Virus record (IMG/VR): IMGVR_UViG_3300037882_003357
Coordinates: 1 to 64,000 of that record
Origin: a virus
Strand: one strand, 5' to 3'
DNA: 64,000 nt
The notes beneath the pieces are model-generated. The model saw only the letters and a program-made list of their open reading frames with translations, searched no databases and was not told where the DNA came from. Of this stretch, positions 1 to 64,000 are shown piece after piece. A program made the position numbers and the translations under genes. How positions within the stretch are numbered: the stretch's first letter is position 1; each line of letters opens with the position of its first letter.

Positions 1-183
1 TTGAGCTTGAGCAGAGGCTGAGGCAAGCTGTGGAATGGAACGACGAAGGGAGGGGGCATCCGTGTTAGGAGGGAGTACGAAAGTAGTGGAAGAAGAGCTA
101 GATGTGGACACCTTAGAATACTACTTTTTAGTATTTTGATTTGTGTACTTTTTTCATAATCCTTTCATAATTCAGATTCGCAC
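1..183. other. Left edge, no firm gene
   Basis: The first bases may be the 3' end of a rightward gene that began before the window: one forward frame is open from base 3 to a TAG at 66-68 with charged, coding-like residues. A second forward frame starting near 62 gives only about 25 residues. The two compete and neither can be chosen. The rest is AT-rich and lies downstream of a leftward terminator. Confidence 0.3.
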
Positions 184-210
184 AACAAAAAGCGCCTCTT
201 GTGAGACGCT
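184..210 (-). terminator. Leftward intrinsic terminator
   Basis: Read leftward, AGCGTCTC, a short ACAA loop and GAGGCGCT form an 8-pair stem with one wobble, followed by TTTTGTTG. It lies 64 bases beyond the stop of the last gene of the leftward operon and should end that transcript. Confidence 0.7.
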
Positions 211-273
211 AAATGTGGTGAGTTGAGTTGTACGTTACGCGGCGAAGTACTCGCTTCGCTGTAGGCTTCTTTG

Positions 274-708
274 CTAGTCGTAGCGTCTAACAGAGAATGT
301 TACTGTTTGGTCTCCGCCAGGAGTGTCCTTAAAGGTGTTCTTACTACCAAAATAGTATGAAGGCTCTAACTTTTCTCTATCTTCTTGTGCATCGTGCCAA
401 GCTTTAATGAGAGTAGTTGCGGCAAATTCTTTCTGTTTGCCATAATTAGGAGTGTCTGGAGGAAGAAACAACGTCATGCTGTAATGCGTCGAAGTCTTAC
501 CTAGTCTGTCAGAGTTCTCATAAAACTCGTAAGTCATAGGAATTTCTGCCATGTTGCTAAATACTTCGCTTACCTCCTCTGCTGCAATCTTAATTTCTAG
601 TACAGGAAGTCTAGAGGATTCATCCCGCACTTCAATGTAAAGGTCGTGCTTGTAGCTGTCACGGTTCTGTCTGTAGCTTAGTGTAACCTTTCCTGCAAGT
701 TCTTTCAT
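274..708 (-). CDS. Hypothetical protein (144 aa), last gene of leftward operon
   Basis: I do not recognise this protein. It is soluble, mixed alpha/beta in appearance, with an acidic middle and a basic end, and no membrane segment or metal-binding cluster. The start has a plausible GGGAAG ribosome site about 11 bases upstream. It is the promoter-distal gene of the leftward block and is followed by a good terminator. A hairpin element shared with three other places lies between it and the next gene upstream. Confidence 0.75.
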   Translation of the reverse strand: MKELAGKVTLSYRQNRDSYKHDLYIEVRDESSRLPVLEIKIAAEEVSEVFSNMAEIPMTYEFYENSDRLGKTSTHYSMTLFLPPDTPNYGKQKEFAATTLIKAWHDAQEDREKLEPSYYFGSKNTFKDTPGGDQTVTFSVRRYD

Positions 709-750
709 GTTAGTCTACTTCCCAACTGCTTAAGTATGCTTTCTTTGATT

Positions 751-790
751 GTGCGCTCTCCTCGCCAGTTTACTGGCTGTGGGGAGCTTC
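751..790 (-). repeat. Dispersed hairpin element, copy a
   Basis: Read leftward it begins GAAGCTCCCC and ends CGAGGAGAGCGCAC, the outer arms shared with copies at 5751, 30946 and 53211. Its centre differs, carrying its own CCAG-TAAA-CTGG hairpin. It sits between two leftward genes. Confidence 0.6.
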
Positions 791-821
791 GTTTTCTTTT
801 GACTTTACGCATTAAGAAGTG

Positions 822-1223
822 CTAGTCCACTTCCCATGAACTGAGATAAGCTTTCTTGCTTTGTAGCACAGCAACGACAACCTCGCGCAAATCTTTCAAG
901 AACTCTCGCCCTTCTTCTTTAGTGTAAACGCTCTCAAGAGAAGGCAAGAAGTTCACAAACTCCTCAATTTCCTCCTGCGTATTGCCAGTGTTACTCAGTT
1001 CTAGTGCCGCCCACTCTCGTTTCTCAAAGCTTAGTCCTTGAGACGAGTCAGGGTCAAGTACGCTAGTACGGAATATCCAACAATTAGGGTCTAGAATGAC
1101 TTCCACACCAGTGATGTTTTCAATAAACTTCGTCACATCTTTGCCGTAGCTAATTTCCTCACAGATAAGGTCATAATAACCTCGTTGATACACCAGTCGG
1201 CACTCTCTACCTTCGATTATCAC
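822..1223 (-). CDS. Hypothetical protein (133 aa)
   Basis: Not recognised. The sequence is acidic with a helical C-terminal half and no signal peptide or membrane segment. Its ATG shares one base with the stop of the metallophosphoesterase gene upstream (TAATG arrangement), so the two are probably translationally coupled. Confidence 0.75.
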   Translation of the reverse strand: MIIEGRECRLVYQRGYYDLICEEISYGKDVTKFIENITGVEVILDPNCWIFRTSVLDPDSSQGLSFEKREWAALELSNTGNTQEEIEEFVNFLPSLESVYTKEEGREFLKDLREVVVAVLQSKKAYLSSWEVD

Positions 1224-1771
1224 TATTGGTACCTCACTTTTCTTACTAATTGTTCTAAATTCACAGGCGCAAATCCTGTTTGTTCTATGCTAACGCAAGC
1301 ATAATTATAATCATCATCAAGCTTCCTGGCATGAAGGTGACCATGAATGTTTAACCATTTACCAAACACACAATCAAGAGCTAGAGGAATGTGACTTAGA
1401 ATCACCGCAGGACTTTCTACATACAAACTTCCTTGTGTAAATACTCGCACACCACGCACTTCTTCAATACCTGCATCTAAGTAAAGCTTGGTGCTAAAAA
1501 TGTCATGGTTTCCTGCAATAAGGGTCTTATGCCCATTAAGTTGTGTAATTAATTGAATGGCTGCTTTTTTTATAGCCAAATCACCTAAGATGTAAACTTT
1601 ATCTTGAGGACTCACCTTATAGTTCCACGCAGATTTAATAACTTCCCAGTAGTCGTCATGAGAAGCAAAGGGGCGAACTTTCTTTCCTTGTTCATTCCTC
1701 CATTCAAAGCAGTTTGTCTGTCCTAAGTGAAGGTCAGCAATCGCCCACTTAGTTTTCTTTTCCTTAGACAT
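1223..1771 (-). CDS. Calcineurin-like metallophosphoesterase
   Basis: A 182-residue compact phosphoesterase. The metal-site motifs are visible in order: ADLHLG (D-x-H) near residue 12, GDLA near 64, GNHD near 87, SHIPL near 126 and HGHLH near 143. The length fits the small phage and bacterial YfcE/MJ0936-like enzymes that hydrolyse phosphodiesters or nucleotides; the substrate cannot be read from sequence. It lies between a helicase gene and a hypothetical gene in the leftward operon, with a 5-base gap upstream and a 1-base overlap downstream. Confidence 0.9.
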   Translation of the reverse strand: MSKEKKTKWAIADLHLGQTNCFEWRNEQGKKVRPFASHDDYWEVIKSAWNYKVSPQDKVYILGDLAIKKAAIQLITQLNGHKTLIAGNHDIFSTKLYLDAGIEEVRGVRVFTQGSLYVESPAVILSHIPLALDCVFGKWLNIHGHLHARKLDDDYNYACVSIEQTGFAPVNLEQLVRKVRYQ

Positions 1772-1776
1772 GTCAT

Positions 1777-3168
1777 TTAACCTACGAGAGTAAGATTTTC
1801 CTGTGAGCGGGTAGTAGCAACAAAAGCAAGCTTCAATCTTTCAAAGTCGCCTTGTATGGCATCTCTTTTAAGCTCTGAGTAGTTCATTACATACACATGA
1901 GGAGACTCACTTCCCTTTGCTCGATGCACCGTACTAAATATTATATCAGGTTTTTGCTCTTTATTAGTAGAACTAGCAAACTTTTCTGCTTCTTCTAATG
2001 TGGTGAACCTAGCTCCTAACTCACTTAGTGCGCGTAGCACGTTAGTAAAGTGCTTTTTCTTTTCCAGTCCTCCCAGAGTGAAGGGAAGCCTCTTAAGCTT
2101 CTCGTTAATCACATCTTCGGCACACATTACAAGATGCGGAAATTGGTAGCTTTTACCATTTTTCACTATCTTTTTAGCAGTGTTAAGGCTTTCTTCAATG
2201 AAATTGTGGCCTTTAAGAATCACTTTCTGTCCTTCCATACGACGAGAGATGAACTCTCCAATGAAATCCTCGTACTTTGCTCCTAGAACAATACTGCCCA
2301 CAGGCAGGTCTAGAGGAAGCTCTGAGCAGCGTGAGACGATTCCACCTGCACTGAAAGGTTGCATTGAGGGAACAAAGCTGTTTGCCTCACTCACCACAGC
2401 TTCAGGACATCTGTAGGAGATAGGAAGAGGGAGAGACTCACAATTCCACCATTCTCTGATGACTTCACCATTGTCTGTGTGCGTCATGTTGAGAGATTTG
2501 TAGAGATTCTGGTAGTAGTCTCCACAAGCAATGATTTGAGCAGAAGGCTTTAACAGGCGCTTAAAGAGCTTTAGCGTAATTGGGCTGATGTCGTAGCTTT
2601 CGTCGATTAAAACTTGCTCGTAAGGCAGTTTAGGGATGTTATCAAGCCTTGCAGCAAGAAAGAGCATGGAGATGAAGTCAAGCTTCTGAGATTCAAAGAA
2701 CTGCTGTGTTGCAATCTCTTCAATGATTGCTGCTTTTTCGTAATAGCATGAAATGTCTTCATCACAGAAGTCTTGAATGTTGGAAAGACACTCGTAAGAA
2801 TCGGGAAGAGAGTCAGTAAGCCTGTACACGTTCCAAAACTGCTCAAAAGCAAGAGTTTCTTTAACTGGGATGCCTAAAGCTTTAGTGAGAGGACGAATGG
2901 TGTTAGGAGAATACTCAGCTCCAAAGCGATTTAGAGAGCGTTTACCAAGAGAATGAGAAGTCATGCAGTCTGCATTAATTTTACCTCTCAAGTGCTCTGC
3001 ATTATGCACGTTAAAAGCCACAAAAAGACTCTTTTTAGGCGAATTGTCAGCAATTTTGCCTAAAAGAAAGGATTTTCCTGCTCCAGCAGTAGCTTCAAAC
3101 GAGATGTTTTGTCCTGCAAGCGCTTTGTCTAGACCAATTTGTTGAAAGGAGCTTAGTTGTTCAGTCAT
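1777..3168 (-). CDS. UvrD/Dda-like superfamily 1 DNA helicase
   Basis: A 463-residue ATP-dependent helicase. Walker A is ATAGAGKSF near residue 27, followed by motif Ia around VAFNVHNA. Motif II is LIDESYD near 187, motif III GDYYQNLY, motif IV-like ISYRCPE, motif V TVHRAKGSE and motif VI-like FVATTRSQENL near the C-terminus. The short length and order resemble phage Dda-type helicases that help replication or recombination. Its start overlaps the stop of the small Cys-rich gene upstream by four bases. Confidence 0.9.
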   Translation of the reverse strand: MTEQLSSFQQIGLDKALAGQNISFEATAGAGKSFLLGKIADNSPKKSLFVAFNVHNAEHLRGKINADCMTSHSLGKRSLNRFGAEYSPNTIRPLTKALGIPVKETLAFEQFWNVYRLTDSLPDSYECLSNIQDFCDEDISCYYEKAAIIEEIATQQFFESQKLDFISMLFLAARLDNIPKLPYEQVLIDESYDISPITLKLFKRLLKPSAQIIACGDYYQNLYKSLNMTHTDNGEVIREWWNCESLPLPISYRCPEAVVSEANSFVPSMQPFSAGGIVSRCSELPLDLPVGSIVLGAKYEDFIGEFISRRMEGQKVILKGHNFIEESLNTAKKIVKNGKSYQFPHLVMCAEDVINEKLKRLPFTLGGLEKKKHFTNVLRALSELGARFTTLEEAEKFASSTNKEQKPDIIFSTVHRAKGSESPHVYVMNYSELKRDAIQGDFERLKLAFVATTRSQENLTLVG

Positions 3169-3404
3169 TTTGGTCTTCCATACTTGTCTTCTGCTTCATT
3201 ATAGCACTTATGTAGCTTTTCCCAAGCACTTTCGTTACATTCCTCAGAGCAATGATGTCCCATGAAGGAAATGCTCATGAATCTAGTGAAAGTATTGCAT
3301 TCAAGGCATTGACAAGGATGCTGAGTTAAAAATAACACGTCTCCTCGGTGATTCACTTCCTCAGAGAAAACTAGGTCTGGATAAAGGTCTTCAAACAGTG
3401 CCAT
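3165..3404 (-). CDS. Small Cys-rich protein, possible zinc binder
   Basis: A 79-residue protein with C-Q-C-L-E-C in the middle and two further Cys plus a His pair near the C-terminus (HHCSEEC), consistent with one zinc site. No fold is recognised. The 3' end overlaps the helicase start (ATGA type), so the two are coupled. Confidence 0.75.
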   Translation of the reverse strand: MALFEDLYPDLVFSEEVNHRGDVLFLTQHPCQCLECNTFTRFMSISFMGHHCSEECNESAWEKLHKCYNEAEDKYGRPK

Positions 3405-3416
3405 AATCTTCTCCTA

Positions 3417-3827
3417 CTACTCGATAATTTCACAAATCTGCTCTTGTTGAGGAGCAATCAAGCGCTCCAGCACATGGGCAATCATGCGAAGTCGACAAGC
3501 TTCTTCCTCTATAGAATCATAAGGAGCTTTTTGATAGTGTCTGTGAAGTTCTTCAAAACCAGCCTCTTTCACCCAAACAACCTTCACAGGTTCTCTACAC
3601 CACCAGAAGAACTTATTAGCCCAGGTAAGCTCATAAAGACGCATCGTGTCTTCAATACCTAGAACTCCCCACTCACTCCAATCAGGAGTTCCCCAACCTT
3701 TACGCTTAAGAAAGAACTCAATAAGTCCTTCTGCTGTGTCAAAGGCTTTTCCATCCAAGTAGTAAGTCTTTGCGTATGGAAACCTACACTTCTTTACCCA
3801 AATCTTAGATAAATCACTTAGTTGCAT
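3417..3827 (-). CDS. Hypothetical protein (136 aa)
   Basis: Not recognised. It is rich in aromatic residues (a run WANKFFWWC near the middle) and has a helical Arg/Glu-rich end. I place the start at the ATG beginning MQLSDL because it has an AGGTGA ribosome site 8 bases upstream. An upstream in-frame ATG at 3869 would lie inside the promoter spacer. It is the first gene after the sigma-70-like promoter at 3858-3888. Confidence 0.75.
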   Translation of the reverse strand: MQLSDLSKIWVKKCRFPYAKTYYLDGKAFDTAEGLIEFFLKRKGWGTPDWSEWGVLGIEDTMRLYELTWANKFFWWCREPVKVVWVKEAGFEELHRHYQKAPYDSIEEEACRLRMIAHVLERLIAPQQEQICEIIE

Positions 3828-3857
3828 TTTGTAATCACCTGGCTGACTAACTTTTTT

Positions 3858-3888
3858 AGTATAACACAACCAGGAGAGAACTTGTCAA
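3858..3888 (-). promoter_or_regulatory. Sigma-70-like leftward promoter
   Basis: Leftward reading gives TTGACA, a 19-base spacer and TATACT, preceded by TGTGT. It drives the gene at 3417-3827 and probably the genes beyond it. It overlaps the 3' end of the PhoH-like gene. Confidence 0.65.
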
Positions 3889-4580
3889 TTAGAGTGGTAT
3901 CTTTGTTGAATTTCTCCTACTAGACCGCCAGAACGCACTACATCTTCCCATCCCATCTCAACAATTCCCACTTCTGGAAGGTCTTTTAACCTAAAAACAG
4001 CGTCAGAAAGGCCGTCATAGAACTTATCTTTGCTATCTTTCTGGTGGTAATCGCCCATGATTACAATTTTAGCCCTATCTCCAATGCGAGTAAGAATCAT
4101 TTCAACCACTTGAGGAGTGGCGTTTTGCATCTCATCTGCAATTAAAAAAGTGTCGTTTAAGCTCCTTCCACGTAAATCTTGAAGCAAAATAGGCTCAATC
4201 TTCTTTTTTCTGAGCAAATATTCCTGCATGGCGTCTCCACAGAACACTTTTAAGTTGTCTTTCACAGGCCAGAGAAGGGGAGCCAGTTTCTCGTCAGCCT
4301 CTCCTGGTAGAAAACCTATTCCTTGAAGGCTGGGGAAATCGACAATAGGCTTAGTGTAGAGAATTTCTCGTATGCTTTGCTTCTTTTGCATCATAACTGC
4401 TTCATAAAGCGTTAAGAGGGTCTTTCCTGAGCCAGCGGGGGCGGTGCAAATTGTTATGGAGTTCTGGGCGATGCTTTCCACTAGACGCTGCTGTCCTGGC
4501 GTTTTAGGGAAGATGCTAATCATTTCTGAGGGTCTTTCTTCTTGAGAGTGTGAGCCGTTGCGGTGCTTACTGTATGCCAT
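3885..4580 (-). CDS. phoH: PhoH-like ATPase
   Basis: A 231-residue PhoH family P-loop ATPase. Walker A is APAGSGKT near residue 48, Walker B is IADEMQNATP near 147, and the conserved MGDYHQKD follows. PhoH-like proteins are very common in phages of cyanobacteria and marine bacteria; their role, RNA handling or phosphate response, is still uncertain. The start is supported by AAGG ten bases upstream. The gene lies upstream of a sigma-70-like promoter for the next genes and shares the leftward direction. Confidence 0.92.
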   Translation of the reverse strand: MAYSKHRNGSHSQEERPSEMISIFPKTPGQQRLVESIAQNSITICTAPAGSGKTLLTLYEAVMMQKKQSIREILYTKPIVDFPSLQGIGFLPGEADEKLAPLLWPVKDNLKVFCGDAMQEYLLRKKKIEPILLQDLRGRSLNDTFLIADEMQNATPQVVEMILTRIGDRAKIVIMGDYHQKDSKDKFYDGLSDAVFRLKDLPEVGIVEMGWEDVVRSGGLVGEIQQRYHSN

Positions 4581-4727
4581 GAAGATGCCTTATTAGAATG
4601 TTTTTAGTAAAAGGAAAGCAAACGCGCCTAACACTCGCGGCTTCCCTCCATCTACATTTTCTTGTTCAACTATTTAGTGTGTTACAGAATCTAGAACAGT
4701 GAGAAGGGTTAAACAGACTTACAAATC

Positions 4728-4934
4728 CTAATCATAAAGTGCGTGGTGCACGGCCTCAGAGACAGTCATTGTTGGGTTGCGTCGTATCTGGTCAACAAAT
4801 AAGCAGAACACTTCTAACTGTAAGCCCTCAACTTTGGCACATTCCATTCCATCACTAAATGTTCTGAAGTCAACACGAGTTTGCTTGTCCTGCTCTCGCA
4901 TCATTTGGGCGTATTCATGCTCCGTCAGCATCAT
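4728..4934 (-). CDS. Small hypothetical protein (68 aa)
   Basis: Helical, slightly acidic protein, not recognised. Its ATG overlaps the TAA of a 35-codon gene upstream (TAATG), which supports both as a coupled pair. A 147-base gap separates it from the PhoH-like gene and probably holds that gene's promoter. Confidence 0.65.
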   Translation of the reverse strand: MMLTEHEYAQMMREQDKQTRVDFRTFSDGMECAKVEGLQLEVFCLFVDQIRRNPTMTVSEAVHHALYD

Positions 4935-5041
4935 TAGTCTTGCTCCAAAGTTAGTTTACCAATGAATTTCTTGAACCTACGGTTCAGAAGGTAAGCTAAG
5001 ATTTCTTCAAGGTCGGAGGTGGTTATGAAGTGGTAAAACAC
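4934..5041 (-). CDS. Very small protein (35 aa), GTG start
   Basis: A GTG-started frame encodes a basic helical peptide with the stretch LAYLLNRRFKKFIG. It overlaps the end of the gene upstream by 19 bases in another frame and ends with a TAATG junction onto the next gene. An AGGAAA lies very close to the GTG, so the exact start is uncertain. The coding look and the stop-start junction are the evidence. Confidence 0.5.
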   Translation of the reverse strand: MFYHFITTSDLEEILAYLLNRRFKKFIGKLTLEQD

Positions 5042-5220
5042 TTTCCTGCATTAGGACTGAGCATGGAATAAGTGTAAAAGTCTTTACCGTTCACGTGAAG
5101 CTTATTGAAAAGATATATGAATCCGTCAGCTTCCTCTAGAATGATTGGAAAAGATTTTAGCCAGTCTGCAAGAGGAACAAATTCAACGTCAATGGCTGTT
5201 GCGGTGACTTTAATGCTCAT
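5023..5220 (-). CDS. Small hypothetical protein (65 aa)
   Basis: First gene of the leftward block. I chose the ATG beginning MSIKVTATAI because AAGGAG lies ten bases upstream; a longer frame reaching 5343 would run through the promoter region. Mixed beta-rich protein, no recognised family. An extended -10 like TGTTATGCT lies about 30 bases upstream on the leftward strand. Confidence 0.7.
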   Translation of the reverse strand: MSIKVTATAIDVEFVPLADWLKSFPIILEEADGFIYLFNKLHVNGKDFYTYSMLSPNAGKCFTTS

Positions 5221-5307
5221 GTGTGACAATCTCCTTGCGCTGTATTTCACAAGCATAACACACAAAAATAAATTTGGTATAAGGTTGCAAAAAGTAATCC
5301 AGTATGA

Positions 5308-5317
5308 GATAATGAAG
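5308..5317 (+). promoter_or_regulatory. Late-type promoter motif GATAATGAAG
   Basis: Exact copy of the motif that precedes several virion genes. Here no gene follows for about 1 kb; the structured non-coding region begins directly downstream, so this is the likely start of that RNA. Confidence 0.6.
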
Positions 5318-5750
5318 ATACCAGTAGAGGGTGAACTCCTCACTACATAGTAATGCTCCAGACATCTTTCAGGATGTCGTTGTGAGAATGCGACACACCG
5401 CTAAAAGGCATCAGCCCACATCTCAAAGCGAAGCGACCAGTGCTAACAAAGCCAAACGCAAACGCGAAGAAGCTAGTCTGACGGACTAGCGTGTGAGGGG
5501 AAGCACCCACACTACAGAAATGTAGTCTGACATAAGATTGAGTGAGCCGTGTGGTAAAATCTGGAAAGAGCAAGCAGCATTTAGCTGCGTTGCCTGTTCC
5601 GGTGAAGACTCTGTTAGATGAAAAGCTTCTAGGATTCATCTTCTCCCCTTCTGCAAAGCAGAAGGCCGTACTGAGTCGAAGGGCAAGTAAATTCGCTTTC
5701 TGTCGCTTGAAAGAGCAGGAAGTTTCTAGAAGGCAATAGCCACGGTAAAG

Positions 5751-5782
5751 TACGCTCTCCTCGCTCCGCTGCGAGGAGCTTC
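5751..5782 (-). repeat. Dispersed hairpin element, copy b
   Basis: Read leftward GAAGCTCCTCGCAGCG continuing to CGAGGAGAGCGTA. Here the element forms a perfect 8-pair hairpin and is enclosed by the 8-pair AGCCACGG/CCGTGGCT helix of the putative RNA. Confidence 0.65.
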
Positions 5783-5822
5783 CAAAAGCAGAAACCCCGT
5801 GGCTTTGCCATGTCTATGTAAT

Positions 5823-5843
5823 GACCGGAGTGCTTGGTCTTTT
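5823..5843 (+). terminator. Terminator at the end of the structured RNA
   Basis: GACC, a nine-base loop and GGTC are followed by TTTTT and a further T-rich stretch. The stem is short. A second weak hairpin, TTCTATA/TATAGAA, with a seven-T run lies about 50 bases further on as a backup. Confidence 0.5.
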
Positions 5844-5845
5844 TA

Positions 5846-6280
5846 ACTTTTCATTTTTCGCGCGTTTGGAGCATTCTATAGATTATTTATAGAACAATTA
5901 TTAATTTTTTTCACGAAGTGTCTCAGCTAATAAACAGGCTATAGAGTAGCTATATAAAACAAGCTATAACCAGGTTTTATTGTCTAGATATTTGAGCGTA
6001 AGCGAACACTGCGTAGCATATAGCGACCAGCGGGAGCGGCTCTTAGTGACCGAAGGGAACATCTGCCTTCCAAATTCAAGCGGAACGCAGTGAGCATTGA
6101 ATTTCACGCGAAAGCGTGTAAGAAGGCACTTACCACGAAGAGATAAGCGCTTCGCGTTCTCTGAGTGGGGATAAAAGCGACCGAAGGGAGTATCGTTATA
6201 GATATTAACTAAGTACATAGAGCGCAAATGTAAATTGTAATGGCAGCTTACAATAAGTACAAGCACTCTTAGCCAAACTT
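5846..6280 (+). other. Second folded, gene-free region
   Basis: The first 140 bases are AT-rich with three GCTATA copies. From about 5990 the sequence becomes strongly foldable. GCCTTC/GAAGGC encloses two stems, AAATTCAA/TTGAATTT and CACGC-GAAA-GCGTG, a three-way junction. It is followed by a hairpin closed by CCAC/GTGG with AGAGA/TCTCT inside. GACCGAAGGGA occurs twice. I see no supported gene. Confidence 0.5.
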
Positions 6281-6321
6281 AAGCCTATTCTTTAGCTTGA
6301 CAAAAGCCTGTTCTTTAACTT
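6281..6321 (+). repeat. 18-bp imperfect direct repeats flanking a -35 box
   Basis: AAGCCTATTCTTTAGCTT at 6281-6298 and AAGCCTGTTCTTTAACTT at 6304-6321 are spaced 23 bases apart, about two helical turns. They lie on each side of and into the promoter, as an operator or activator site would. Confidence 0.5.
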
Positions 6322-6326
6322 AGACT
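6297..6326 (+). promoter_or_regulatory. Sigma-70-like rightward promoter
   Basis: TTGACA, 18-base spacer, TAGACT, 28 bases before the ATG of the next gene. Overlaps the direct repeats described separately. Confidence 0.65.
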
Positions 6327-6354
6327 AAAAGAGCATAGTTAAAGAAAAATTCAA

Positions 6355-6795
6355 ATGACCACAGCAAGACAGCTTTACTCTCTTCCTTCTGAAGACCTCC
6401 CTTATGAATGCACTGTTTTCTCCATAGCAGAACACCTCTATGAAGTTCAAAATGACATTCCTTACGACTTAGATACTGAAAGTCTTCCTTTTGAAATCAA
6501 AGTGCTTAAAGACCATTGTTTTGATGGTAGACGCACCTGGACACTTAAAACGGTGTGGTGGGAAGATAAGCCCTTCATGATTGTTCAGAACGCAGGAAGA
6601 GAAGGGCGTGACCACGTGGACAGATTCATCACAAGTGTTCCTCAATATAAAAAGTTCATTGCAGCACTTCAAGACTTAATTGGTCAAGACGATGACCAAA
6701 TCTCCAGAGATATGCTAGGATTAGATGAAGAGCGTCCAGACTTGGATTCCTTCTATTCCTACAAGCTTGATAAACCTTTTGAATTTTGGAGCTAA
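6355..6795 (+). CDS. Hypothetical protein (146 aa)
   Basis: Soluble acidic protein, not recognised. First gene behind the promoter at 6297. The next gene starts five bases after its stop region with its own GGAG site, so the two form a small rightward operon. Confidence 0.75.
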   Translation: MTTARQLYSLPSEDLPYECTVFSIAEHLYEVQNDIPYDLDTESLPFEIKVLKDHCFDGRRTWTLKTVWWEDKPFMIVQNAGREGRDHVDRFITSVPQYKKFIAALQDLIGQDDDQISRDMLGLDEERPDLDSFYSYKLDKPFEFWS

Positions 6796-6799
6796 AAAC

Positions 6800-7117
6800 A
6801 TGACATCCACCAAACCTGTGCTACTTGTTGAATGTGACGATTCTTACTATCTTCTAATTAGCGATGATGCTCGCATAACATATGTCGCAAACGAATCTTT
6901 GTTTGATTACTATTGGGGATATGAATACGAGCCTGGTGATGTGCCACAAGCACTAAATAAATATGTGGGCTACCGAACTAGAGCAATACGTGACTATGAG
7001 CTAGGAAAATACAAGCAAATCGCTAGAATCCTCACAGAGCTGTTTGAAGTGCTTAGTCCTTCAGATGATGATGATGAATATGAAGATGATGCTGCTGTGA
7101 GGGAAATCGACTTCTAG
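6800..7117 (+). CDS. Acidic hypothetical protein (105 aa)
   Basis: Start set at the ATG beginning MTSTKPVLL with GGAG nine bases upstream; a longer frame opens at 6725 but lies inside the previous gene. The C-terminus carries a strongly acidic run (DDDDEYEDD), as seen in DNA mimics and in binding tails, but no function can be assigned. Confidence 0.7.
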   Translation: MTSTKPVLLVECDDSYYLLISDDARITYVANESLFDYYWGYEYEPGDVPQALNKYVGYRTRAIRDYELGKYKQIARILTELFEVLSPSDDDDEYEDDAAVREIDF

Positions 7118-7152
7118 CACAAACAACTTGAGCTAAACCATTACCTTCCAGC

Positions 7153-7190
7153 GCTTCCCTTTGGGCAAGCTTGTGTGGAGGGCTTTTTGT
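7153..7190 (+). terminator. Possible rightward terminator
   Basis: GCTTCCC-TTT-GGGcAAGC forms a hairpin with one bulge; a TTTTT run follows 14 bases later, further than usual. It lies between a rightward pair and the next motif-driven gene. Confidence 0.3.
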
Positions 7191-7210
7191 TGTGCATCGA
7201 AGCGAAGCAA

Positions 7211-7220
7211 GATAATGAAG
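7211..7220 (+). promoter_or_regulatory. Late-type promoter motif GATAATGAAG
   Basis: Exact motif 26 bases before the ATG at 7246, the same spacing class as at other late genes. Confidence 0.6.
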
Positions 7221-7245
7221 AGGTAATTCACTGGAACATCCTGCT

Positions 7246-7446
7246 ATGGCTTCATTGTTACCTCCAAAAATTGAAAGTTATATTTCCACTGCACTCATTG
7301 TGGCAAGACAGGAGAAGCTATATTTTCAAGAGCTTATCTTGAAAAATCCAGGTGCCAGCAGTGAGGAGATTGTGTACTGGAATTTAGCAGTAACTCAATA
7401 CACTGCTGCCATCACTGAACTGCTCACTCTACTCACTCTTCCTTAG
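7246..7446 (+). CDS. Small hypothetical protein (66 aa), late motif upstream
   Basis: Helical protein with a hydrophobic C-terminal third, not clearly a membrane protein. Not recognised. The upstream GATAATGAAG suggests expression with virion genes, and it directly precedes the terminase region on the same strand. Confidence 0.6.
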   Translation: MASLLPPKIESYISTALIVARQEKLYFQELILKNPGASSEEIVYWNLAVTQYTAAITELLTLLTLP

Positions 7447-7496
7447 AGACTAAACGGTGCTGGCTGCGCTTTAACATATTCAATAATCTCGTCAAA

Positions 7497-8144
7497 CTAA
7501 GCTTCTAGCAGAGGACACATTTTGTCTGACTTTCTGCCGTTGTCTGATTTGGTTAGAACTTGAAGATTCCACAGACCGTTAACAATGCTAGGTTCTAGCA
7601 CATTTTTCTTAATGAAGAAATTTACTGGTATTATCTGGTCTATTGCAACTTCTATTTCTTTTCTTTGGTGCCATATAGGAAAGGTGTGTAAATGCGCGAC
7701 CAACTCTTCAGTGGAATACTTTACTAAGTATGATGAGCGCATACCTGCCTTTGAATCTTTAGTATCATTTAATAGCTGATGCAGCGTGTTGCGTAGTCTC
7801 GTCCGTACTGACACAAGTTCAGCGAGAGCCTCTCTGTCGGGTTTATACTTGTGACTATTAGCACGTGCATTTGCTTCAGCAGTTCTTAGCAACCTGCAAG
7901 CTTTGCATCCGCTACCTTTGAGGTGTTCGTGAGGCTCTTACCTACAGCCGCAGAACCCCACTTTCGACATCCTCTACCTCTAAGATGCTCATGAGCATCT
8001 TGCTGAAAGTCTCCGTGAATGGGACAAGTTATTGTTACGTGGCTAGCTGCCTTAGTGAAACGTGTTTTTCTGGTATGAGTACTTACCTGGATGTGCTTCT
8101 GAAGCCCTAGCAATAAAGTCTTTTTTTGTGATTTGAGGTGCCAT
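7497..8144 (-). pseudogene. Decayed homing endonuclease (zinc-repeat plus HNH)
   Basis: Three consecutive leftward frames make sense only when joined. From ATG at 8144 a frame reads MAPQITKKDFIARASEAHPG, then stops. A second frame continues with a zinc-type repeat, TITCPIHGDF to HEHLRGRGC. A third frame continues with a second repeat, HEHLKGSGCKAC, and ends in an HNH-like segment with DQIIPVN and GLWNLQVLTKSDN. The His of DHIIP is Gln here. This is the usual domain order of phage group-I-type HNH proteins, so at least two frameshifts have broken it. Confidence 0.7.
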
Positions 8145-8179
8145 AGAAAATGAATGTAGGAATAATACTATAGTGTAGC

Positions 8180-10138
8180 ATGACAACTAAATCAACGTCT
8201 ACCAAGCGTCGCAGTGCATCAAGTATTGCTGGGGCAAGATTAGCTGCATTAGACGGTAAAACAAGAAAAAATGCTTCAACAATCCAAGCTCAGGTTGCAT
8301 CCGGTGAGCTAGTTGAGCAGATGATAATAGAAATGAAGACTTATGGAGTAAATGAGTTTGGAGAAAGACTTGATTTTTCAGAACCTTGCTTTGAAGAGTG
8401 TTTGCGACTTGTGGGTGACTTACGTGTTGCAAGAGTTTACGTGAGCGGCTGCTCTCAAAGATTTAAGTCTGCAAGTGTCATTCAAGTTAACGCCTGGATG
8501 AGCCAGAGAGCAGGTCTTGCAACTCTTTTCAGTTGGCCTAAAGCAAGAATGCTTGAGTTGTTGCAGCCTCGCCAGCATCTACCAGTTTTGAAAAACTGGA
8601 GCAAAGTAAGTGGTATTACTACCATTACAAGAGAAATGAGAACTTCCACTACTACTTATGATGTGGGGGTCGCTCCTGCAACTTTTACTCACGTCAACAG
8701 CCAAAAATCCGATTCTGAAATTGGGGCAGGAACAAGTAGTGTTGCCGTTACAGCATCACTGCTAACTTGCGATGAAAGCTCTCAAAGCCCTCTGTCTGCA
8801 CAGCAAGCGTTATTTAGACGCTTAGACGCAGGAAAAATTAAGACTCACCCTGTGAGGCTTACAGGAACTCCGTCAGGAGGTTCTGGCATCGAAAGTAGTA
8901 TTGCAGACGCTGATTATGAGTTCATTCCTCACGTCATCTGTAACCACTGTGGTAAACTAGCATCACTTCACCCTTTCGGTGCTCTATTTAGACCTGAAAT
9001 GGTGCGCAGCGAAGATGGTACCTTGCTAAAGAGTTTTTGCTATGAAGATGGAATGCCCCGAAAATTATTTTGTCATGACCCTAATAATAGCTTTGAAACT
9101 GCGTTTGTAGGATGTGAGTATTGTGAACAAGAGCTTTCGGATGAATCGCGCTACGAAGCAAGATTCTGGTGCGTCAAGAATAAAATCAGTCTTCAGGACT
9201 TTTTGCAAAATGTTGTTCCCGAACAGTGGGAGAAAAAGCAGCTCCGTGTAGGTCTCTGGGTGGGTGCGCTCTCCAGACAACGAACAAATATAGCTGCTGA
9301 GATAATGGCAGACTGCACACTTGAGAATATCTCTGACTTTTACCAGCAGCGTTGCGGAACACCTTCAACCTTTGCTGCAAACTGCATTACTTCAGAAGCT
9401 CTTATAAACGCCTTAGAACGCAAGTTTTTTACTAAGGATAGTTTCTATCAAACTCACAACTTAACAGACACTCCTGAGGCTGCTAGGCAGGATAGAATAC
9501 GTTCTGTTAAACTCTGCGGTATTGACCAAGGAAGAAGCTCCAACTACTTTGCCGCGATTGAGTTTATTTTCGATAGTCATCTCCCTCCTAACCTTGCTTT
9601 CTCTACTGCCAAATGGAACATCCTAGCTTTAGAGTGTTTTCCTAGTTTTGCTACTGGAGAGCTTCTTGCAAAATACGATATTGATGGAGGGTTTATTGAC
9701 AACGAACCTTCTATAGCTTCCGCAGCTAAAATCTGTTCTGAAACAGGGCTGACACTCGCTGACCAGCAAGCTAAACAAAAAGACGATTTCATCATTAAGC
9801 AGGTGCAAGACGGCGGGGAGTTCTTTGATTGCGTAAAAATCAAACATAAAAAGTTTGCTAAGCACCTTTTTGCATTGTTTTCTGGAGCTAACATAGCTGT
9901 TAATCGAGATTATTTAAGGTTTGCTGGAGGTAAGAGTAAGGAATCTGGTGACATTTTTAAGCATCTTACGAGAGTTAGTTGGGACAGCGATTCAGGAGAT
10001 TTAGTCAGGGCACCAGACAAAAGCGATGACATCTTTTTTAGCGCTGTTTTCTGCTGTGCAGCATTTGCAATGTATTTAGTTGACCCCTCACACATTGCTC
10101 TTAATAAAGCGGATTGGTCGTGGATGGACAGCTTTTAG
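8180..10138 (+). CDS. terL: Terminase large subunit
   Basis: A 652-residue packaging motor. A degenerate Walker A GCSQRFKS (residue about 90), a Walker B-like LLTCDESSQ and a GTPSGGSG motif mark the ATPase. A zinc ribbon formed by CNHC and CEYC (about 252 and 311) splits it from the nuclease, as in GpA-like terminases. The nuclease half starts at GIDQGRSSN (about 448) and ends with SWDSDSGDLVRAPDKSDD, the usual last acidic motif. The Walker lysine lacks the preceding Gly. It is unlinked from the capsid genes and 34 kb from the small-subunit candidate. Confidence 0.85.
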   Translation: MTTKSTSTKRRSASSIAGARLAALDGKTRKNASTIQAQVASGELVEQMIIEMKTYGVNEFGERLDFSEPCFEECLRLVGDLRVARVYVSGCSQRFKSASVIQVNAWMSQRAGLATLFSWPKARMLELLQPRQHLPVLKNWSKVSGITTITREMRTSTTTYDVGVAPATFTHVNSQKSDSEIGAGTSSVAVTASLLTCDESSQSPLSAQQALFRRLDAGKIKTHPVRLTGTPSGGSGIESSIADADYEFIPHVICNHCGKLASLHPFGALFRPEMVRSEDGTLLKSFCYEDGMPRKLFCHDPNNSFETAFVGCEYCEQELSDESRYEARFWCVKNKISLQDFLQNVVPEQWEKKQLRVGLWVGALSRQRTNIAAEIMADCTLENISDFYQQRCGTPSTFAANCITSEALINALERKFFTKDSFYQTHNLTDTPEAARQDRIRSVKLCGIDQGRSSNYFAAIEFIFDSHLPPNLAFSTAKWNILALECFPSFATGELLAKYDIDGGFIDNEPSIASAAKICSETGLTLADQQAKQKDDFIIKQVQDGGEFFDCVKIKHKKFAKHLFALFSGANIAVNRDYLRFAGGKSKESGDIFKHLTRVSWDSDSGDLVRAPDKSDDIFFSAVFCCAAFAMYLVDPSHIALNKADWSWMDSF

Positions 10139-10141
10139 CAT

Positions 10142-10176
10142 AAAAATTCTCCCTTAGTTAAAGCTAGGGGAGAGAA
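10142..10176 (-). terminator. Terminator between convergent genes
   Basis: TTCTCCCTTAG and CTAGGGGAGA pair with one mismatch; reading leftward the stem is followed by TTTTT. It closes the leftward gene at 10229 and may also stop transcripts from the terminase gene. Confidence 0.7.
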
Positions 10177-10228
10177 CAACTAAACAAATAAGGTAAAGAA
10201 CAAATTCTACCTCAAGTTGTAGTCTAAG

Positions 10229-11350
10229 TTATTTTGCTTTGGGAGTCAACAAATAATCCACACCGTCTAAGGTAATTGTTCTAGGCGCGGGAGCTTCACA
10301 AGGAGTCTCAGAGAAGCTCATAGAGCAACCTTCTTCTAGCTTAACCACGTTTCCTTCAGCTAAGACTGCTTCAAACTTGTCGTTATCACACCACAAGCCA
10401 CCACCAAAGTCTGACGTAGGAAAAGTGAGAAGACTATATGAATTAGTACGTCCCTCCTTACGGTCAATTATGAAATTGGTTCCTTCTTCAAAAATTACTC
10501 TAACATTGGCAATGTCAACGTCTCCGTGAAGAACCTTGAAAGTGTCACCCACTTCAAATCTGTCGTAGAAAGGAACTGAAGGTTCTTTCTTTTTAGGAGT
10601 GGGAACAAGAAGACTCGCAAATCCTTTTTCAAAAGCTTCAATCACAAGTTCTTCTTTGTAGTGCCAGGAATAACCGTCAACACACGACTCTATACATAAT
10701 GTTTCTCCTTCGATGTTAGGAGCATGAGTGCGTTCAATGAATGCTTTTCCTTCTGGAAGACCGTACCTTCCATACCCCACAAGCTCTTCCCAAGCTTCTC
10801 CGTCAGTGATGTAGAACTCAAATCCTGCTTTAAGAACATCTTTGAAGAGAGCAATAGCTCCAGATTCCAAGTGCCCCTTGAACATAGCGTTCCAAACCCA
10901 CAGACCATCAGAGAAATCTTCACTGCTCAGGCAGTAGTTCATTCTATCTTCTACATCTGTAGTGTCATGTACAACTGTTGTCACGTAGCCTATAGGCAGC
11001 TTTAAGTCACGATAAAGAGGACAATCTGAAATGTCCTTCAGGATGATGAACTTGTCCCCTATGTTGTAGCGTAGGTGAAAAGGTTTTTCTGTTTCTTCGA
11101 GGGCTTTTCCAAACAAGTATTCTTCGTAGACCCCTTGTTTTTCGTCGTAGTTATAGACTGCCTTTCCACCTTCTAGTTTTGCTTCGATTATTTCACGCGC
11201 ATCCGCAGTGTCGTAGTATTTGTCTGAAGCCCCAATGATAGGACTAATGTTGCCTCTTGCAGTTATTAAGAAAAAGCTTTGTTTGTCCGAATCATTTAAG
11301 TGTGTTTGAACTGCAAAAAGCGCGTCATGTAGAGAAATTTCAAGGGTCAT
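10229..11350 (-). CDS. Hypothetical protein with duplicated domain (373 aa)
   Basis: Not recognised. Two segments look alike: FHLRYNIGDKFIIL with SSEDFSDGLWVWNAMF (about 90-160) and FYDRFEVGDTFKVL with PTSDFGGGLWCDNDKF (about 265-330), so the protein contains an internal repeat of about 75 residues. Acidic, soluble, no signal peptide. It has its own sigma-70-like promoter and a terminator, so it is a single-gene unit. Confidence 0.75.
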   Translation of the reverse strand: MTLEISLHDALFAVQTHLNDSDKQSFFLITARGNISPIIGASDKYYDTADAREIIEAKLEGGKAVYNYDEKQGVYEEYLFGKALEETEKPFHLRYNIGDKFIILKDISDCPLYRDLKLPIGYVTTVVHDTTDVEDRMNYCLSSEDFSDGLWVWNAMFKGHLESGAIALFKDVLKAGFEFYITDGEAWEELVGYGRYGLPEGKAFIERTHAPNIEGETLCIESCVDGYSWHYKEELVIEAFEKGFASLLVPTPKKKEPSVPFYDRFEVGDTFKVLHGDVDIANVRVIFEEGTNFIIDRKEGRTNSYSLLTFPTSDFGGGLWCDNDKFEAVLAEGNVVKLEEGCSMSFSETPCEAPAPRTITLDGVDYLLTPKAK

Positions 11351-11405
11351 GAGAGAAAGTCCTTTTGAATTTTGTTGTTAGGAGCTTATCTGTTGCTCTA
11401 AAGCT

Positions 11406-11434
11406 AGTTTAGCAGAGGCTTAATAAGATTGCAA
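11406..11434 (-). promoter_or_regulatory. Sigma-70-like leftward promoter
   Basis: TTGCAA, 17-base spacer, TAAACT read leftward, about 55 bases before the ATG at 11350. Confidence 0.6.
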
Positions 11435-11481
11435 GAGCAATAAGCGAAGACGCTAAGCGCTGGAGCGCCCGCGACTATAAT

Positions 11482-12063
11482 TTAGTAAGAATCTAAATAT
11501 TGCTCCAAACGACTTGGATAGAACTCTTCCATGTACGCTATCGCGGCAGGTACCATATAGACGCTGAAAGAATTGAACAAAGCTGCTGTCTCTTCAAGCT
11601 TCCCAAGCTCTTCAGTGTTACCTTCTTCTTGCTGGAGAAGGAACATGGCAGTTTCTGCTGCCACTTCTTCAGCAATCTTCACTTGAAACACCAATGCCAT
11701 GACGTACTCAAATAGCACTAGGAGGGTGTCATCAGGTTTTTGAAAAGCTTGTAAAGGCATTCCAGCATTCAGAGCATTCTGCTGATTTAAGTAGGTTGTT
11801 ATAGCATCCCTTACAAACACTATTAAGTCGGATAGGATGAGAAGTCTACTTAAATCAGCTCTCACTAGAGCACTTTGGAAGCACACGTTAGCCAACACAC
11901 TTTGATAGACGTATTGGCTTTTGCGTTCTGAAAGAATGTCACGACTGTGAACAAACTCTTCTGCAAACGTGCGTATGGCTGCTTGCCTAGAGAGAGGAAT
12001 GTGTTCTCCGTAGGCAGCATTGATTTTGAATTGCTCTAGAAGGTCGTCTGTGGGCATTGTCAT
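11482..12063 (-). CDS. Hypothetical helical protein (193 aa)
   Basis: Strongly helical, with a Glu-rich segment near residue 145 and hydrophobic stretches that look amphipathic rather than transmembrane. Not recognised. Its ATG overlaps the stop of the gene upstream by four bases. Confidence 0.7.
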   Translation of the reverse strand: MTMPTDDLLEQFKINAAYGEHIPLSRQAAIRTFAEEFVHSRDILSERKSQYVYQSVLANVCFQSALVRADLSRLLILSDLIVFVRDAITTYLNQQNALNAGMPLQAFQKPDDTLLVLFEYVMALVFQVKIAEEVAAETAMFLLQQEEGNTEELGKLEETAALFNSFSVYMVPAAIAYMEEFYPSRLEQYLDSY

Positions 12064-12509
12064 AGATTACTCAAATCTAGCTTTACAGTTTCTATTGTAG
12101 TCCAGATTTCCACAGGATTACCAGTGAGGAAAGATTCTTTTAGAACTTTCTCGTTAAAGCTAATCACTGCAATGGAATCATTACGACTAGGATAGTAGCT
12201 CACAGAAGCATAAAAGTCATGGTAGGCAAAGCATGTGAATAGAAAGTCTCCGAACCACACATCTTTAGAATCATCTAAATTAGTGTCTCGTTCCAAGAAC
12301 CATGAACGAATGTAGGTCTTAATCTGCTTAGCGTTAGATGCTAAGAACTCTGTCTGCTCTTTTGTATAGATTCGGTCTTCGTTCACGCCTAATGCTTCTC
12401 CTGCTGCCATGATTTTATCTCGAAACTCTGCTTCCGCTAAGAAGTTTTGTTGTCCTAAAGCAGAGGTGAGGCTGCTCAGTTCTTTGTCCCAGCTAAATTC
12501 TTCAGTCAT
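12060..12509 (-). CDS. Hypothetical protein (149 aa)
   Basis: Soluble acidic protein of unknown family. Overlaps the next gene (ATGA type) and follows the nucleotide kinase-like gene by nine bases, with a clear AGGAGAA site, so it belongs to the same leftward operon. Confidence 0.7.
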   Translation of the reverse strand: MTEEFSWDKELSSLTSALGQQNFLAEAEFRDKIMAAGEALGVNEDRIYTKEQTEFLASNAKQIKTYIRSWFLERDTNLDDSKDVWFGDFLFTCFAYHDFYASVSYYPSRNDSIAVISFNEKVLKESFLTGNPVEIWTTIETVKLDLSNL

Positions 12510-12518
12510 GGTTTTCTC

Positions 12519-13190
12519 CTAAAAAGGTTTTTCTTCAACCAAAGGTAACTTTTGCAAACTAATACCGTCTACAGCATCATTGTACCACTCTACAATCTTT
12601 GTCGCAATGTTGATGCTATCGTAAGGTTTTTCGTAACTAAAGATGTTGTCATAGTGACTAAGCTTTCCTCGACTATCATCTCCTCCACCTTCCGCAGGTT
12701 CTGCACACACTAAGCCAATTGGAAACACGTAGTCGTACTGACGACGAAGAATGTTGTATTCTCCCCGATTTAGAATCTCACCAAAGGCGACTTGTCCTTC
12801 CACGTAGAAGAGTTCTTTAGCCAGCTTACACCAAATCTCAGGATAGAAAGCTCTCCACATCTCAGCAAAACCAATAAGGTAATGACGAAACTCTTGGCCT
12901 AAGCCCAGGCTGATGTGATGCGCTTTTTGCTCCTCGTAGTATGCAAGAAGACCCGCAGCATCTTCTTGCATAACTTCTCTAAGCTTAGAGTAGCATTCGT
13001 GTTTGAAGTACCAATTTCCTGCTGCTTGCTGCCACAAAGGTCTTTGAGAGAATGCCCACATAACCTTAAGAGCTTCCCCTGGATTACAGTTTGTAACCTC
13101 GTAATTTGTGGTGAGCCACTTGAGCATTGTTGTCTTTCCAATGCGGTTCTGGCCTGAAAGACCAATGAAAACAGACGGTTTACTTTTCAT
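12519..13190 (-). CDS. P-loop nucleotide kinase-like protein (dNMP kinase type)
   Basis: A 223-residue protein with a Walker A GQNRIGKTTML near residue 13. Layout and size are like the phage deoxynucleoside monophosphate kinases (T4 gp1 relatives), which feed dNTP synthesis. The neighbour upstream resembles a nucleoside deoxyribosyltransferase, which supports a nucleotide role. The substrate is not readable. Start overlaps the upstream gene's end by 11 bases. Confidence 0.7.
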   Translation of the reverse strand: MKSKPSVFIGLSGQNRIGKTTMLKWLTTNYEVTNCNPGEALKVMWAFSQRPLWQQAAGNWYFKHECYSKLREVMQEDAAGLLAYYEEQKAHHISLGLGQEFRHYLIGFAEMWRAFYPEIWCKLAKELFYVEGQVAFGEILNRGEYNILRRQYDYVFPIGLVCAEPAEGGGDDSRGKLSHYDNIFSYEKPYDSINIATKIVEWYNDAVDGISLQKLPLVEEKPF

Positions 13191-13527
13191 TATACCAAAC
13201 CTTCAAGATTGTGTTTATTGTTTTCGCGACACTCTTAGCATCTGCTAGTGTAACACCAATTGAAATAGTATTATCTACGAAAGGGTGTGATAGCTGGTCG
13301 TGCCTACCAAAAGCTACAATGAGCTTATTAAGCGCATAAGCGTAGCCTAATTCCCACATTGTACCAGGACTAAAATGTGGAGCATTGAAATTAGCTACAA
13401 CAAGGTCACTCTCATTAATCCAAGCCACATCACGATTGAAGATGTCTTCTCCCGTAATTCCTTCTGGACAATCAGTATGACTAATGATTCGTCTGTCATC
13501 CAGCGCTTTGTCTGGAGCAAGCAACAC
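13180..13527 (-). CDS. Nucleoside 2-deoxyribosyltransferase-like protein
   Basis: A 115-residue protein with SDLVVANFNAPHFSPGTMWE and the following GYAYAL, the signature around the catalytic Glu of the deoxyribosyltransferase family. The N-terminus is short: the family's opening strand LAGP is represented by LLAPD right at a GTG start. Family members exchange bases on deoxyribosides or cleave nucleotides. It overlaps the AP2-like gene upstream by 32 bases in another frame. Confidence 0.7.
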   Translation of the reverse strand: MLLAPDKALDDRRIISHTDCPEGITGEDIFNRDVAWINESDLVVANFNAPHFSPGTMWELGYAYALNKLIVAFGRHDQLSHPFVDNTISIGVTLADAKSVAKTINTILKVWYNEK

Positions 13528-13696
13528 AAAAAGCCTTAAACACCTTAGTATAACCTAGCACTGCTGCTTCTGCTTCAGGACGAGTATTAAAGCGTCCAAT
13601 GTACCAACCTCTGTGACGAGCGAGCCACTTGCTTTCGGTTTGGCTGAAGCTCACCCCCTTCACTTCTGATTTCATTCGTTTGTTTTGAAGTCGCAC
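13496..13696 (-). CDS. Small AP2-like DNA-binding protein
   Basis: A 66-residue protein with VKGVSFSQTESKWLARHRG followed by a GRF-x-TRPEAEAAVLGY tail, the three-strand plus helix pattern of AP2/integrase DNA-binding domains common in phage HNH proteins. No nuclease part is attached. It starts at GTG overlapping the previous stop (TAGTG), with GGAGAAC upstream. Confidence 0.65.
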   Translation of the reverse strand: MRLQNKRMKSEVKGVSFSQTESKWLARHRGWYIGRFNTRPEAEAAVLGYTKVFKAFCVACSRQSAG

Positions 13697-13869
13697 TAGT
13701 TGTTCTCCAGATAATCTTTTAGGTCTTGTTGCATCTTATCATATTTTGGCTGCTGTCGGGGAGAATATTTTCCTATCCCTTTGGTTTGTCGTTTTCCGCA
13801 CACATCGCACTTTTGCCCATCCCATACTTTGTTTGCGTCACACCCCAAGCACCAATTACTTTTTGGCAT
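13696..13869 (-). CDS. Small zinc-finger-like protein (57 aa)
   Basis: Contains WCLGCD and KCDVCGK, two C-x2-C pairs 11 residues apart, followed by a basic and then an acidic helix. The ATG overlaps the upstream stop (TGATG) and the TAG overlaps the next GTG (TAGTG), so it is coupled on both sides. This is strong evidence that such a short gene is real. Confidence 0.75.
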   Translation of the reverse strand: MPKSNWCLGCDANKVWDGQKCDVCGKRQTKGIGKYSPRQQPKYDKMQQDLKDYLENN

Positions 13870-14114
13870 CAGTTTAACTTCGCAAGGTGTCTATTTACCT
13901 GCACAATCGTTTTAGGTGCATGGTGTCCATCCTCTAAATGCTGCTGCACAAAAGAAGCTTTAGCGGTTTCATCATATTCTAAGGTGCGCTTATTTAGCTC
14001 TTCAGCAAGAGTTTGTGGGAAAAGACCTGAATCTAAGGTAAAATACCAGTAACAACTTTGACTGGCTTTAGTTTGAGGGTCTTCTAAGTAGAGAAAGTAG
14101 TAGTACGTGTTCAT
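13869..14114 (-). CDS. Hypothetical protein (81 aa)
   Basis: First gene of this leftward operon, behind a TTGACA/TAAGCT promoter and with AGGAGA ten bases before the ATG. The N-terminus is Tyr-rich (YYYFLYLEDP). No family recognised. Confidence 0.7.
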   Translation of the reverse strand: MNTYYYFLYLEDPQTKASQSCYWYFTLDSGLFPQTLAEELNKRTLEYDETAKASFVQQHLEDGHHAPKTIVQVNRHLAKLN

Positions 14115-14137
14115 AAAAAATCTCCTGAACTAAGAAA

Positions 14138-14167
14138 AGCTTAGCGCAGGAGAAAGGAGATTGTCAA
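14138..14167 (-). promoter_or_regulatory. Sigma-70-like leftward promoter
   Basis: TTGACA, 18-base spacer, TAAGCT read leftward, 24 bases before the ATG at 14114. Drives the small-gene and nucleotide operon down to 11482. Confidence 0.7.
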
Positions 14168-14176
14168 GTAAAGACT

Positions 14177-14680
14177 TTATTTGTCGTCTTGGTAAACACT
14201 CAAAAAGACAGTGCCTTGGCTATATAGTGGCAAGATGTAATCTTCTAGGTCAGCGTTATACATACGCAAACAGCCAAGAGTGGGTACAAGCCTCTGGTAC
14301 GGAGCAAAGGGGTCAGCAAGACCACTTCCTCCACCGTGTAGTCCTACGCCGCTACGTCCATTAGTGTTTTCACCACTTTCTCGTCTGCTTACGTCGCAAT
14401 CAATCATGTCGTAGAACATCCAGCCATAAGCACGTTCCATAGTGCCATTAGCCTTATCGTTGTAGAAAGTGCCTAGCTTGTAGACGCTAGGAGGAGTGTC
14501 GCCACCAACTAATCGCCAATTGGGGTCTTGCCCCATTGCAAGGCAAGGACGCTCCCAAAGAAGCTTTCCAGAGAAGGTGTAAGCCTTCATGGTTTCTGAA
14601 GTTGCATTGACAACCAGGTGGTAGTCGCCAGATTTGAATCCATAATCTCTGGGATGAGTCCGTGGTGCGTGAAGTGCCAT
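14177..14680 (-). CDS. L,D-transpeptidase (YkuD)-like protein
   Basis: A 167-residue protein whose C-terminal half carries GVGLHGGGSG and, 20 residues on, TLGCLRMYN, the His and Cys of the YkuD L,D-transpeptidase fold (usually HG then S-x-G-C-x-R). Members cross-link or cut peptidoglycan peptides, so a role in lysis or virion entry is plausible. No signal peptide is visible. I use the ATG at MALHAP (AAGGAA upstream) because a late-type promoter motif occupies the region of the earlier ATG. Confidence 0.8.
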   Translation of the reverse strand: MALHAPRTHPRDYGFKSGDYHLVVNATSETMKAYTFSGKLLWERPCLAMGQDPNWRLVGGDTPPSVYKLGTFYNDKANGTMERAYGWMFYDMIDCDVSRRESGENTNGRSGVGLHGGGSGLADPFAPYQRLVPTLGCLRMYNADLEDYILPLYSQGTVFLSVYQDDK

Positions 14681-14710
14681 TTTGTTCCTTATGTGATATT
14701 CTTGGTACAT

Positions 14711-14720
14711 ATTCATTATC
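14711..14720 (-). promoter_or_regulatory. Late-type promoter motif GATAATGAAT
   Basis: Leftward copy 31 bases upstream of the L,D-transpeptidase-like start, which supports a late lysis or virion role for that gene. Confidence 0.6.
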
Positions 14721-14777
14721 TCGGCTCACGCCTCAAGCGTAAGTTGGGAGGCTCACCTTACTTATCGAAAATCACGT

Positions 14778-17561
14778 ATGACCAAGCTTTTACTTCCAAA
14801 GAAAATCAAGGCTGAGAATCTATTGTACGTAGTTAAGCTGCCAGAAGTGCCTACTTGGATTGCCACTTACAAAGACAACACTGCAATGGTGTATAGCATT
14901 CCTGTGCTACCTAGTGATGATGAGCTAGACCAATGGCTTAACACACTTGTGCTTAGACTTGTGGAAGCAGCTATTTTTAGCAGACATGATGAAGAGCATT
15001 ACCTTGAGCTATGCAAAAAGTTGCATAAGCCAAGCACTGCTTGGATGGAGTTCGTGGCTCACATGACCACTGAGCCTGGAGTTTGGGTGGCAGGGAAGAA
15101 AGGAGACTTCTCTTTCTCTAGCAGCGACACTAGCTTGTGGAAGCTTCCTGAAATTGATGAGGAAACTAGAGAGACTAAGGAATATGACAAAATTACTGGA
15201 GCTGAGCTTGGAGATGCTTTAGGCTTTCCTGCACGTTTGCGCTATAAGCAGAAGCTACAAATCACCACGACAGATGACTTTGCTTTTGTTCAATACCTTC
15301 ACGCATCTCACTACTATTGGATTAAGCCTTTAGACAAGAGCATTGGGGTGCTTCATGCAGTTACGCAAAGCACTTTAGATTCCAGCATCACTGTAGTAGA
15401 CGCTGCTGACCCTAGCGTGTTTGGTCTCATTGACGTGTGGACGCGCAGTTCTGAAGTGCTTGCTATTGACACTGAAACATTTGACGAAGATGAACCTAAT
15501 GGCTGGAAAGCTCTTGTGGGCTGGTTAGGGAAGATTCGTTTGCTTCAGATTTACTCTCCAGTGCTGGATACGACGCTTATTATTGACTTTGGAGGAAGGC
15601 ATCAAAACGTTTCTGACAGTGTGCGTTTTCAGCTTGGTAGCTACATCCAAGAGCGGGTTGAAGGGAAGACTATTAAATTTCAGAACGCTTTGTTTGACCT
15701 GCTGTTCCTTGATTATCAGCTAGGACTGACTTTCTATGGTTGTCAGATTAAGGATTCAATGCTCATGAGTAAATCACTTTGGGCAGGAATTGGAATGCTT
15801 GCTCACAGCTTAGAAGCAATTAGTACAAGGCTTGGGCTAGGCACTCCAGACAAGAGCTTGCAGAAGAGCGACTTCGGTGTGAGCTTAGTTCCTGCTCAGC
15901 TCAACTACGGTGCTGATGACACTAAAATCACTCACAACGCAGTGGAAGAGCTTGAGAAGCGACTTGACCGAGTAGGGGAGAATTGGGAGTTTGCAGCCAT
16001 TCTGAATGACTATGTTCATTGCTGCCACATGATTCGTAAGCATGGAATGCCCATCAGTTTGCAGACTTTGAGAGAAGTGGAAACCGTAACTCAACAGTAC
16101 TACTCAAAGAAGGAAGCTCTGTGGCTAGAAGAAAGTGGCTTGTCTGCCACTGCTAGTTCTCAAGCCATTGTAGGGTGGTTAGATGGGCAAGGAATTAAGG
16201 TGACTAATGCTCAGGCAGGAACTCTTAAAGAACTTGCTCTCACTTTCCCTAAGCTGCAATCTCTTCTTGATGCTAAAGCAGCTTTCAAGCGCTTGGGCTA
16301 CATCCAAGGACTTAGACGCGCAGAGGGTTATCGAGAAGACTCTTGCGTCACTCCTGGCATTCAAGTGCAAGCTCGTCAGTGTATGGGAAGGACGAGTCAA
16401 GGTGACTTGGTTAGAGGCAAGAACGTGGGTACAAACTGTCAAAACCCTGCGAAAGAATCTAAGCTGTATCCTGAACTTCCTGATATTCGACAAGTGTTCT
16501 GCGCTCCTCCCACTCACAAGCTGATTGGTATTGACTTAAGCAGCTCTCACCTTCGATTTGCTGTGCATTATTCAGGAGCCAAACTTGCTCTTGCCACCAT
16601 GCAACCAGGAGAAGACATTCACCTCGCAAACGCTGCCTACATCATTAAATCTTGTGAGCCTATTGATAGCGCATTTTACAAGGTTCTCTGCTCTTACAAG
16701 CAGCTTCTACGCATTAAGGCCATTGGCCTTGACCATAGTGAGGAGCCTTCCGAAGGGATGCTTTTGTGGGCAAGTCAGCAGCTTATAAAGACTAAGTATT
16801 ATACTGTCGAGGCTCTCCTTGAGAGCCTCTTCAAGACTGCTAAGTACTACCGGAACATCTCAAAGACCGCCATCTATTTAGCAATCAATCTTGGAGGCGC
16901 TGCAAGGCTCCAGAACAGCTTGAAGCAAGTGGGAATCATTGTAGACCTTGAAACCTGTAAGGTCATTCTTGCTGCTCTGTGGGAAGCAATACCTGAGATT
17001 AGAGAGTATGTGAAGCGTAAGCAGAAAGAAGTGAACACTACAACTAGCATTCTCAAGCCTGATGAAATCACTCTGCTAAGTCCTGACGAAGTTGATTGGG
17101 AAGAGCTTGACGAAGAACAAACTAAGGAGGCTCGTAAGAAGCCTGTGGAGTTTGCTAAGCTTCTCTGTGCTTCTGGATTCTCTCGCTACGTGCCGAAGTA
17201 TTACCAAACAGGTTTCTACGGCAATCAGTACGTTAGCTGCTCCATCTCAGATGTGAGCGCTACAGAGTGGATGAGTAGCGAGGGAATCATGATGATGCGC
17301 TCTCAGATACGCTTTGTGCAGGAATACATCATTCCTAATGAATACAACATTGCAGACGAGACAGGTTATGCAAAGGTGTGGCTGGCAAACAACTGTCATG
17401 ATGAAATCCTTGTCTGCGCTAAGGATGAACTAGCCGAGGTCTCTTATGATGTGCTAGAATCCATAATGAAAGAAGAGTGGCATCGAATGAATCCTTCAGT
17501 GGAAGGTATTGAGTCTACTAAAGAGAAAAGCATTGGATTAGCATGGAGCCAAATCAAATGA
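14778..17561 (+). CDS. Family A DNA polymerase with 3'-5' exonuclease
   Basis: A 927-residue replicative polymerase. Exonuclease motifs are intact: D231-T-E233, N303-x3-D307 and Y377-x3-D381. Polymerase motif A is DLSSSHLR (586-593), in which the usual steric-gate Glu of DYSQIELR is His591. Motif B runs from R692 with K696 and Y700 in the position of Klenow Phe762, and N704 where Tyr766 is usual. Motif C is HDE (874-876). About 55 extra residues separate motifs A and B compared with Klenow. A small gene overlaps its stop. Confidence 0.93.
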   Translation: MTKLLLPKKIKAENLLYVVKLPEVPTWIATYKDNTAMVYSIPVLPSDDELDQWLNTLVLRLVEAAIFSRHDEEHYLELCKKLHKPSTAWMEFVAHMTTEPGVWVAGKKGDFSFSSSDTSLWKLPEIDEETRETKEYDKITGAELGDALGFPARLRYKQKLQITTTDDFAFVQYLHASHYYWIKPLDKSIGVLHAVTQSTLDSSITVVDAADPSVFGLIDVWTRSSEVLAIDTETFDEDEPNGWKALVGWLGKIRLLQIYSPVLDTTLIIDFGGRHQNVSDSVRFQLGSYIQERVEGKTIKFQNALFDLLFLDYQLGLTFYGCQIKDSMLMSKSLWAGIGMLAHSLEAISTRLGLGTPDKSLQKSDFGVSLVPAQLNYGADDTKITHNAVEELEKRLDRVGENWEFAAILNDYVHCCHMIRKHGMPISLQTLREVETVTQQYYSKKEALWLEESGLSATASSQAIVGWLDGQGIKVTNAQAGTLKELALTFPKLQSLLDAKAAFKRLGYIQGLRRAEGYREDSCVTPGIQVQARQCMGRTSQGDLVRGKNVGTNCQNPAKESKLYPELPDIRQVFCAPPTHKLIGIDLSSSHLRFAVHYSGAKLALATMQPGEDIHLANAAYIIKSCEPIDSAFYKVLCSYKQLLRIKAIGLDHSEEPSEGMLLWASQQLIKTKYYTVEALLESLFKTAKYYRNISKTAIYLAINLGGAARLQNSLKQVGIIVDLETCKVILAALWEAIPEIREYVKRKQKEVNTTTSILKPDEITLLSPDEVDWEELDEEQTKEARKKPVEFAKLLCASGFSRYVPKYYQTGFYGNQYVSCSISDVSATEWMSSEGIMMMRSQIRFVQEYIIPNEYNIADETGYAKVWLANNCHDEILVCAKDELAEVSYDVLESIMKEEWHRMNPSVEGIESTKEKSIGLAWSQIK

Positions 17562-17677
17562 GCAGCTATAAAACAACTCACGAAGTCAAAGAAGAAGCTA
17601 AGGAAGGGAAACCTAATCCTTATCTGCAAGGTACTTGGGCTTGGATAGAATATCAAAAAGCAATGGAGCAAAAATAG
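17558..17677 (+). CDS. Very small protein (39 aa) coupled to polymerase
   Basis: ATGA overlap with the polymerase stop. Hydrophilic N-terminal half, then WAWIEYQKAMEQ at the end. Not recognised; the coupling and coding look are the support. Confidence 0.55.
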   Translation: MSSYKTTHEVKEEAKEGKPNPYLQGTWAWIEYQKAMEQK

Positions 17678-17678
17678 A

Positions 17679-18020
17679 ATGAGCATTATTATTCCCGACT
17701 TTGTTGAAGACCTTATTAAAAAAGGACTTCAAGTAGAAGTTTACTACAGAGAATACCGAGAAAGTAAAGGGATTGTGTTTGACCTCCAGCTAGGAGCTAA
17801 AAGTGGAATGCACTTATTCCAAGATGCTTTAGGTAAGTATCATGTTTATATGAGGTATGATGAAACGTTTCCTGTGGAGGACTTGGATGACCTCTTAAGC
17901 TGTGCTTTACATGGAATGCATGGAAGAGACTACATTAATTCTTTCTGGGCAGATTTGCTTGTGGAGCATGGCTACTTAAAAAGAACTAGCACCACTACAA
18001 CTACATTGGAGAGAGCATAA
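17679..18020 (+). CDS. Hypothetical protein (113 aa)
   Basis: Soluble acidic protein with a Thr-rich tail, unknown family. GGAG lies 12 bases before the ATG, in the 3' end of the preceding 39-codon gene. Same rightward operon as the polymerase. Confidence 0.7.
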   Translation: MSIIIPDFVEDLIKKGLQVEVYYREYRESKGIVFDLQLGAKSGMHLFQDALGKYHVYMRYDETFPVEDLDDLLSCALHGMHGRDYINSFWADLLVEHGYLKRTSTTTTTLERA

Positions 18021-18021
18021 A

Positions 18022-18240
18022 ATGAAAAACGTAATTCTAAGTCTATTACAAAGCATCTATGAATTGCTGTGTGAAGGGTTGCCTCCTGCACTGCTTTTTA
18101 TTGTGATGCTCTTTGGTATCTTTACTTTTCTTATCATTGAGCTGTACTTAATTAGTTGGAGCATTTATGGACTGTTTATTGCAATTGTTTTATTCACTCT
18201 AGTGCTAGCTCTGTTTTTTGGGAAGATTAGTAAAGGCTAA
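18022..18240 (+). CDS. Small membrane protein (72 aa)
   Basis: Two hydrophobic segments (about 20-45 and 48-67) with a short positively charged end give a two-pass inner-membrane protein. The size and shape suit a holin, but no lysin is adjacent, so this is only a possibility. It closes the polymerase operon before a terminator. Confidence 0.65.
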   Translation: MKNVILSLLQSIYELLCEGLPPALLFIVMLFGIFTFLIIELYLISWSIYGLFIAIVLFTLVLALFFGKISKG

Positions 18241-18258
18241 ATCAATACTTATCGTCGA

Positions 18259-18268
18259 GATAATGAAG
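18259..18268 (+). promoter_or_regulatory. Late-type promoter motif GATAATGAAG
   Basis: Exact motif 40 bases before the head protease start. Its last three bases are also the first bases of a hairpin. Confidence 0.6.
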
Positions 18269-18294
18269 AGGACGCACTAGCATCCTCTTTTTTA
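18266..18294 (+). terminator. Terminator overlapping late-type motif
   Basis: AAGAGGA, ten-base loop, TCCTCTT followed by TTTTA. It should end the polymerase operon while the overlapping motif restarts transcription for the head genes. Confidence 0.55.
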
Positions 18295-18307
18295 TTGGCT
18301 ATTCACT

Positions 18308-19684
18308 ATGAGCATTGACAAAATACTTGATAACCTTGAGCTGAACAAGCCAATCAAGGACGAGGCCACAGGTTACTGGTTTATCACTGGTGTGGCTGCT
18401 CGTATGGGCTGTCAAGAATATCCTGAGTATGGCTTCACAGCGTTCAGGGATGCTGCATTCATTGAAGAGATGACGAAGCTGCTACTCTTCAAGCCTGTGA
18501 CCATGCAGCACTTTGAGCAGAGTCCCACTAAGAATAGAGATAAGAAAGTAGGACTCATTGTAGATACAACTTTCAAAGATGGGCTGGCACTTGTAAGAAT
18601 CTGCGTGGATGACCCTTTTCTTTGTGGGTTATTTGACAGTGGCAAGGCTGCTGAGATGCACCTTGGTCTCAGCGTAGGATATTCAAGTCCCATGAAGAAT
18701 AAGATGGGAAGCTGGAAAGATGTCGCAGGAATTGCTGGACAGAAGAACAGACAGTACCCTTACCAGAAGCAGCAAGTTACTCCCATTACAGTTAATCATC
18801 TTGCTTTCTGTGAATTAGGTAGAGGCGGGGAAGTTGTGAAAGCAATTACAGACGAAGCTCCTGCTTCTGAAGACTTTGTATTTAATGATACTTTCCCTCT
18901 AGAAATTGAGGTCATGGATAAAAAAACGAAAGACGAAGAACTGGAACTGACAGTTACTGCAACAGCAGAAGCTGAACCTAGTGAAAATGAAGGAGAAGAA
19001 CAGGAAGAAGACGCTTCAGCCCTTTTTCCCTATCCCGAACAACATTCATCCGCAAGAAGGAAACAAAACGACATGGCAGAAGATTCGTCTGCAATGCTAG
19101 ACAAGATGGGCGCGGTTTGTGACAAGATGAACAAAATGTGTGATGGCTTGGCAGCAATGGCTGACAAGTATGGCGCTACTTGTGATTCTATGACCAAAGT
19201 TGCAGACAATCTCTCTGCGTCCATAGACTTCATCTCCGCAATTAAATCTGCATTTGAAGACCCCGCTCGACCTTATAATCTACTCACCAAGAATCCCTCT
19301 CCTGATGCAATTGCTGACAGTGCAAAGAATGCAGAAGTTTTTTCTGCTCAAGTCGCTGATGCCGTTGCATTGTGGCTAGAGTTCTCTGACTCTCTTAAAG
19401 AGAAGGTCACGGACTTTGGACAAACTGCTTCTCAACTAAAGCGAGTGCTACTTGCTGACAGCGAAGTGTTTGAAATCTCTGATTCCACTTCTGACGCTGA
19501 AATTAACGCTGCTTTCTCGGTATTCCGCAACGTTCAGAATCAAGTTAAAGCTACTAAGACTGCCAAATCTTCTCAAGTCGAACAAGTCTTCAAGAAGTTC
19601 AAAGATGCTTCTGTAGAGACGGTGGATGTGGAAGATGGTGCAGGGTTCACACGACAAGCCAACGGTGGCTTGGTCTTCAAATAG
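18308..19684 (+). CDS. DUF2213-type head maturation protease with scaffold-like tail
   Basis: A 458-residue protein. The N-terminal 180 residues follow the DUF2213 pattern: a PVTMQHFEQ segment, LGLSVGYSS near 120 and NHLAFCELGRGG near 160. This family is encoded just upstream of DUF2184 capsid proteins and is thought to process the prohead. After an acidic linker (about 200-250) comes a long helical region, 255-430, rich in repeated Asp-Lys-Met and Cys-Asp-x-Met units, likely a scaffold. First head gene behind a late-type motif. Confidence 0.78.
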   Translation: MSIDKILDNLELNKPIKDEATGYWFITGVAARMGCQEYPEYGFTAFRDAAFIEEMTKLLLFKPVTMQHFEQSPTKNRDKKVGLIVDTTFKDGLALVRICVDDPFLCGLFDSGKAAEMHLGLSVGYSSPMKNKMGSWKDVAGIAGQKNRQYPYQKQQVTPITVNHLAFCELGRGGEVVKAITDEAPASEDFVFNDTFPLEIEVMDKKTKDEELELTVTATAEAEPSENEGEEQEEDASALFPYPEQHSSARRKQNDMAEDSSAMLDKMGAVCDKMNKMCDGLAAMADKYGATCDSMTKVADNLSASIDFISAIKSAFEDPARPYNLLTKNPSPDAIADSAKNAEVFSAQVADAVALWLEFSDSLKEKVTDFGQTASQLKRVLLADSEVFEISDSTSDAEINAAFSVFRNVQNQVKATKTAKSSQVEQVFKKFKDASVETVDVEDGAGFTRQANGGLVFK

Positions 19685-19697
19685 GGAGCTAAAGTAA

Positions 19698-20297
19698 ATG
19701 CCTATTCCAGTTCTAGCTAATTTCCGTGCCCGTGGCATGGCTCCTAACGTTGTTGGTGGTAAGCGTACTGCTGAGAATTTCTCTGCTGAATACACTGACA
19801 CTGCAACAGGTGTGATTGCCCCTGCTTCTCTTCCTGCCACTCCTGGTCGTATCCTCATGTACGACACTGCTGGTGACACTGACGCAGCTAATGCGTATCG
19901 AGGTAAGCGTCGTGGTGTGAAAGCCGTCACTTCTGCTTTTGTTGCTGCTGACTTTGCAGGTATTCTGATTCGTCGTTACGCAAGTCCTGTGTACGGTGCT
20001 ATCCCTAGCGCTAACACTGTTAATGATACTACAACCAACGCTAGCGTACTTCCAGGTGAAGTAGTTAGTCGTGCAGTAGCTCGTACTTGGTATGTTGAGT
20101 TTGATTCAGCAACTCCGCCTACTGAAAGTGCCGCGGTGTTTGTAGACAACAGCTCTGCTGTTGCTAACTACGGTCGCGTCTCTGCTTCTGTGGGAGTAAC
20201 TCTCACCACTGCTCGTCTTGTCTTCACAGGTGAGCATGAACAAGGGTGGGATGGTAAATATTATGCTGGTGTACGTTTCGTCGCCACAGTTAACTAA
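19698..20297 (+). CDS. Head decoration or cement protein
   Basis: A 199-residue protein, Ala/Thr/Val-rich with many beta strands, encoded between a DUF2213 protease and a DUF2184-type capsid gene, where such phages encode a small structural or cement protein. GGGAG precedes the ATG. The function is inferred mostly from position and composition. Confidence 0.65.
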   Translation: MPIPVLANFRARGMAPNVVGGKRTAENFSAEYTDTATGVIAPASLPATPGRILMYDTAGDTDAANAYRGKRRGVKAVTSAFVAADFAGILIRRYASPVYGAIPSANTVNDTTTNASVLPGEVVSRAVARTWYVEFDSATPPTESAAVFVDNSSAVANYGRVSASVGVTLTTARLVFTGEHEQGWDGKYYAGVRFVATVN

Positions 20298-20312
20298 GGA
20301 GATTTGTAAGAA

Positions 20313-21236
20313 ATGGCAATTTCAATTTTAATGCAGCGCCAGATTGAGCAAATCTCGACTCGCGCCGTCGTTCAGAAACGGGCAGAACGCCTGTTCTCTG
20401 AAGATAAGGGCATCATCCCTCAGTCTCCCGACATTGTAGCAGGAAAGCGCTACTACACCTACCCCATCGTCAACATGCAAGGCCGCGCTGCCTTGATTGC
20501 TAACTCGTCTTTCGACGTTCCTGGTGTGGACGCATTCGTTGAAGAACGCACACAGAAAATTGAACTTCTGTATCAGCCTTGGAGTCTTCCTTTCCCTGAT
20601 GAGATTGAAGCCTCTGCTGCTGGCGTAAACATCAACGGTATTCAAATTGAGCTTGCTGCTCAGTCCATCTACAACGCTGTGGATGACCTTGGTTACAATG
20701 GCTCTCCTAACATTGGTCTCTTTGGTATTGCTAACCAGCCTAATGCGCTAAGCTATACGCTTCCTGCTGATGGCACAGGTGCAAGCACTCGTTGGATTAA
20801 CAAGACTGCCGAACAAATCCTACGTGATATTCAAGGCATGGCTTATTACTCTAGCAAGGTCACTGTTCACGCCTATCGCACCACTCACATTCTCATTCCT
20901 CCTTCTGCTTTTGAGCCGCTAACTCAAAAATGGTTATCTGATTCTGGTGTGGCAGAAACGCCTTATGTGCGTTATCTGATTAATCAAGGTCTCACCATTG
21001 ATGGTGGAAGCAAAATCATTCATGTGGCTCCTGGTCTAGAAACTGCTGGTGCTGGTGGAACACCTATTGCCATCTGTTATAATCCTCGTCCTGACTACAT
21101 TGAAATGCTTGATACAGCTACTCAGCAGAGACCCATGTTTGAATCGGTTGAAGGCGTTCGCTCAGCGATGTTTCGTTATTCTGGAGCAGTGTTAGCACGC
21201 CAGCCGTTGTCCATCGTTGTAATCCCAGGCATCTAA
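20313..21236 (+). CDS. Major capsid protein (DUF2184 type)
   Basis: A 307-residue protein matching the DUF2184 encapsulin-like capsid family: DLGYNGSPNIGLFGIANQP near residue 125 is the family hallmark, and the C-terminal half carries ICYNPRPDYIEM and the strand-rich end. It closes the first head operon before a 13-pair terminator. Codon use near the start is GC-richer than its neighbours, as expected for high expression. Confidence 0.82.
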   Translation: MAISILMQRQIEQISTRAVVQKRAERLFSEDKGIIPQSPDIVAGKRYYTYPIVNMQGRAALIANSSFDVPGVDAFVEERTQKIELLYQPWSLPFPDEIEASAAGVNINGIQIELAAQSIYNAVDDLGYNGSPNIGLFGIANQPNALSYTLPADGTGASTRWINKTAEQILRDIQGMAYYSSKVTVHAYRTTHILIPPSAFEPLTQKWLSDSGVAETPYVRYLINQGLTIDGGSKIIHVAPGLETAGAGGTPIAICYNPRPDYIEMLDTATQQRPMFESVEGVRSAMFRYSGAVLARQPLSIVVIPGI

Positions 21237-21293
21237 GGTACCTTGGTCGCACTTCAAAACAATTTAAGCTATAATTAAGGTAGTGTAAGCAAA

Positions 21294-21323
21294 AGAAAGT
21301 CCCTCAATCATGAGGGACTTTCT
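21294..21323. terminator. Strong bidirectional terminator
   Basis: AGAAAGTCCCTCA, ATCA loop, TGAGGGACTTTCT: a perfect 13-pair stem between the capsid gene and the convergent leftward gene. Short T tracts lie on the capsid-gene side within the stem end. Confidence 0.8.
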
Positions 21324-21349
21324 GCTAAAAGATGAGCAACGCGAGTCTT

Positions 21350-21703
21350 TTATGCAACTGCAACCACATGCAGCAAAGCAAACGACTCAGAACTTTCGTC
21401 TGCTTGCTGTTTAAACAAAGCAACAGCTTCTAGCAGATTGCTTCCTAGAGAGTCGCCAGCTTCTCCTGTGTCCAGGTTAAGCATCACGTAGTTACCTTCT
21501 TCCATGAAGGCTTCTCCACCAAATTCTTCATCCTCGGCAGTAACCAAGTTAGCGTGCTCAATAGCGCCTTCCTGAAGGGCAAAATCTTCAGTAACAGGAG
21601 ACCAACTCCAATTGTCCGATTCAAAATAGTCATCATCAAAATAATTACTTACCCCTGTGTAGCGGGTTAAAGCTTGTGCGTCTAGAATGCGAAATAAAGT
21701 CAT
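21350..21703 (-). CDS. Acidic hypothetical protein (117 aa)
   Basis: Single leftward gene inside the head cluster. Very acidic (EDEEFGGEAF region) with an aromatic N-terminal segment. Not recognised. It faces the capsid terminator and starts next to a rightward late-type motif, so it looks like inserted cargo. Confidence 0.65.
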   Translation of the reverse strand: MTLFRILDAQALTRYTGVSNYFDDDYFESDNWSWSPVTEDFALQEGAIEHANLVTAEDEEFGGEAFMEEGNYVMLNLDTGEAGDSLGSNLLEAVALFKQQADESSESFALLHVVAVA

Positions 21704-21721
21704 CTTGCGTGTCCTCCGAGA

Positions 21722-21731
21722 GATAATGAAC
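21722..21731 (+). promoter_or_regulatory. Late-type promoter motif GATAATGAAC
   Basis: Motif followed by GTGAACTAA, 33 bases before the ATG at 21765. The downstream GAACTAA matches the copy at 25061. Confidence 0.6.
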
Positions 21732-21764
21732 GTGAACTAACTTAATCATATTAACCTACTTATC

Positions 21765-22190
21765 ATGGCAGTGTCAAACAATGTTTCTACACTTTATGTC
21801 GTCAATTGGTCGGGCTATGGATTCCCTAAGCTTATTCCTAATTCGCAAGGGACTATGGACATCCATAACGTCACTTTTGGCTCAGGTCTAACAGAAATCC
21901 ACGATGACGAGCTTCTAGACCAGATGCTTTCTCATCCAACTGTTGAGATGCACCTAGATTCAGGACAGCTCAAGATTTATGATGGTCGCGTAGCCAGCCT
22001 TGAGAGTGACTTAGGACTTCAGCTCACTGACCTTAAAGGCGAAGCTGACGGAGTTCCTGTGGGAGAACTCAAAGAAGGTGATGCTAAGACGCAGTATCGC
22101 AAAAGTGATAACGTTTCTGGCACTAAAGCTAAGACTACTAAGAATGCTCATGCTCACGGTAGCCAACCTCTTCCTAAAATTGAGAGCTAA
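21765..22190 (+). CDS. Putative virion-associated protein (141 aa)
   Basis: Unknown protein behind a late-type motif between capsid and adaptor genes. The N-terminal 80 residues look folded, and the C-terminal 50 are hydrophilic and lysine-rich. Possible head or neck component by position only. Confidence 0.6.
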   Translation: MAVSNNVSTLYVVNWSGYGFPKLIPNSQGTMDIHNVTFGSGLTEIHDDELLDQMLSHPTVEMHLDSGQLKIYDGRVASLESDLGLQLTDLKGEADGVPVGELKEGDAKTQYRKSDNVSGTKAKTTKNAHAHGSQPLPKIES

Positions 22191-22198
22191 TTACTTCT

Positions 22199-22576
22199 GT
22201 GAATCTTTCACTATTTCTAGATTACTTCCCCGAATTTGCTAATGCAAATGTCTCCGAGATGCAATTTGCAGGGCTTCTGCTGCTTGCGGATAAGTTTCTG
22301 TGCTTTGTACCTCTTGCCACAGATGACCCCGCCTACGAGTACTTCCAGGGGCTTGTGCTTGCTCATGTGCTAAGCCTAAGTCTGAATGGTGGCAATCCTG
22401 TCACTAAGGTGGATAGTTTAGAAAGTTCCATGACTTTCCAAATTCCAAAATCCTCAGTAGCCTTCACAAGTTTTGGACAAACAATGTACGGAAGACTAAT
22501 TGAGGATTTTGTGAACCTGAGTTATGGTGGTGGCTTTAGCTGGAGCTTTCTTGCTGTGCCGTACACAAACTGCTAA
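22199..22576 (+). CDS. Head-tail adaptor-like protein (DUF4054 type)
   Basis: A 125-residue protein opening with LFLDYFPEFANANVSE and ending in a YG...GGGF segment, the pattern of DUF4054 head-completion adaptors. GTG start. It lies in the expected place after capsid genes, although the portal gene is further right. Confidence 0.6.
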   Translation: MNLSLFLDYFPEFANANVSEMQFAGLLLLADKFLCFVPLATDDPAYEYFQGLVLAHVLSLSLNGGNPVTKVDSLESSMTFQIPKSSVAFTSFGQTMYGRLIEDFVNLSYGGGFSWSFLAVPYTNC

Positions 22577-22587
22577 AGCAGCTTGTC

Positions 22588-22761
22588 TTAGCTTCTTTCT
22601 CCTAGCGTGAGTTCTTTCACTTCCCAAAATCCGTTCATGCACATATCATTAATAACTAACTCAGCAGCTAGGGGCGATAGGTAGAAATGACCGTATTCCA
22701 GAATAGGACTACCATTGTAGCCTCGTTGTGCGTCAACAATAACCCAAACTTTAGTAATCAT
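22588..22761 (-). CDS. Small hypothetical protein (57 aa)
   Basis: Start set at the ATG beginning MITKVWVIVD, with GGAG nine bases upstream inside the tail of the preceding leftward frame. Not recognised. Confidence 0.55.
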   Translation of the reverse strand: MITKVWVIVDAQRGYNGSPILEYGHFYLSPLAAELVINDMCMNGFWEVKELTLGERS

Positions 22762-22765
22762 AGCT

Positions 22766-22894
22766 TTAGTCTCCACATTCTAGTTCTTCGATGTAACCTT
22801 TGAGGTTTCTGTCAATCATGTAGTCTTCAGCAAATTCTCTACAAGTGAAATATTTGCCATGAGCAATTTCATTGTGTCGAATATCAATAATTAC
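22766..22894 (-). CDS. Possible small protein without a clear start (about 42 aa)
   Basis: The frame has a convincing coding look (HGKYFTCREFAEDY) and ends five bases before the next leftward gene, but no ATG, GTG or TTG lies in the right place. An ATT near 22891 is the first plausible non-standard start. It may be a remnant or use a rare start. Confidence 0.35.
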   Translation of the reverse strand, partial: VIIDIRHNEIAHGKYFTCREFAEDYMIDRNLKGYIEELECGD

Positions 22895-22919
22895 AAAAAG
22901 TTCACAACGGCAACTTATT

Positions 22920-23348
22920 ATGGTTCCTCTTTACTATAAACCTAACGGAAAGATATTCTGGAAAGAGAAGCTTCCCATGCCTTCATCCTTTGATGGAGAA
23001 AGTGGAAAGCCCATCTTTGACTATGTTACCACAGAAATTCCTGTATGGCTAGAAATCCCTAAATCCATTGGCAGCTCCGCTGTTTGGGACAGAGACGAAA
23101 GCAGTGAGTTCTTAAAGATTACCCTCATAGGGCGAGCTTTTAAGCCTCTCCCTGCTAACATCACTCAGCTTTCTGTGGTGGACATAGAACTATATTTTAG
23201 TGTTGAGGGAGTTAGCAGCTTCCAAGGACAGGTATTCCCTAGGGGAACTACTGCTCTGCGCTATCCAACGCTCCTTCTAGGAGAGCCTTTGAGGGTTGAG
23301 GGCAGGAGTAAGGCAATTGCAAAGAGAGGGCTGGAATACTCTCTTTAG
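22920..23348 (+). CDS. Putative neck or tail-completion protein (142 aa)
   Basis: Beta-rich protein with AVWDRDESSEFLKITL and a proline-rich start, unknown family. I choose the ATG at MVPLYYKPNG; a longer frame opening at 22872 reads through a leftward gene. It lies between adaptor and portal genes, so a connector role is likely by position only. Confidence 0.55.
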   Translation: MVPLYYKPNGKIFWKEKLPMPSSFDGESGKPIFDYVTTEIPVWLEIPKSIGSSAVWDRDESSEFLKITLIGRAFKPLPANITQLSVVDIELYFSVEGVSSFQGQVFPRGTTALRYPTLLLGEPLRVEGRSKAIAKRGLEYSL

Positions 23349-23478
23349 ATTCAAGAAGCTCAATAGCTTCCGCTAATAGTCCTTCTACCACAGTATGCGT
23401 AGTATCACTAAACCCGTGGAAACTGATGTAGTCACACAACCTGTCATAAGTTTCTTTAATCTCATTTAAGCTTTTCAT
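23248..23478 (-). CDS. Small helical protein (76 aa), convergent overlap
   Basis: Helical protein starting MKSLNEIKETYDRLC, with TGGAGG seven bases before the ATG and an ATGA overlap with the gene upstream. Its 3' end overlaps the 3' end of the rightward gene by 101 bases. The ribosome site and coupling make it real despite the overlap. Confidence 0.65.
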   Translation of the reverse strand: MKSLNEIKETYDRLCDYISFHGFSDTTHTVVEGLLAEAIELLESKESIPALSLQLPYSCPQPSKALLEGALDSAEQ

Positions 23479-23549
23479 TTCATAACCTCCAACAAATAAA
23501 GAACAAATATTGCCCAAGCAATATAAGCAAGCAAAACAATCTTAAGCAC
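23475..23549 (-). CDS. Tiny membrane peptide (24 aa)
   Basis: A GTG-started peptide, one hydrophobic helix (LLAYIAWAIFVLYLLE) with charged ends. Its GTG overlaps the previous TAG (TAGTG) and its stop overlaps the next ATG (ATGA), with GGTGG upstream. The double coupling supports it. Confidence 0.55.
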   Translation of the reverse strand: MLKIVLLAYIAWAIFVLYLLEVMK

Positions 23550-23929
23550 TATTTTCCACCTACAACCTTACTGTTTCTGATTCCCCAAGAAGGATTTAGT
23601 TCATAGCTCATTGTCCTTGTAGTGCCACCACAAGCATCTGTGTAATCTGGTGAGGAGGACTTAGTGGTGAGCAACACATGCATTGTATCAAAATTTGCAG
23701 TGACGAGTAGCTTAGGCTCGATGTTATTGCTGTTAAGCTCCACAATGCGTTTGCTTGTAATTGCCCAGTCTCGTAACCAATGGCGCTGTTGCTGCATGAT
23801 GTTGTTTACAAAAATGGCAAGCTTTGTGATGTCATCCTCAAGTCCTGATTCATCCCGTCTTGCTGAGTTTCCTCCTCCCTTTCCAGAGCCTCCAGAAGGA
23901 GGACGACGAGGAGGTTTTTGAATTGCCAT
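23549..23929 (-). CDS. Hypothetical protein with Gly/Arg-rich N-terminus (126 aa)
   Basis: The first 25 residues are basic and glycine-rich (PPRRPPSGGSGKGGG), followed by a helix and a beta-rich end. Not recognised. Middle of a leftward four-gene cassette inserted among head genes. Confidence 0.65.
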   Translation of the reverse strand: MAIQKPPRRPPSGGSGKGGGNSARRDESGLEDDITKLAIFVNNIMQQQRHWLRDWAITSKRIVELNSNNIEPKLLVTANFDTMHVLLTTKSSSPDYTDACGGTTRTMSYELNPSWGIRNSKVVGGK

Positions 23930-23935
23930 GATAAG

Positions 23936-24103
23936 TTAGCTCCAAAAATCATCATAAAGTGCATTCATCATTTCAATGATGCCAAAGCCTGTGAGAAAGA
24001 AGCCTAGAAGCATCACTAAGTCATAATCCAAATAGTCTAGCATGATTCTTAGAAAATGAACTTGTGCTTCTAGTGAGTCCACCAGATTAATCCTCCATGT
24101 CAT
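23936..24103 (-). CDS. Small membrane protein (55 aa)
   Basis: One hydrophobic segment (about 30-45), acidic C-terminus. The start is uncertain: ATG at 24103 or GTG at 24121. Its 5' end overlaps the start of the divergent rightward gene. First gene of the leftward cassette. Confidence 0.5.
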   Translation of the reverse strand: MTWRINLVDSLEAQVHFLRIMLDYLDYDLVMLLGFFLTGFGIIEMMNALYDDFWS

Positions 24104-24456
24104 TACAAACCATATTAGCACAAATCATTAAAGATGCAAGCGAACAGCTTGTGGAAGAATTTGCTGAGGCTACAAGAGAGGTGCAGGAGACTCCTAGAGA
24201 CTGGGAAGCTTTTCAAGGACGAGTCACAGTTCGTAAGAATCCCTTGGCTCCCATGACTATTGTAGAAGAATATCGAGATAACATCGACACTAGGCTAGCG
24301 TTAGACAACACAGATGCTGACATTCCAAACATGCAAGTGAAGGTGAATGTACCTTACGCAGCAGATTTGTATGAAGACAAGCCTCTGTTTGAAGAAATGC
24401 TGAATGAGCATTCGGTTAAAGATTTGTGGGAAGCTGCCTTAAAAAAGACGCTATAA
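24097..24456 (+). CDS. Putative head-tail connector component (119 aa)
   Basis: Helical N-terminus (ASEQLVEEFAEATREV) and soluble acidic body, no firm family. Rightward gene between adaptor and portal, overlapping the acyltransferase gene's 3' end by six bases. Confidence 0.55.
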   Translation: MSLQTILAQIIKDASEQLVEEFAEATREVQETPRDWEAFQGRVTVRKNPLAPMTIVEEYRDNIDTRLALDNTDADIPNMQVKVNVPYAADLYEDKPLFEEMLNEHSVKDLWEAALKKTL

Positions 24457-25047
24457 GCCAATTGTCTTTTTTACTTGTTTGCTCAGTGCTTCTATCTCAG
24501 GGATTTTACGTTGAGTTGGAGTGTCTAGAGAATACAAGGCTCGTTTGCCGTGTAAGTCAAAGAAGTCTGTTTCCTGCACAAAATCAAATCCTCCTCGCTT
24601 AACATGCCTTGCGAGTCTTGGCTGCATGACACAATAGATATAGAAAATGTGACTAGCATCCGCAAGTTCTTTAGCCGCAAGGTAGAGGCATAAAGGAATG
24701 AGAGGGTTATTACGATAGTCTTTTAAGACGCAGAGACGCGATACTTCTAAGCTGGGAACCACTAACTCTTTTTCTTTGCATTCTGTAATGCTCTCTAAAG
24801 GTAGTTTCTGAGAAGGTGTGAGCTTAGGCACTGCACGGAAAGTAGCAACGGGAATATCTTTGATAGTTTCTCTGATTAGAAAGTGCCAAGACTTAGCATC
24901 ATACTTATCTTGCTCTTTCTTTTCGGGCGTGACTTCCTCATAGCCTAGTTCTTCGCAATACACCTGATGACGCACTCGCAAAGCTTCTGAAAAGTCATTA
25001 TCTAGCAGTTCCAAGTTGTAAGTGAGAAAGAAATCAATAGTAGACAT
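24451..25047 (-). CDS. Acyl-homoserine-lactone-synthase-like N-acyltransferase
   Basis: A 198-residue GNAT-fold protein with the LuxI/FeeM pattern: LRVRHQVYCEELGY (R24, R26, Y30), D47-x2-D50, R71 in ATFRAVP, and E101/R104 in LEVSRLCVL. These match the catalytic and acyl-carrier-binding residues of LuxI (R24, F28, D45, D48, R70, E100, R103) in identity and spacing. Relatives include autoinducer synthases, N-acyl amino acid synthases and exosortase-associated acyltransferases; which product is made cannot be read. A single leftward cargo gene between head genes, with its own AAGG site. Confidence 0.72.
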   Translation of the reverse strand: MSTIDFFLTYNLELLDNDFSEALRVRHQVYCEELGYEEVTPEKKEQDKYDAKSWHFLIRETIKDIPVATFRAVPKLTPSQKLPLESITECKEKELVVPSLEVSRLCVLKDYRNNPLIPLCLYLAAKELADASHIFYIYCVMQPRLARHVKRGGFDFVQETDFFDLHGKRALYSLDTPTQRKIPEIEALSKQVKKTIGL

Positions 25048-25060
25048 GATAAGCCTTCAG

Positions 25061-25070
25061 GATAATGAAG
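25061..25070 (+). promoter_or_regulatory. Late-type promoter motif GATAATGAAG
   Basis: Exact motif with downstream TTGAACTAA, 22 bases before the portal ATG. Confidence 0.65.
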
Positions 25071-25092
25071 TTGAACTAATACCAAGCTTAGC

Positions 25093-26616
25093 ATGACTGA
25101 TTCAGCTCCGCAACTAGAAATTCAATCTCCCTCAGATGACGAGATGCGCGTTCTTACTTTCACAGACGGTGCCATCATGTCTCAGGCAATGAGCATGGAG
25201 ACCATGTTTGCTAATGAGCTGGACTATCAATCTGGAGCTAGTGGCAACACCTTTGCTTTTGAAGTGTGGAGCAATGCAGCCTACGGACAATTTGGCATCA
25301 CAAGAGAAATCGCGGACGTGATTTACAGCAGCTCCATGATTGCTCGTCGTGCCATTGAAACCATCCCTGATAAAGCCTGGAGCCTTCTAGAAAGCTGGGA
25401 ACCACCAGAAAAGAAGAATAAACCTGCTTCTAATTCCCTCATGCGCATCTGGAGAAAGAAGCTGCTCTCTCCTTTCATTGAAGCTGCTTGCATGGCAAGG
25501 AAGTATCAAGACGCTTATGTGATTCTATTTTGGGATGATACGAGTGACCTTAGTAAGCCCTTCAATCCAGAGGCCGCTAGTGAGCTTGTGGGGGCTGTTG
25601 CGAGAAGCAGATGGAGTGTGTTGCCTACTAATGGCATTCCAGGCTCCTGTGACTCGTACAGGATGACCTCAGCTTACAATGACCCTGTGCTTCCTAATGG
25701 AGTGAAAGGACGAGACGGAGTTCCTCTTGGAGAAGTGCATTCTAGCCGAGTGATTCACGTTCCTGGCATTCTCATAGACAATGAGCAGAAGCGCTACAGA
25801 CAGGGCTACAACATGAGCCTTCTGAGCTACTTACAAGAGCCTCTTGAGAAGTGGATAACCACTCAGCAAGCAGGGATTGGAATGCTTCAAAGTCATAGCA
25901 TGTTTAAGCTAGGACTTAAAGGGCTTGCTTGGAAAACACAAAACAAAGACGTGCAGAGCCTTGGCAGACGCTTTAAGAGCATTTTTCAGGGTATTAAGCT
26001 CATGGGAGGACTCATCCATGACCAAGACCAGGAGACGGCTGATTTCAGCTCTCGTTCTTATGGTGGTGTGGACAATCTCATCAAGCAGCTTGAATCTTAT
26101 TTGGTGAACGCAAGCGACACTCCTAAAGACTTTCTGCTTATGAGTGGTGATGGTGCCTTTAGTGAAACTGGAACAGGAAGTAGATATGCACTTGCTTCGA
26201 TTGTTGAGAAGTACCACCGTACTCATGTTAGTCCTGTGGTGGAAACCTTGTTTGGTCTTTTAGCTTCTGTGTACTTTCCAGATTTGGATGAGAAGTATTT
26301 AGAAGAATGTGAGCCGGTCTACAAATCAGCTTTGATGATGACTCGCGCTGAAGAAGCGGACATTCAATTTAAGCATGCCCAGAGCGCAACACTCTACTTG
26401 AACTCCGCAGTTCCAGTGCTAAACGCTGAATCTGTTCTAACGCATTGGGAAAACGGGCATTACAACGATGAAATCACCCTCACAGGAAAACTCCCTCCAG
26501 AACCACCCGCACTAGGTGCAGCGGCACAAGAAGGAGCAGGGAAGGAGATGGCAAAGGCTGCTGCTAATTCTTCTAGAGGAGCTTACACTGCTCAGAAGAC
26601 TAGCAAGAAAGGTTAG
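25093..26616 (+). CDS. Portal protein (DUF1073 type)
   Basis: A 507-residue protein with the DUF1073 portal order: IYSSSMIARRAIETIPDKAW near 85, a long helical middle, and SDTPKDFLLMSGDGAFSETG near 340. The portal forms the dodecameric ring at the packaging vertex. The C-terminus is an Ala/Lys-rich tail. It follows a late-type motif and is encoded well after the capsid gene and 17 kb from the terminase, an unusual order. Confidence 0.8.
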   Translation: MTDSAPQLEIQSPSDDEMRVLTFTDGAIMSQAMSMETMFANELDYQSGASGNTFAFEVWSNAAYGQFGITREIADVIYSSSMIARRAIETIPDKAWSLLESWEPPEKKNKPASNSLMRIWRKKLLSPFIEAACMARKYQDAYVILFWDDTSDLSKPFNPEAASELVGAVARSRWSVLPTNGIPGSCDSYRMTSAYNDPVLPNGVKGRDGVPLGEVHSSRVIHVPGILIDNEQKRYRQGYNMSLLSYLQEPLEKWITTQQAGIGMLQSHSMFKLGLKGLAWKTQNKDVQSLGRRFKSIFQGIKLMGGLIHDQDQETADFSSRSYGGVDNLIKQLESYLVNASDTPKDFLLMSGDGAFSETGTGSRYALASIVEKYHRTHVSPVVETLFGLLASVYFPDLDEKYLEECEPVYKSALMMTRAEEADIQFKHAQSATLYLNSAVPVLNAESVLTHWENGHYNDEITLTGKLPPEPPALGAAAQEGAGKEMAKAAANSSRGAYTAQKTSKKG

Positions 26617-26780
26617 AACTGCTGTGTAGCTGCACTAGTGTCATAGATTTTTTGAATGAGAGACTCCTCTAAGTGAATCTCTATTTCATTTGCCATGAGG
26701 CATACACTACCATCTGTGTAGGCGTAAATTGTGATGTCGTCGTCTGCTTGTAAACGCAGAGTAAGATTAATGCTACTCAT
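26613..26780 (-). CDS. Small hypothetical protein (55 aa)
   Basis: Acidic peptide beginning MSSINLTLRLQADDD. ATGA overlap with the gene upstream and a four-base overlap with the portal stop. Not recognised. Confidence 0.6.
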   Translation of the reverse strand: MSSINLTLRLQADDDITIYAYTDGSVCLMANEIEIHLEESLIQKIYDTSAATQQF

Positions 26781-26998
26781 GATTGGTTAGTTCCGTAAAG
26801 TGCTGCAAGTTCTTCGGGGGAAGAAAAAGATTGAAGTTCTCGATAGATGCGTTTGATTTGGTCATGCGTGAGGTGAATAATTTGTTCCTCTGTATCTTCG
26901 TCTACAGTAGCAACAATTGACGTATGATTTTTGCGAGTAATAATCAGCAATTCTTCATACAGTTTGCTAGAGTAACTTAGGTCTAAAGTCTTTGTCAT
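26777..26998 (-). CDS. Small hypothetical protein (73 aa)
   Basis: Helical soluble protein with a final basic-aromatic helix (HDQIKRIYRELQSF). Overlaps its neighbours on both sides by four bases, so it is part of a coupled leftward cassette. Confidence 0.65.
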   Translation of the reverse strand: MTKTLDLSYSSKLYEELLIITRKNHTSIVATVDEDTEEQIIHLTHDQIKRIYRELQSFSSPEELAALYGTNQS

Positions 26999-27549
26999 GC
27001 AATGCGCTCCTTAAGAGAGGATTTGCTGTCCTCCTTGTGAAAGATTTGACTGACTTCTGCTATTCTTGATATTGGCACACAAAGGCTAATGCTGTCAAGA
27101 TGACGATGTCCAGAAAGTCTTTGCTTCTCTAGCACTGAAGGAGAAAGGCTTCTCACTACAATGTTTCCAGAATAATTACCAACGTTATCTAGAAAATTCT
27201 CTTTGTCCCAGAAGTCTCCCGCAGTGGTGTCTAGAATTTCCTCAATTTCACACCAGCGCACGTAGTAGAAAGTTTCGCAGTCTGCTGTGAGCATGTAGTG
27301 AGAGAAATTAGAATAGTGATTACCTTCTTTCCATCCCTCTTCTCTGTCCTTAATTGCAATCTCAAAAGAAAATCTTCCAGTACACAAAGCAGTTTTCTGC
27401 TCTTTCACTTGAACTTTGCCGCTTCCAATGTGGAAATCCGTGCCAGCGATGTCTTCTTGTTGAGTTGCCTTACGCATAGTTGCTTTAGGAAACTCTCGTT
27501 TTAGAATGTCGAAAGCGAGTTGTTCGGAGCGTCTACATTCGTTGTACAT
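26995..27549 (-). CDS. PD-(D/E)XK nuclease-like protein
   Basis: A 184-residue protein. EDIAGTDFHIGSGKVQVKEQ near residue 32 shows the D and (x)-V-K arrangement of PD-(D/E)XK nucleases, following a typical N-terminal helix with a conserved Glu (RRSEQLAFD). It lies directly downstream of the SSB-like gene, so a repair or recombination role is likely. Confidence 0.55.
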   Translation of the reverse strand: MYNECRRSEQLAFDILKREFPKATMRKATQQEDIAGTDFHIGSGKVQVKEQKTALCTGRFSFEIAIKDREEGWKEGNHYSNFSHYMLTADCETFYYVRWCEIEEILDTTAGDFWDKENFLDNVGNYSGNIVVRSLSPSVLEKQRLSGHRHLDSISLCVPISRIAEVSQIFHKEDSKSSLKERIA

Positions 27550-27575
27550 GAGGAAGATTCTCTAATGAAGGTTAT

Positions 27576-28247
27576 TTAGAACGGAATTTGGTCGAAGTCT
27601 ACGTCATCTAAAAGAGTTGTGTCAACCTTAGGAGCAACATTCTTTTTAGCTGGAGCCGAAGGCTTAGGAGCGTCAATGTTCTGCTGTTTGGGAAAAGCAG
27701 AAGGTTCACCAGTGATTTTAGAAAGAAGTTGGTCTACCGCTTGTTCAATGGAAATCTCACGGTTAGCGGCTTTCCAGCTTCCGTCAGGAAGGCTTACTTC
27801 AGCATACACTGTTTTCTTGTCGTCGTCTTCTCCAGGCTTCCATCCTAGCACAATATCTTTGAGTTCTTCAGCAGAGAAAGCATTTAGAGAATAGATTGCT
27901 CCCTTACCAAACACAGATTCGTAGCCTGTGCGGATAGCAAATTTCTGTCCGTCAGGTGTGGTAAAGAAAAGGTCAAGCTTAACAGTGTCCTTGTATTTAG
28001 GATTAGCCGCTTTCTTTTCAAACACTTTCAAGTCAACCAAAGCTCCTCGTAGAGCAAGGTCATTGCTCACATAAACGGGCTGAGAATCGACATCAAGTGT
28101 GTGCACAAGTTCATCAAGCAGACGATTTACAAACAGGTATTGCATTCCTGCAACCTTCTTAGGCTTTTGGACTAGACCATATTGTGAGCCTCCTTCACAG
28201 AAGACTTTGAGTTCGGAATATAGGGCAGCAAGTTGAGAAGTAGACAT
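27576..28247 (-). CDS. Single-stranded DNA-binding-like protein
   Basis: A 223-residue protein with a folded N-terminal two thirds, a Pro/Lys-rich linker (about 185-205) and an acidic tip ending DDVDFDQIPF, the classic SSB tail that recruits partner proteins. The body does not obviously show an E. coli-like OB signature, so this may be a phage-specific SSB. Neighbouring nuclease and HNH genes suit that role. Confidence 0.65.
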   Translation of the reverse strand: MSTSQLAALYSELKVFCEGGSQYGLVQKPKKVAGMQYLFVNRLLDELVHTLDVDSQPVYVSNDLALRGALVDLKVFEKKAANPKYKDTVKLDLFFTTPDGQKFAIRTGYESVFGKGAIYSLNAFSAEELKDIVLGWKPGEDDDKKTVYAEVSLPDGSWKAANREISIEQAVDQLLSKITGEPSAFPKQQNIDAPKPSAPAKKNVAPKVDTTLLDDVDFDQIPF

Positions 28248-28278
28248 AGAAAAGAAAGTTCCTCAGTAAATTGTAATT

Positions 28279-28752
28279 TCATTGTAACACACGCTCTTGA
28301 GAAGACGCAAGCTTCAGTTCTTGCTCTAGCCACGCCGCAACTTTGCGAAGTTCTGCTGGTGATGCGTTGCTTTTGATTTGGTTCGCTCGATTACTAATGA
28401 CTCGACAGTTCTCAGGGACGTAGCCAAGCTCAGGAATTAATCGGTCTACAGAAGGGCTATTATCTCTAGACTCGCAACCTCTCATTAGCGTAATGCCCAG
28501 CACTGGACATTTTTCAGGAGTGTTTTCAAGAATCCAACCATAGGTAAGAGTTACAGGAAATTCACCATTACTTTTTTGATGGTATTTCCTAATACGGTGT
28601 TTAGCAGCTTGTTCAGAAGACCTTCTATGTTCTAAATGGCATTGACAGCAATTTCTGTTAGAGCGGTATCTTAAAGACTTTCCCGTGTTTTCATGCTCAT
28701 GTCTACGCTTGCAAAGTTTTCCTAAAACTAAGTTATCACCAAGCTCCGGCAT
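28279..28752 (-). CDS. HNH-type endonuclease-like protein
   Basis: A 157-residue protein with an N-terminal basic zinc-type segment (CKRRHEH, NCCQCHLEH) and a C-terminal SVDRLIPELGYVPENCRVIS with NRANQIKSNA, the pattern of phage HNH and endonuclease VII-like proteins. Start at MPELGD, overlapping the 3' end of the upstream gene by 17 bases. Confidence 0.7.
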   Translation of the reverse strand: MPELGDNLVLGKLCKRRHEHENTGKSLRYRSNRNCCQCHLEHRRSSEQAAKHRIRKYHQKSNGEFPVTLTYGWILENTPEKCPVLGITLMRGCESRDNSPSVDRLIPELGYVPENCRVISNRANQIKSNASPAELRKVAAWLEQELKLASSQERVLQ

Positions 28753-29239
28753 CCTCGTCCTCCACAAAGGCATCGAACTCGCTGGCATAAGGCACTTCTT
28801 GAGCAAGGAGGACGTGCTTGCGTCTGTTGAGGGTGCTAATCAAATAGGTGAGAGGTTGTGCTTCACTTCCCCACTGATAGTTATACATGATGCGAAGACT
28901 TTCTAAGAATAGAATATTAGCCAGCTCATCAACTTCGTAAAAACCGCTACTCAACATTTTGTCATTCTTGTTAAGCACTTTCTTCACCATAGAATAGAGT
29001 GCTGCTTTATTCTTCCACACCCAACCAACCACTGTGGTGGATGCTTTTTCTAGCTGTCTTTCTAGCTCTGGACTCACTTGTTGAATTTCTTTCAGCTTTG
29101 CAATTCGATGTTTTGTAGTGCTTGGAGCAGGTACTTTTAATTCTGCGTGATGAAGTAAACTTTGAAGAAGCTTTAATGCAATTTCTTCATGCTCTGTGAA
29201 CGTTGGGCATTGACTATTGTTTTCTCTTCGTTTTGGCAC
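28736..29239 (-). CDS. Possible sigma-like or transcription protein (167 aa)
   Basis: Not firmly recognised. Residues 95-145 (around FYEVDELANILFLESLR followed by PLTYLISTLNRRKHVL) resemble sigma-70 region 2, the acidic helix, the aromatic core and the Tyr-Leu before a basic helix, as also seen in the small T4 late sigma gp55. The rest is helical. Adjacent to an HTH-like gene. A candidate for recognising the GATAATGAAG motif; this is inference. Confidence 0.4.
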   Translation of the reverse strand: MPKRRENNSQCPTFTEHEEIALKLLQSLLHHAELKVPAPSTTKHRIAKLKEIQQVSPELERQLEKASTTVVGWVWKNKAALYSMVKKVLNKNDKMLSSGFYEVDELANILFLESLRIMYNYQWGSEAQPLTYLISTLNRRKHVLLAQEVPYASEFDAFVEDEDAGAW

Positions 29240-29521
29240 TTAGATTAAATCCTCTGTGTTGTATTTTCTGTTTCTCTCCACTGACTTTATTAGAAGGTCT
29301 CTTGCTTCATCTGCAAAGAAAAGCTGTTTTTCTCCTGGTAATTTGCAGAAGCGCTGAATGGCGCGTAGCACTGCCACATGACAGATTGGTTGTCCTTTTT
29401 CTCCTCTCACTCCAAGAGCTGTGAATCGTGCTGCAATCTCTCGATAAGAAAGCAAAAGTTCTTTGTGCATGATGTATGCAACACTCTCTAAATGTGGTGG
29501 GATAACTCGTTTTCTTCCCAT
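29240..29521 (-). CDS. Helix-turn-helix-like protein (93 aa)
   Basis: Basic start (MGRKRVIPP), then LLLSYREIAARFTALGVRG followed by HVAVLRAIQRF, a helix-turn-helix arrangement found in small phage DNA-binding proteins. First gene of the leftward cassette running to 26613; ends one base before the next start. Confidence 0.6.
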   Translation of the reverse strand: MGRKRVIPPHLESVAYIMHKELLLSYREIAARFTALGVRGEKGQPICHVAVLRAIQRFCKLPGEKQLFFADEARDLLIKSVERNRKYNTEDLI

Positions 29522-29557
29522 GATGAAATTTAGTCCTCAAGATATATCGTTTAATCT

Positions 29558-29583
29558 CCTGACTTGCCTTGTCAGGTTTTCTT
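29558..29583 (+). other. Hairpin with T tract in divergent intergenic region
   Basis: CCTGAC-TTGCCTT-GTCAGG then TTTTCTT reads like a rightward terminator, yet no rightward gene ends here. It lies in the leader of the leftward HTH-like gene and could be an operator or a stop for antisense RNA. Confidence 0.4.
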
Positions 29584-29637
29584 CACACATCGTAACATAA
29601 GAAAAACTAATGTGCAAGGATAATTTCAATAAATAAC

Positions 29638-29666
29638 TTGCCAAATTCTTAATAGGCTGTTAAACT
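29638..29666 (+). promoter_or_regulatory. Sigma-70-like rightward promoter
   Basis: TTGCCA, 17-base spacer, TAAACT, 38 bases before the exonuclease ATG. The divergent region is 183 bases long. Confidence 0.6.
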
Positions 29667-29704
29667 CGTAAAGAATAAGTGCTAAAAATCAATTATGAAG
29701 AAAA

Positions 29705-30439
29705 ATGAAGACTAAGCCGACTAAACTAGAGAAGAAGCTCATTCCTGTTGACGACTCTCTAATATCATCACCATGTTTGTTTGTAGAAGACCGCATTGAC
29801 GACGAAGAAAGCGGCAAACGACTTTACCAAGTAGCTAACCTAAATGATGAGAGAAGACTCGTAGGAAGCGTTACCACAAGCCTTCCCAATCCTCCTGCTT
29901 TCGTCCTAGACAAGTGGAAGAAGAAAGTAGGTCATGAGTACAGCAAGCAGAGCTTAGACGTGGCGGGACGCTTTGGAGACCGCATTGACCAATCTGTTGA
30001 CCGCATCATTAAGAATCAGGAATGCTATAAGTACCACTTATTTGAAAGGTTCTTTGACGAACTTGCTTACGTGATTGGCACTCAGGTGGGAGTGGTGAGC
30101 TTTGAGTATGGTTATGCAGGAACTCTAGATTTGCTTGCAATGACAAAGGAAGGGAAGCTCAGACTTGTGGACATTAAGACTCATGGACGAGTTCATGCTC
30201 CAGAAGACGAGAAAGAGAACTACCTCACGCTTCCTCAAGACATTCAGTACCACAAGAAGAAGAAATGGCAGCTTCAGCTTGCTGCATACACTCAAGGGCT
30301 TCTAGAGACTTATGAGCTTGTGGTGGAGGAAGCAGAAATCTGGTGCTTAAACATTGGATTAGGAAAGGTTGTCAGACCCGTGGAAATGGACTGTGATGAA
30401 CTTCAGAAGCAATTCTTGAAATTTAAGGAAGGAATCTAA
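29705..30439 (+). CDS. Cas4/RecB/MGME1-like exonuclease
   Basis: A 244-residue PD-(D/E)XK nuclease. GYAGTLDLLAM and LRLVDIKTHG (about 138-160) give the D...D-x-K core, followed by WQLQLAAYTQGL, the RecB-type QxxxY motif. Such single-domain exonucleases occur in phage replication and recombination modules. An overlapping ATG (TAATG) couples it to the next gene. Confidence 0.8.
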   Translation: MKTKPTKLEKKLIPVDDSLISSPCLFVEDRIDDEESGKRLYQVANLNDERRLVGSVTTSLPNPPAFVLDKWKKKVGHEYSKQSLDVAGRFGDRIDQSVDRIIKNQECYKYHLFERFFDELAYVIGTQVGVVSFEYGYAGTLDLLAMTKEGKLRLVDIKTHGRVHAPEDEKENYLTLPQDIQYHKKKKWQLQLAAYTQGLLETYELVVEEAEIWCLNIGLGKVVRPVEMDCDELQKQFLKFKEGI

Positions 30440-30624
30440 TGGCACTGCATGACAATGCTAACCTGGCTAAAGATGTTCTAGTTTACCTAGACACGCATGG
30501 AATTTTTGGAATGATTAAGCAGTATGAGAGAATGGAGCTTTTTGATACTGCTGACCAGCTTAAAGCATTAGTTGCAACCTGCGATATCATTAGTCGCAGG
30601 TATGGTGAACTTGGTGCAGCATAA
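30439..30624 (+). CDS. Small helical protein (61 aa)
   Basis: Soluble helical protein, not recognised, coupled to the exonuclease by a one-base overlap. Confidence 0.6.
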   Translation: MALHDNANLAKDVLVYLDTHGIFGMIKQYERMELFDTADQLKALVATCDIISRRYGELGAA

Positions 30625-30636
30625 CATAAACTAGCA

Positions 30637-30705
30637 GTGGTGGAAGATAGAGTACGAGACTCTTTGCGCTACAATGAATTTGGTGATTTTAGAGAAGGAA
30701 TATAA
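30637..30705 (+). CDS. Possible tiny peptide (22 aa)
   Basis: A GTG-started frame with RVRDSLRYNEFGDF ends with TAATG onto the next gene. It is in the same frame as the previous gene after its stop, so it could also be a decayed 3' end. Confidence 0.3.
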   Translation: MVEDRVRDSLRYNEFGDFREGI

Positions 30706-30911
30706 TGCAGCAAGTATACGCTAACACAGAAAGATTTGAAGAAGCTTACGAAATACTCCGTCAGCTTGACTGTAAAAATGCTTTTGGCAAAACACCTCAA
30801 ACATATAAAGAAGAGGAAGCACAGGTAGCTTTGATTAACAAATGTGCTTCCATCGCTCTAGAATACTGGGAGGGAAGTAACGGGGAAATTCTTCAGGTAG
30901 AGCCGCACTAA
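30705..30911 (+). CDS. Small helical protein (68 aa)
   Basis: Soluble, helical, acidic. Shares a general look with the 61-residue neighbour (short helices, central hydrophobic ALINKCASIA). Ribosome site AGAAGGA. Not recognised. Confidence 0.6.
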   Translation: MQQVYANTERFEEAYEILRQLDCKNAFGKTPQTYKEEEAQVALINKCASIALEYWEGSNGEILQVEPH

Positions 30912-30928
30912 CATACAATGATTTTTAT

Positions 30929-31438
30929 TTACGTTGAAAGCATTGTACACTCTCCTCGCTTCGCTGCGGGGGAGCTTTCAAACAAATGAGCTAAGCTCCA
31001 CACCGAATGAAATCTTCGTCCTTCTGCCCATTCTCCACTGAGAGGATGGGCTTTTACTGCGCGATAGGCTGCACTACTGTGAATCATCCACTTTTCTCCT
31101 ACGTCCGTAGGATTGGGGTACACTAATCCGCTGTGGTGGCTAGTTCCACTGTAGTCAAAGAACAAAATATCCCCTGGAAGGGCTAAATCCAAAGTTATCC
31201 GCTGAGCGTTATATTTGCGGATGTAGTCCGTCATGCGCGTGTCTGTGAAACACACTGGAGTGCCTTGAATAGGCACATTCATGTCGTACCCTAAAGCCTG
31301 AGAGTAGCACCACGCAACATACTGCACACAGTCAAAAGCACAACCAGGGAGCTTTGCGTCCTTAGCATATTTAACGTTTAGCTGACTTGCTGCTGCGTCT
31401 ATGATTGTTTGTCGCCACTGAGGAAGTTCAATAGTCAT
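30929..31438 (-). CDS. NlpC/P60 peptidase-like protein
   Basis: A 169-residue cysteine peptidase. The catalytic Cys is in CAFDCVQYVAWC, His in SHHSGLVYP, and the third residue is likely in WMIHSSA. It probably cuts peptidoglycan stem peptides, as a tail-tip hydrolase or lysin. Its last 16 codons lie in a copy of the dispersed hairpin element, so that repeat forms the protein's C-terminus. The gene is leftward, next to the rightward tail-tip gene, beyond an inserted HNH gene. Confidence 0.82.
   Translation of the reverse strand: MTIELPQWRQTIIDAAASQLNVKYAKDAKLPGCAFDCVQYVAWCYSQALGYDMNVPIQGTPVCFTDTRMTDYIRKYNAQRITLDLALPGDILFFDYSGTSHHSGLVYPNPTDVGEKWMIHSSAAYRAVKAHPLSGEWAEGRRFHSVWSLAHLFESSPAAKRGECTMLST
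30946..30978 (-). repeat. Dispersed hairp element, copy c
   Basis: Read leftward AAAGCTCCCCCGCAGCG to GAGGAGAGTGTA; the arms pair. It encodes the last residues of the NlpC/P60-like protein. Confidence 0.6.
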
Positions 31439-32177
31439 AAGATTTTGCTTTTTGCGTTCTGCGGTAGGAATTAACGAAGGTGCCAGGTTCCCAAGTTACA
31501 TCTTCATATTCCGTCATGCCGAGTAAGTCCATACTGTAAAAAGTATCTCTTTCAGAACGAGGATTCTTTCCATGTCTTTTTGCCCAACCTGTAAGGGTAA
31601 GCTTTTCACCTGTTAGTTTAGCAATTACGTAAGTACTGTCACGCTTATTGCTTGCTTGTTCTGCGGTGGTAGACCATTTACAGTTTTCTTTGCAATAGTG
31701 ACTTTCTACCTGGATTCTGTCTAAGGTGCAATCATTTGGAATATCTCCCATGTCAGCATAGAATGCTTCAAAAGATTCTTGCCATTCTGAACACACCGAA
31801 ATACCTCTTCCTCCATAACTAGAGTAATCTTTATGCTTAGGATTAGAGCATCTTTCGCGCATGTTTGTCCAAACACTATAAATTTTAGTGCCTGATTTAC
31901 CATGGGTTCTATGACTAGGGTTATTTTTGTGGTATTCTGTCATTACTTCGCGCATCACTTCTGTTCGATAACACCCACAACTAATAGTTTTGCCTGTTTT
32001 AATCGAATAAGCAAGACTCCATTTAGTATTAGAGCCGCAAGAACACTGAACTAAAAATCTTTTGTTGCATTTTTCATCAACTGCATAGTTTAGAATTGTT
32101 AAAAGACCAAAAGTTTGACCAATAAAATCTCTATTGCGTGCCACAATAAACTCACGATAATGAAAAGGATATCCCAA
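31428..32177 (-). CDS. HNH homing endonuclease
   Basis: A 249-residue protein of the phage HNH family: an N-terminal zinc-type segment (CSCGSNTKW, SCGCYR), then YSVWTNMRERC, YSSYGGRGISVCSEW and LDRIQ...NCKWSTTAEQASNKR, and a C-terminal HTH-like tail. It may have inserted between the peptidase and the tail-tip gene. The 5' end covers a rightward late-type motif; starting instead at the GTG at 32144 would spare it. Confidence 0.85.
   Translation of the reverse strand: MGYPFHYREFIVARNRDFIGQTFGLLTILNYAVDEKCNKRFLVQCSCGSNTKWSLAYSIKTGKTISCGCYRTEVMREVMTEYHKNNPSHRTHGKSGTKIYSVWTNMRERCSNPKHKDYSSYGGRGISVCSEWQESFEAFYADMGDIPNDCTLDRIQVESHYCKENCKWSTTAEQASNKRDSTYVIAKLTGEKLTLTGWAKRHGKNPRSERDTFYSMDLLGMTEYEDVTWEPGTFVNSYRRTQKAKSYDY
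32156..32165 (+). promoter_or_regulatory. Late-type promoter motif GATAATGAAA
   Basis: Copy with downstream GGATATCC, about 60-90 bases before the tail-tip gene, inside the start of the opposing HNH gene. Confidence 0.5.
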
Positions 32178-32255
32178 TTATAGCAACGCGCTTGAAATAG
32201 CGCAAATGCAAGGCAGGTCGTTATTCCACCGAAACTCGCGCTAGCCCTTGGCCTA

Positions 32256-35200
32256 ATGGTCGTCAGCACTTTGCTGAGCCTTTTGATGCCAAAACCGAAA
32301 AAAGGAGCAAGTCCAGATGCAACATCAATCAACGTTCAGAGCGGTTCCCCGCTAACGCGCATTTTCGGAACTGCTGTAGTTGGAGGTACTGTAGTGGATT
32401 CAGTAACTCCTAGTCCAACCCGCAGTGGTGGAAAAGGAGGTAGTCTTGGTGGAGGTAAAAATAGGCAGGAGGTAAAAATAGGGTCGTGGTTGGCAATTTT
32501 GGGAGAAGGTGAACGTCCCTGGAACTCCATTATGAGAGCAGGTTCCACAGTTCCTATCAGTGTGACGATTCCTAATGGCGTCCTAGCCACAGGATTACAA
32601 GAAAAAGGAAGACTAGTATCTGCTGGAAGTGGTTTACAATCTCGCTTCTCTTTTACAAGAACTTACAGTAGCACCACAAGCATCCAAACAATGCGGGTGC
32701 TAACAGATATTTCACTTCTTCAGAGCGGCTATGGTACAGGAACACAATACATTCTCGTTGCGTTAGGAAACAGTTCTTGGGTAATTCCTAACAACATCAT
32801 CGACAACACTTCAAATATCGACTATGCACTAGATTTTAAGTACACTCCTGCTGTGGGTGTTAGCACCTTTCTGGGTGACTGCGTAGGAGTGCAGCTTGCG
32901 CTCATTCAAGATGGCTTTCTGTATCGCACAACAGCCTCTGAGTTTATTCTTTCTCCAGTAACCCATCCAGGCACTAACGGAGCCTTTCAGACTTTTTCTG
33001 GAAGCACACTTTTTTCTAGTTTCACGCTGAAATACAACTTAGCTTCCCAGGAACTGACTTCGACTACTGGAAGTGTGAGTAGCTTAGGCGGTGCCATTAG
33101 TGTGGTGTATCTCATATCTGTCCAAGATGGTGAAATCACAGGAGCACTTTCAAAACCCACAGACATTAACTTTGCAATTAAGGAAAATTCTCTAGCCTAC
33201 AACTATCTTCAGGAACAAAACGGAGAACTTGCACTGAAGAAAATCTGGATGAATGACCAGCTTTGGTACGATGCAACTACAACTGACAGCGAACAACTGA
33301 CCAAGAACGGCGAAAGACTTCCATACTTTACCTTTTATTCCGGTAGTCTCGCGCAAACACAAGACGCTACGTTTGTGGCGCTTCGTGGTGCTAACAAGAT
33401 GCCTGGATATCAAGGGTACTCTTACATCACTTACAACAATCTTCCTCTCAATGACTGGGGAAACAACTATCCAACAAGTAAATATTTGGTAGAAAGTACT
33501 CTTCCCGCAACTCCTGAAGTCATTGTAGAAGATGCCATGTATCGCAGTGGTGCGATGTACAACAAACCTCTTTTAGAAGGGAAAGATTGGGCATGGGCAA
33601 CTAACCCTGACACTGGAGCTAGACTCGTTACAGGAGCTACTTATGATGGCGTGGGCATTGACGGCTACACGGTGTCGTTTGACAGCAACGACCTTAAGCG
33701 TGTGTGGAATGAAATAGGACAAATGTTCCGCATTGCAGTGGTGAGTAATCCCACTCTATCTTATGAGCAAGCTCCACAACGAGGATTTAACCAGCTCAAT
33801 CCTCCAATGTACAAGATTGTTCCACTTGTGGGAGAACGCACCATTGATGTGGAAGCAATCAACTTAGGGATTGAGGATTCCAGTCAGGAACTTCCTTGGG
33901 CTACAGGATTGGAAGATAAGAAGAGTGAAGAAATTCCTGGGAGTGTGGAAGTTCAATATTACAATAACAACAAAACGGGAGAACGTGAATCGGTAAGTGT
34001 GGATAGAAGCACTTATCAGATTGCGGGTACCTACACGTTTGCCACTAACTACTTTGCAAATAGACGAGAATCCACAGCTAATGCCATTGCTAATTTCATT
34101 CTGTTTCAAGGACTTGAGAGAGCGCGTCAAATCAACAGTGCGGTGCTTCCTAACACCTTGCTAGGAATGCAAACGCTGGTTAAATGGAAAGACACATCAG
34201 GAAATGAGACTCTTTCCTTGCGTCCTCAGAAGATAGTGCTAGGAGCTAATGGGAAAACCGAAATCATTGGTATTTCAGTGAATCCTGCACCTCCTTCTGG
34301 AAGCATTACCACGGATGGAATTGCTGATGGAAGCAGACCGCTTTATGTAAGCACGAATCCTGAAATACTTTGGATTGAAGGGTATGCTTTCACCACTCCC
34401 ACTTCAGGAAACAAAAACGTAGTAAACATCTGGAGCGTTAACAAGTTTGGTTCTCCCGTAAGTGACACTGCTTCTATCCTTATTAGTGCTGACAGTGGTG
34501 CAACGTTCAGCACAACAAGCTTAAACTCAATTAGCTCAAATGCTCAGCGAGTTAAAATTGATGCTTTTGTTCCCACTGCTCGTAAAGAGCATCGCTATTA
34601 CGAGATTGACAGAGGCACTCACATTGATGTGGATGTAGGGCAATACACTACTCTCAATTCAGTCGATGAAGTGTATTTGTATGATGCAACTAAGAATATT
34701 ATGTACATCGAAGGTGTTGGTGTGGTGGGATTTGCCACTGCAACGCTGATTGGCACCAACAAATACCGACTCACCAATCTATTATTCAACCTTGGGCAGA
34801 GTGGTTTGGACAGCATTACTCCTCCTAGCTCTTGGAGTGTTCCTGCTGAAGCAGTGATTTTCTTAGGCGCTCCTTACGAGCTGATAGTGCCGAGCAGCTT
34901 CAATCAAGGAGATGCTCTCACTCTCTCTGCCGTGACTGCCACAGCAAGTTCTGGCAACCTCACAAGAGCATTTAGGAAGGCAAATGCTTCTCCCCGTCCT
35001 CCTCTTCTTCGTCACATTCAATTTGCGGCTGCTGACAATGCTGTAGAGGTGGCTTGGAGTCCAAGTGTGAGTCAAAGCACTCTCATCGTTCCTGACCTGT
35101 TTAACGACCCGCTACAGGCCGCGCCTGAAAGCTACACGATTAGATTCTGGGAAGGCGTGACTTTGCGACGGAATTTCTCAGGAATTACCGCAAGATTTGT

Positions 35201-35339
35201 GTCATACAGCGAAGCGCAGCAAACCACCGATGGAGTGGTCAGCCGCGCTGCTTTAGAAGTGGAGATTATTCAGGAAGGGAATGTGGCTACTCTCCTGAGT
35301 GTCCCGCGAATTTCTTTGGTTTCTGGACTTTTGGTTTAG
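32256..35339 (+). CDS. Tail-tip (J/hub-like) protein
   Basis: A 1,027-residue tail protein. The N-terminus is hydrophobic then MPKPKKG with repeated Gly-rich linker (GGKGGSLGGGKN), followed by the inner-domain pattern IFGTAVVGGTVVD and KKIWMNDQLWYD typical of TipJ-type tail proteins that hold receptor-binding fibres. The middle (FDSNDLKRVWNEIGQ) and the fibronectin-like end fit too. The frame is open back to 32196 and the residues before the ATG (PPKLALALGL) look coding. An ATT at 32223 with AGGCAGG upstream may be the real start. Confidence 0.75.
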   Translation: MVVSTLLSLLMPKPKKGASPDATSINVQSGSPLTRIFGTAVVGGTVVDSVTPSPTRSGGKGGSLGGGKNRQEVKIGSWLAILGEGERPWNSIMRAGSTVPISVTIPNGVLATGLQEKGRLVSAGSGLQSRFSFTRTYSSTTSIQTMRVLTDISLLQSGYGTGTQYILVALGNSSWVIPNNIIDNTSNIDYALDFKYTPAVGVSTFLGDCVGVQLALIQDGFLYRTTASEFILSPVTHPGTNGAFQTFSGSTLFSSFTLKYNLASQELTSTTGSVSSLGGAISVVYLISVQDGEITGALSKPTDINFAIKENSLAYNYLQEQNGELALKKIWMNDQLWYDATTTDSEQLTKNGERLPYFTFYSGSLAQTQDATFVALRGANKMPGYQGYSYITYNNLPLNDWGNNYPTSKYLVESTLPATPEVIVEDAMYRSGAMYNKPLLEGKDWAWATNPDTGARLVTGATYDGVGIDGYTVSFDSNDLKRVWNEIGQMFRIAVVSNPTLSYEQAPQRGFNQLNPPMYKIVPLVGERTIDVEAINLGIEDSSQELPWATGLEDKKSEEIPGSVEVQYYNNNKTGERESVSVDRSTYQIAGTYTFATNYFANRRESTANAIANFILFQGLERARQINSAVLPNTLLGMQTLVKWKDTSGNETLSLRPQKIVLGANGKTEIIGISVNPAPPSGSITTDGIADGSRPLYVSTNPEILWIEGYAFTTPTSGNKNVVNIWSVNKFGSPVSDTASILISADSGATFSTTSLNSISSNAQRVKIDAFVPTARKEHRYYEIDRGTHIDVDVGQYTTLNSVDEVYLYDATKNIMYIEGVGVVGFATATLIGTNKYRLTNLLFNLGQSGLDSITPPSSWSVPAEAVIFLGAPYELIVPSSFNQGDALTLSAVTATASSGNLTRAFRKANASPRPPLLRHIQFAAADNAVEVAWSPSVSQSTLIVPDLFNDPLQAAPESYTIRFWEGVTLRRNFSGITARFVSYSEAQQTTDGVVSRAALEVEIIQEGNVATLLSVPRISLVSGLLV

Positions 35340-35694
35340 GGAGAACTTCTGCTAGTTCTTCCTCTGTAGGCCAGTGAAAGACTGTAGTATCTTCAACATT
35401 CACCACTGCTTCTAGAGTCTCGGGCAGAGCTTCAGCCAATTGTGCAGACATTTTTGGCGAAAGACTCAGGTAGTCAGTAACGTTGAAGATTGCATTATTC
35501 ACAGTAAGCTTTCCTAAAGAACTACTTACGTTTCCTCCCTCCACTTGCCAATCTAGGATTAGCGTAGGGTCGAAGTGCTGTTTGATAACGAACATCGCTG
35601 CTTCGTCTACTGTCTCTGCTGATGCAGCGAAAGCAGTTTCACAAGTGGTTGCATTGCAGACTTTGGGTTGCCATTTGAATTGAAATAGTGTCAT
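35287..35694 (-). CDS. Hypothetical protein (135 aa)
   Basis: Acidic protein with a lysine-rich end. Overlaps the 3' end of the tail-tip gene by 53 bases and the start of its own stop-sharing neighbour by one base. Not recognised. Confidence 0.65.
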   Translation of the reverse strand: MTLFQFKWQPKVCNATTCETAFAASAETVDEAAMFVIKQHFDPTLILDWQVEGGNVSSSLGKLTVNNAIFNVTDYLSLSPKMSAQLAEALPETLEAVVNVEDTTVFHWPTEEELAEVLPKPKVQKPKKFAGHSGE

Positions 35695-36188
35695 TAAGTT
35701 GTTTCCTCTAATTTAGATTCATTTTCTTCGTAGAAATCTCGAGGCTTTGTAGCTGCGATGAACAGACTGGTTAGAATTGATTGGTGCTGCTCAGCACTAA
35801 AGCCTAGCAAAGCTTCTGTAATCCTGGTGTCAGCAGAATAGAGTGAAGCAATCTCTGCAAAGGTGTCTACCACTTCAGCAGGAGTTAAAGGAGGTAGCAT
35901 TTTTCGTGGTTGCCAGCCTCCACCAGCAGGTTTGTAGCCAGAGCTAGTGGTGCCCGCTCCTGAAGCCAAAGTGATTGGTGTTCCTTCTGGAAGCACGATG
36001 CGAAGATATGTCCTTCCATCGTTAGTGGCAGCAGTCTCGTAGGTAATGGTGTCTCCTTCTTTAGGAGAAAAGCCTCTAGAGAAGATGCTTTTTTCTTCAT
36101 CTTGCACGTACACCTTATAGCTTACGCTATCTGGGTACTTAGAATTGAACGCGCACTGTTCAACAGCAGTAACGATTGATTGAGGCAT
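35694..36188 (-). CDS. Hypothetical protein (164 aa)
   Basis: An OB-like strand-rich first half (YKVYVQDEEKSIFSRGF, RTYLRIVLPEG), a Gly-rich linker and a helical second half. An ssDNA- or RNA-binding role is possible but not shown. Leftward cassette. Confidence 0.6.
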   Translation of the reverse strand: MPQSIVTAVEQCAFNSKYPDSVSYKVYVQDEEKSIFSRGFSPKEGDTITYETAATNDGRTYLRIVLPEGTPITLASGAGTTSSGYKPAGGGWQPRKMLPPLTPAEVVDTFAEIASLYSADTRITEALLGFSAEQHQSILTSLFIAATKPRDFYEENESKLEETT

Positions 36189-36190
36189 GA

Positions 36191-36365
36191 TTAAAGATTC
36201 CTGTAAGCGTCAACAATTTCATCGTAACCAAAGAGGTCTAAAGCATCTCCTAAGATGTCAGCAGCTTTGATTTGTGCTGCAATCCCAATCATCCAGGGAA
36301 AGTGACCGTAAGTCTTTAATTCGGTCTATTAGTTCATCGCGGGCTGATTGTGTTCTTTGTTTCAT
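36191..36365 (-). pseudogene. Small gene split by a frameshift
   Basis: An ATG at 36365 opens a 35-codon frame (RDELIDRIKD) that stops at 36258. A second frame, shifted by +1 near GAATTAAAGACT, carries a coding-looking TYGHFPWMIGIAAQIKAADI and ends at 36191, just before the next gene. Together they would make one protein of about 57 residues, so either a frameshift mutation or a programmed shift is present. Confidence 0.4.
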
Positions 36366-37021
36366 ACAGGGCTTCCTTGTTCTTGGACTCGTTGTTCTAG
36401 TTTAGCACGATTTGAAGCACTTAAGCTTTCAATGTAGTTTTCAGGAGTATTACCTACAGACAAGCTTACACACCCAGAATATGTTTCTAGCGCATTTTCA
36501 AATATGATATCCGCAGTAGCTGCAACATGCACAGAAAACTTGAGGATAGACTGCTCATCTAGTTTTCTGGAAAGTTTTTCTGCCCAACCCGCAAGCTTTC
36601 CTTCTGTCAAATATTCATCAAGGTTAGAAGGAAAGCTGAAAAGATTAAAAACGTCCGTTTCTTCCGCAGCAACAAAAATAGGCGAAAAACAGTTCTGAAT
36701 GTTGGCATACCAAAACAGCACATCTCCCATTTCTGCATCAAGGTCTGATAAGGAACTTATTGCCTCATCAGTGTCGAGAGTGCCGTCAAATGAATCTACA
36801 GTGTAACAAGCTTCTCTGAACTCATGCAGTTCTGCAATAAAACCCATCACCGCACGAAGCATCCTCACTGCAAAAGCAGGTTGTGAGTCTTCATCTTTAT
36901 TTATGTATTTGGGAAAACTTGCGTTTTCCACAAATTCCAAGTAATCAGCGTCTAGTGTGAACGAGAAAATTAGTGGTTTATTTGAATTAATATGCGCATC
37001 GTCGTCATAAATGAGTGACAT
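36362..37021 (-). CDS. MazG-like nucleotide pyrophosphohydrolase
   Basis: A 219-residue protein with FIAELHEFREACYT and, about 35 residues later, DAEMGDVLFWYANI, the E-x2-E and E-x2-D metal motifs of the MazG/all-alpha NTP pyrophosphohydrolases. Phage MazG proteins are thought to sanitise nucleotides or lower ppGpp. Start at MSLIYDDD with AGGTAG upstream, behind a TTGCGG/TATGCT promoter. Confidence 0.72.
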   Translation of the reverse strand: MSLIYDDDAHINSNKPLIFSFTLDADYLEFVENASFPKYINKDEDSQPAFAVRMLRAVMGFIAELHEFREACYTVDSFDGTLDTDEAISSLSDLDAEMGDVLFWYANIQNCFSPIFVAAEETDVFNLFSFPSNLDEYLTEGKLAGWAEKLSRKLDEQSILKFSVHVAATADIIFENALETYSGCVSLSVGNTPENYIESLSASNRAKLEQRVQEQGSPV

Positions 37022-37048
37022 AAGGCTACCTAACGAGACAACATGTTC

Positions 37049-37078
37049 AGCATAACACAGAAAATACGCAAGCCGCAA
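37049..37078 (-). promoter_or_regulatory. Sigma-70-like leftward promoter
   Basis: TTGCGG, 18-base spacer, TATGCT with an upstream TGT (extended -10), 28 bases before the MazG-like ATG. The same TGTTATGCT occurs upstream of the gene at 5220. Confidence 0.6.
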
Positions 37079-37301
37079 TGCATAAAAGAGAAATTAGCCT
37101 GACATACACAAAATAAGCACATTTACGGGTAGTACGCGATATTGCATACTGTTGTGGTCAAAATCTACACATGCTGCATTATGTGCTACCTTGCTCTTAT
37201 TTACTTGGTTATGCTGCCTTGTCAACCTTCTCTTATATAATACTCTTATAGCCAGGGTTGACAGCTTGCATGTGGCGGCAGAATGTGTTGGGTAGCAGAT
37301 A
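37079..37301. other. Divergent intergenic region, possible origin or regulatory site
   Basis: 223 bases between the leftward MazG-like gene and the rightward replication gene. AT-rich with TATATAATACTC and two TTGTCA/TTGACA-like boxes at odd spacing, and an inverted CACAT/ATGTG around GCTGCATT. Plasmid initiators of this type often bind next to their gene, so an origin here is conceivable. I see no clear iterons. Confidence 0.35.
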
Positions 37302-40300
37302 TTGAAAAGTGATGATAAGATAATTGTTAATGAGAAAGAATTAATGCGTAATATGCAATCACAACAAGAAACGAGTCTGCTAAGACAGTGTGAAACATTC
37401 AAATCCTTAATGGAAGATTGCCCTGTTTGTGGAGAGAGATGCAGCGGTAAACCTGTTAAGTGGGTACGTGAAGACGAAACACTAATTAATCGGGGCGTTT
37501 GGTGTTTTAAGGCAGACATGAACCATCCTCCAAATGGTTGGTCATTAAAGCAGAGCGTAAAAGGGTTCATCACGGCAACCGTGACGAGCGAAGAGGCTAA
37601 GACGCTCTGGGATACTATTGTCAAGGACGCAAGATGGGGGGCAAAATCATCAGGAGCTTCCCGCCATCCTCAAGGAATGGGCAAAAAGACTAAAGCAGTT
37701 TCAGCACAGTATTTCATTTCTCAGAAAGCAAAGAATGCTTTTGTGGAGCAGCTTGTGCAGTATGGGTATTATGCACATCGAAAAGATGCTGCGGCAGCAG
37801 ACTTATTTGCTAGAGGACTCACTGAGGAGCAAATCATTAAGCACAAGATTTTTGACCTTGAACAGCAAGGTCACACGCCGTCACGCATTGACGCAGAGCA
37901 GCGCACAACTGCGTTGGAGTGGTTAGGCCGTAAAGCGTTTCGCGGTTTGGAGAAAGGTGACACTTGGAAGCTTTCCCACAGACTCGATGGCTACTTAGTG
38001 CCTATTTTCAATTACAACCAGGAAATCACAGGATTCCAAATTCGTACTTACCCTCATGTGATTAAGCAAGCCGAAAGCAATCAGCGAGAAATGAAGCGAC
38101 TGTTGAAAGAAGGCTACACGGTGCACAACAGCGAAGAGGAGATTGTAGAGCGCTTCAAGAACAAAGGTGTGTATGTTCCACCTAAGTACTTGTGGGCTAA
38201 GGGAATCACACAGGCAGGAAAGGAGGTCAGCTCACATTTGTCAATGGGACATGAACTTCCCTTGCAGACATTGAAGGCTGCTGTGCCCTCTAAGACGCTT
38301 CTCTTCGTCGAAGGTACTTTGAAGCCTATTGTGGTTTACGAGAGGCTTGGAGGTCAATTTCATGTGCTTGGAGCAGCAGGTGGAAGCTTCACATCTAGTC
38401 GCACAATTCTACTACACACTCTTCAAGCTTTCGTGCAAGAATACGCCATTCAAAACGTTGTGTGGCTTGCTGATGCTGGTTCCTACGCTCGTACTACCCA
38501 AGTAGCCGAGACTCAAGCTGAGTACCGAGAACGCAGAGAACGAGAGCTGCATCTGAAAGACTACACAGAAGATGCTTATGGACGAGTGCCTACGCTGAAG
38601 TCAGAAGCACGTAAGGCTGCATGGGCAATCATTAATGCTGAGATGCGCGAACTTAGCGGTAAGTGGGCAGATGTGAAAATCACTAAAGAGCGTCCCTACA
38701 AGCGTTCTAATGTGGTGAATAACATTGCCTATGCCAAAGACTTTGTAGAGCGATGTGGACTGAGCTTCTCAGTTGCAGATTGGGGGCAGTTAGAAGTTGA
38801 GGGAGAGAAGGATTCTCTAGACCCTGACGTGGTAGACACTGGAAAGATTCTTGCTGCACTTCCTCCAAAGCTACAGCAAGTAGATGAGAATGCGCCATTT
38901 AAGCAAGCTAGACTGAATGCCTTTTACAACAACCACCACAGAACAGTTGCTTTTAACTTTCCCAGGCAGCAGTACAACACCGTTAAAATTGAGTCCAGTG
39001 ACGAAATCGTATCTGCCATTGCTACTCATCCTGAAATAAAAATTAAGATGATTGGTACTCCAACAGGTATTGGAAAGAGTACTGTTGTGTCTTCAATTCC
39101 CTTTCAAGAAATGGGATACGACAAGCTTATTTACGTTTCTCAGACCACTCGCAATCCTGTGACTGCTGAGATTGAAAGTTTATTTTATCCTGTGGAAGGT
39201 AGGCATGACGGTCTTGTGCGTGTAGAAGGGCAGCTAACTCCTAACGGTCATTACGTAAACAGACGAGCTAATGGTAACGAAGAAAGACAAACAGAGCCTA
39301 ACTGTGCAAGGTTTGCCGAGCATAATGCTGCTAGAGAAAATCACTTAGACACTCAGGGTATTTGCCATTCTTGCCCATTTTTGAAGGATTGCCGCAGCGG
39401 TGAGCATGAACACTACAATTACCTTTACCAGCGAGCGCAGTCTAGGCAGCATCCTATGCTACGCGCCACCACAGCGGTGCTGAATCCTGCGGACATTAAC
39501 GAGAAAACTATGATTGTCTTTGATGAAAACTATCAGTGCGCTCCACCTTCTGAGGAAGTTAGTTTTTCTGCTGGCGACTTTGCGGAGTACATTAGTCTCA
39601 TAGATAGAAAGTTTGGTGTTGAGCAGGGTGGTTTAGTGGTTGACAAATTGGGAAACATCCAGCCAGGAAGCATTCCTTTTGAAATGTTGCCTAGCATTGC
39701 CGAGCAAGTAAATCAAGACCTCATCGAAAAGAGAAAGCGCTTAAGCCAGTGCAACTCAAAACAGCGTATACTTCCCGCTAAGGCTGTAAAGTTCGTGAAT
39801 TTATTGCTTGCCAAAACTCGATGGAACTTTAACGAGTATTCACAAACATTCACTGCGACCGTTCGGAATGAACACGTACTTTCATTAATTGAAAATGCTG
39901 GTACGGTCGTCTTAATGGACGCTACATGTATTCCTGAAATCTTCTGTGTTGAGTACGGACTAAATCCTGAAGACTGTTTGTTCGTTACAGCGGACGATAA
40001 AGCCACTGAAAACGTTACTGTTGTTCCGCTATTAACAGAGCACTGGAATGGTCGTCAGTACAGCACTGACAAGCAGACGATTCTTGACAGGACGCGTAAA
40101 GGTGCTGAAGAACTTCACGGCGAGGGTAATGTAGGAACAATATCTTTTAAGGCTAATATTGCTCCAGGAGACATGAAATGGGGTGGTGAAAGCCGAGGAA
40201 GTAACCGCTTTGCTCAAAAGACTGCTGTTATAGCCGCAGGGCTTCCTTTCATAAACATTGATGCCATGTCTAGACGCTACATGCTGCATAAGGAGAAGTA

Positions 40301-41051
40301 TGAAGAACTTGGAATCTCTGAAGAAAACTACCAGAACACTCTTCTACATGCGGAGATTAAGCAAGGGATGGGAAGGCTTCGTGGCTTTCACCGTACAGAA
40401 CCGCTTAAATTCTACATTTTGTGCAACGCCAGCTTCCCACAACTAGAAGCCGAAGGTTACAAAGTGGAGCCTGAGCTTCTTGCTGATTGGGGTGTTACGG
40501 AAGCCTACACTACTCAACTTGAAAGCATTGATGCTCTGATTCCTGCTCTTAAAAAGCTTTGCAGGGAAGGAGTAAAAATGACTCAACAGGCATTGGCGAA
40601 TGCTGCGGATAAGAGCAGACAATCGGTCAGTAAACAGCTTAAAAAACTTGGCGTGACTCTTGCTGATTTGGCAGAGTTAGCTAAGCAAAGCGTTGCAAGT
40701 GCTCTTCCTGTCCCTGCTGCGAGATTTTTTGGTCTCACTCCTGAACTTAAAGAAGACATCAAGAAGCGTAAAGAGCGCGTAGAAGCAGGACAGATTGACG
40801 AACTTGCTCAGTACCAGGAACTTGCTTCACAAGCTGAGGTAGTGAGAGCATTACAGAGCATTCAGGAGGGTTGGTATCCTAAAGGGATAAGGCGAACAGA
40901 CTTGTTCTATCTTCAGACCACATTGCTCAGCAACATTACAAGAGACATAAGATTTGCAAGTGGTAGACAAAACATGAGTGTGTGGGATACAATCGTAGAT
41001 GAATGGGAAACAGAACAAATTTTGGAAGATATTTATGCATGCACTGCATAA
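37302..41051 (+). CDS. CyRepA1-like replication protein (DUF3854 primase plus helicase)
   Basis: A 1,249-residue replication protein. An N-terminal Cys pair (CPVCGERC) is followed by a Toprim-like DUF3854 region, LLFVEGTLKPIVVYE and GAAGGSFTSS (about 340-370). A helicase core follows, with Walker A GTPTGIGKST (about 590), VFDEN (about 740) and motif VI QGMGRLRG (about 1,022). A C-terminal HTH (QQALANAADKSRQSVSKQL) ends it. This is the layout of cyanobacterial plasmid initiators. TTG start; an ATG at MRNMQSQ is an alternative. Confidence 0.7.
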   Translation: MKSDDKIIVNEKELMRNMQSQQETSLLRQCETFKSLMEDCPVCGERCSGKPVKWVREDETLINRGVWCFKADMNHPPNGWSLKQSVKGFITATVTSEEAKTLWDTIVKDARWGAKSSGASRHPQGMGKKTKAVSAQYFISQKAKNAFVEQLVQYGYYAHRKDAAAADLFARGLTEEQIIKHKIFDLEQQGHTPSRIDAEQRTTALEWLGRKAFRGLEKGDTWKLSHRLDGYLVPIFNYNQEITGFQIRTYPHVIKQAESNQREMKRLLKEGYTVHNSEEEIVERFKNKGVYVPPKYLWAKGITQAGKEVSSHLSMGHELPLQTLKAAVPSKTLLFVEGTLKPIVVYERLGGQFHVLGAAGGSFTSSRTILLHTLQAFVQEYAIQNVVWLADAGSYARTTQVAETQAEYRERRERELHLKDYTEDAYGRVPTLKSEARKAAWAIINAEMRELSGKWADVKITKERPYKRSNVVNNIAYAKDFVERCGLSFSVADWGQLEVEGEKDSLDPDVVDTGKILAALPPKLQQVDENAPFKQARLNAFYNNHHRTVAFNFPRQQYNTVKIESSDEIVSAIATHPEIKIKMIGTPTGIGKSTVVSSIPFQEMGYDKLIYVSQTTRNPVTAEIESLFYPVEGRHDGLVRVEGQLTPNGHYVNRRANGNEERQTEPNCARFAEHNAARENHLDTQGICHSCPFLKDCRSGEHEHYNYLYQRAQSRQHPMLRATTAVLNPADINEKTMIVFDENYQCAPPSEEVSFSAGDFAEYISLIDRKFGVEQGGLVVDKLGNIQPGSIPFEMLPSIAEQVNQDLIEKRKRLSQCNSKQRILPAKAVKFVNLLLAKTRWNFNEYSQTFTATVRNEHVLSLIENAGTVVLMDATCIPEIFCVEYGLNPEDCLFVTADDKATENVTVVPLLTEHWNGRQYSTDKQTILDRTRKGAEELHGEGNVGTISFKANIAPGDMKWGGESRGSNRFAQKTAVIAAGLPFINIDAMSRRYMLHKEKYEELGISEENYQNTLLHAEIKQGMGRLRGFHRTEPLKFYILCNASFPQLEAEGYKVEPELLADWGVTEAYTTQLESIDALIPALKKLCREGVKMTQQALANAADKSRQSVSKQLKKLGVTLADLAELAKQSVASALPVPAARFFGLTPELKEDIKKRKERVEAGQIDELAQYQELASQAEVVRALQSIQEGWYPKGIRRTDLFYLQTTLLSNITRDIRFASGRQNMSVWDTIVDEWETEQILEDIYACTA

Positions 41052-41283
41052 TCAAAATCGTACAGACGCAGAAGTTCTTGCCAAATATTTTGAAAAGCAT
41101 GGCGCTAGAGCTTATGTGGTTTCAGGAATACTAAAAGAAAACGGTGATGTCGGTGTATATCTGTGCAGCTCACTTCCAAAAGCTGTCGCGAGATTGGATG
41201 ATTTTCATTCTCCAGCATTTGTATACTTACAGACTTTGAAAGGAGAAATTATTCCACTAAGCGAGTTATCGCGACATGTCTAA
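41035..41283 (+). CDS. Small hypothetical protein (82 aa)
   Basis: Start at ATG within the last codons of the replication gene (MHALHNQN). Soluble, mixed fold. Overlaps the next gene by eight bases. Unknown. Confidence 0.6.
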   Translation: MHALHNQNRTDAEVLAKYFEKHGARAYVVSGILKENGDVGVYLCSSLPKAVARLDDFHSPAFVYLQTLKGEIIPLSELSRHV

Positions 41284-42034
41284 ACGTAAAACACCTAAAC
41301 CAAGGAGCAAAGAAAAGCTTGATGCCCCTGATGCACCAGCTACGCATCACCCTAATTTGGAGAAACCGTTCGGTGAGCTTTGGAAGAAGCTTGCCGAGCC
41401 TCTAGAAAAGGAACACAGCATTGAACTGAGCTTGCAGCACGAAGTCTCCATCTGCAAGCTCATTGCTTTTGATGATAGAAGCATGACCAAGCACCACGTT
41501 GACTTCTACTGTTCTGAGCTTAAACTCACCATTGAGATTCATGGCGCTACTCACAAGGGACGTAATGGCGCACACAGTAGCGCATTAGGCATTAGGCGTG
41601 ACATGCACAAGCAGCGCCTGCTCACGCTCTCAGGATACAAGCACCTGGAACTAGACGCTCCTATGAGCAGAGATGCTCAGCTTATTCAAGACACTTTGGA
41701 CGTGCTGGTTAAGGAATACCTTGGCTACCCAACCATTTCTATACCCAATCCCATCCATTACTCGTCTTGGGCTAACAATGCTACTGAAGCTAGAAAACTC
41801 ATGAGGGAGACTAAGCGACTGGAGAAATGGTTAGAAGCTAATCAGCATTTAGACATTATAGGCTCCACTCAAGAGGTGAGAATTGGTAGTGCCATACGGT
41901 CTAGTACAGCGTTGAAGCTCTTGCCAAAAATGGGATACGAGAAATACTTGAGAAGATTCTTGCGTGATTGCAAATATGGTGATAAGATAATACAGAAACC
42001 TGCCACTCAAACTGTTTGGAGGAAAGCAAGATGA
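41276..42034 (+). CDS. PD-(D/E)XK endonuclease (Vsr/DUF559-like)
   Basis: A 252-residue protein. HHVDFYCSELKLTIEIHGATH and the following RDMHKQRLLTLSGYKHLEL give the D...E-x-H core and helix of Vsr/DUF559-like nucleases. A helical C-terminal third follows. Neighbour of the replication gene, so a junction or nicking role is likely. Ends with ATGA onto a small gene. Confidence 0.72.
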   Translation: MSKRKTPKPRSKEKLDAPDAPATHHPNLEKPFGELWKKLAEPLEKEHSIELSLQHEVSICKLIAFDDRSMTKHHVDFYCSELKLTIEIHGATHKGRNGAHSSALGIRRDMHKQRLLTLSGYKHLELDAPMSRDAQLIQDTLDVLVKEYLGYPTISIPNPIHYSSWANNATEARKLMRETKRLEKWLEANQHLDIIGSTQEVRIGSAIRSSTALKLLPKMGYEKYLRRFLRDCKYGDKIIQKPATQTVWRKAR

Positions 42035-42165
42035 AAGTATTAGTGGGTGCAATTTTCTTTTGGATTGTTGTGCAGATTTCAAACATCTATCTTCAATCCG
42101 CAGCCGACAATAATAACCCCGTTGCTAAGCAATGGGAGCAACAACTTTACAAAGGAAAACAATGA
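42031..42165 (+). CDS. Small membrane-anchored protein (44 aa)
   Basis: An N-terminal hydrophobic helix (VLVGAIFFWIVVQI) then a polar tail with a Trp. ATGA overlaps on both ends show coupling with the nuclease and the next gene. The size is like small lysis or anchoring peptides, but no function is assigned. Confidence 0.6.
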   Translation: MKVLVGAIFFWIVVQISNIYLQSAADNNNPVAKQWEQQLYKGKQ

Positions 42166-42644
42166 CATTAACTTATCAAGAACAAGAAATCAATAAGATT
42201 GCAGGACGCATTGCTATTCGTGGAGAAAAGTATCTTCGCAGTGATGGTAGCCACGCTTTCCAAGTGCTCCAACCCATCTTCCGTCAGGCGTATCTTGAAA
42301 GCTTGCGTATGCGTAAAGGTCAGTACGTTTCAACCAATCTAGTTGAAATGAGTTTGTATGCTTCACTAGCACCTTTCCTTGCAGACTACTCAGACACCAC
42401 AATCTACTTTAACGAGATTCCTGGTGAGCTGGGCAAAGCTCTTACGCGAGTAGCTGAAGACAGATTTGCTACAAACATCATTGTAGTGAACTCTCAGCTC
42501 ATTGACAGATTAGAAGTCCATCGCTTTCCAGAGTTTAAGATTATCCGCTATCTTGGAGAGCTACATGCCTTTGAGCTAAACACTGAACGCTGCAACGCTT
42601 CGATAGAAAATGAAGGAGCAATAACAAAAACAAAAAATAAATGA
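42162..42644 (+). CDS. Hypothetical protein (160 aa)
   Basis: Soluble protein of unknown family starting MTLTYQEQEIN; a longer frame at 42132 lies in the small gene before it. The C-terminus is charged (TKTKNK). Overlaps the next gene by four bases. Confidence 0.65.
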   Translation: MTLTYQEQEINKIAGRIAIRGEKYLRSDGSHAFQVLQPIFRQAYLESLRMRKGQYVSTNLVEMSLYASLAPFLADYSDTTIYFNEIPGELGKALTRVAEDRFATNIIVVNSQLIDRLEVHRFPEFKIIRYLGELHAFELNTERCNASIENEGAITKTKNK

Positions 42645-42997
42645 AGTCCAAAGAACTTGTAATTCCTAAAGTCCTAGATGCCTTAGCTTCTAGCGCTCCT
42701 CGTAGCGCTGCGGCTAAGGCTGCAGGCATTAATGCAAGAACTCTCAGCCGTTGGATGGCTGACGATGAGAGTCTTAAAGAGAAAGTAGAGCAAGCAGAAG
42801 CTCAAGCAGTGGTAGAGCTGTACCGTAATCTGCATTATATGAGCAGCACTCAGAACTTTGCTGCTCTCAATAAGCTCATCGACTTGCAAAACAAGAATGA
42901 TGACACCGTTGACCGGATTTGTGACCTTCTTGAGAAAGCACTACCCGCTGAATGGTATGCCTTAGCACTGAAGGCAATTGAAGAAGGTGACATTTAG
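42641..42997 (+). CDS. Terminase small subunit-like protein
   Basis: A 118-residue protein with a helix-turn-helix AAAKAAGINARTLSRWM near residue 23 and a helical oligomerisation-like region, as in phage small terminases. It lies at the head of the second structural block, 34 kb from the large subunit, so the call is from pattern only. Confidence 0.5.
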   Translation: MKSKELVIPKVLDALASSAPRSAAAKAAGINARTLSRWMADDESLKEKVEQAEAQAVVELYRNLHYMSSTQNFAALNKLIDLQNKNDDTVDRICDLLEKALPAEWYALALKAIEEGDI

Positions 42998-43014
42998 TGA
43001 AAACCATTCCTTAA

Positions 43015-43743
43015 ATGATTAACGACATTCTTTTTGAGAAGTTCCAGTTTCCTGTGGGAGTAGGATGGGACACTAAACTAACACCCCCGAGCAGCAACTG
43101 GCTTCGCACAAGCGAGGCTAAAGCTGCTTTGGCTCAAGGAGGGAACATTGCAAAGCACGTGTTCACTACATCTAATCAGCCTTTAAGCGCATCAGATGTT
43201 ACATACTTACGCGACCTGGAAAATCGAGCTAATGGCAGACCTGTGCTGGTGCAAAACCCCTTCCACAATTCCGTCACGCATTGCGGCACCGTAAACGAGT
43301 TTGGTAGCCTAAGTGGAGGTTGCATTGTTCGTCCTAGAGGAAGCATCCTTTGGCAACCTTGCTTATTTTTTACAACTCTTTCATTAGAAAAACTTATCTT
43401 GAGGCCAGTGGCTTATGCTGAAAATATCCTTGTTAATGGCACGACTGCACTTAATTTTGACTTTGTTACTAAAAGCTCCAATTCCCTCGCCGTACCCACA
43501 ATTACCAATACCGACTCTGAAGTGGAACTCGCCAGCTTCGATTTCTGGCTTGCGATGAAAATTACGCAGCTAGAGATTAATCCAATCAGAAATGAAAGGA
43601 CGCTAAATCTCAGCAGCACTGAACAAGATTACGTGGCAACCATCACTCTGGAAGAAGATGTAGAAAGAACCCTTCCAGTCATCTTCTCCTGGGCTTCTCT
43701 AGAAAACGTCAAGAAAACAGTGGGTGGAGGAACAATATCTTAA
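43015..43743 (+). CDS. Putative tail-associated protein (242 aa)
   Basis: A beta-rich protein with an early WDTKLTPPSSNWLRTSEAK segment and a basic central region, unknown family. Leads a run of tail genes (next genes are tail-fibre-like and gpL-like). Confidence 0.55.
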   Translation: MINDILFEKFQFPVGVGWDTKLTPPSSNWLRTSEAKAALAQGGNIAKHVFTTSNQPLSASDVTYLRDLENRANGRPVLVQNPFHNSVTHCGTVNEFGSLSGGCIVRPRGSILWQPCLFFTTLSLEKLILRPVAYAENILVNGTTALNFDFVTKSSNSLAVPTITNTDSEVELASFDFWLAMKITQLEINPIRNERTLNLSSTEQDYVATITLEEDVERTLPVIFSWASLENVKKTVGGGTIS

Positions 43744-43745
43744 TC

Positions 43746-44513
43746 ATGTTTAGTTTAGCTCCGACAATTCTTAGCGATAGCGCTGCTCCTATTTCTCCAG
43801 CGGTGGCAATCATTGCTGCAATTCTTACTGCTGGTGGTTCGTTGTCAAGTCCTGAACAAGCAGCACTCACTACTTATGTAGATACACTTGTCGCAGCAGG
43901 AATCTGGAGTAAGCGCATTCTGCTTTATGGAATCATGGGAGGAACTGATGCTTCTCACGCAATAAACTGGGCTAATCTGGGTGTGAACACCTTATCATAC
44001 GCAGGTAATTTTCCAACAAGTACAAGTAATGGGATTCAATTTAACGGGGGTTACGCTGCTACAGGATACTTTGCAAGTGCGGGTAACTTTGCATTGACTA
44101 CTTATAGCCGAGATACTGATGCCCGATTAGGAACAATTGACACAGGGCCATCTGCACCTCGCTTTTATTCAGGACAAACCACCACAGTCAACTTTAATGC
44201 TGTAAATTCTACCTTTGAGAACTATCCAACCTTCACAGTACCTGTGAAACATGTAATAAATCAACGAGCTAACTCTACAACTCTAAAATCTTACGCAGAA
44301 GGAGCTTTAATTAGCACTATTACGGATAGTGCTGTGGTAGCAAGTTCAGAAGTTTTGATTGCTATTCTAAGAAGTGCTGGGACTCCTGCTTTCCCTCAAG
44401 GAAGCTCGTCAGTATGCCAACACTACGGAATTTGGCAAGCACTTTCGGACGCAGAAGCGCTTGCGCTTTACAACGCGGAGTTAACACTTCAGACAGTATT
44501 AGGAAGAAATTAG
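43746..44513 (+). CDS. Putative tail fibre or adhesin protein (255 aa)
   Basis: A beta-rich, Ser/Thr/Ala-rich protein with a LamG-like look (YGIMGGTDASHAINWANLG, a Gly-Tyr-rich core), matching a type often found beside tail-tip genes of marine and freshwater siphophages. Receptor or sugar binding is plausible but not shown. Confidence 0.5.
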   Translation: MFSLAPTILSDSAAPISPAVAIIAAILTAGGSLSSPEQAALTTYVDTLVAAGIWSKRILLYGIMGGTDASHAINWANLGVNTLSYAGNFPTSTSNGIQFNGGYAATGYFASAGNFALTTYSRDTDARLGTIDTGPSAPRFYSGQTTTVNFNAVNSTFENYPTFTVPVKHVINQRANSTTLKSYAEGALISTITDSAVVASSEVLIAILRSAGTPAFPQGSSSVCQHYGIWQALSDAEALALYNAELTLQTVLGRN

Positions 44514-44514
44514 C

Positions 44515-47475
44515 ATGTTTCAGCTCTCAGGAAGTCTAAGCAATCTTAAATCAAAAATTCTTCAGGTGATTAATTCTCCTGAAGAAACTTTTGTTAGCCT
44601 GGTTCCTTTAGAGCTTCCTGAAGAACTCATTCCTGACTTTATGGATAAGCAGCTTCAACTTACTCGTAAGGGACAAATGCAAGTTCAAGGAACACTGCTT
44701 CCTGCGCTGCATTCTGTGGACTTTAGTAGAGGAAATCAGCTTTCTCCAGAACTTAGCAACCACCTCTACAACATCTTCCATCTCTGTGCTTGCTCTGGAA
44801 CCCTCCTGCCAGAGGCAGTGACCAATCATGCCGACTCTGCACATAGGATTTATCATTTCACCCCCGAAGGGGTCTCCTTCAGCCTCACAGCAGCCTTTCA
44901 AGAGAAAGCTGATTTCCTCTACTACAGAGCTAACCTAGCAGCTCCTGAAGAGCTTCTTCCTTCACTTCCCACCATTAAGCTGTCAGGCTTTGCTCTTGAA
45001 CAGGGAAGTAGCCTGGAAAGTCCAGACAACGTATTCTTTAATAACCGAGAAGCATTCACTTTGTCTTCTGGGCAAGTGCTGCTTGATTCTGCTTTCTGGG
45101 GAACTTGCAGCGCAGCTAACGACTTACTAGCAATTAATGATGCAGGAACAATTAAGCTGTTGGCAATCAATCCAGTGGCTCAGACCATTGCAGATACAGT
45201 GACACTAGGAGCAATCAATACAAATTTCTCCACAAGGATTGTTTTAGCTGAGGAACTGCTGCTGGTGTTCAACGGAACTTCTGCATGGATTCTCAATCGT
45301 GACTTAAGCATTCTCTATTCGCGAATCACAAATGCTCCTATTCTTGCTGCTGCGGAAAGCGGCTTCATGGGCAACGTTGGATTCATTCTAGCTACTGGGG
45401 GTAGTGCCACGGTGCTAACCTCTGGAGCTGCTGCTGGAGGGAAGCTAGAATTTCTAGCACCAGGACTACAGCTAGAACTTAAGAGCTACGATAATTCCGC
45501 TCCCACAGCTCTAATGAAAGACGGGAGCAATTTGTTTGTAGGGATTAGTTTCAACACTAGCTTGTCCATTGGATATGAGCTGTACGATGCAGCAATTAAG
45601 CTGTGCGATAGAGGAACTACTATCACAAGCATCTCTGATGCTGCCTTTGCCAGCTTCTACGTTCGCAGCGGGAAAGTGTATGGCTTAGCGATTGGTGTGG
45701 ACGGAAGCACTTATTCTCCTAAGTTGATTGACTTAGAACTCGAACAAGAAATCAGCATCTCCTCCAGCACCTTCACAGCACCTACCAATTGGACACCTAC
45801 AATTAAGAAGCTTTTGTGTGAGCTTCCTATTTTTGATTTTGAATCTGCTCAATCAGGGACTACTTTAACTAATGATAAGTTCTGGAGTGTGAATGGTGCT
45901 GCTCCCATAACCGCCAGTTATCAGAGTAGTTCTCGTCTGTTCAGCTTAACTTATGATTCAAGATATTCTCTTAAGCCTATCAAACTTAAATCCTCTTCTC
46001 AGGTTGGACTGTTAGGTACAGGAAGTGTTCAAGGACAGTTAATCATTCAGAATGCGCTGACAATAAAAAAGCTTACTCTCATTCCTTCCCACAACTGCGT
46101 AGTGCCAAATCTACGCATGGTAAGGATGCAGACAATGCGTCCTTACCAGTGCCCATTCATTGAGACAGATGGCGCAACTAGCGCAGGTAGTGTTGACGTA
46201 TACAAAGACGGATTCAAACACACTTTCTTTCCAATTAACTACTTAGCAACAGGCTACGACAGTCTAGGAATTTGGGACGTAATCCGCCGCGATGATGAAG
46301 TGTTTGGTGTGGAAGTGATGACAAGCAGAAACACTAGCTTTATTACTTCGCCCACAACCAGATTAATTCGTCCTTCAACAATTGTTGCCAGTGCAAGCTT
46401 TCCAGGGCAAGCAAAATACGACTCACCAAATCGCAGAGTCTCTAGAAGCATTTCAGGAACTAACTATCTGCATCTAATAGGTGAGAACTTCTTCAATGTA
46501 GAACTTGCTCACAGAAATACAATGCTCTCAGGAAACCAAAGTTGGTTCAAAACTGAGTGGTTGTCTAAAACACTTACTTCTTTTGATTGCGGCATTGTAC
46601 TTTGGCAGAAGAATTTCACACCAGGCAATCCTAACCAATTCTCTGAATCTTATCTTCCTTCTGCGGAAGTGAGTGCTATTGAATTTCATTCAGACATAAG
46701 TGCTGATAACTGCACAATAAGTCTTGCTCGTTACGATGCAAACAACAGAGCCGAGCTGCTCATCACAGCTCTTGGTACTAGTGACTTTGAAGACAGCTTT
46801 GAACCTGCAACCAACTCGCAAATTGACATTCTCTCGTTTGGAGATGTGTTTCTCACCAATCTAGACGATAGCGCAACCAGAGGTGGACTTCCTGCTTTTG
46901 AACAAGGAATCAGTAAAATCTTTAGTGGCTTCCTGCAAAGTGTGAAGGTCACAGATTCGCAGTCTGAAGCAAGTGCTGTGGGAATGCTAGAAAACCTCGC
47001 CACACCTTACAAGGATGTGACAGGGCTGCTGTGTCCTTATGCCTTTGGTGGAATCAAGTGTGGTGTGGCTCTCACTAAATCCTATGGCGTGGTTGTGAGT
47101 GCTACTGCTGGAGCAATGGTAGTAGACTTTGGAGCAGCACTTCCGCTAGTGCTCAATCGTTATCAGCAAGGAACAGTGCGCTTCCTTGCTGCTGGATTCC
47201 AGAGTGTGGAGAAAGACGTGAGTTCTGTGACTCTTGTAAGCGGAAATCAATTTCAGATTAACTTGTTTGGAAGTTTCAACTACAGCCTACCGAAGGCAGG
47301 AACGCTCTTAGTGCTTGCTAACGGTTGCACAAAGACTCTTGCTAGATGCAATGACTACAACAATCTCCCCAGAGGACGACAAATGCCATATCTCCAGGGA
47401 GCAAGAGTTTATTCTGCTAGTGGTGAGTTAAACTCAGGAATCAACTATGATGAGGACGGGAATCTTATTCCTTAA
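44515..47475 (+). CDS. Tail-tip hub protein, lambda gpL-like at C-terminus
   Basis: A 986-residue protein. The C-terminal 150 residues match DUF2163/gpL: LLCPYAFGGIKCG and NGCTKTLARCNDYNNLPRG, four Cys with C-x7-C and C-x6-C spacing, as in lambda gpL, which holds a 4Fe-4S cluster. The N-terminal 800 residues are beta-rich, perhaps beta-propeller-like. Longer than gpL alone, so probably a fused tail hub. Confidence 0.72.
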   Translation: MFQLSGSLSNLKSKILQVINSPEETFVSLVPLELPEELIPDFMDKQLQLTRKGQMQVQGTLLPALHSVDFSRGNQLSPELSNHLYNIFHLCACSGTLLPEAVTNHADSAHRIYHFTPEGVSFSLTAAFQEKADFLYYRANLAAPEELLPSLPTIKLSGFALEQGSSLESPDNVFFNNREAFTLSSGQVLLDSAFWGTCSAANDLLAINDAGTIKLLAINPVAQTIADTVTLGAINTNFSTRIVLAEELLLVFNGTSAWILNRDLSILYSRITNAPILAAAESGFMGNVGFILATGGSATVLTSGAAAGGKLEFLAPGLQLELKSYDNSAPTALMKDGSNLFVGISFNTSLSIGYELYDAAIKLCDRGTTITSISDAAFASFYVRSGKVYGLAIGVDGSTYSPKLIDLELEQEISISSSTFTAPTNWTPTIKKLLCELPIFDFESAQSGTTLTNDKFWSVNGAAPITASYQSSSRLFSLTYDSRYSLKPIKLKSSSQVGLLGTGSVQGQLIIQNALTIKKLTLIPSHNCVVPNLRMVRMQTMRPYQCPFIETDGATSAGSVDVYKDGFKHTFFPINYLATGYDSLGIWDVIRRDDEVFGVEVMTSRNTSFITSPTTRLIRPSTIVASASFPGQAKYDSPNRRVSRSISGTNYLHLIGENFFNVELAHRNTMLSGNQSWFKTEWLSKTLTSFDCGIVLWQKNFTPGNPNQFSESYLPSAEVSAIEFHSDISADNCTISLARYDANNRAELLITALGTSDFEDSFEPATNSQIDILSFGDVFLTNLDDSATRGGLPAFEQGISKIFSGFLQSVKVTDSQSEASAVGMLENLATPYKDVTGLLCPYAFGGIKCGVALTKSYGVVVSATAGAMVVDFGAALPLVLNRYQQGTVRFLAAGFQSVEKDVSSVTLVSGNQFQINLFGSFNYSLPKAGTLLVLANGCTKTLARCNDYNNLPRGRQMPYLQGARVYSASGELNSGINYDEDGNLIP

Positions 47476-47675
47476 TTAAATAAAATCTTTCCTAACTCAA
47501 AGTGAATTGCTTTGGCAAAGTCCACACTCATTGTTATCTCGTTAATGACCTTACTGTTTTCTGAGTATTTAATTGAAATCTCAGGAATGTCATCAAATCT
47601 GCGAGTAACAGAATATTCAAATCCGTCAGTGCTCACTAACTCTGAAGTTTGGTTTCGATATATTGTTTCTTCCAT
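47472..47675 (-). CDS. Small hypothetical protein (67 aa)
   Basis: Mixed fold, unknown. Ends within the last bases of the tail hub gene. Leftward pair with the next gene. Confidence 0.55.
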   Translation of the reverse strand: MEETIYRNQTSELVSTDGFEYSVTRRFDDIPEISIKYSENSKVINEITMSVDFAKAIHFELGKILFN

Positions 47676-47685
47676 TATTTTCTCC

Positions 47686-48084
47686 TTATTCTGGGAAGTC
47701 CGTTAAAGATTCTGATAAATAGTCCTTACCGTTGTAAATAGCTCCACTGCCGTCATCATAAATGTCAATGGTGTATTTTGCCATGTAGTCAAAACTATGC
47801 TCATCGCTACGATACTGTGCATTGATGAGTGCAAGCTGACGCACAACTTCTTTGAATTCAGGACTCTCAGTGAGAATAAGGAGTTCTGCCATTTCCAATC
47901 GTTTGTTACGCGTATTCATTTTTGTCTTCTCCTCTTTGAATGATTGTTTGTAAAGCTCGTACACTTGAATTAGATGCGAATGACAAGCTGCCAGATGCTC
48001 CCAAGAAGCTTCTAGGCGCTGTTTTTCTTTGCGTTTCTCCCAATCTTCGATAAACTCAGGGCGAAGTCCCCAGGTAATGTCCAT
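47686..48084 (-). CDS. Hypothetical protein (132 aa)
   Basis: Strongly helical N-terminal half (RKEKQRLEASWEHLAACH), acidic end. I prefer the ATG at MDITWGL because a TTGGCG/TATGAT promoter overlaps the earlier ATG at 48117; that start would be leaderless. Not recognised. Confidence 0.55.
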   Translation of the reverse strand: MDITWGLRPEFIEDWEKRKEKQRLEASWEHLAACHSHLIQVYELYKQSFKEEKTKMNTRNKRLEMAELLILTESPEFKEVVRQLALINAQYRSDEHSFDYMAKYTIDIYDDGSGAIYNGKDYLSESLTDFPE

Positions 48085-48088
48085 AAGT

Positions 48089-48098
48089 GCTAATGAAT
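48089..48098 (+). promoter_or_regulatory. Late-type promoter variant GCTAATGAAT
   Basis: Differs from the consensus at one or two positions and is followed by TTGTACTC. Lies 23 bases before the ATG at 48121. Confidence 0.35.
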
Positions 48099-48120
48099 TT
48101 GTACTCTTCCGTATCATATC

Positions 48121-48624
48121 ATGGCATTAGGAAAAGCGCCAATACTTTCTGAAGACCAAAGGCTGGGGCTTGTTAGAGCTAATGGACTAGACTTCGTGAA
48201 TCTGTTTAAGCATTGGTTAGGAGACAGAGCAGAGCAATGCGGTGTGGAGATTCTTGCTAAGTACAAGCACACCGAACAGTATAGTGAATGGGCAGTGACG
48301 CTAGACAACGCTGAAGACGCTTTAGAAGTGGTAGGTGATGGTATTGAAATCATTGTGTCTCCTGTGCCTATGCCTCTGCCCAGTGACAGGTTTGAGTACA
48401 ACTATAGATGGCGTTGTCTAGTCAAAGACCACAGCAAGAGTCAGAACAAGCTGCACCTAGCTTACACAATTGTTCAGAACTACATGTTCCCATTCTCTCA
48501 GCAGATGCCGTATTCAAAAGATGCTGAACTCCAGATAAGCCAAGCAATATGGCGCATTGATAGAGCAGAAGTTCCCATCATTCAGAACGGAAAGCGGAAG
48601 GTTGGCTATTTCCTAGAAGAATAG
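48121..48624 (+). CDS. Putative tail-completion protein (167 aa)
   Basis: Soluble protein preceding the tail-tube candidate; the middle (IEIIVSPVPMPLPSD) and aromatic end are typical of tail terminator or completion proteins, by position and shape only. Confidence 0.5.
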   Translation: MALGKAPILSEDQRLGLVRANGLDFVNLFKHWLGDRAEQCGVEILAKYKHTEQYSEWAVTLDNAEDALEVVGDGIEIIVSPVPMPLPSDRFEYNYRWRCLVKDHSKSQNKLHLAYTIVQNYMFPFSQQMPYSKDAELQISQAIWRIDRAEVPIIQNGKRKVGYFLEE

Positions 48625-48663
48625 CCTTCTCGTTTATCGTACCAAACCTCCATCTCTTTTCCA

Positions 48664-48673
48664 GAAAATGAAG
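48664..48673 (+). promoter_or_regulatory. Late-type promoter variant GAAAATGAAG
   Basis: One base off the consensus and followed by AAGAAAGACT, like the exact copy at 55759. Lies 80 bases before the tail-tube candidate. Confidence 0.35.
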
Positions 48674-48753
48674 AAGAAAGACTGAGCCAAGCACTTTGTT
48701 TGTGCCTCATGTGCCAGTCGCTTTTACTATTCTTCAGAAAGGACTGCACATAA

Positions 48754-49563
48754 ATGACTCTTCCACAATATTTAGCCAACGTCAAAGAGTTTGAAAAGAC
48801 TCTTTTGTCTTGCGAAGAAATCCTCGGCGAAGGACGCTTGCTCGTAGCACCTCTTGATGGTTGCGCCAAGTTCCCCACCTTCTACACCGTAGAGGTCACG
48901 GCTGCTCTCACCACTACTTCTGTCACCGCTTCCTTGCAGCTTGTAGCACCTGTTCCTGGCTCCCTCAAACTCAATCCAGGTGACGTTCTCAGCTTCTCGG
49001 TCTCTTCAGCTTTTGTTGAAGTTACTATTGCTGCTGCTGCCACCATCACTGACACCGCTCCAGTTGTTGTAGCTATTGAAGCTCCTGCTGCTGCTGTGAC
49101 CATCAATGCTGAAGCAGAGGCTTACCAGCGCTTTGAGTTCATTGGTCTCAAGACTCTTCCTCTTGACTTCCAAATCGGAACAGAGGATGTCAAAATCCTT
49201 CGTGATGGTATCCAAGGGAAGACCACGAAGACGAACATCTCTCCTCAAATGGGGGTTGAGTTCTTGCTTCGTATTGATGACCTTGGCTTCTGGGAAGCTG
49301 GCTTAGTCTACGACTCTGCTACGACCAACCAACGCTTCTACGGTCTTGCTCTTCGCTTGAATGAGCAGCATTTCATCACTGGCCCAATGGAGACGACTGC
49401 TTTGTCGTTCCAAGACCAAACCGCACAGATTCAGAAGGCTACTTCGACCATCGTGCTTCAGCCTACTTGGTATGAAGGGCGTATCTATGCTTTGCAGTCC
49501 GTTGCTCAGAAAGCTGCTTACAACGCCATTCGTCGCTTGTGGTTGCTTCCTGCTCTTGCTTAA
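48754..49563 (+). CDS. Putative major tail tube protein with Ig-like insert
   Basis: A 269-residue protein; the N-terminal region and the C-terminal half (FEFIGLKTLPLDFQIG onward) look like a tail-tube fold, and residues about 50-120 are a Thr/Val/Ala-rich beta domain typical of Ig-like inserts. Codon use is GC-rich as for the capsid gene, indicating high expression. Followed by a strong terminator. Confidence 0.6.
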   Translation: MTLPQYLANVKEFEKTLLSCEEILGEGRLLVAPLDGCAKFPTFYTVEVTAALTTTSVTASLQLVAPVPGSLKLNPGDVLSFSVSSAFVEVTIAAAATITDTAPVVVAIEAPAAAVTINAEAEAYQRFEFIGLKTLPLDFQIGTEDVKILRDGIQGKTTKTNISPQMGVEFLLRIDDLGFWEAGLVYDSATTNQRFYGLALRLNEQHFITGPMETTALSFQDQTAQIQKATSTIVLQPTWYEGRIYALQSVAQKAAYNAIRRLWLLPALA

Positions 49564-49775
49564 GCTAAGATAGAAATCTAGGGAAAGGGCTATTCACTTG
49601 GGCTGAGCATTCTGCGCTGTCTCAAGCATCTTTCCCTCCGCGACTGGTTCATTCGTGTGACTAACCAGCGCAGCAATTACCCAGAGAATAAAATTCCTGG
49701 TTGCTGATTGCATTTCTCACAAAGACGTTCTTACTAAATGTGCTGCTACCAACAGCATTGACTAAAACAAAATTT
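49564..49775 (+). other. Gene-free leader with hairpins
   Basis: No credible gene. Visible stems: GGGAAAG/CTTTCCC (about 49581-49636), and CTGGTT/AACCAG extended by GCG/CGC (about 49640-49672). A third, TGCTG/CAGCA, lies near 49741. The region may be the 3' UTR of the tail tube gene or a small RNA. Confidence 0.35.
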
Positions 49776-49817
49776 GCCGCTACTATGAAATGACTAACCT
49801 CTAGTGGCGGCTTTTTT
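49776..49817 (+). terminator. Strong rightward terminator
   Basis: GCCGCTACTA and TAGTGGCGGC pair over ten positions with one wobble, then TTTTTTG. Closes the tail-tube operon. Confidence 0.85.
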
Positions 49818-49840
49818 GTCGCAAAAATTAAAAAAGTATT

Positions 49841-50122
49841 ATGAAACAAGCAAACCCGAAGGCAACAATTGACAAGCATCTACTAGGTGACTTCATTAAG
49901 CAGCAAGTGCTTTCAGCATTCCTCACTGGCGCAGTGTATGCAAAAGGTGAAACATTGGAGCAAGCACAAGATTCAAAGTCTTTAGAAGCAGCGCTAGATA
50001 TGGTGGAAGAAGGACTCATTAAGCAGCTTCCCATGCTAAATGCGTTCGTAGTATTATCTCTTCAAAGCAAAGGCTACAACGCCACACAAATCAACGAAGT
50101 CTACCAGGAGCTTCTTGCGTAA
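49841..50122 (+). CDS. Hypothetical protein (93 aa)
   Basis: Helical soluble protein; the middle helix and the KQLPMLNAFVVLSLQ segment suggest a small oligomer. Its stop overlaps the reductase ATG (TAATG), so they are coupled. Role unknown. Confidence 0.6.
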   Translation: MKQANPKATIDKHLLGDFIKQQVLSAFLTGAVYAKGETLEQAQDSKSLEAALDMVEEGLIKQLPMLNAFVVLSLQSKGYNATQINEVYQELLA

Positions 50123-51897
50123 TGACTTACGACTTAAGCACCTTTAAGACTAACAAATCCACTCCTCCAGGACGCATTCGTAACTACTTGGCTGAGCAAG
50201 AAGCAGGGAAATCAAATCTCTTGCCCTTTAGCTGCAAGCTGCGTGTCTACAAGAACAGTCTCATTGAAACTCTGATAGCCTCCAGCAAAGACCTTCGCTG
50301 GGGCGCTGGAGTGAAGCTCATTCTTGACCAGTACAAAGCAGAGTCTCCTGTTCCTAACAAGGTTAACTGGTTCTTTTATTTACCTGAATCACATCCCGAT
50401 TACAATAAGCTAACAGAATATCAGAAAACGTTTGTGGTTAATAGTCGAGAATCCGAAGCTCTAAGCTACTATCTAATTGTTGTAAAAGACAGTATGGAGG
50501 ATGCAAGGACTTCTCAAGGTGTTAGCATAGAACAAAGTTGGGAGCTTTTTTACGAATATATCTTAGATGGAAATGATGTAGAACTCCCCATTGTTATTGA
50601 CTTATCTGCTCTTCGTCCATGCGGAACTACAAATTCTCAAGGACTTACAGCAACAGGAGCAATCGGTGATGGCTCAGAAGAAAGCAACATCGCAAGCTTC
50701 TTTGCGATATATGATTACATCGCAAGATATGCAGCAGCCCCGTCCATTGGTGCGTTGTTGCAGCTCTTCGGAGTTCTCAATAACACTATTAGACGAGGGG
50801 GACTTTACAAAAACGGAATTATCACTTCCTCAATGTGGTATGAATCATCCGAAATACACAATTACCTGGACTTTCCTTTAATTGAAATTCCTGGCTCCCA
50901 CAAGAAAGGAATCAGCTTTGATAATGGAGTGCTGGCTGAGAAAGAACTTGTCACAAAGATTCTCAAAAAAACTATGGAAGAAAGTCTCTTCCATGAGAAA
51001 CGAGAAAAAGACTCGAACATCTACAAAAATGTTTGTATTGCGCTCGACATCGCAGATAATGGTACTTGCTTGCTTTGGAGAGTAAACCTTGGTCAGTGCT
51101 TAACGCCTCAAGACATCATTGCTGCGTATGTGGAAAGCACTTTACACCTTTGTGAGATTCACACCACTTGGAGACTTCTCAATCCTGAGAAAGCTCTAAA
51201 CTCAGCTCCTTTAGAAGATGACCGTCAGATTGCCATTGATGTGATGGGACTTGCAAATTGTTTAAGAATTTGGGGAATCAATTATGAGCAGTTTAATATT
51301 GCTCTAAAGGATTTTCTAGGACAGTCTGACGGAGAGACTGTAAGTGTTCGCGCACTAGAACTTGTCTACGCCCTTGCTGACGGTATGGAAACAGCTACTG
51401 AAGCAGCAGACCAGTACATGATTAAACGAGGACTTCCTCTACTTGAGCGCATCTTCTGTGTGGAACCTGCACAATCACATTCTTACGAGACAGTGGATGC
51501 TGAGGGCTTTACTACCTGCCGTGCTATCTTCCCTCCAGTAGGTAAGCGTGTGACTCGCGTAAGTGACACTCAGAAGAACAAGACCTACAGACACGGCAAT
51601 GTGGAAACCACTAAAGAAGTTAGTGGAGAGACCTATCAACTTACTTGTGAACTGTTTCAAAAGCTGATGAACCGCACAGGACGCGCTCACGGCATTAGCT
51701 ATGACTTACGAGTTCCTGCTACTGAAGAATGGTTTGAAGACTTCGTGTTAGATTCCAGTCTCAAAGGTAAGTACTACACTGAAGTACAAAGTGCTGACCA
51801 GAGCTATCTTGAAAAGAAAGCGGGAAGTGCTAGTATGGAGGAACAGGAAGCTTGTAGCCTTGCAAACCCTGGAAGTTGTACTCTTTGTGAGGAATAG
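50122..51897 (+). CDS. Ribonucleotide reductase catalytic subunit-like protein
   Basis: A 591-residue divergent alpha subunit. LRPCGTTNSQGLTATGAIGD near residue 165 resembles the active-site Cys segment of reductases, and the extreme C-terminus CTLCEE (C586, C589) is the redox-active Cys pair. Shorter than class Ia NrdA, with no ATP-cone visible. The ferritin-like partner gene follows, which supports class I. Exact class is uncertain. Confidence 0.65.
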   Translation: MTYDLSTFKTNKSTPPGRIRNYLAEQEAGKSNLLPFSCKLRVYKNSLIETLIASSKDLRWGAGVKLILDQYKAESPVPNKVNWFFYLPESHPDYNKLTEYQKTFVVNSRESEALSYYLIVVKDSMEDARTSQGVSIEQSWELFYEYILDGNDVELPIVIDLSALRPCGTTNSQGLTATGAIGDGSEESNIASFFAIYDYIARYAAAPSIGALLQLFGVLNNTIRRGGLYKNGIITSSMWYESSEIHNYLDFPLIEIPGSHKKGISFDNGVLAEKELVTKILKKTMEESLFHEKREKDSNIYKNVCIALDIADNGTCLLWRVNLGQCLTPQDIIAAYVESTLHLCEIHTTWRLLNPEKALNSAPLEDDRQIAIDVMGLANCLRIWGINYEQFNIALKDFLGQSDGETVSVRALELVYALADGMETATEAADQYMIKRGLPLLERIFCVEPAQSHSYETVDAEGFTTCRAIFPPVGKRVTRVSDTQKNKTYRHGNVETTKEVSGETYQLTCELFQKLMNRTGRAHGISYDLRVPATEEWFEDFVLDSSLKGKYYTEVQSADQSYLEKKAGSASMEEQEACSLANPGSCTLCEE

Positions 51898-51899
51898 AA

Positions 51900-52193
51900 A
51901 TGGACGAACTCTTTTATGACACTCAACGCATGGGTGATGAGCGCATTGCTCGTCCTCCTGTGATTATTACTGTAGGTACTCCAGACCCCTTTGACAGGGC
52001 TAAATTAGAAAAATGGATGGAGAATATTTTACCCAACGAAAGTGTGTTAAAAACATTCCCAGCATACCGACAATTAAAGGAAGAAGATAATGACAAGCTA
52101 CGCAACACTACTTCAGAAACGCTCAACCCAGGACGGCAAACCGACCTTCTGGAAACCTCAGCCAATGAACCTGACTCCCTTAACGCTTTTTAA
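51900..52193 (+). CDS. Hypothetical protein between reductase genes (97 aa)
   Basis: Starts two bases after the alpha subunit stop and overlaps the beta-subunit gene by 104 bases in another frame. Acidic, no Cys pair, so it is not a glutaredoxin. Not recognised; only the first 60 residues look coding. Confidence 0.5.
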   Translation: MDELFYDTQRMGDERIARPPVIITVGTPDPFDRAKLEKWMENILPNESVLKTFPAYRQLKEEDNDKLRNTTSETLNPGRQTDLLETSANEPDSLNAF

Positions 52194-52929
52194 TGATGAA
52201 GACATTCCAGTACTGCCTGAATGGGGAGTGGAGCAAGCAATTGAGCGCACTCTAGCTCTTGCTTGTGAGCTGGAGATTCCTGTGGGTGGCTGGTTAGGAG
52301 AAGCGAGCAGAAAAGAAAAGACTTTCTTTGATGAGAATCCTCTCGTTAAGCGCTTATGCCTCACCAACATCTCTGACGAAACCTTCCACGACCAAGGTGT
52401 GCAAGACGCAGCCAGAGTTTACCAAATAGGTCAGGAAGCAAAGCAAGAAGCAATGCTCATCAAAGATGAGTGGTTCCACACTTGTAAAGCACATCCATTA
52501 CAGAAAGCAGCATGGGCAGAGGTGGCAGTGTTCCTCATCTCCCTGGCTATCTTACGTCTTGCTGGTGGAAGTGAACTAGCCGCCATGAGTGAGCAGATTA
52601 GCATGGATGAATCGCGGCATGTGGCAACCAATCGTGGTTTGCTACGAGACTTAGAGCTAGGGAATACTGCACCGCCACATGCTATTCAAAGGATTATAGA
52701 CGACACTCTAGATTGGGTAACTCAAGGACTTTGCATTCCTGCTGATGAACTCTGCACGGACTTTGATTTCAATGCTGAGTTTCTTAAGGAAAGTAGCGAA
52801 GAGCTTGTGTGGAAAGGTAAAGCAGAAAGGCTAAACGACTTGCTCAGTTACCAATCGCACGTGCTTCCATTTGAGGTCAGCAATATAAAGAATTATACGC
52901 GATTCTCTGAGGAGCTTGTGGTAGCTTAA
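52090..52929 (+). CDS. Ribonucleotide reductase beta-subunit-like ferritin protein
   Basis: A 279-residue ferritin-like protein. E97-x2-H100 (ISDETFHDQ), E144 (AWAEVAVF) and E174-x2-H177 (DESRHV) give a di-metal site. The residue four after H100, the radical Tyr in E. coli NrdB, is Val104. It must therefore use another radical site or a metal cofactor. ATG has a strong GGAAG site. Followed by a terminator-like hairpin. Confidence 0.62.
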   Translation: MTSYATLLQKRSTQDGKPTFWKPQPMNLTPLTLFNDEDIPVLPEWGVEQAIERTLALACELEIPVGGWLGEASRKEKTFFDENPLVKRLCLTNISDETFHDQGVQDAARVYQIGQEAKQEAMLIKDEWFHTCKAHPLQKAAWAEVAVFLISLAILRLAGGSELAAMSEQISMDESRHVATNRGLLRDLELGNTAPPHAIQRIIDDTLDWVTQGLCIPADELCTDFDFNAEFLKESSEELVWKGKAERLNDLLSYQSHVLPFEVSNIKNYTRFSEELVVA

Positions 52930-52955
52930 GGCTTTCTGCTTGACTTATTTCTTTT

Positions 52956-52991
52956 CCTCGTCTAGACTAAAGAAAGTTTAGACGAGGAATT
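52956..52991 (+). terminator. Terminator-like hairpin after reductase operon
   Basis: CCTCGTCTAGACT and AGTTTAGACGAGG form a 13-pair stem with one wobble, then AATTTTG. It sits immediately before the next ATG, so it may also limit that gene's translation. Confidence 0.65.
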
Positions 52992-52995
52992 TTGT

Positions 52996-53196
52996 ATGAA
53001 AGACAACACTCTCAGCACCACAGCCAAGCAACTGCTTTGGACATTCATTGTAGGCTGCGGCAACGCTGGCTTAATTTTTTGGCTACAGCCTGTGGGATAC
53101 TGGCAAATTGTGGCAACATTACAAATCATTCCTTGGTCTGTGTTTGCATTTATGATTGTCATAGTTGGCTTAGCGTTTCTGGCGAGTGGTAAATAA
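52996..53196 (+). CDS. Small membrane protein, holin-like (66 aa)
   Basis: Two hydrophobic segments (about 15-32 and 40-62) with a short charged end: a two-pass inner-membrane protein of holin size. No lysin neighbour. Coupled to the next gene by a one-base overlap. Confidence 0.6.
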   Translation: MKDNTLSTTAKQLLWTFIVGCGNAGLIFWLQPVGYWQIVATLQIIPWSVFAFMIVIVGLAFLASGK

Positions 53197-53459
53197 TGAA
53201 ATGTTCTGAAGAAGCTCCCCGCAGCACAGCGAGGAAAGCGTATGGAATACAGACGCAGGAGATGCGTATCTACATCTTCCCTTGCAAAGCAGACCGAGAG
53301 GCTTGGTTGCAAGAAGATTCTGACAACCGCTCACATTTAGGAAGCAACACCTTCGTTTCTGACATGAGACTTCATGCGATTCATCATGGAACTGCGGCAG
53401 CTAATGAAGCGTTTGTTAGTCCAAAGAGTCCATTACAATTTCAAGGAGGACTTGGATGA
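53196..53459 (+). CDS. Hypothetical protein with repeat-derived N-terminus (87 aa)
   Basis: Codons 5-16 lie in a copy of the dispersed hairpin element, so the N-terminus (EEAPRSTARK) is repeat-derived. The rest is soluble and unknown. TAATG coupling upstream, ATGA overlap downstream. Confidence 0.6.
   Translation: MKCSEEAPRSTARKAYGIQTQEMRIYIFPCKADREAWLQEDSDNRSHLGSNTFVSDMRLHAIHHGTAAANEAFVSPKSPLQFQGGLG
53211..53242 (+). repeat. Dispersed hairpin element, copy d
   Basis: GAAGCTCCCCGCAGCACAGC then GAGGAAAGCGTA, rightward here. Lies inside the 5' end of the gene at 53196. Confidence 0.6.
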
Positions 53460-53605
53460 GATATTTTTTACGTGCCAAAAGCTTTAGTAGTAAGCCTTTG
53501 AAGGTAGAAGCTTCTTCAAAAGAACACGCTGAAATACTTATGGGATTACTAGACGGTGTTGGCTACTACGATTTCTCCATTGAGGAGCAGAAAGAAAATG
53601 AATAA
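53456..53605 (+). CDS. Small hypothetical protein (49 aa)
   Basis: Starts at an ATGA overlap and ends eight bases inside thyX. Basic N-terminal third, then SKEHAEILMGLLDG and an acidic tail. Not recognised. Confidence 0.6.
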   Translation: MRYFLRAKSFSSKPLKVEASSKEHAEILMGLLDGVGYYDFSIEEQKENE

Positions 53606-54344
53606 GCCACTATCAGCAAAAGAACTTCTTGAGCTAGACCCGTATTTTCGAGTGCAGAAACTAGCTGCAATGGACAGTCCTCAGAAGGTGTGCTGGCTTG
53701 CCATGCACCAGGACTACAGCGAGAACTTTGTTCTAGATGAACTGCATCACCTAAATAAGCCAGAAGCTACTTACGGTGAAAGCTTAGTACGAAACTGTTT
53801 AGAAAAAGGACATTATGGAATACTGGAACATCCACAACTTGTCATTGCCACCGCTGGATTCCCTCACAGTGTTATGCAGCAGCTTCGTACACACAGACAC
53901 CTGAGCTTCGATTGCCAAAGCAGTAGGTACAGTGGTAAAAGATTTGCAGATGACTCTAGAGAAATTGAGGAACTTATCTACCTACGTCCAGTGAATCAGG
54001 TCTACAGCGACCGACAAGGCTCTCCTTATACTTATACTCCTGAAATGCGACAAAGGCACCTTGCTAAGGCAATGAGAAGCCGCTGGGAGTATGTAGAGGA
54101 CTTGAAGGAAGGTCTTGCTGAAGAACATGCAAGAGGGAACAACTTCTTCGATATTCGGCAGAATTTTGTTGTAAGCGGCAACCTTCGTTCCTGGCTGCAT
54201 ATTCTTCAATTAAGAAATAAGCGGGACGTTCAACTTGAATGCCAAGCTTTCTGTGAAGGACTTCTACCAATTCTTAAAGATTGGACACCAGAAGTACTTG
54301 ACTATTGGGAAACAAAAGGAACGAGGCTAAAGCTAACACCGTGA
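53598..54344 (+). CDS. thyX: Flavin-dependent thymidylate synthase
   Basis: A 248-residue ThyX. The family motif appears as THRHLSFDCQSSRYSG (98-113), the common variant of RHRxxSxNxxSxR. It makes dTMP from dUMP with FAD and methylenetetrahydrofolate. Start at MNKPLSAKE with GGAG upstream. It closes the nucleotide block with the reductase genes. A GTGA overlap couples it to the next gene. Confidence 0.92.
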   Translation: MNKPLSAKELLELDPYFRVQKLAAMDSPQKVCWLAMHQDYSENFVLDELHHLNKPEATYGESLVRNCLEKGHYGILEHPQLVIATAGFPHSVMQQLRTHRHLSFDCQSSRYSGKRFADDSREIEELIYLRPVNQVYSDRQGSPYTYTPEMRQRHLAKAMRSRWEYVEDLKEGLAEEHARGNNFFDIRQNFVVSGNLRSWLHILQLRNKRDVQLECQAFCEGLLPILKDWTPEVLDYWETKGTRLKLTP

Positions 54345-54577
54345 AAATTAAGTCTTACCATGTTCATTCATTTGACTTTGAAGGAGATGAGTACATTGCT
54401 CGGTTTGACTGGAAGACACAAGAATGTTACATTTATAAGTTTTTTCAATCATCTTATGAACAAATAGCTGTCTCAGATGACTTGCAAGAATTTAAGGACT
54501 GTGCTATTCTAAAAAAACACTTAGATGATTGGTGCAAAGATAAAATCATCAAATTAAAAACATTAGAGGCTAAATAG
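54341..54577 (+). CDS. Small hypothetical protein (78 aa), GTG start
   Basis: GTG within the thyX stop (GTGA). Mixed beta-rich start, basic helical end. A longer frame at 54305 runs inside thyX. Unknown. Confidence 0.6.
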   Translation: MKIKSYHVHSFDFEGDEYIARFDWKTQECYIYKFFQSSYEQIAVSDDLQEFKDCAILKKHLDDWCKDKIIKLKTLEAK

Positions 54578-54580
54578 TTT

Positions 54581-54913
54581 ATGGCAAACGTGCAAGAAGA
54601 TATCTGGACTCCTGGTGAAGAAGTAGCTGAATTACCTATTTCTTACGAAACTTCAGCAGGTTATGCAGAGGCAGAAGACTACCCACTTTCTCAAGAAGTG
54701 CTAGACTTCTTTGAAGGTACCTACGACAACTTGGACAATCTGATGTCTATTGACGGACACCTTCTAGCTTTCCTTGGAGTGACGTATCACGACCCGTTGG
54801 TGTGGCTCATTGGAGCAGCAACAATTCTGCTTCGTTCCACTCTTGGGCGTGAGACAATCTCTCTAGGGATTGCTAAGTTTCAATCCCTAACTAAAGGAGG
54901 TAAAGTAGCGTAA
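54581..54913 (+). CDS. Hypothetical protein with one hydrophobic segment (110 aa)
   Basis: Acidic N-terminal half and a hydrophobic stretch LVWLIGAATILLRS near 83, a probable single membrane helix or buried core. Stop overlaps the next ATG. Confidence 0.55.
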   Translation: MANVQEDIWTPGEEVAELPISYETSAGYAEAEDYPLSQEVLDFFEGTYDNLDNLMSIDGHLLAFLGVTYHDPLVWLIGAATILLRSTLGRETISLGIAKFQSLTKGGKVA

Positions 54914-55140
54914 TGGAAATCTTTAGCTTGTGGACAGTAGAACTCAGAAATAACAAAGCATCTCTCAAACGCTTTGTTAAATTTGTAGAAACACATGCTC
55001 TACAAGCTGCACCTTACGGACAGGACGATTCAACCCAAGCTTACAACGTACTTCTAACTAATTCGCTTGCTGAGCGAATGGAAGAAGAAGTCAACCCGTT
55101 TGAGATGAATCCTTTTGAAGAAATAGGAGGTGCTACCTAA
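54913..55140 (+). CDS. Small hypothetical protein (75 aa)
   Basis: Soluble, with a terminal Asn-Pro-Phe-Glu repeat (VNPFEMNPFEE), which suggests a binding tail. Ends before a strong terminator. Confidence 0.6.
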   Translation: MEIFSLWTVELRNNKASLKRFVKFVETHALQAAPYGQDDSTQAYNVLLTNSLAERMEEEVNPFEMNPFEEIGGAT

Positions 55141-55178
55141 CTTTTACGCGACACATTATCTCCTTCTTTTTGACCCTG

Positions 55179-55207
55179 GACTCCTTATTTATTAAGGAGT
55201 CTTTTTT
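55179..55207 (+). terminator. Rightward terminator
   Basis: GACTCCTTA, TTTAT loop, TAAGGAGTC, then TTTTTT. It closes the thyX operon; its left arm lies just beyond the leftward gene's stop. Confidence 0.85.
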
Positions 55208-55604
55208 GTTCTTGTTGAGCAATATCTAGCCTATCACTCAATCCATCTAGTTGATATTTGTAAATTTCCATGTGCTTCTGAGCGTCGTAACTTGTTTTTA
55301 GTGCAGTGTCTATTTTAACTGAGTTGTTTGTCACACTTGCAGCCACTGCTGAGAACCCAATAGGAATCAGCACCGTGAGAACAACTAAAAGAACTCCCAT
55401 AAACTTGTTATAAGTCTCTGCAACGCTCTGCATTTTTCCTAGATGCAAGTTTAGGTTTTGCACTTGCTGACGTGTTTCGTCCAGAACTCCCTCAAGTTTC
55501 CCAATATTGTTGTGAACACCTGAGAGTTTCGTGACCTCTAATTCAATTGCGTCAATCTTCTCTTCCATCTTGCTCAGTGCGTCTGGATTGCCGTACATAC
55601 TCAT
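55185..55604 (-). CDS. XhlA-like coiled-coil membrane protein
   Basis: A 139-residue protein: an N-terminal coiled coil (about 10-60), one hydrophobic helix (GVLLVVLTVLIPIGFSAV) and a second coiled coil. This is the shape of XhlA-type lysis proteins and of small coiled-coil anchors. Its ATG is part of a GATAATGAG copy; a downstream ATG (residue 13) is a possible alternative. A late-type motif precedes it. Confidence 0.6.
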   Translation of the reverse strand: MSMYGNPDALSKMEEKIDAIELEVTKLSGVHNNIGKLEGVLDETRQQVQNLNLHLGKMQSVAETYNKFMGVLLVVLTVLIPIGFSAVAASVTNNSVKIDTALKTSYDAQKHMEIYKYQLDGLSDRLDIAQQEQKRLLNK

Positions 55605-55657
55605 TATCTTGTGTGCCTATCTAAGCTTCGTTGACGCTTCAAATATCCCCCAGCCAA

Positions 55658-55667
55658 CTTCATTATC
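55658..55667 (-). promoter_or_regulatory. Late-type promoter motif GATAATGAAG
   Basis: Leftward exact copy about 55 bases before the XhlA-like ATG. A second, weaker copy (GATAATGAGT, 55599-55608) overlaps the start itself. Confidence 0.55.
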
Positions 55668-55758
55668 GCCAGAAACACGGCAATTTGGTTAAATATTATT
55701 TCTAGAAAGGAAAACTGAAGATACTTAGATAAGTAGCCTCTAGTTTTGAGCGGAGCTA

Positions 55759-55768
55759 GATAATGAAG
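55759..55768 (+). promoter_or_regulatory. Late-type promoter motif GATAATGAAG
   Basis: Exact copy followed by AAGAACTTAC, 35-44 bases before the next start. It faces the tape measure block. Confidence 0.65.
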
Positions 55769-55802
55769 AAGAACTTACAAAGAGCTTAGAGAATTGATTT
55801 TA

Positions 55803-56069
55803 GTGAATCGCAGTCAGACAGCGCTTTTTGCTGGCATTGCTCTTTACGGAGAAAGCCAGGAAGGGGTGCTTAAGGCTGAGATAGGCTTCATCTTCCCCTC
55901 GGCTCCTGCACGATTAGAGCTTTATCTGTGGCCTATGAAGCATGATTCCAGACCTTTTGGAGTCTACCAGCTTAAAGAACGCCCAAAGCTCATGACAACC
56001 TTGATAAACACCCTTCTATTTCAATTTCAAGAGGCACAAAATGACAGTATCAACGAAAGCAGCGCTTAG
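55803..56069 (+). CDS. Putative tail protein (88 aa)
   Basis: GTG start preferred; TTG at 55794 is an alternative. Soluble protein with a beta-rich core and SINESSA tail, overlapping the chaperone gene by 29 bases. Unknown, first gene of the tail block. Confidence 0.55.
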   Translation: MNRSQTALFAGIALYGESQEGVLKAEIGFIFPSAPARLELYLWPMKHDSRPFGVYQLKERPKLMTTLINTLLFQFQEAQNDSINESSA

Positions 56070-56700
56070 TGCGCGTGACCAGCTCATCAGCATGGCAAAG
56101 GAAGAATTTGGCATCTCTTACGGCCTGAATTTCAAACTTCCAGAAGAAGTTCCTTACACTCGTAAGAACATTGGCACCGAAAAGGTGAAAGTATTTGAAG
56201 AAACTCCAGCAGGTGAGCTAATCCTGCGCAATCTAGCCATTCGTGGCAACGAGCGCCTACAAGAGAAGCAAACTTCCTTTATGTTTGAGAATGCAGCAGA
56301 GTTGTTCTCAGCATTCCCTGAAGAGTTTCCTTCCTTTGAAGAAGCGTATGCAAGTTTAAGCGCTATTCCTGATGCCGCTATGAAGAACCCTAAGCTGATG
56401 CTGCGCTATCGTGATATTCGCCGTCAAGCAGATAAGAACATTAGCGAGTATGTCGAGAACATGCGCTTGCTAAGTGACCTCATTTTCTGTTTCTTTCTGT
56501 CTCTTCACACAGATGAAGAATGGGAACTGGAGAAGCTTTATTCGTTAGGAGAGAAAACCAAGAGCGAGCTTACAGAGTTCATGGCTGAACAAATTGGTCT
56601 CAAGACTCTTGCAGAACCTTCTGAGGAAGGAGATGCAGAACCAGAAGCTGAAGAAACTGCTGAGGGAAAGGAAAAGAAACCAGCCAAGGTGACTGGCTAG
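56041..56700 (+). CDS. Tail assembly chaperone G
   Basis: A 219-residue protein, helical with an acidic, Glu-rich C-terminal linker. It precedes a long tape measure gene and contains the lambda slippery heptamer GGGAAAG in frame (56664-56670), so it is the upstream partner of a programmed -1 frameshift pair. It should bind the tape measure during assembly. Confidence 0.78.
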   Translation: MTVSTKAALSARDQLISMAKEEFGISYGLNFKLPEEVPYTRKNIGTEKVKVFEETPAGELILRNLAIRGNERLQEKQTSFMFENAAELFSAFPEEFPSFEEAYASLSAIPDAAMKNPKLMLRYRDIRRQADKNISEYVENMRLLSDLIFCFFLSLHTDEEWELEKLYSLGEKTKSELTEFMAEQIGLKTLAEPSEEGDAEPEAEETAEGKEKKPAKVTG

Positions 56701-57068
56701 AAAGCCTTCTCACTTCCGCTAAAGAGGTGCAAGCTGAACTAGACTTTAGAAATTTCTTTGGGTATCCAGTAAGCTTTATTGTTAAGGAAATACGTCATGC
56801 CCAAAGAAAAGTTAATTACTTGAATTGGGGAGGAGCACAGCAATCATTTCTTTTCTACACCGCAAATCAAGACCCTGAGAAACCAGGAAAGAAACTAAGT
56901 CCTATTGATTTTCTTCCTTTTCCTGATGCTATGGCAGACGAAGGAAACAAGGTAGTCAACAAATTAAGTAGTAAGACTAAAGCTGAACTGGACAGAATCA
57001 TTCATTCTCCAGGAACGCTGAACCCTCAAATGCATCTACAGATTTATTCTGTGCTTTACGATAGTTAG
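56041..57068 (+). CDS. Tail assembly chaperone G-T (frameshift product)
   Basis: The -1 frame after GGGAAAG is open from the heptamer to 57068 and reads GDWLESLLTSAKEVQAELDF, then FFGYPVSFIVKEIRHAQ, a typical T-domain look. The ribosome would slip at G-GGA-AAG to read GGG-AAA and continue, with nucleotide 56670 read twice. The product has about 342 residues. The G-to-GT ratio sets tail assembly in lambda and relatives. Confidence 0.8.
56664..56670 (+). promoter_or_regulatory. Programmed -1 frameshift heptamer GGGAAAG
   Basis: Identical to the lambda G/GT slippery site and in the correct register (G-GGA-AAG codons of gene G). The two frames overlap for 33 bases downstream. Confidence 0.8.
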
Positions 57069-57186
57069 GAGAGTCTTCAAGAGTGGCAAAACGCAGTCCT
57101 CGCCAGAGGCTGCGGGCTGCTCTATTTGTTTAGAGAAAATGTAGTTAAAAAGCTTCAAAAATAGTGAGAACTTAGGGAAGAAGACA

Positions 57187-60100
57187 TTGAGCATTAAAGA
57201 GACTGTTGAATTAAAAGTTATTGTCACTCCTGAGTTCTCTAGACTGACTAATCTTGAGCAGAAACTTTCTGCTGGGATGAAAACTCAATTAGACCTCGAT
57301 GTTACTAAAGCCACTCAAAAGTGGGAAACTCTTAGAACAAATCTTTCTAGAGGAATCTCCCCTAAGATTGATGTTAGCAGCTTACACAATTTCAACAGTG
57401 TCATTGACCTCAAACTACGTCATTGGGGAGTTCTTAAAGCTGAGTTAGAGCGGGGAATTGTCCCTAAGATTGATGTATCTAAGCTTTCTTCCACCCCCAT
57501 AACTATTCCAGTAAAGATTGATTCTTCAAGTCTTCAGCGTGAATTGCGTCAGCTAAAACAAGCTGCAATTCTAGATGTGAAGATTAAGCAAGATGTGAAT
57601 GTTCATCTAAGAGGTGAAACATCTAATGCGCTTTACCACGCGATGCGTAAAGCATTGGAAAGTCAGAAAGCAAATCCTTTAGAAAAACTCATTGGACTTG
57701 CAGTAAGTCCTTTCAAGGCAGCAGCAGATGAGTTCTCTCGTAGCGCTTCACGACAGTTCTATCGTGGCACAGGCTTTGGTGAAGGAGCGCAAAGTGCTGG
57801 ACGAACTGTGGGTGATGTCACTGGAATGGTGGCTAAAAGCTATGGTGATGCGATTGCTAAGAAATTATTCGACCTACGCGATTTTGATGCACTTATTGGA
57901 AAACTAAACACTGCTGCATACTCTTTTGGAAAAGCAGCAAGCTTTGAAAATGTCGCTCCTAAATTTAACAAGGCACAAGAAGATTCTGCAAAGTACTTCA
58001 AAGAAATTCTAAACGGTAATGGAGTGATGGAAGCTGCTGGAATGGCAGCAGAAGACCTCGGTGACTCTTTAACTAAGCTCTACCAGAAACTCAAGTTAGC
58101 AGCAGACCCTAAAGAAACTCTCACAGTTATCACTCAAAGCAAAACAGATGGAACAAAGCTGCCCAACTTTGCGTTAGATGAGCTTAATAAAATCCTTGTT
58201 GCGAACCAAGAGAAAGAGATTCAACGTGGTGCCGACGACTACAAGAAACGTGTACAGACGGCTGTAAGAAAGTACGACAAAGAACTTGCAATAGCCATTG
58301 CTCAGCCTCTAGCGGATGTGATGCAAAACAGTTTAACCACTGCTGCAATTCGTCTCACACAGACGGCTCTACGTCCCGTCAGACTTGCGGGGATGCAAGT
58401 TGCTTATGACGATGCAATTGCAAACCTAAAATCGCTCACAGCGTTCATGGACGACGCTGAGAAGGAATTGTCAGAGCAGGGACTAAAGACCATCTTTGCT
58501 TCTGGATTCAGTGATGGTGAGCAAGGCTGGCAGAAGCTTATTGCCGCCATAATTCCTAGCAGCCAAATCATCACTCCTAAACCTAATGCTCTTTATGGTG
58601 AAGGTCAAGGAGTCCAAGGACAGCGACCCACTGACGTAATCTCTGGAGTGCTGTCTAAAATCTTTGGTACCACAGGGAAAGATGCTTTCTCTAGTGATAA
58701 CGTTGCAACTGAGCGTATCAGCAATGCATTATTTGGTTACAACAAAACACTTGTTACTTACCTTGCAGTGTTTGCTCGTCTGTTAGAACTGCAAGAGGGT
58801 GATGCCAGCAACATTCAGGGGGTAGGCTACTCCATTGGTAGTGAGTCTATGCGTCAGCTTTCTGAAGCTCTTCGTGCTTTAGGACTTCCTGAAATTCAAA
58901 CTGCTGGTTTAGGATACTCTAGCTTAGGAACAACTGCAACTCCTCAAGGTAATTTAGGCAACAACCGCACAATTCTTCAAAACACAGATGCTTTTGGTGA
59001 GAATCTTTATCGCCTGAGCATGTTTGTGGACAAGAGCTTGCGGCAACTCTCATCTGAAAGCATTGTTCAAGGCGCAGGAAAGTTCGGCATTAAGTCACAT
59101 GAACTTGAGTCTTACGCTGCTAATCCCAAAGTACTAGAAGAACTAGGAAAGCATCTTCAAGGTGTGCTTCCTGCTGGTGTTGTGCAAGGCATGACGGAAC
59201 CGCAGTTGAAAAGCACTTTCATGCATTTGATAAGTAGTGTTACTGCTCCTGAAACATCAATTGCAAGAGCACTTGGTAACAAGAATAGTAAGATTCCTTT
59301 GCCCTTAGGAGATAAAGAAGAGCAGCAGGAATTTAGAAAAACAGAAGCTTATGACCTTCCAGGCTTACTGGAACAGCTTAATGCGCTATATGAGCTACTT
59401 AAAGACAAGAATGCAGAGTTCCTTCCAGTAGCTAAAGACCGTAGAGGCCGCAAGGCTAAGGAACAACCAGACACCTCTGACCTTAGAGGACTCGCTAAAG
59501 AGATGAATAAGGCAGACTATCAGGAAATGCTGAAGTCTGCCACTCCTGCTCTTGCTCAAGCAGGGTACGCGCCTGAAGATGGTTCCATCAATGGTGTTCT
59601 CAATTCAATTGATGCTTTAGCAGAAAGCTTCAATCTGCTAGATACTGCGTTTGAAAAGCTTGACGCACAAGGACAGCTTTCAGAAGCTGATTTAGCAGAA
59701 CTTATCAGTGAGTTTGCTAAGCTTGATTTAGCTACTGAAAATTTATACCCTGCAATTCGCCAAATCAATTCCATTTTAGGCGACTTAGAAGTTGGCTGGC
59801 TTGATGCTGCCACTGCGATGAAGCAGCTTCAGAAGTTCATGACTTTTGAGGAAGTTAAGTTTGCTGACACTCAAGGACGTGGTGAAGGCTCTCTGCGCAC
59901 TCAGACAATGACTGAGGCCAGCATTAACAAACTTGTCTATGCTTTAGATAAGAATGGTCAAGGAGTGCTCCGTTCTGTTGAGCGAGTAGGAACTAAGAGC
60001 GGAAACTTTAATTCTGCCGTACGAGAAGCCGGAGGAGTCTCTCAAGCTGTTGACGATGGTAGCCGTCAGCTTGAACTTAGCTTTCCAGCAAAGAGCAGTC

Positions 60101-63100
60101 AAAAACTTGCAACGTTAAGAGAAAAGATTGCTCAACGCTTTAATCTTTCTCTTGAACAGATGGGAGAAATGAGTATTGCAGACCTTCTAGCAATTTCTAA
60201 AGAAGCATCTGCTTCCACAGTGAATCAACTAGATAACATTGTGGACACAGTTAAAGACACCGCCACTGGCGTAGGAACTGTTCTACAAGCAATAGAGAAC
60301 GCTATCATTCCTAGAAGTGAAATCCTTCAGCAAATTAAGCAGAAAGGTGTTGCAGATATTAGTAATGCCAAAGAAGCAGCAACTAACTTTGTCACTGGAA
60401 ACAAGGAAAGAAAAGCCACTAACTTCCTAACCAAGGAAGCAGTGAACATGCTTAAGAGTAGTCTCAATGAGGCTGACTTTGCTGCACTCTTAAAACAGAG
60501 TGGAGGAATGGGAAATCTCTCTAAGCTCATAGCTTCCTACGTGATTTCTCAAGCAAAAGCAGCAGGAGTCAGTGTTGAGCAGCTTGCTAAGAATTACAAA
60601 GCTACTCAGACAGGAGATTCACCAGAAGCTAGTAGCGCTATTGCTACTGCAAGCTCTGGACTGGCTGCGTTTGCCAATGCTCTTACTAAAGGCGGGGCTG
60701 CTATTGAGCAGTTTGTTGCAGGTCTTGCTGCTACTAGAAATGAAGCAAATACTGTGGCTGCTGCACAAGCTTATGCAGGGCTTACAAAACTCACGCAAGA
60801 AATTCTTGAGCCTACGTCAAGAGTAGAAAGAACTCAAAACAAAATAGCACAAGCTTCTGCTTCTTCTTTAGGAAGCATGATGATGGAGGATGCGCGTAGT
60901 GGAGAAGCACTTCTTTCTAAAGCAGAACTACGCAAGGTTGCTAACTTCTTAGGCATCAGCGAACGTCAGCTTAGAGAGATGCGGCTATCTTCTAAGCAAG
61001 CAATTACTTCGTACCTCATGAGTCAAGTGGAAGCAGGTACACAGTCACTTCCTGCGGTTAAAGGTGCTATTGAAAACGTAGTAGGGCAGACGGAAGCTCA
61101 AAAACAAGGAGGGGATGCTTCAGCACAAAAGATTCTAAGAGACGAAGTTGCAAGAGTAAGAACACTTGCAACTCAATCTGTTAAGACTTTCCAAGAGCTT
61201 GTAAACATCAACAGCGTAGGACTTGGTGAGAAAGGAAGTTCTTCCAACTTAGATGCGGCTCTTGCTCAACTACTAATCACTCAAAAGCGCGTACAAGACC
61301 TTAGACGCGCTCCTGACATTTCAGCTTCACAAGCAAGAACCCTTGCAGGTTTGCAAGGTTTTTTAGAACAGCAAATGAAATCAGTTCCTAATGGAAAAAC
61401 TAGAGCTGAGACAACGTTGGGAACTGTCATGAATGTTTCCTCAGGGGCTAAAGCAATTGTAGAAAGTGCCGCTTCAGATGTGGAGCAGAACAAAGATAAG
61501 TATTTAGAAGCCGTGCGAAACATGGCACAGGAAGGCAACGAAGAACTTTCCACTCACCAGTATAAAGGTGAGATGTTTTCTGTTGAGAATAATGTGTTTG
61601 ATAAGCATCAAGAGCTGCTATCTGACATGTACGGCTCAAGTAACGTAAGAGATTCTTCAATACCTAAGCTAGAAGCTATTCTTCCTAATGTGAATAGCAC
61701 ATTCGGAGCAGTGATTAAGGAATTACTGACAACACTGCATTTTACAGAAGAAACTTTTGACACGTTCTTTTCTGAAGTTCAAAAATCTGCTTTAGAACAC
61801 CTTAATGTGCCTAACACAGGAGTAGAAGCTAACAACAAGCGTTTTGAGTTCAATCCTGCTAAGTTTTTTGGTGAACAAAACAAACCACTACCTTTTCAGC
61901 CTAATAAGCACACTGACGCAAGTTTTTCAGATGATTTTAGACTTTTACATAGTGTTCCTGACGTTGGAACACTTGTTTCTATTCTCGAAAAAGGATACCA
62001 AAGCAAGTCACAAGGTTTTGACTATCGGCATAAAGAAGTGTTTGGTCAGGATGACGTACTCTATGGGACTATCGCACAATCAAAACAAAACTCTAAGTAT
62101 CCTCACATAAAACCTGTGAATGATAGCTTTTCTCCTGAAACGGGCAACCCTTTAGGAATGTCAACATATGGAAGAATTACCGTTGAACTTGATTATTCTA
62201 AAATTAAAAACAATACTTTGTGGTATCCAGGGGACACTTTAACCCCTAGAGACCGCATGAGAAGTTCAGGCAAGAACGAACATTTGCTACCTCTTGCTGA
62301 CTATACACCAATGAAGCAAACTCCTGAGGTTGCTAATCTCAGCATTTTGTGGAATGAATTTATCCTTCTAGGTGATGCAGTAAAAAATCTTAGAAACATT
62401 ATTACTAGAGTTGAAATTAGCGCTTCAGACAATACCACGGTTAGAGATGGTAACGATTTTTCCCAGGAGTCTTGGGAAAAAGTTAAACAAATGCTTCCAA
62501 ATGCGTCTTTTTTTGGTGAGCAGCACTTATTTAAGATGGAATCTACGCGTGTGCAAGATGGCACAAAGCCTATTGTCCCAGGCAGTGTGCTGCATGAATT
62601 AATCGCTCCAATCAAAAGCCTTGTTTCGCAAGAAACAGGTGTTCCTGAATGGTATCTACAATCAGTTAATAGCACTCAAAAGCAATACAAGAGTCCTTAC
62701 GCTGCGGGAAGTTTTACAGAAGACACTAATAGTGTAAACATTGCAGAACCAAAAGCAATCGCCGCTAAGTACGGCATCATGGTGGATGATTTCATCACCT
62801 TGTTGGGACATGAGCTATTTCATAGCACTCAAGCATTTGCTGAGCAGATGGGAACGACTCTTCCTGAGCAAGTTCCTTCTCCAGAACATGCTGCTGGCAT
62901 TCTTCGTTCTGCTAAAGCAAGTACGGACATGGCAGGGATTAGCAATCCCCAAGAGTATGCTAAGAGACTGGAATACGAGAAGCAAGCCTACACGTTTGAG
63001 AAAGCGTTCTACGAGAAGTATGCTGCTGAGCTGAAGCAACTGTTTGGTAAGCACGGTAGCCCTGAAGAGAAGTTTGCAATCAAAGAAAGCAGTGCTTCAC

Positions 63101-64000
63101 TTGCTCAACTTAAGCTCGACAGCCAAGTTAAAGCAATTAGTGGACAGAAGCTAGGCACAGAAGATATTGTGGCGGCCTACAGCCGTGTCATCAACGCAAT
63201 GGAGGGAGTTAAGAATCCTTCCAGAGAGTTTGTTGAAGACTTGCAAGGGATGCTACGTGCTATTAGCGCAATGCATCCTGAAGCACGTAAAGGAACTCAA
63301 CTGTTTGAGGGAATGTCTAAGCTTCTTCCTAAAGCCAATGGAGAACATTTCTCCATTGATAGCACCAAATCTGTAGCAGATTTGGAAGTGCTTAAGGCTT
63401 CCTATGACGACTTAATCATCAAGAGCAGAAAGTACTTTGAGGAAGCTCAAAAAGCGGGTGATGATGCAGGAATTAAGCAACTTGCTCAAGATTTACAGGT
63501 AGTTGCTAATCACTATTTAGACATTTATGGAAGCATCAAGTTACAAGGAGGAACACCTTCTCCAGACTTGCTCACACCTTTAAGAAAATCTGTAACAGGT
63601 GACATTGCAGGGAAGCGAGGAGCCGCCTTCGCTGAGAATGTTGGTGCTGAAGGAATGAAAGATGTTGCAGCTCATGCAGGAGCAACTGTTGCAACATCTC
63701 TAGAAAATGCTGGGAAGAAAGCCGAGAATCTGTTTGCTAACCTTCAAGCGCTTAGAGAACCTTTCCATCAACTAATAGACGTTGCACAGGCATTTGCAGG
63801 GCCAGTGATGGGTCAGATGCTTTTCGGTGTGCAAACTGTAATGCAGAACTTAGGAATACTTAAGTTCGCTGGACAAGCTGCGTTTGTGACGATTGGATTA
63901 GGAGTGGCTGCTTACAGCATTGCACAGCTTGGACTTGCTCAAGAAATTAAAGCTTTAAGGCTTCAATTTGAATCGTTAGGAAAGAGCGGTTCATCTAACT
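57187..64000 (+). CDS. Tape measure protein with metallopeptidase domain (5' part)
   Basis: Open from TTG at 57187 to the window edge, at least 2,271 residues. Long helical stretches with regular hydrophobic spacing, Gly- and Ala-rich segments near the end, and position after G/GT identify a tape measure. Residues about 1,580-1,700 form a compact domain (LLHSVPDVG, STYGRITVELDY) not seen in simple tape measures. HELFH at 1,875-1,879 with a Glu near 1,929 looks like a zinc metallopeptidase. The TTG has GGGAAGAAG upstream; no earlier ATG fits. Confidence 0.85.
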   Translation, partial: MSIKETVELKVIVTPEFSRLTNLEQKLSAGMKTQLDLDVTKATQKWETLRTNLSRGISPKIDVSSLHNFNSVIDLKLRHWGVLKAELERGIVPKIDVSKLSSTPITIPVKIDSSSLQRELRQLKQAAILDVKIKQDVNVHLRGETSNALYHAMRKALESQKANPLEKLIGLAVSPFKAAADEFSRSASRQFYRGTGFGEGAQSAGRTVGDVTGMVAKSYGDAIAKKLFDLRDFDALIGKLNTAAYSFGKAASFENVAPKFNKAQEDSAKYFKEILNGNGVMEAAGMAAEDLGDSLTKLYQKLKLAADPKETLTVITQSKTDGTKLPNFALDELNKILVANQEKEIQRGADDYKKRVQTAVRKYDKELAIAIAQPLADVMQNSLTTAAIRLTQTALRPVRLAGMQVAYDDAIANLKSLTAFMDDAEKELSEQGLKTIFASGFSDGEQGWQKLIAAIIPSSQIITPKPNALYGEGQGVQGQRPTDVISGVLSKIFGTTGKDAFSSDNVATERISNALFGYNKTLVTYLAVFARLLELQEGDASNIQGVGYSIGSESMRQLSEALRALGLPEIQTAGLGYSSLGTTATPQGNLGNNRTILQNTDAFGENLYRLSMFVDKSLRQLSSESIVQGAGKFGIKSHELESYAANPKVLEELGKHLQGVLPAGVVQGMTEPQLKSTFMHLISSVTAPETSIARALGNKNSKIPLPLGDKEEQQEFRKTEAYDLPGLLEQLNALYELLKDKNAEFLPVAKDRRGRKAKEQPDTSDLRGLAKEMNKADYQEMLKSATPALAQAGYAPEDGSINGVLNSIDALAESFNLLDTAFEKLDAQGQLSEADLAELISEFAKLDLATENLYPAIRQINSILGDLEVGWLDAATAMKQLQKFMTFEEVKFADTQGRGEGSLRTQTMTEASINKLVYALDKNGQGVLRSVERVGTKSGNFNSAVREAGGVSQAVDDGSRQLELSFPAKSSQKLATLREKIAQRFNLSLEQMGEMSIADLLAISKEASASTVNQLDNIVDTVKDTATGVGTVLQAIENAIIPRSEILQQIKQKGVADISNAKEAATNFVTGNKERKATNFLTKEAVNMLKSSLNEADFAALLKQSGGMGNLSKLIASYVISQAKAAGVSVEQLAKNYKATQTGDSPEASSAIATASSGLAAFANALTKGGAAIEQFVAGLAATRNEANTVAAAQAYAGLTKLTQEILEPTSRVERTQNKIAQASASSLGSMMMEDARSGEALLSKAELRKVANFLGISERQLREMRLSSKQAITSYLMSQVEAGTQSLPAVKGAIENVVGQTEAQKQGGDASAQKILRDEVARVRTLATQSVKTFQELVNINSVGLGEKGSSSNLDAALAQLLITQKRVQDLRRAPDISASQARTLAGLQGFLEQQMKSVPNGKTRAETTLGTVMNVSSGAKAIVESAASDVEQNKDKYLEAVRNMAQEGNEELSTHQYKGEMFSVENNVFDKHQELLSDMYGSSNVRDSSIPKLEAILPNVNSTFGAVIKELLTTLHFTEETFDTFFSEVQKSALEHLNVPNTGVEANNKRFEFNPAKFFGEQNKPLPFQPNKHTDASFSDDFRLLHSVPDVGTLVSILEKGYQSKSQGFDYRHKEVFGQDDVLYGTIAQSKQNSKYPHIKPVNDSFSPETGNPLGMSTYGRITVELDYSKIKNNTLWYPGDTLTPRDRMRSSGKNEHLLPLADYTPMKQTPEVANLSILWNEFILLGDAVKNLRNIITRVEISASDNTTVRDGNDFSQESWEKVKQMLPNASFFGEQHLFKMESTRVQDGTKPIVPGSVLHELIAPIKSLVSQETGVPEWYLQSVNSTQKQYKSPYAAGSFTEDTNSVNIAEPKAIAAKYGIMVDDFITLLGHELFHSTQAFAEQMGTTLPEQVPSPEHAAGILRSAKASTDMAGISNPQEYAKRLEYEKQAYTFEKAFYEKYAAELKQLFGKHGSPEEKFAIKESSASLAQLKLDSQVKAISGQKLGTEDIVAAYSRVINAMEGVKNPSREFVEDLQGMLRAISAMHPEARKGTQLFEGMSKLLPKANGEHFSIDSTKSVADLEVLKASYDDLIIKSRKYFEEAQKAGDDAGIKQLAQDLQVVANHYLDIYGSIKLQGGTPSPDLLTPLRKSVTGDIAGKRGAAFAENVGAEGMKDVAAHAGATVATSLENAGKKAENLFANLQALREPFHQLIDVAQAFAGPVMGQMLFGVQTVMQNLGILKFAGQAAFVTIGLGVAAYSIAQLGLAQEIKALRLQFESLGKSGSSN

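What the first reader, a model, noticed from the sequence alone, without database searches (positions are those of the whole stretch)
5308..5845. Large structured non-coding RNA under a late-type promoter
About 525 bases carry no credible gene but at least eight strong stems, several perfect (7-pair GCTAGTC, 8-pair CCTTCTGC/GCAGAAGG, 8-pair CTCCTCGC/GCGAGGAG) and GAAA tetraloops in the rightward sense. It begins directly after an exact GATAATGAAG and ends at a GACC/GGTC terminator. The size recalls ROOL and GOLLD phage RNAs, but the sequence was not matched to any family by me. This is the best candidate for an undescribed element.
Basis: partly seen in the sequence, partly recalled or inferred. 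Interest (0 to 1): 0.85.

Follow-up and report, generated by a model that had tools for sequence, protein, structure and literature searches.

The report
Unclassified large phage non-coding RNA candidate
An unclassified phage carries a roughly 500-base stretch that codes for no protein, sits behind a promoter-like motif it shares with the phage's capsid genes, and is predicted to fold into an elaborate RNA resembling in kind (not in sequence) the giant phage RNAs ROOL and GOLLD; no relative was found, so its reality as an RNA and its function remain untested.

Summary
Window 5319-5845 (+) has no credible gene (codon scores negative, no Pfam/PHROG hit). It has three perfect 7-8-pair hairpins where shuffles give 0.17 (0 of 500 reach 3), and lies in the densest part of the window for such hairpins. 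It folds better than shuffles (z about -4 to -5) and is predicted to be closed end-to-end by a 7-pair helix (0 of 60 shuffles). Coding stretches of the same phage show that fold energy alone is not diagnostic (one scores z -6.5). The best support is anatomical. The stretch begins at an exact GATAATGAAG. All six exact copies of that motif are intergenic, in 12% of the genome, and the other five precede genes in the right orientation, including the prohead-protease/capsid block and the portal. It ends at a modest intrinsic terminator, 510 bases before the next gene. It matches no Rfam family, ROOL and GOLLD included. No relative was found in phages, plasmids, viral contigs or bacterial genomes (restricted scans), so covariation could not be tested. 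Most likely it is a late-transcribed, free-standing structured RNA that works in the manner of ROOL/GOLLD but is a member of neither. Transcription, fold and function are inferred, not shown.

The parts
5285..5313 (+). sigma-70-like promoter: TTGCAA, 17-base spacer, GATAAT with TG before it
   Evidence: 9 of 12 matches; 6 found in the region vs 2.4 expected
5308..5317 (+). GATAATGAAG, the phage's recurrent promoter-like motif
   Evidence: six exact copies, all intergenic; others at 7211, 18259, 25061, 55759 (+) and 55667 (-)
5319..5845 (+). candidate large structured non-coding RNA (start inferred from the promoter)
5344..5350 (+). 5' arm of end-closing helix, pairs with 5814-5820 (UACAUAG/CUAUGUA)
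   Evidence: p=0.90 in 5319-5822 (0.54 if the terminator is included); (0/60 shuffles as strong)
5814..5820 (+). 3' arm of end-closing helix
5354..5358 (+). second long-range helix UGCUC, pairs with 5681-5685 GGGCA
   Evidence: p about 0.6
5361..5378 (+). hairpin GACAUCU/GGAUGUC
   Evidence: p 0.94
5434..5443 (+). long-range core helix, pairs with 5668-5678; encloses the multi-hairpin core
   Evidence: p 0.93-0.97 in the trimmed RNA, about 0.55 with the terminator included
5444..5471 (+). A-rich junction UAACAAAGCCAAACGCAAACGCGAAGAA
   Evidence: mostly unpaired
5472..5490 (+). perfect 7-pair hairpin GCTAGTC/GACTAGC
   Evidence: (p 0.96)
5513..5524 (+). GAAA tetraloop hairpin UACA/UGUA
   Evidence: p 0.75-0.79
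5561..5602 (+). long bulged hairpin CUGGAA..GCAAGCAGC/GCUGC.UUGC..UUCCGG
   Evidence: p 0.76-1.0; z -3.65
5647..5665 (+). perfect 8-pair hairpin CCTTCTGC/GCAGAAGG
   Evidence: (p 0.99)
5695..5723 (+). hairpin GCUUUCUG/CAGGAAGU
   Evidence: p 0.94
5732..5809 (+). 3' domain: helix GGCAA-AGCCACGG/CCGUGGCU-UUGCC around a large internal loop and an inner hairpin
   Evidence: p 0.96-0.99; z -5.25
5757..5778 (+). perfect 8-pair hairpin CTCCTCGC/GCGAGGAG; member of a hairpin family dispersed in this phage
5823..5844 (+). intrinsic-terminator-like hairpin GACCGGAGTGCTTGGTC + TTTTT

Best explanation
The stretch is a free-standing phage gene for a large structured non-coding RNA of about 500-525 nt. The phage transcribes it from the same kind of promoter as its capsid and portal genes, so probably late in infection, and transcription stops at the intrinsic terminator. 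The transcript folds into a closed architecture: the 5' and 3' ends pair, nested long-range helices enclose a multi-hairpin core with A-rich junctions, and a stable 3' domain follows. It most likely acts in trans as a folded RNA scaffold, alone or with protein, in the manner of ROOL and GOLLD, without belonging to either family. Shown: sequence features, lack of coding signal, motif distribution, predicted fold. Inferred: transcription, timing, actual fold, trans-acting role.
For: Non-coding. Perfect hairpins far above chance. Folding better than shuffles, stronger on + than -, and an end closure as firm in 0/60 shuffles. Predicted unpaired bases are 46% A on the + strand, above its shuffles by 1.7 sd, whereas the - strand shows no such excess (0.3 sd). 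The GATAATGAAG motif is shared with the head-protease/capsid (18259) and portal (25061) blocks and all six exact copies are intergenic. Terminator at the 3' end; no gene starts until 6355, so the promoter would otherwise serve nothing nearby.
Against: No homologue, hence no covariation. Fold energy is matched or beaten by coding stretches of the same phage. Terminator and -35 box are weak. No transcript data. No tRNA genes on the contig, which often accompany ROOL.
Confidence: 0.5

Rival explanations
1. Not a functional RNA: an intergenic patchwork of hairpin-forming repeats (of the kind scattered through this phage) or a decayed gene, transcribed incidentally or not at all.
For: One of the hairpins has kin at 760, 30954, 53234 and 57098; strong folding occurs elsewhere in the genome; the next 500 bases (5846-6354) are also non-coding with hairpins, without significant total folding (z -1.1).
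Against: Exact placement between promoter motif and terminator; end-to-end closure and high-probability long-range helices; hairpins other than the 3' one are not dispersed; phages seldom keep 500 idle bases (general knowledge).
Confidence: 0.25
2. A control or replication region: the 1 kb divergent gap is an origin, and the RNA (if made) is a replication primer or copy-control RNA in the manner of plasmid ColE1 RNA II, reading into the A+T-rich stretch just downstream.
For: Lies in a gap between a leftward and a rightward gene block; 5846-5965 is 70% A+T and overlaps one of the most A+T-rich 100-base windows of the contig; short repeats and hairpins continue to about 6200.
Against: The cumulative GC-skew minimum is at 13908, not here; no convincing iterons; a terminator-like hairpin lies between the RNA and the A+T-rich stretch; the promoter motif is shared with structural genes, whereas a replication primer would be expected early.
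Confidence: 0.15
3. A long untranslated leader or regulatory region of the gene at 6355 rather than a separate RNA.
For: Same strand, next gene downstream.
Against: A terminator and 510 bases separate them, and a better promoter-like site (TTGACA-18-TAGACT, 6297-6326) lies directly before 6355.
Confidence: 0.06
4. A packaging RNA like the phi29 pRNA, acting with a possible terminase encoded about 2.3 kb downstream.
For: Same strand and upstream of a gene at 8180-10138 that looks, by eye, like a large terminase; shared promoter motif.
Against: The gene at 8180 has no Pfam or PHROG match, so the terminase reading is itself unproven; pRNA is known (from memory) only with phi29-type packaging and is about 174 nt; no Rfam match.
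Confidence: 0.04

Closest known systems
ROOL RNA (rumen-originating, ornate, large)
   Same: Phage-borne, about 500-660 nt, ornate predicted secondary structure, no coding capacity (PMC12286853; the 520-nt L. salivarius lncRNA, PMC5643018).
   Different: No Rfam match even at E 10; no tRNA genes on the contig; no homologue known; multimerisation untested.
GOLLD RNA
   Same: Large ornate phage RNA that can assemble without protein (PMC12286853).
   Different: No Rfam match; the candidate is shorter than GOLLD as I recall it; no linker tRNAs.
phi29 pRNA
   Same: Phage RNA, here within 2.5 kb of a possible terminase gene.
   Different: Three times longer than pRNA (length from memory), no Rfam match.
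ColE1 RNA II type replication primers
   Same: Length of about 550 nt (from memory) and an A+T-rich stretch downstream.
   Different: Ends at a terminator-like hairpin before that stretch; no evidence of an origin.

Membership tests
ROOL | Match to the Rfam covariance model | tested here: not met
   no match at the gathering threshold, none at E 10 with permissive filters
ROOL | Encoded in phages or prophages, often near tRNA islands | tested here: inconclusive
   phage contig, but no tRNA in the window or the remaining contig
ROOL | Octameric RNA-only cage | not testable with these tools
   needs mass photometry or cryo-EM
GOLLD | Match to the Rfam covariance model | tested here: not met
Group I or group II intron, tmRNA, tRNA | Match to the Rfam model, or ARAGORN hit | tested here: not met
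   no gene is interrupted
Large structured phage ncRNA (general kind) | No coding potential, own promoter and terminator | tested here: met
   sequence-level only, terminator modest
Large structured phage ncRNA (general kind) | Conserved structure supported by covariation | not testable with these tools
   no homologue found
Large structured phage ncRNA (general kind) | Expressed as a discrete transcript | not testable with these tools
   no RNA data available

The most novel reading that the evidence does not exclude
This is the first representative of an undescribed class of large ornate phage RNA, made late in infection together with the capsid genes and folding into an end-closed scaffold that may form RNA-only or RNA-protein assemblies, independent in sequence from ROOL, GOLLD and OLE.
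Probability: 0.3. Interest if true: 0.8.

Novelty: new variant of a known kind. Interest (0 to 1): 0.5.

Why it matters
Only a handful of large ornate phage RNAs are known, and what they do is unknown. An unrelated example that shares its promoter motif with the capsid and portal genes would tie such RNAs to virion assembly or lysis timing, and would give an independent case for asking whether RNA-only cages are a recurring phage strategy.

Tried and rejected
Rfam on the window, on the region at E 10, and on six PhoH-related loci: nothing relevant. BLAST of the RNA in phages (E 10) and plasmids (E 1): only 21-25-base chance matches or none. Related phages by terminase-like protein, capsid protein and PhoH in viral contigs and by the first two in bacterial genomes: none closer than about 41% PhoH identity, no shared gene order, no RNA. 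Three 16-mers from predicted junctions and one dispersed-hairpin pattern in viral contigs: the hits have unrelated flanks and no extended match. The apparent 21/21 and 22/23 extensions around ACAAAGCCAAACGCAA were inspected and rejected as chance, because the flanks do not resemble the window. RNA against 43 whole viral records: best E 0.07 over 15 bases. Homologues of the next gene (6355) in Vibrio, Acinetobacter and Bacillus phages: different neighbourhoods and no comparable gap directly upstream of the gene. Fold z-score as a stand-alone argument: rejected after coding stretches of the same phage scored as well or better. A large apparent gap at 57-70 kb turned out to be one giant open frame running off the contig, not missing genes. 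A phage sigma factor suspected at 28736-29239 was not confirmed.

Full report
What the window is. The 64 kb window is the first part of a 70,254-base viral contig. It has phage hallmark genes: major capsid protein (20313-21236), portal (25093-26616), head maturation protease (18308-19684), PhoH (3885-4580), ThyX (53556-54344) and a family-A DNA polymerase-like protein (14778-17561). Its capsid protein is about 25% identical to the nearest phages in the collection, and capsid and terminase-like proteins found no relative in viral or bacterial collections. The phage is therefore close to an orphan, which limits every comparative test below.

Checking the observation. Perfect hairpins of seven or more pairs number three in 527 bases, against 0.17 in dinucleotide shuffles, with no shuffle of 500 reaching three; only 1.1% of windows of that size in the 64 kb reach three, and the maximum lies here. 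The stretch contains no credible gene: every ORF inside it scores negative on a hexamer model trained on the phage's own long ORFs, and none has a useful Pfam or PHROG match. Folded whole, the + strand reaches z -3.9 and the - strand -3.4. Cut at the terminator's foot, 5319-5822 gives z -5.2.

A caution on energy. Other stretches of this phage fold as strongly, or more so: 54701-55227, mostly two short genes, gives z -6.5, and the candidate region ranks third among 120 sampled 527-base windows. Energy alone would not justify the claim. More specific features are these. The ends are predicted to pair (5344-5350 with 5814-5820, p 0.90); 0 of 60 shuffles show an equally firm end closure and neither of two coding controls does, although the end point was chosen knowing that helix. 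The core helix 5434-5443/5668-5678 has p 0.93-0.97. Both long-range values fall to about 0.55 if the terminator is left on, because the terminator strand then competes. Unpaired positions are 46% A on the + strand, 1.7 sd above shuffles, with no such excess on the - strand.

The transcription unit. The stretch starts at an exact GATAATGAAG. Six exact copies occur in the contig; all are intergenic although only 12% of the contig is, and the five others stand 32-282 bases ahead of a gene in the right orientation, including the head-protease/capsid block and the portal. Copies with up to one mismatch number 18 in the window against 4.7 expected. The copy at 5308 also has a weak -35 box (TTGCAA, spacing 17); the others show no clear one by eye. 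This fits a phage promoter motif used by structural genes; its lateness is inferred from those genes. A terminator-like hairpin with five T follows at 5823-5844; it is modest (-5.8 kcal/mol). The next gene begins at 6355 and has its own better promoter-like site at 6297-6326.

Relatives and covariation. None found. Rfam gives nothing at curated thresholds and nothing relevant at E 10. BLAST against phages and plasmids gives only chance matches or none. Eight scans of 2.9 million viral contigs (three single proteins, one PhoH alignment, three RNA 16-mers, one hairpin pattern) and two protein-guided scans of bacterial genomes brought no homologue of the RNA and no syntenic phage. Absence of relatives is therefore absence of a test, not a negative test. 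Covariation remains untested.

A dispersed hairpin inside the RNA. The 3' hairpin CTCCTCGC-TCCGCT-GCGAGGAG belongs to a family scattered in this phage: near 760, 30954 and 57098 (+) and 53234 (-). By eye, the 57098 copy replaces the outer GCTC/GAGC arms of the others with GCAG/CTGC, a change on both sides that keeps pairing. The element may be a protein-binding or processing hairpin that also occurs in the large RNA, or a repeat that entered it. It is a clue, not an explanation.

Most likely mechanism. I read the stretch as a late, free-standing gene for a folded trans-acting RNA, working as a scaffold in the way proposed for ROOL and GOLLD, which form RNA-only cages (PMC12286853); a 520-nt lncRNA of that kind in L. 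salivarius exceeds 16S rRNA in abundance (PMC5643018). I put about 0.7 on its being a real structured transcript and 0.5 on the statement as given. It is not a member of ROOL or GOLLD by the tests available. The main rivals are a functionless hairpin-rich gap (0.25) and a replication-control RNA (0.15); the gap between divergent gene blocks and the A+T-rich stretch downstream keep the latter alive.

Verdict. The finding is a sound candidate, better supported by its promoter and terminator setting and hairpin density than by folding energy, and not yet supported by conservation. Interest 0.5; it would rise sharply with one covarying relative or one transcript map.

Noticed in passing
window 756-787, 5755-5779, 30950-30975, 57098-57125 (+), 53217-53234 (-): A dispersed hairpin family, roughly GCTCTCCTCGC..GCTG(C/T)GGGGAGC; the copy at 57098 has both outer arms changed in a pairing-preserving way. 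One copy sits inside the candidate RNA.
   Followed up: partly
window 5308, 7211, 18259, 25061, 55759 (+), 55667 (-): GATAATGAAG, probable phage promoter motif: six exact copies, all intergenic, four of them 32-63 bases ahead of a gene start.
   Followed up: partly
window 57187 to the contig end (70254): One open frame of more than 4,350 codons running off the contig, with glycine-rich and tape-measure-like sequence; probably a giant tape-measure protein.
   Followed up: partly
window 24451-25047 (-): Acyltransferase of the autoinducer-synthase/FeeM type (Acetyltransf_5, E 2e-13), unusual for a phage; located directly beside the portal gene.
   Followed up: no
window 5846-6354: Second non-coding stretch just downstream, with repeated AGCGACCGAAGGGAG-like hairpins and a 70% A+T segment (5846-5965); total folding of 5955-6260 not significant (z -1.1).
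   Followed up: partly
window 54701-55227: Two short genes and a terminator whose RNA folds far better than shuffles (z -6.5), the strongest of the 527-base windows sampled.
   Followed up: no
window 7886-8186 (-): Two overlapping ORFs that together read like one homing-endonuclease-type protein (motif recalled from memory), apparently broken by a frameshift.
   Followed up: no
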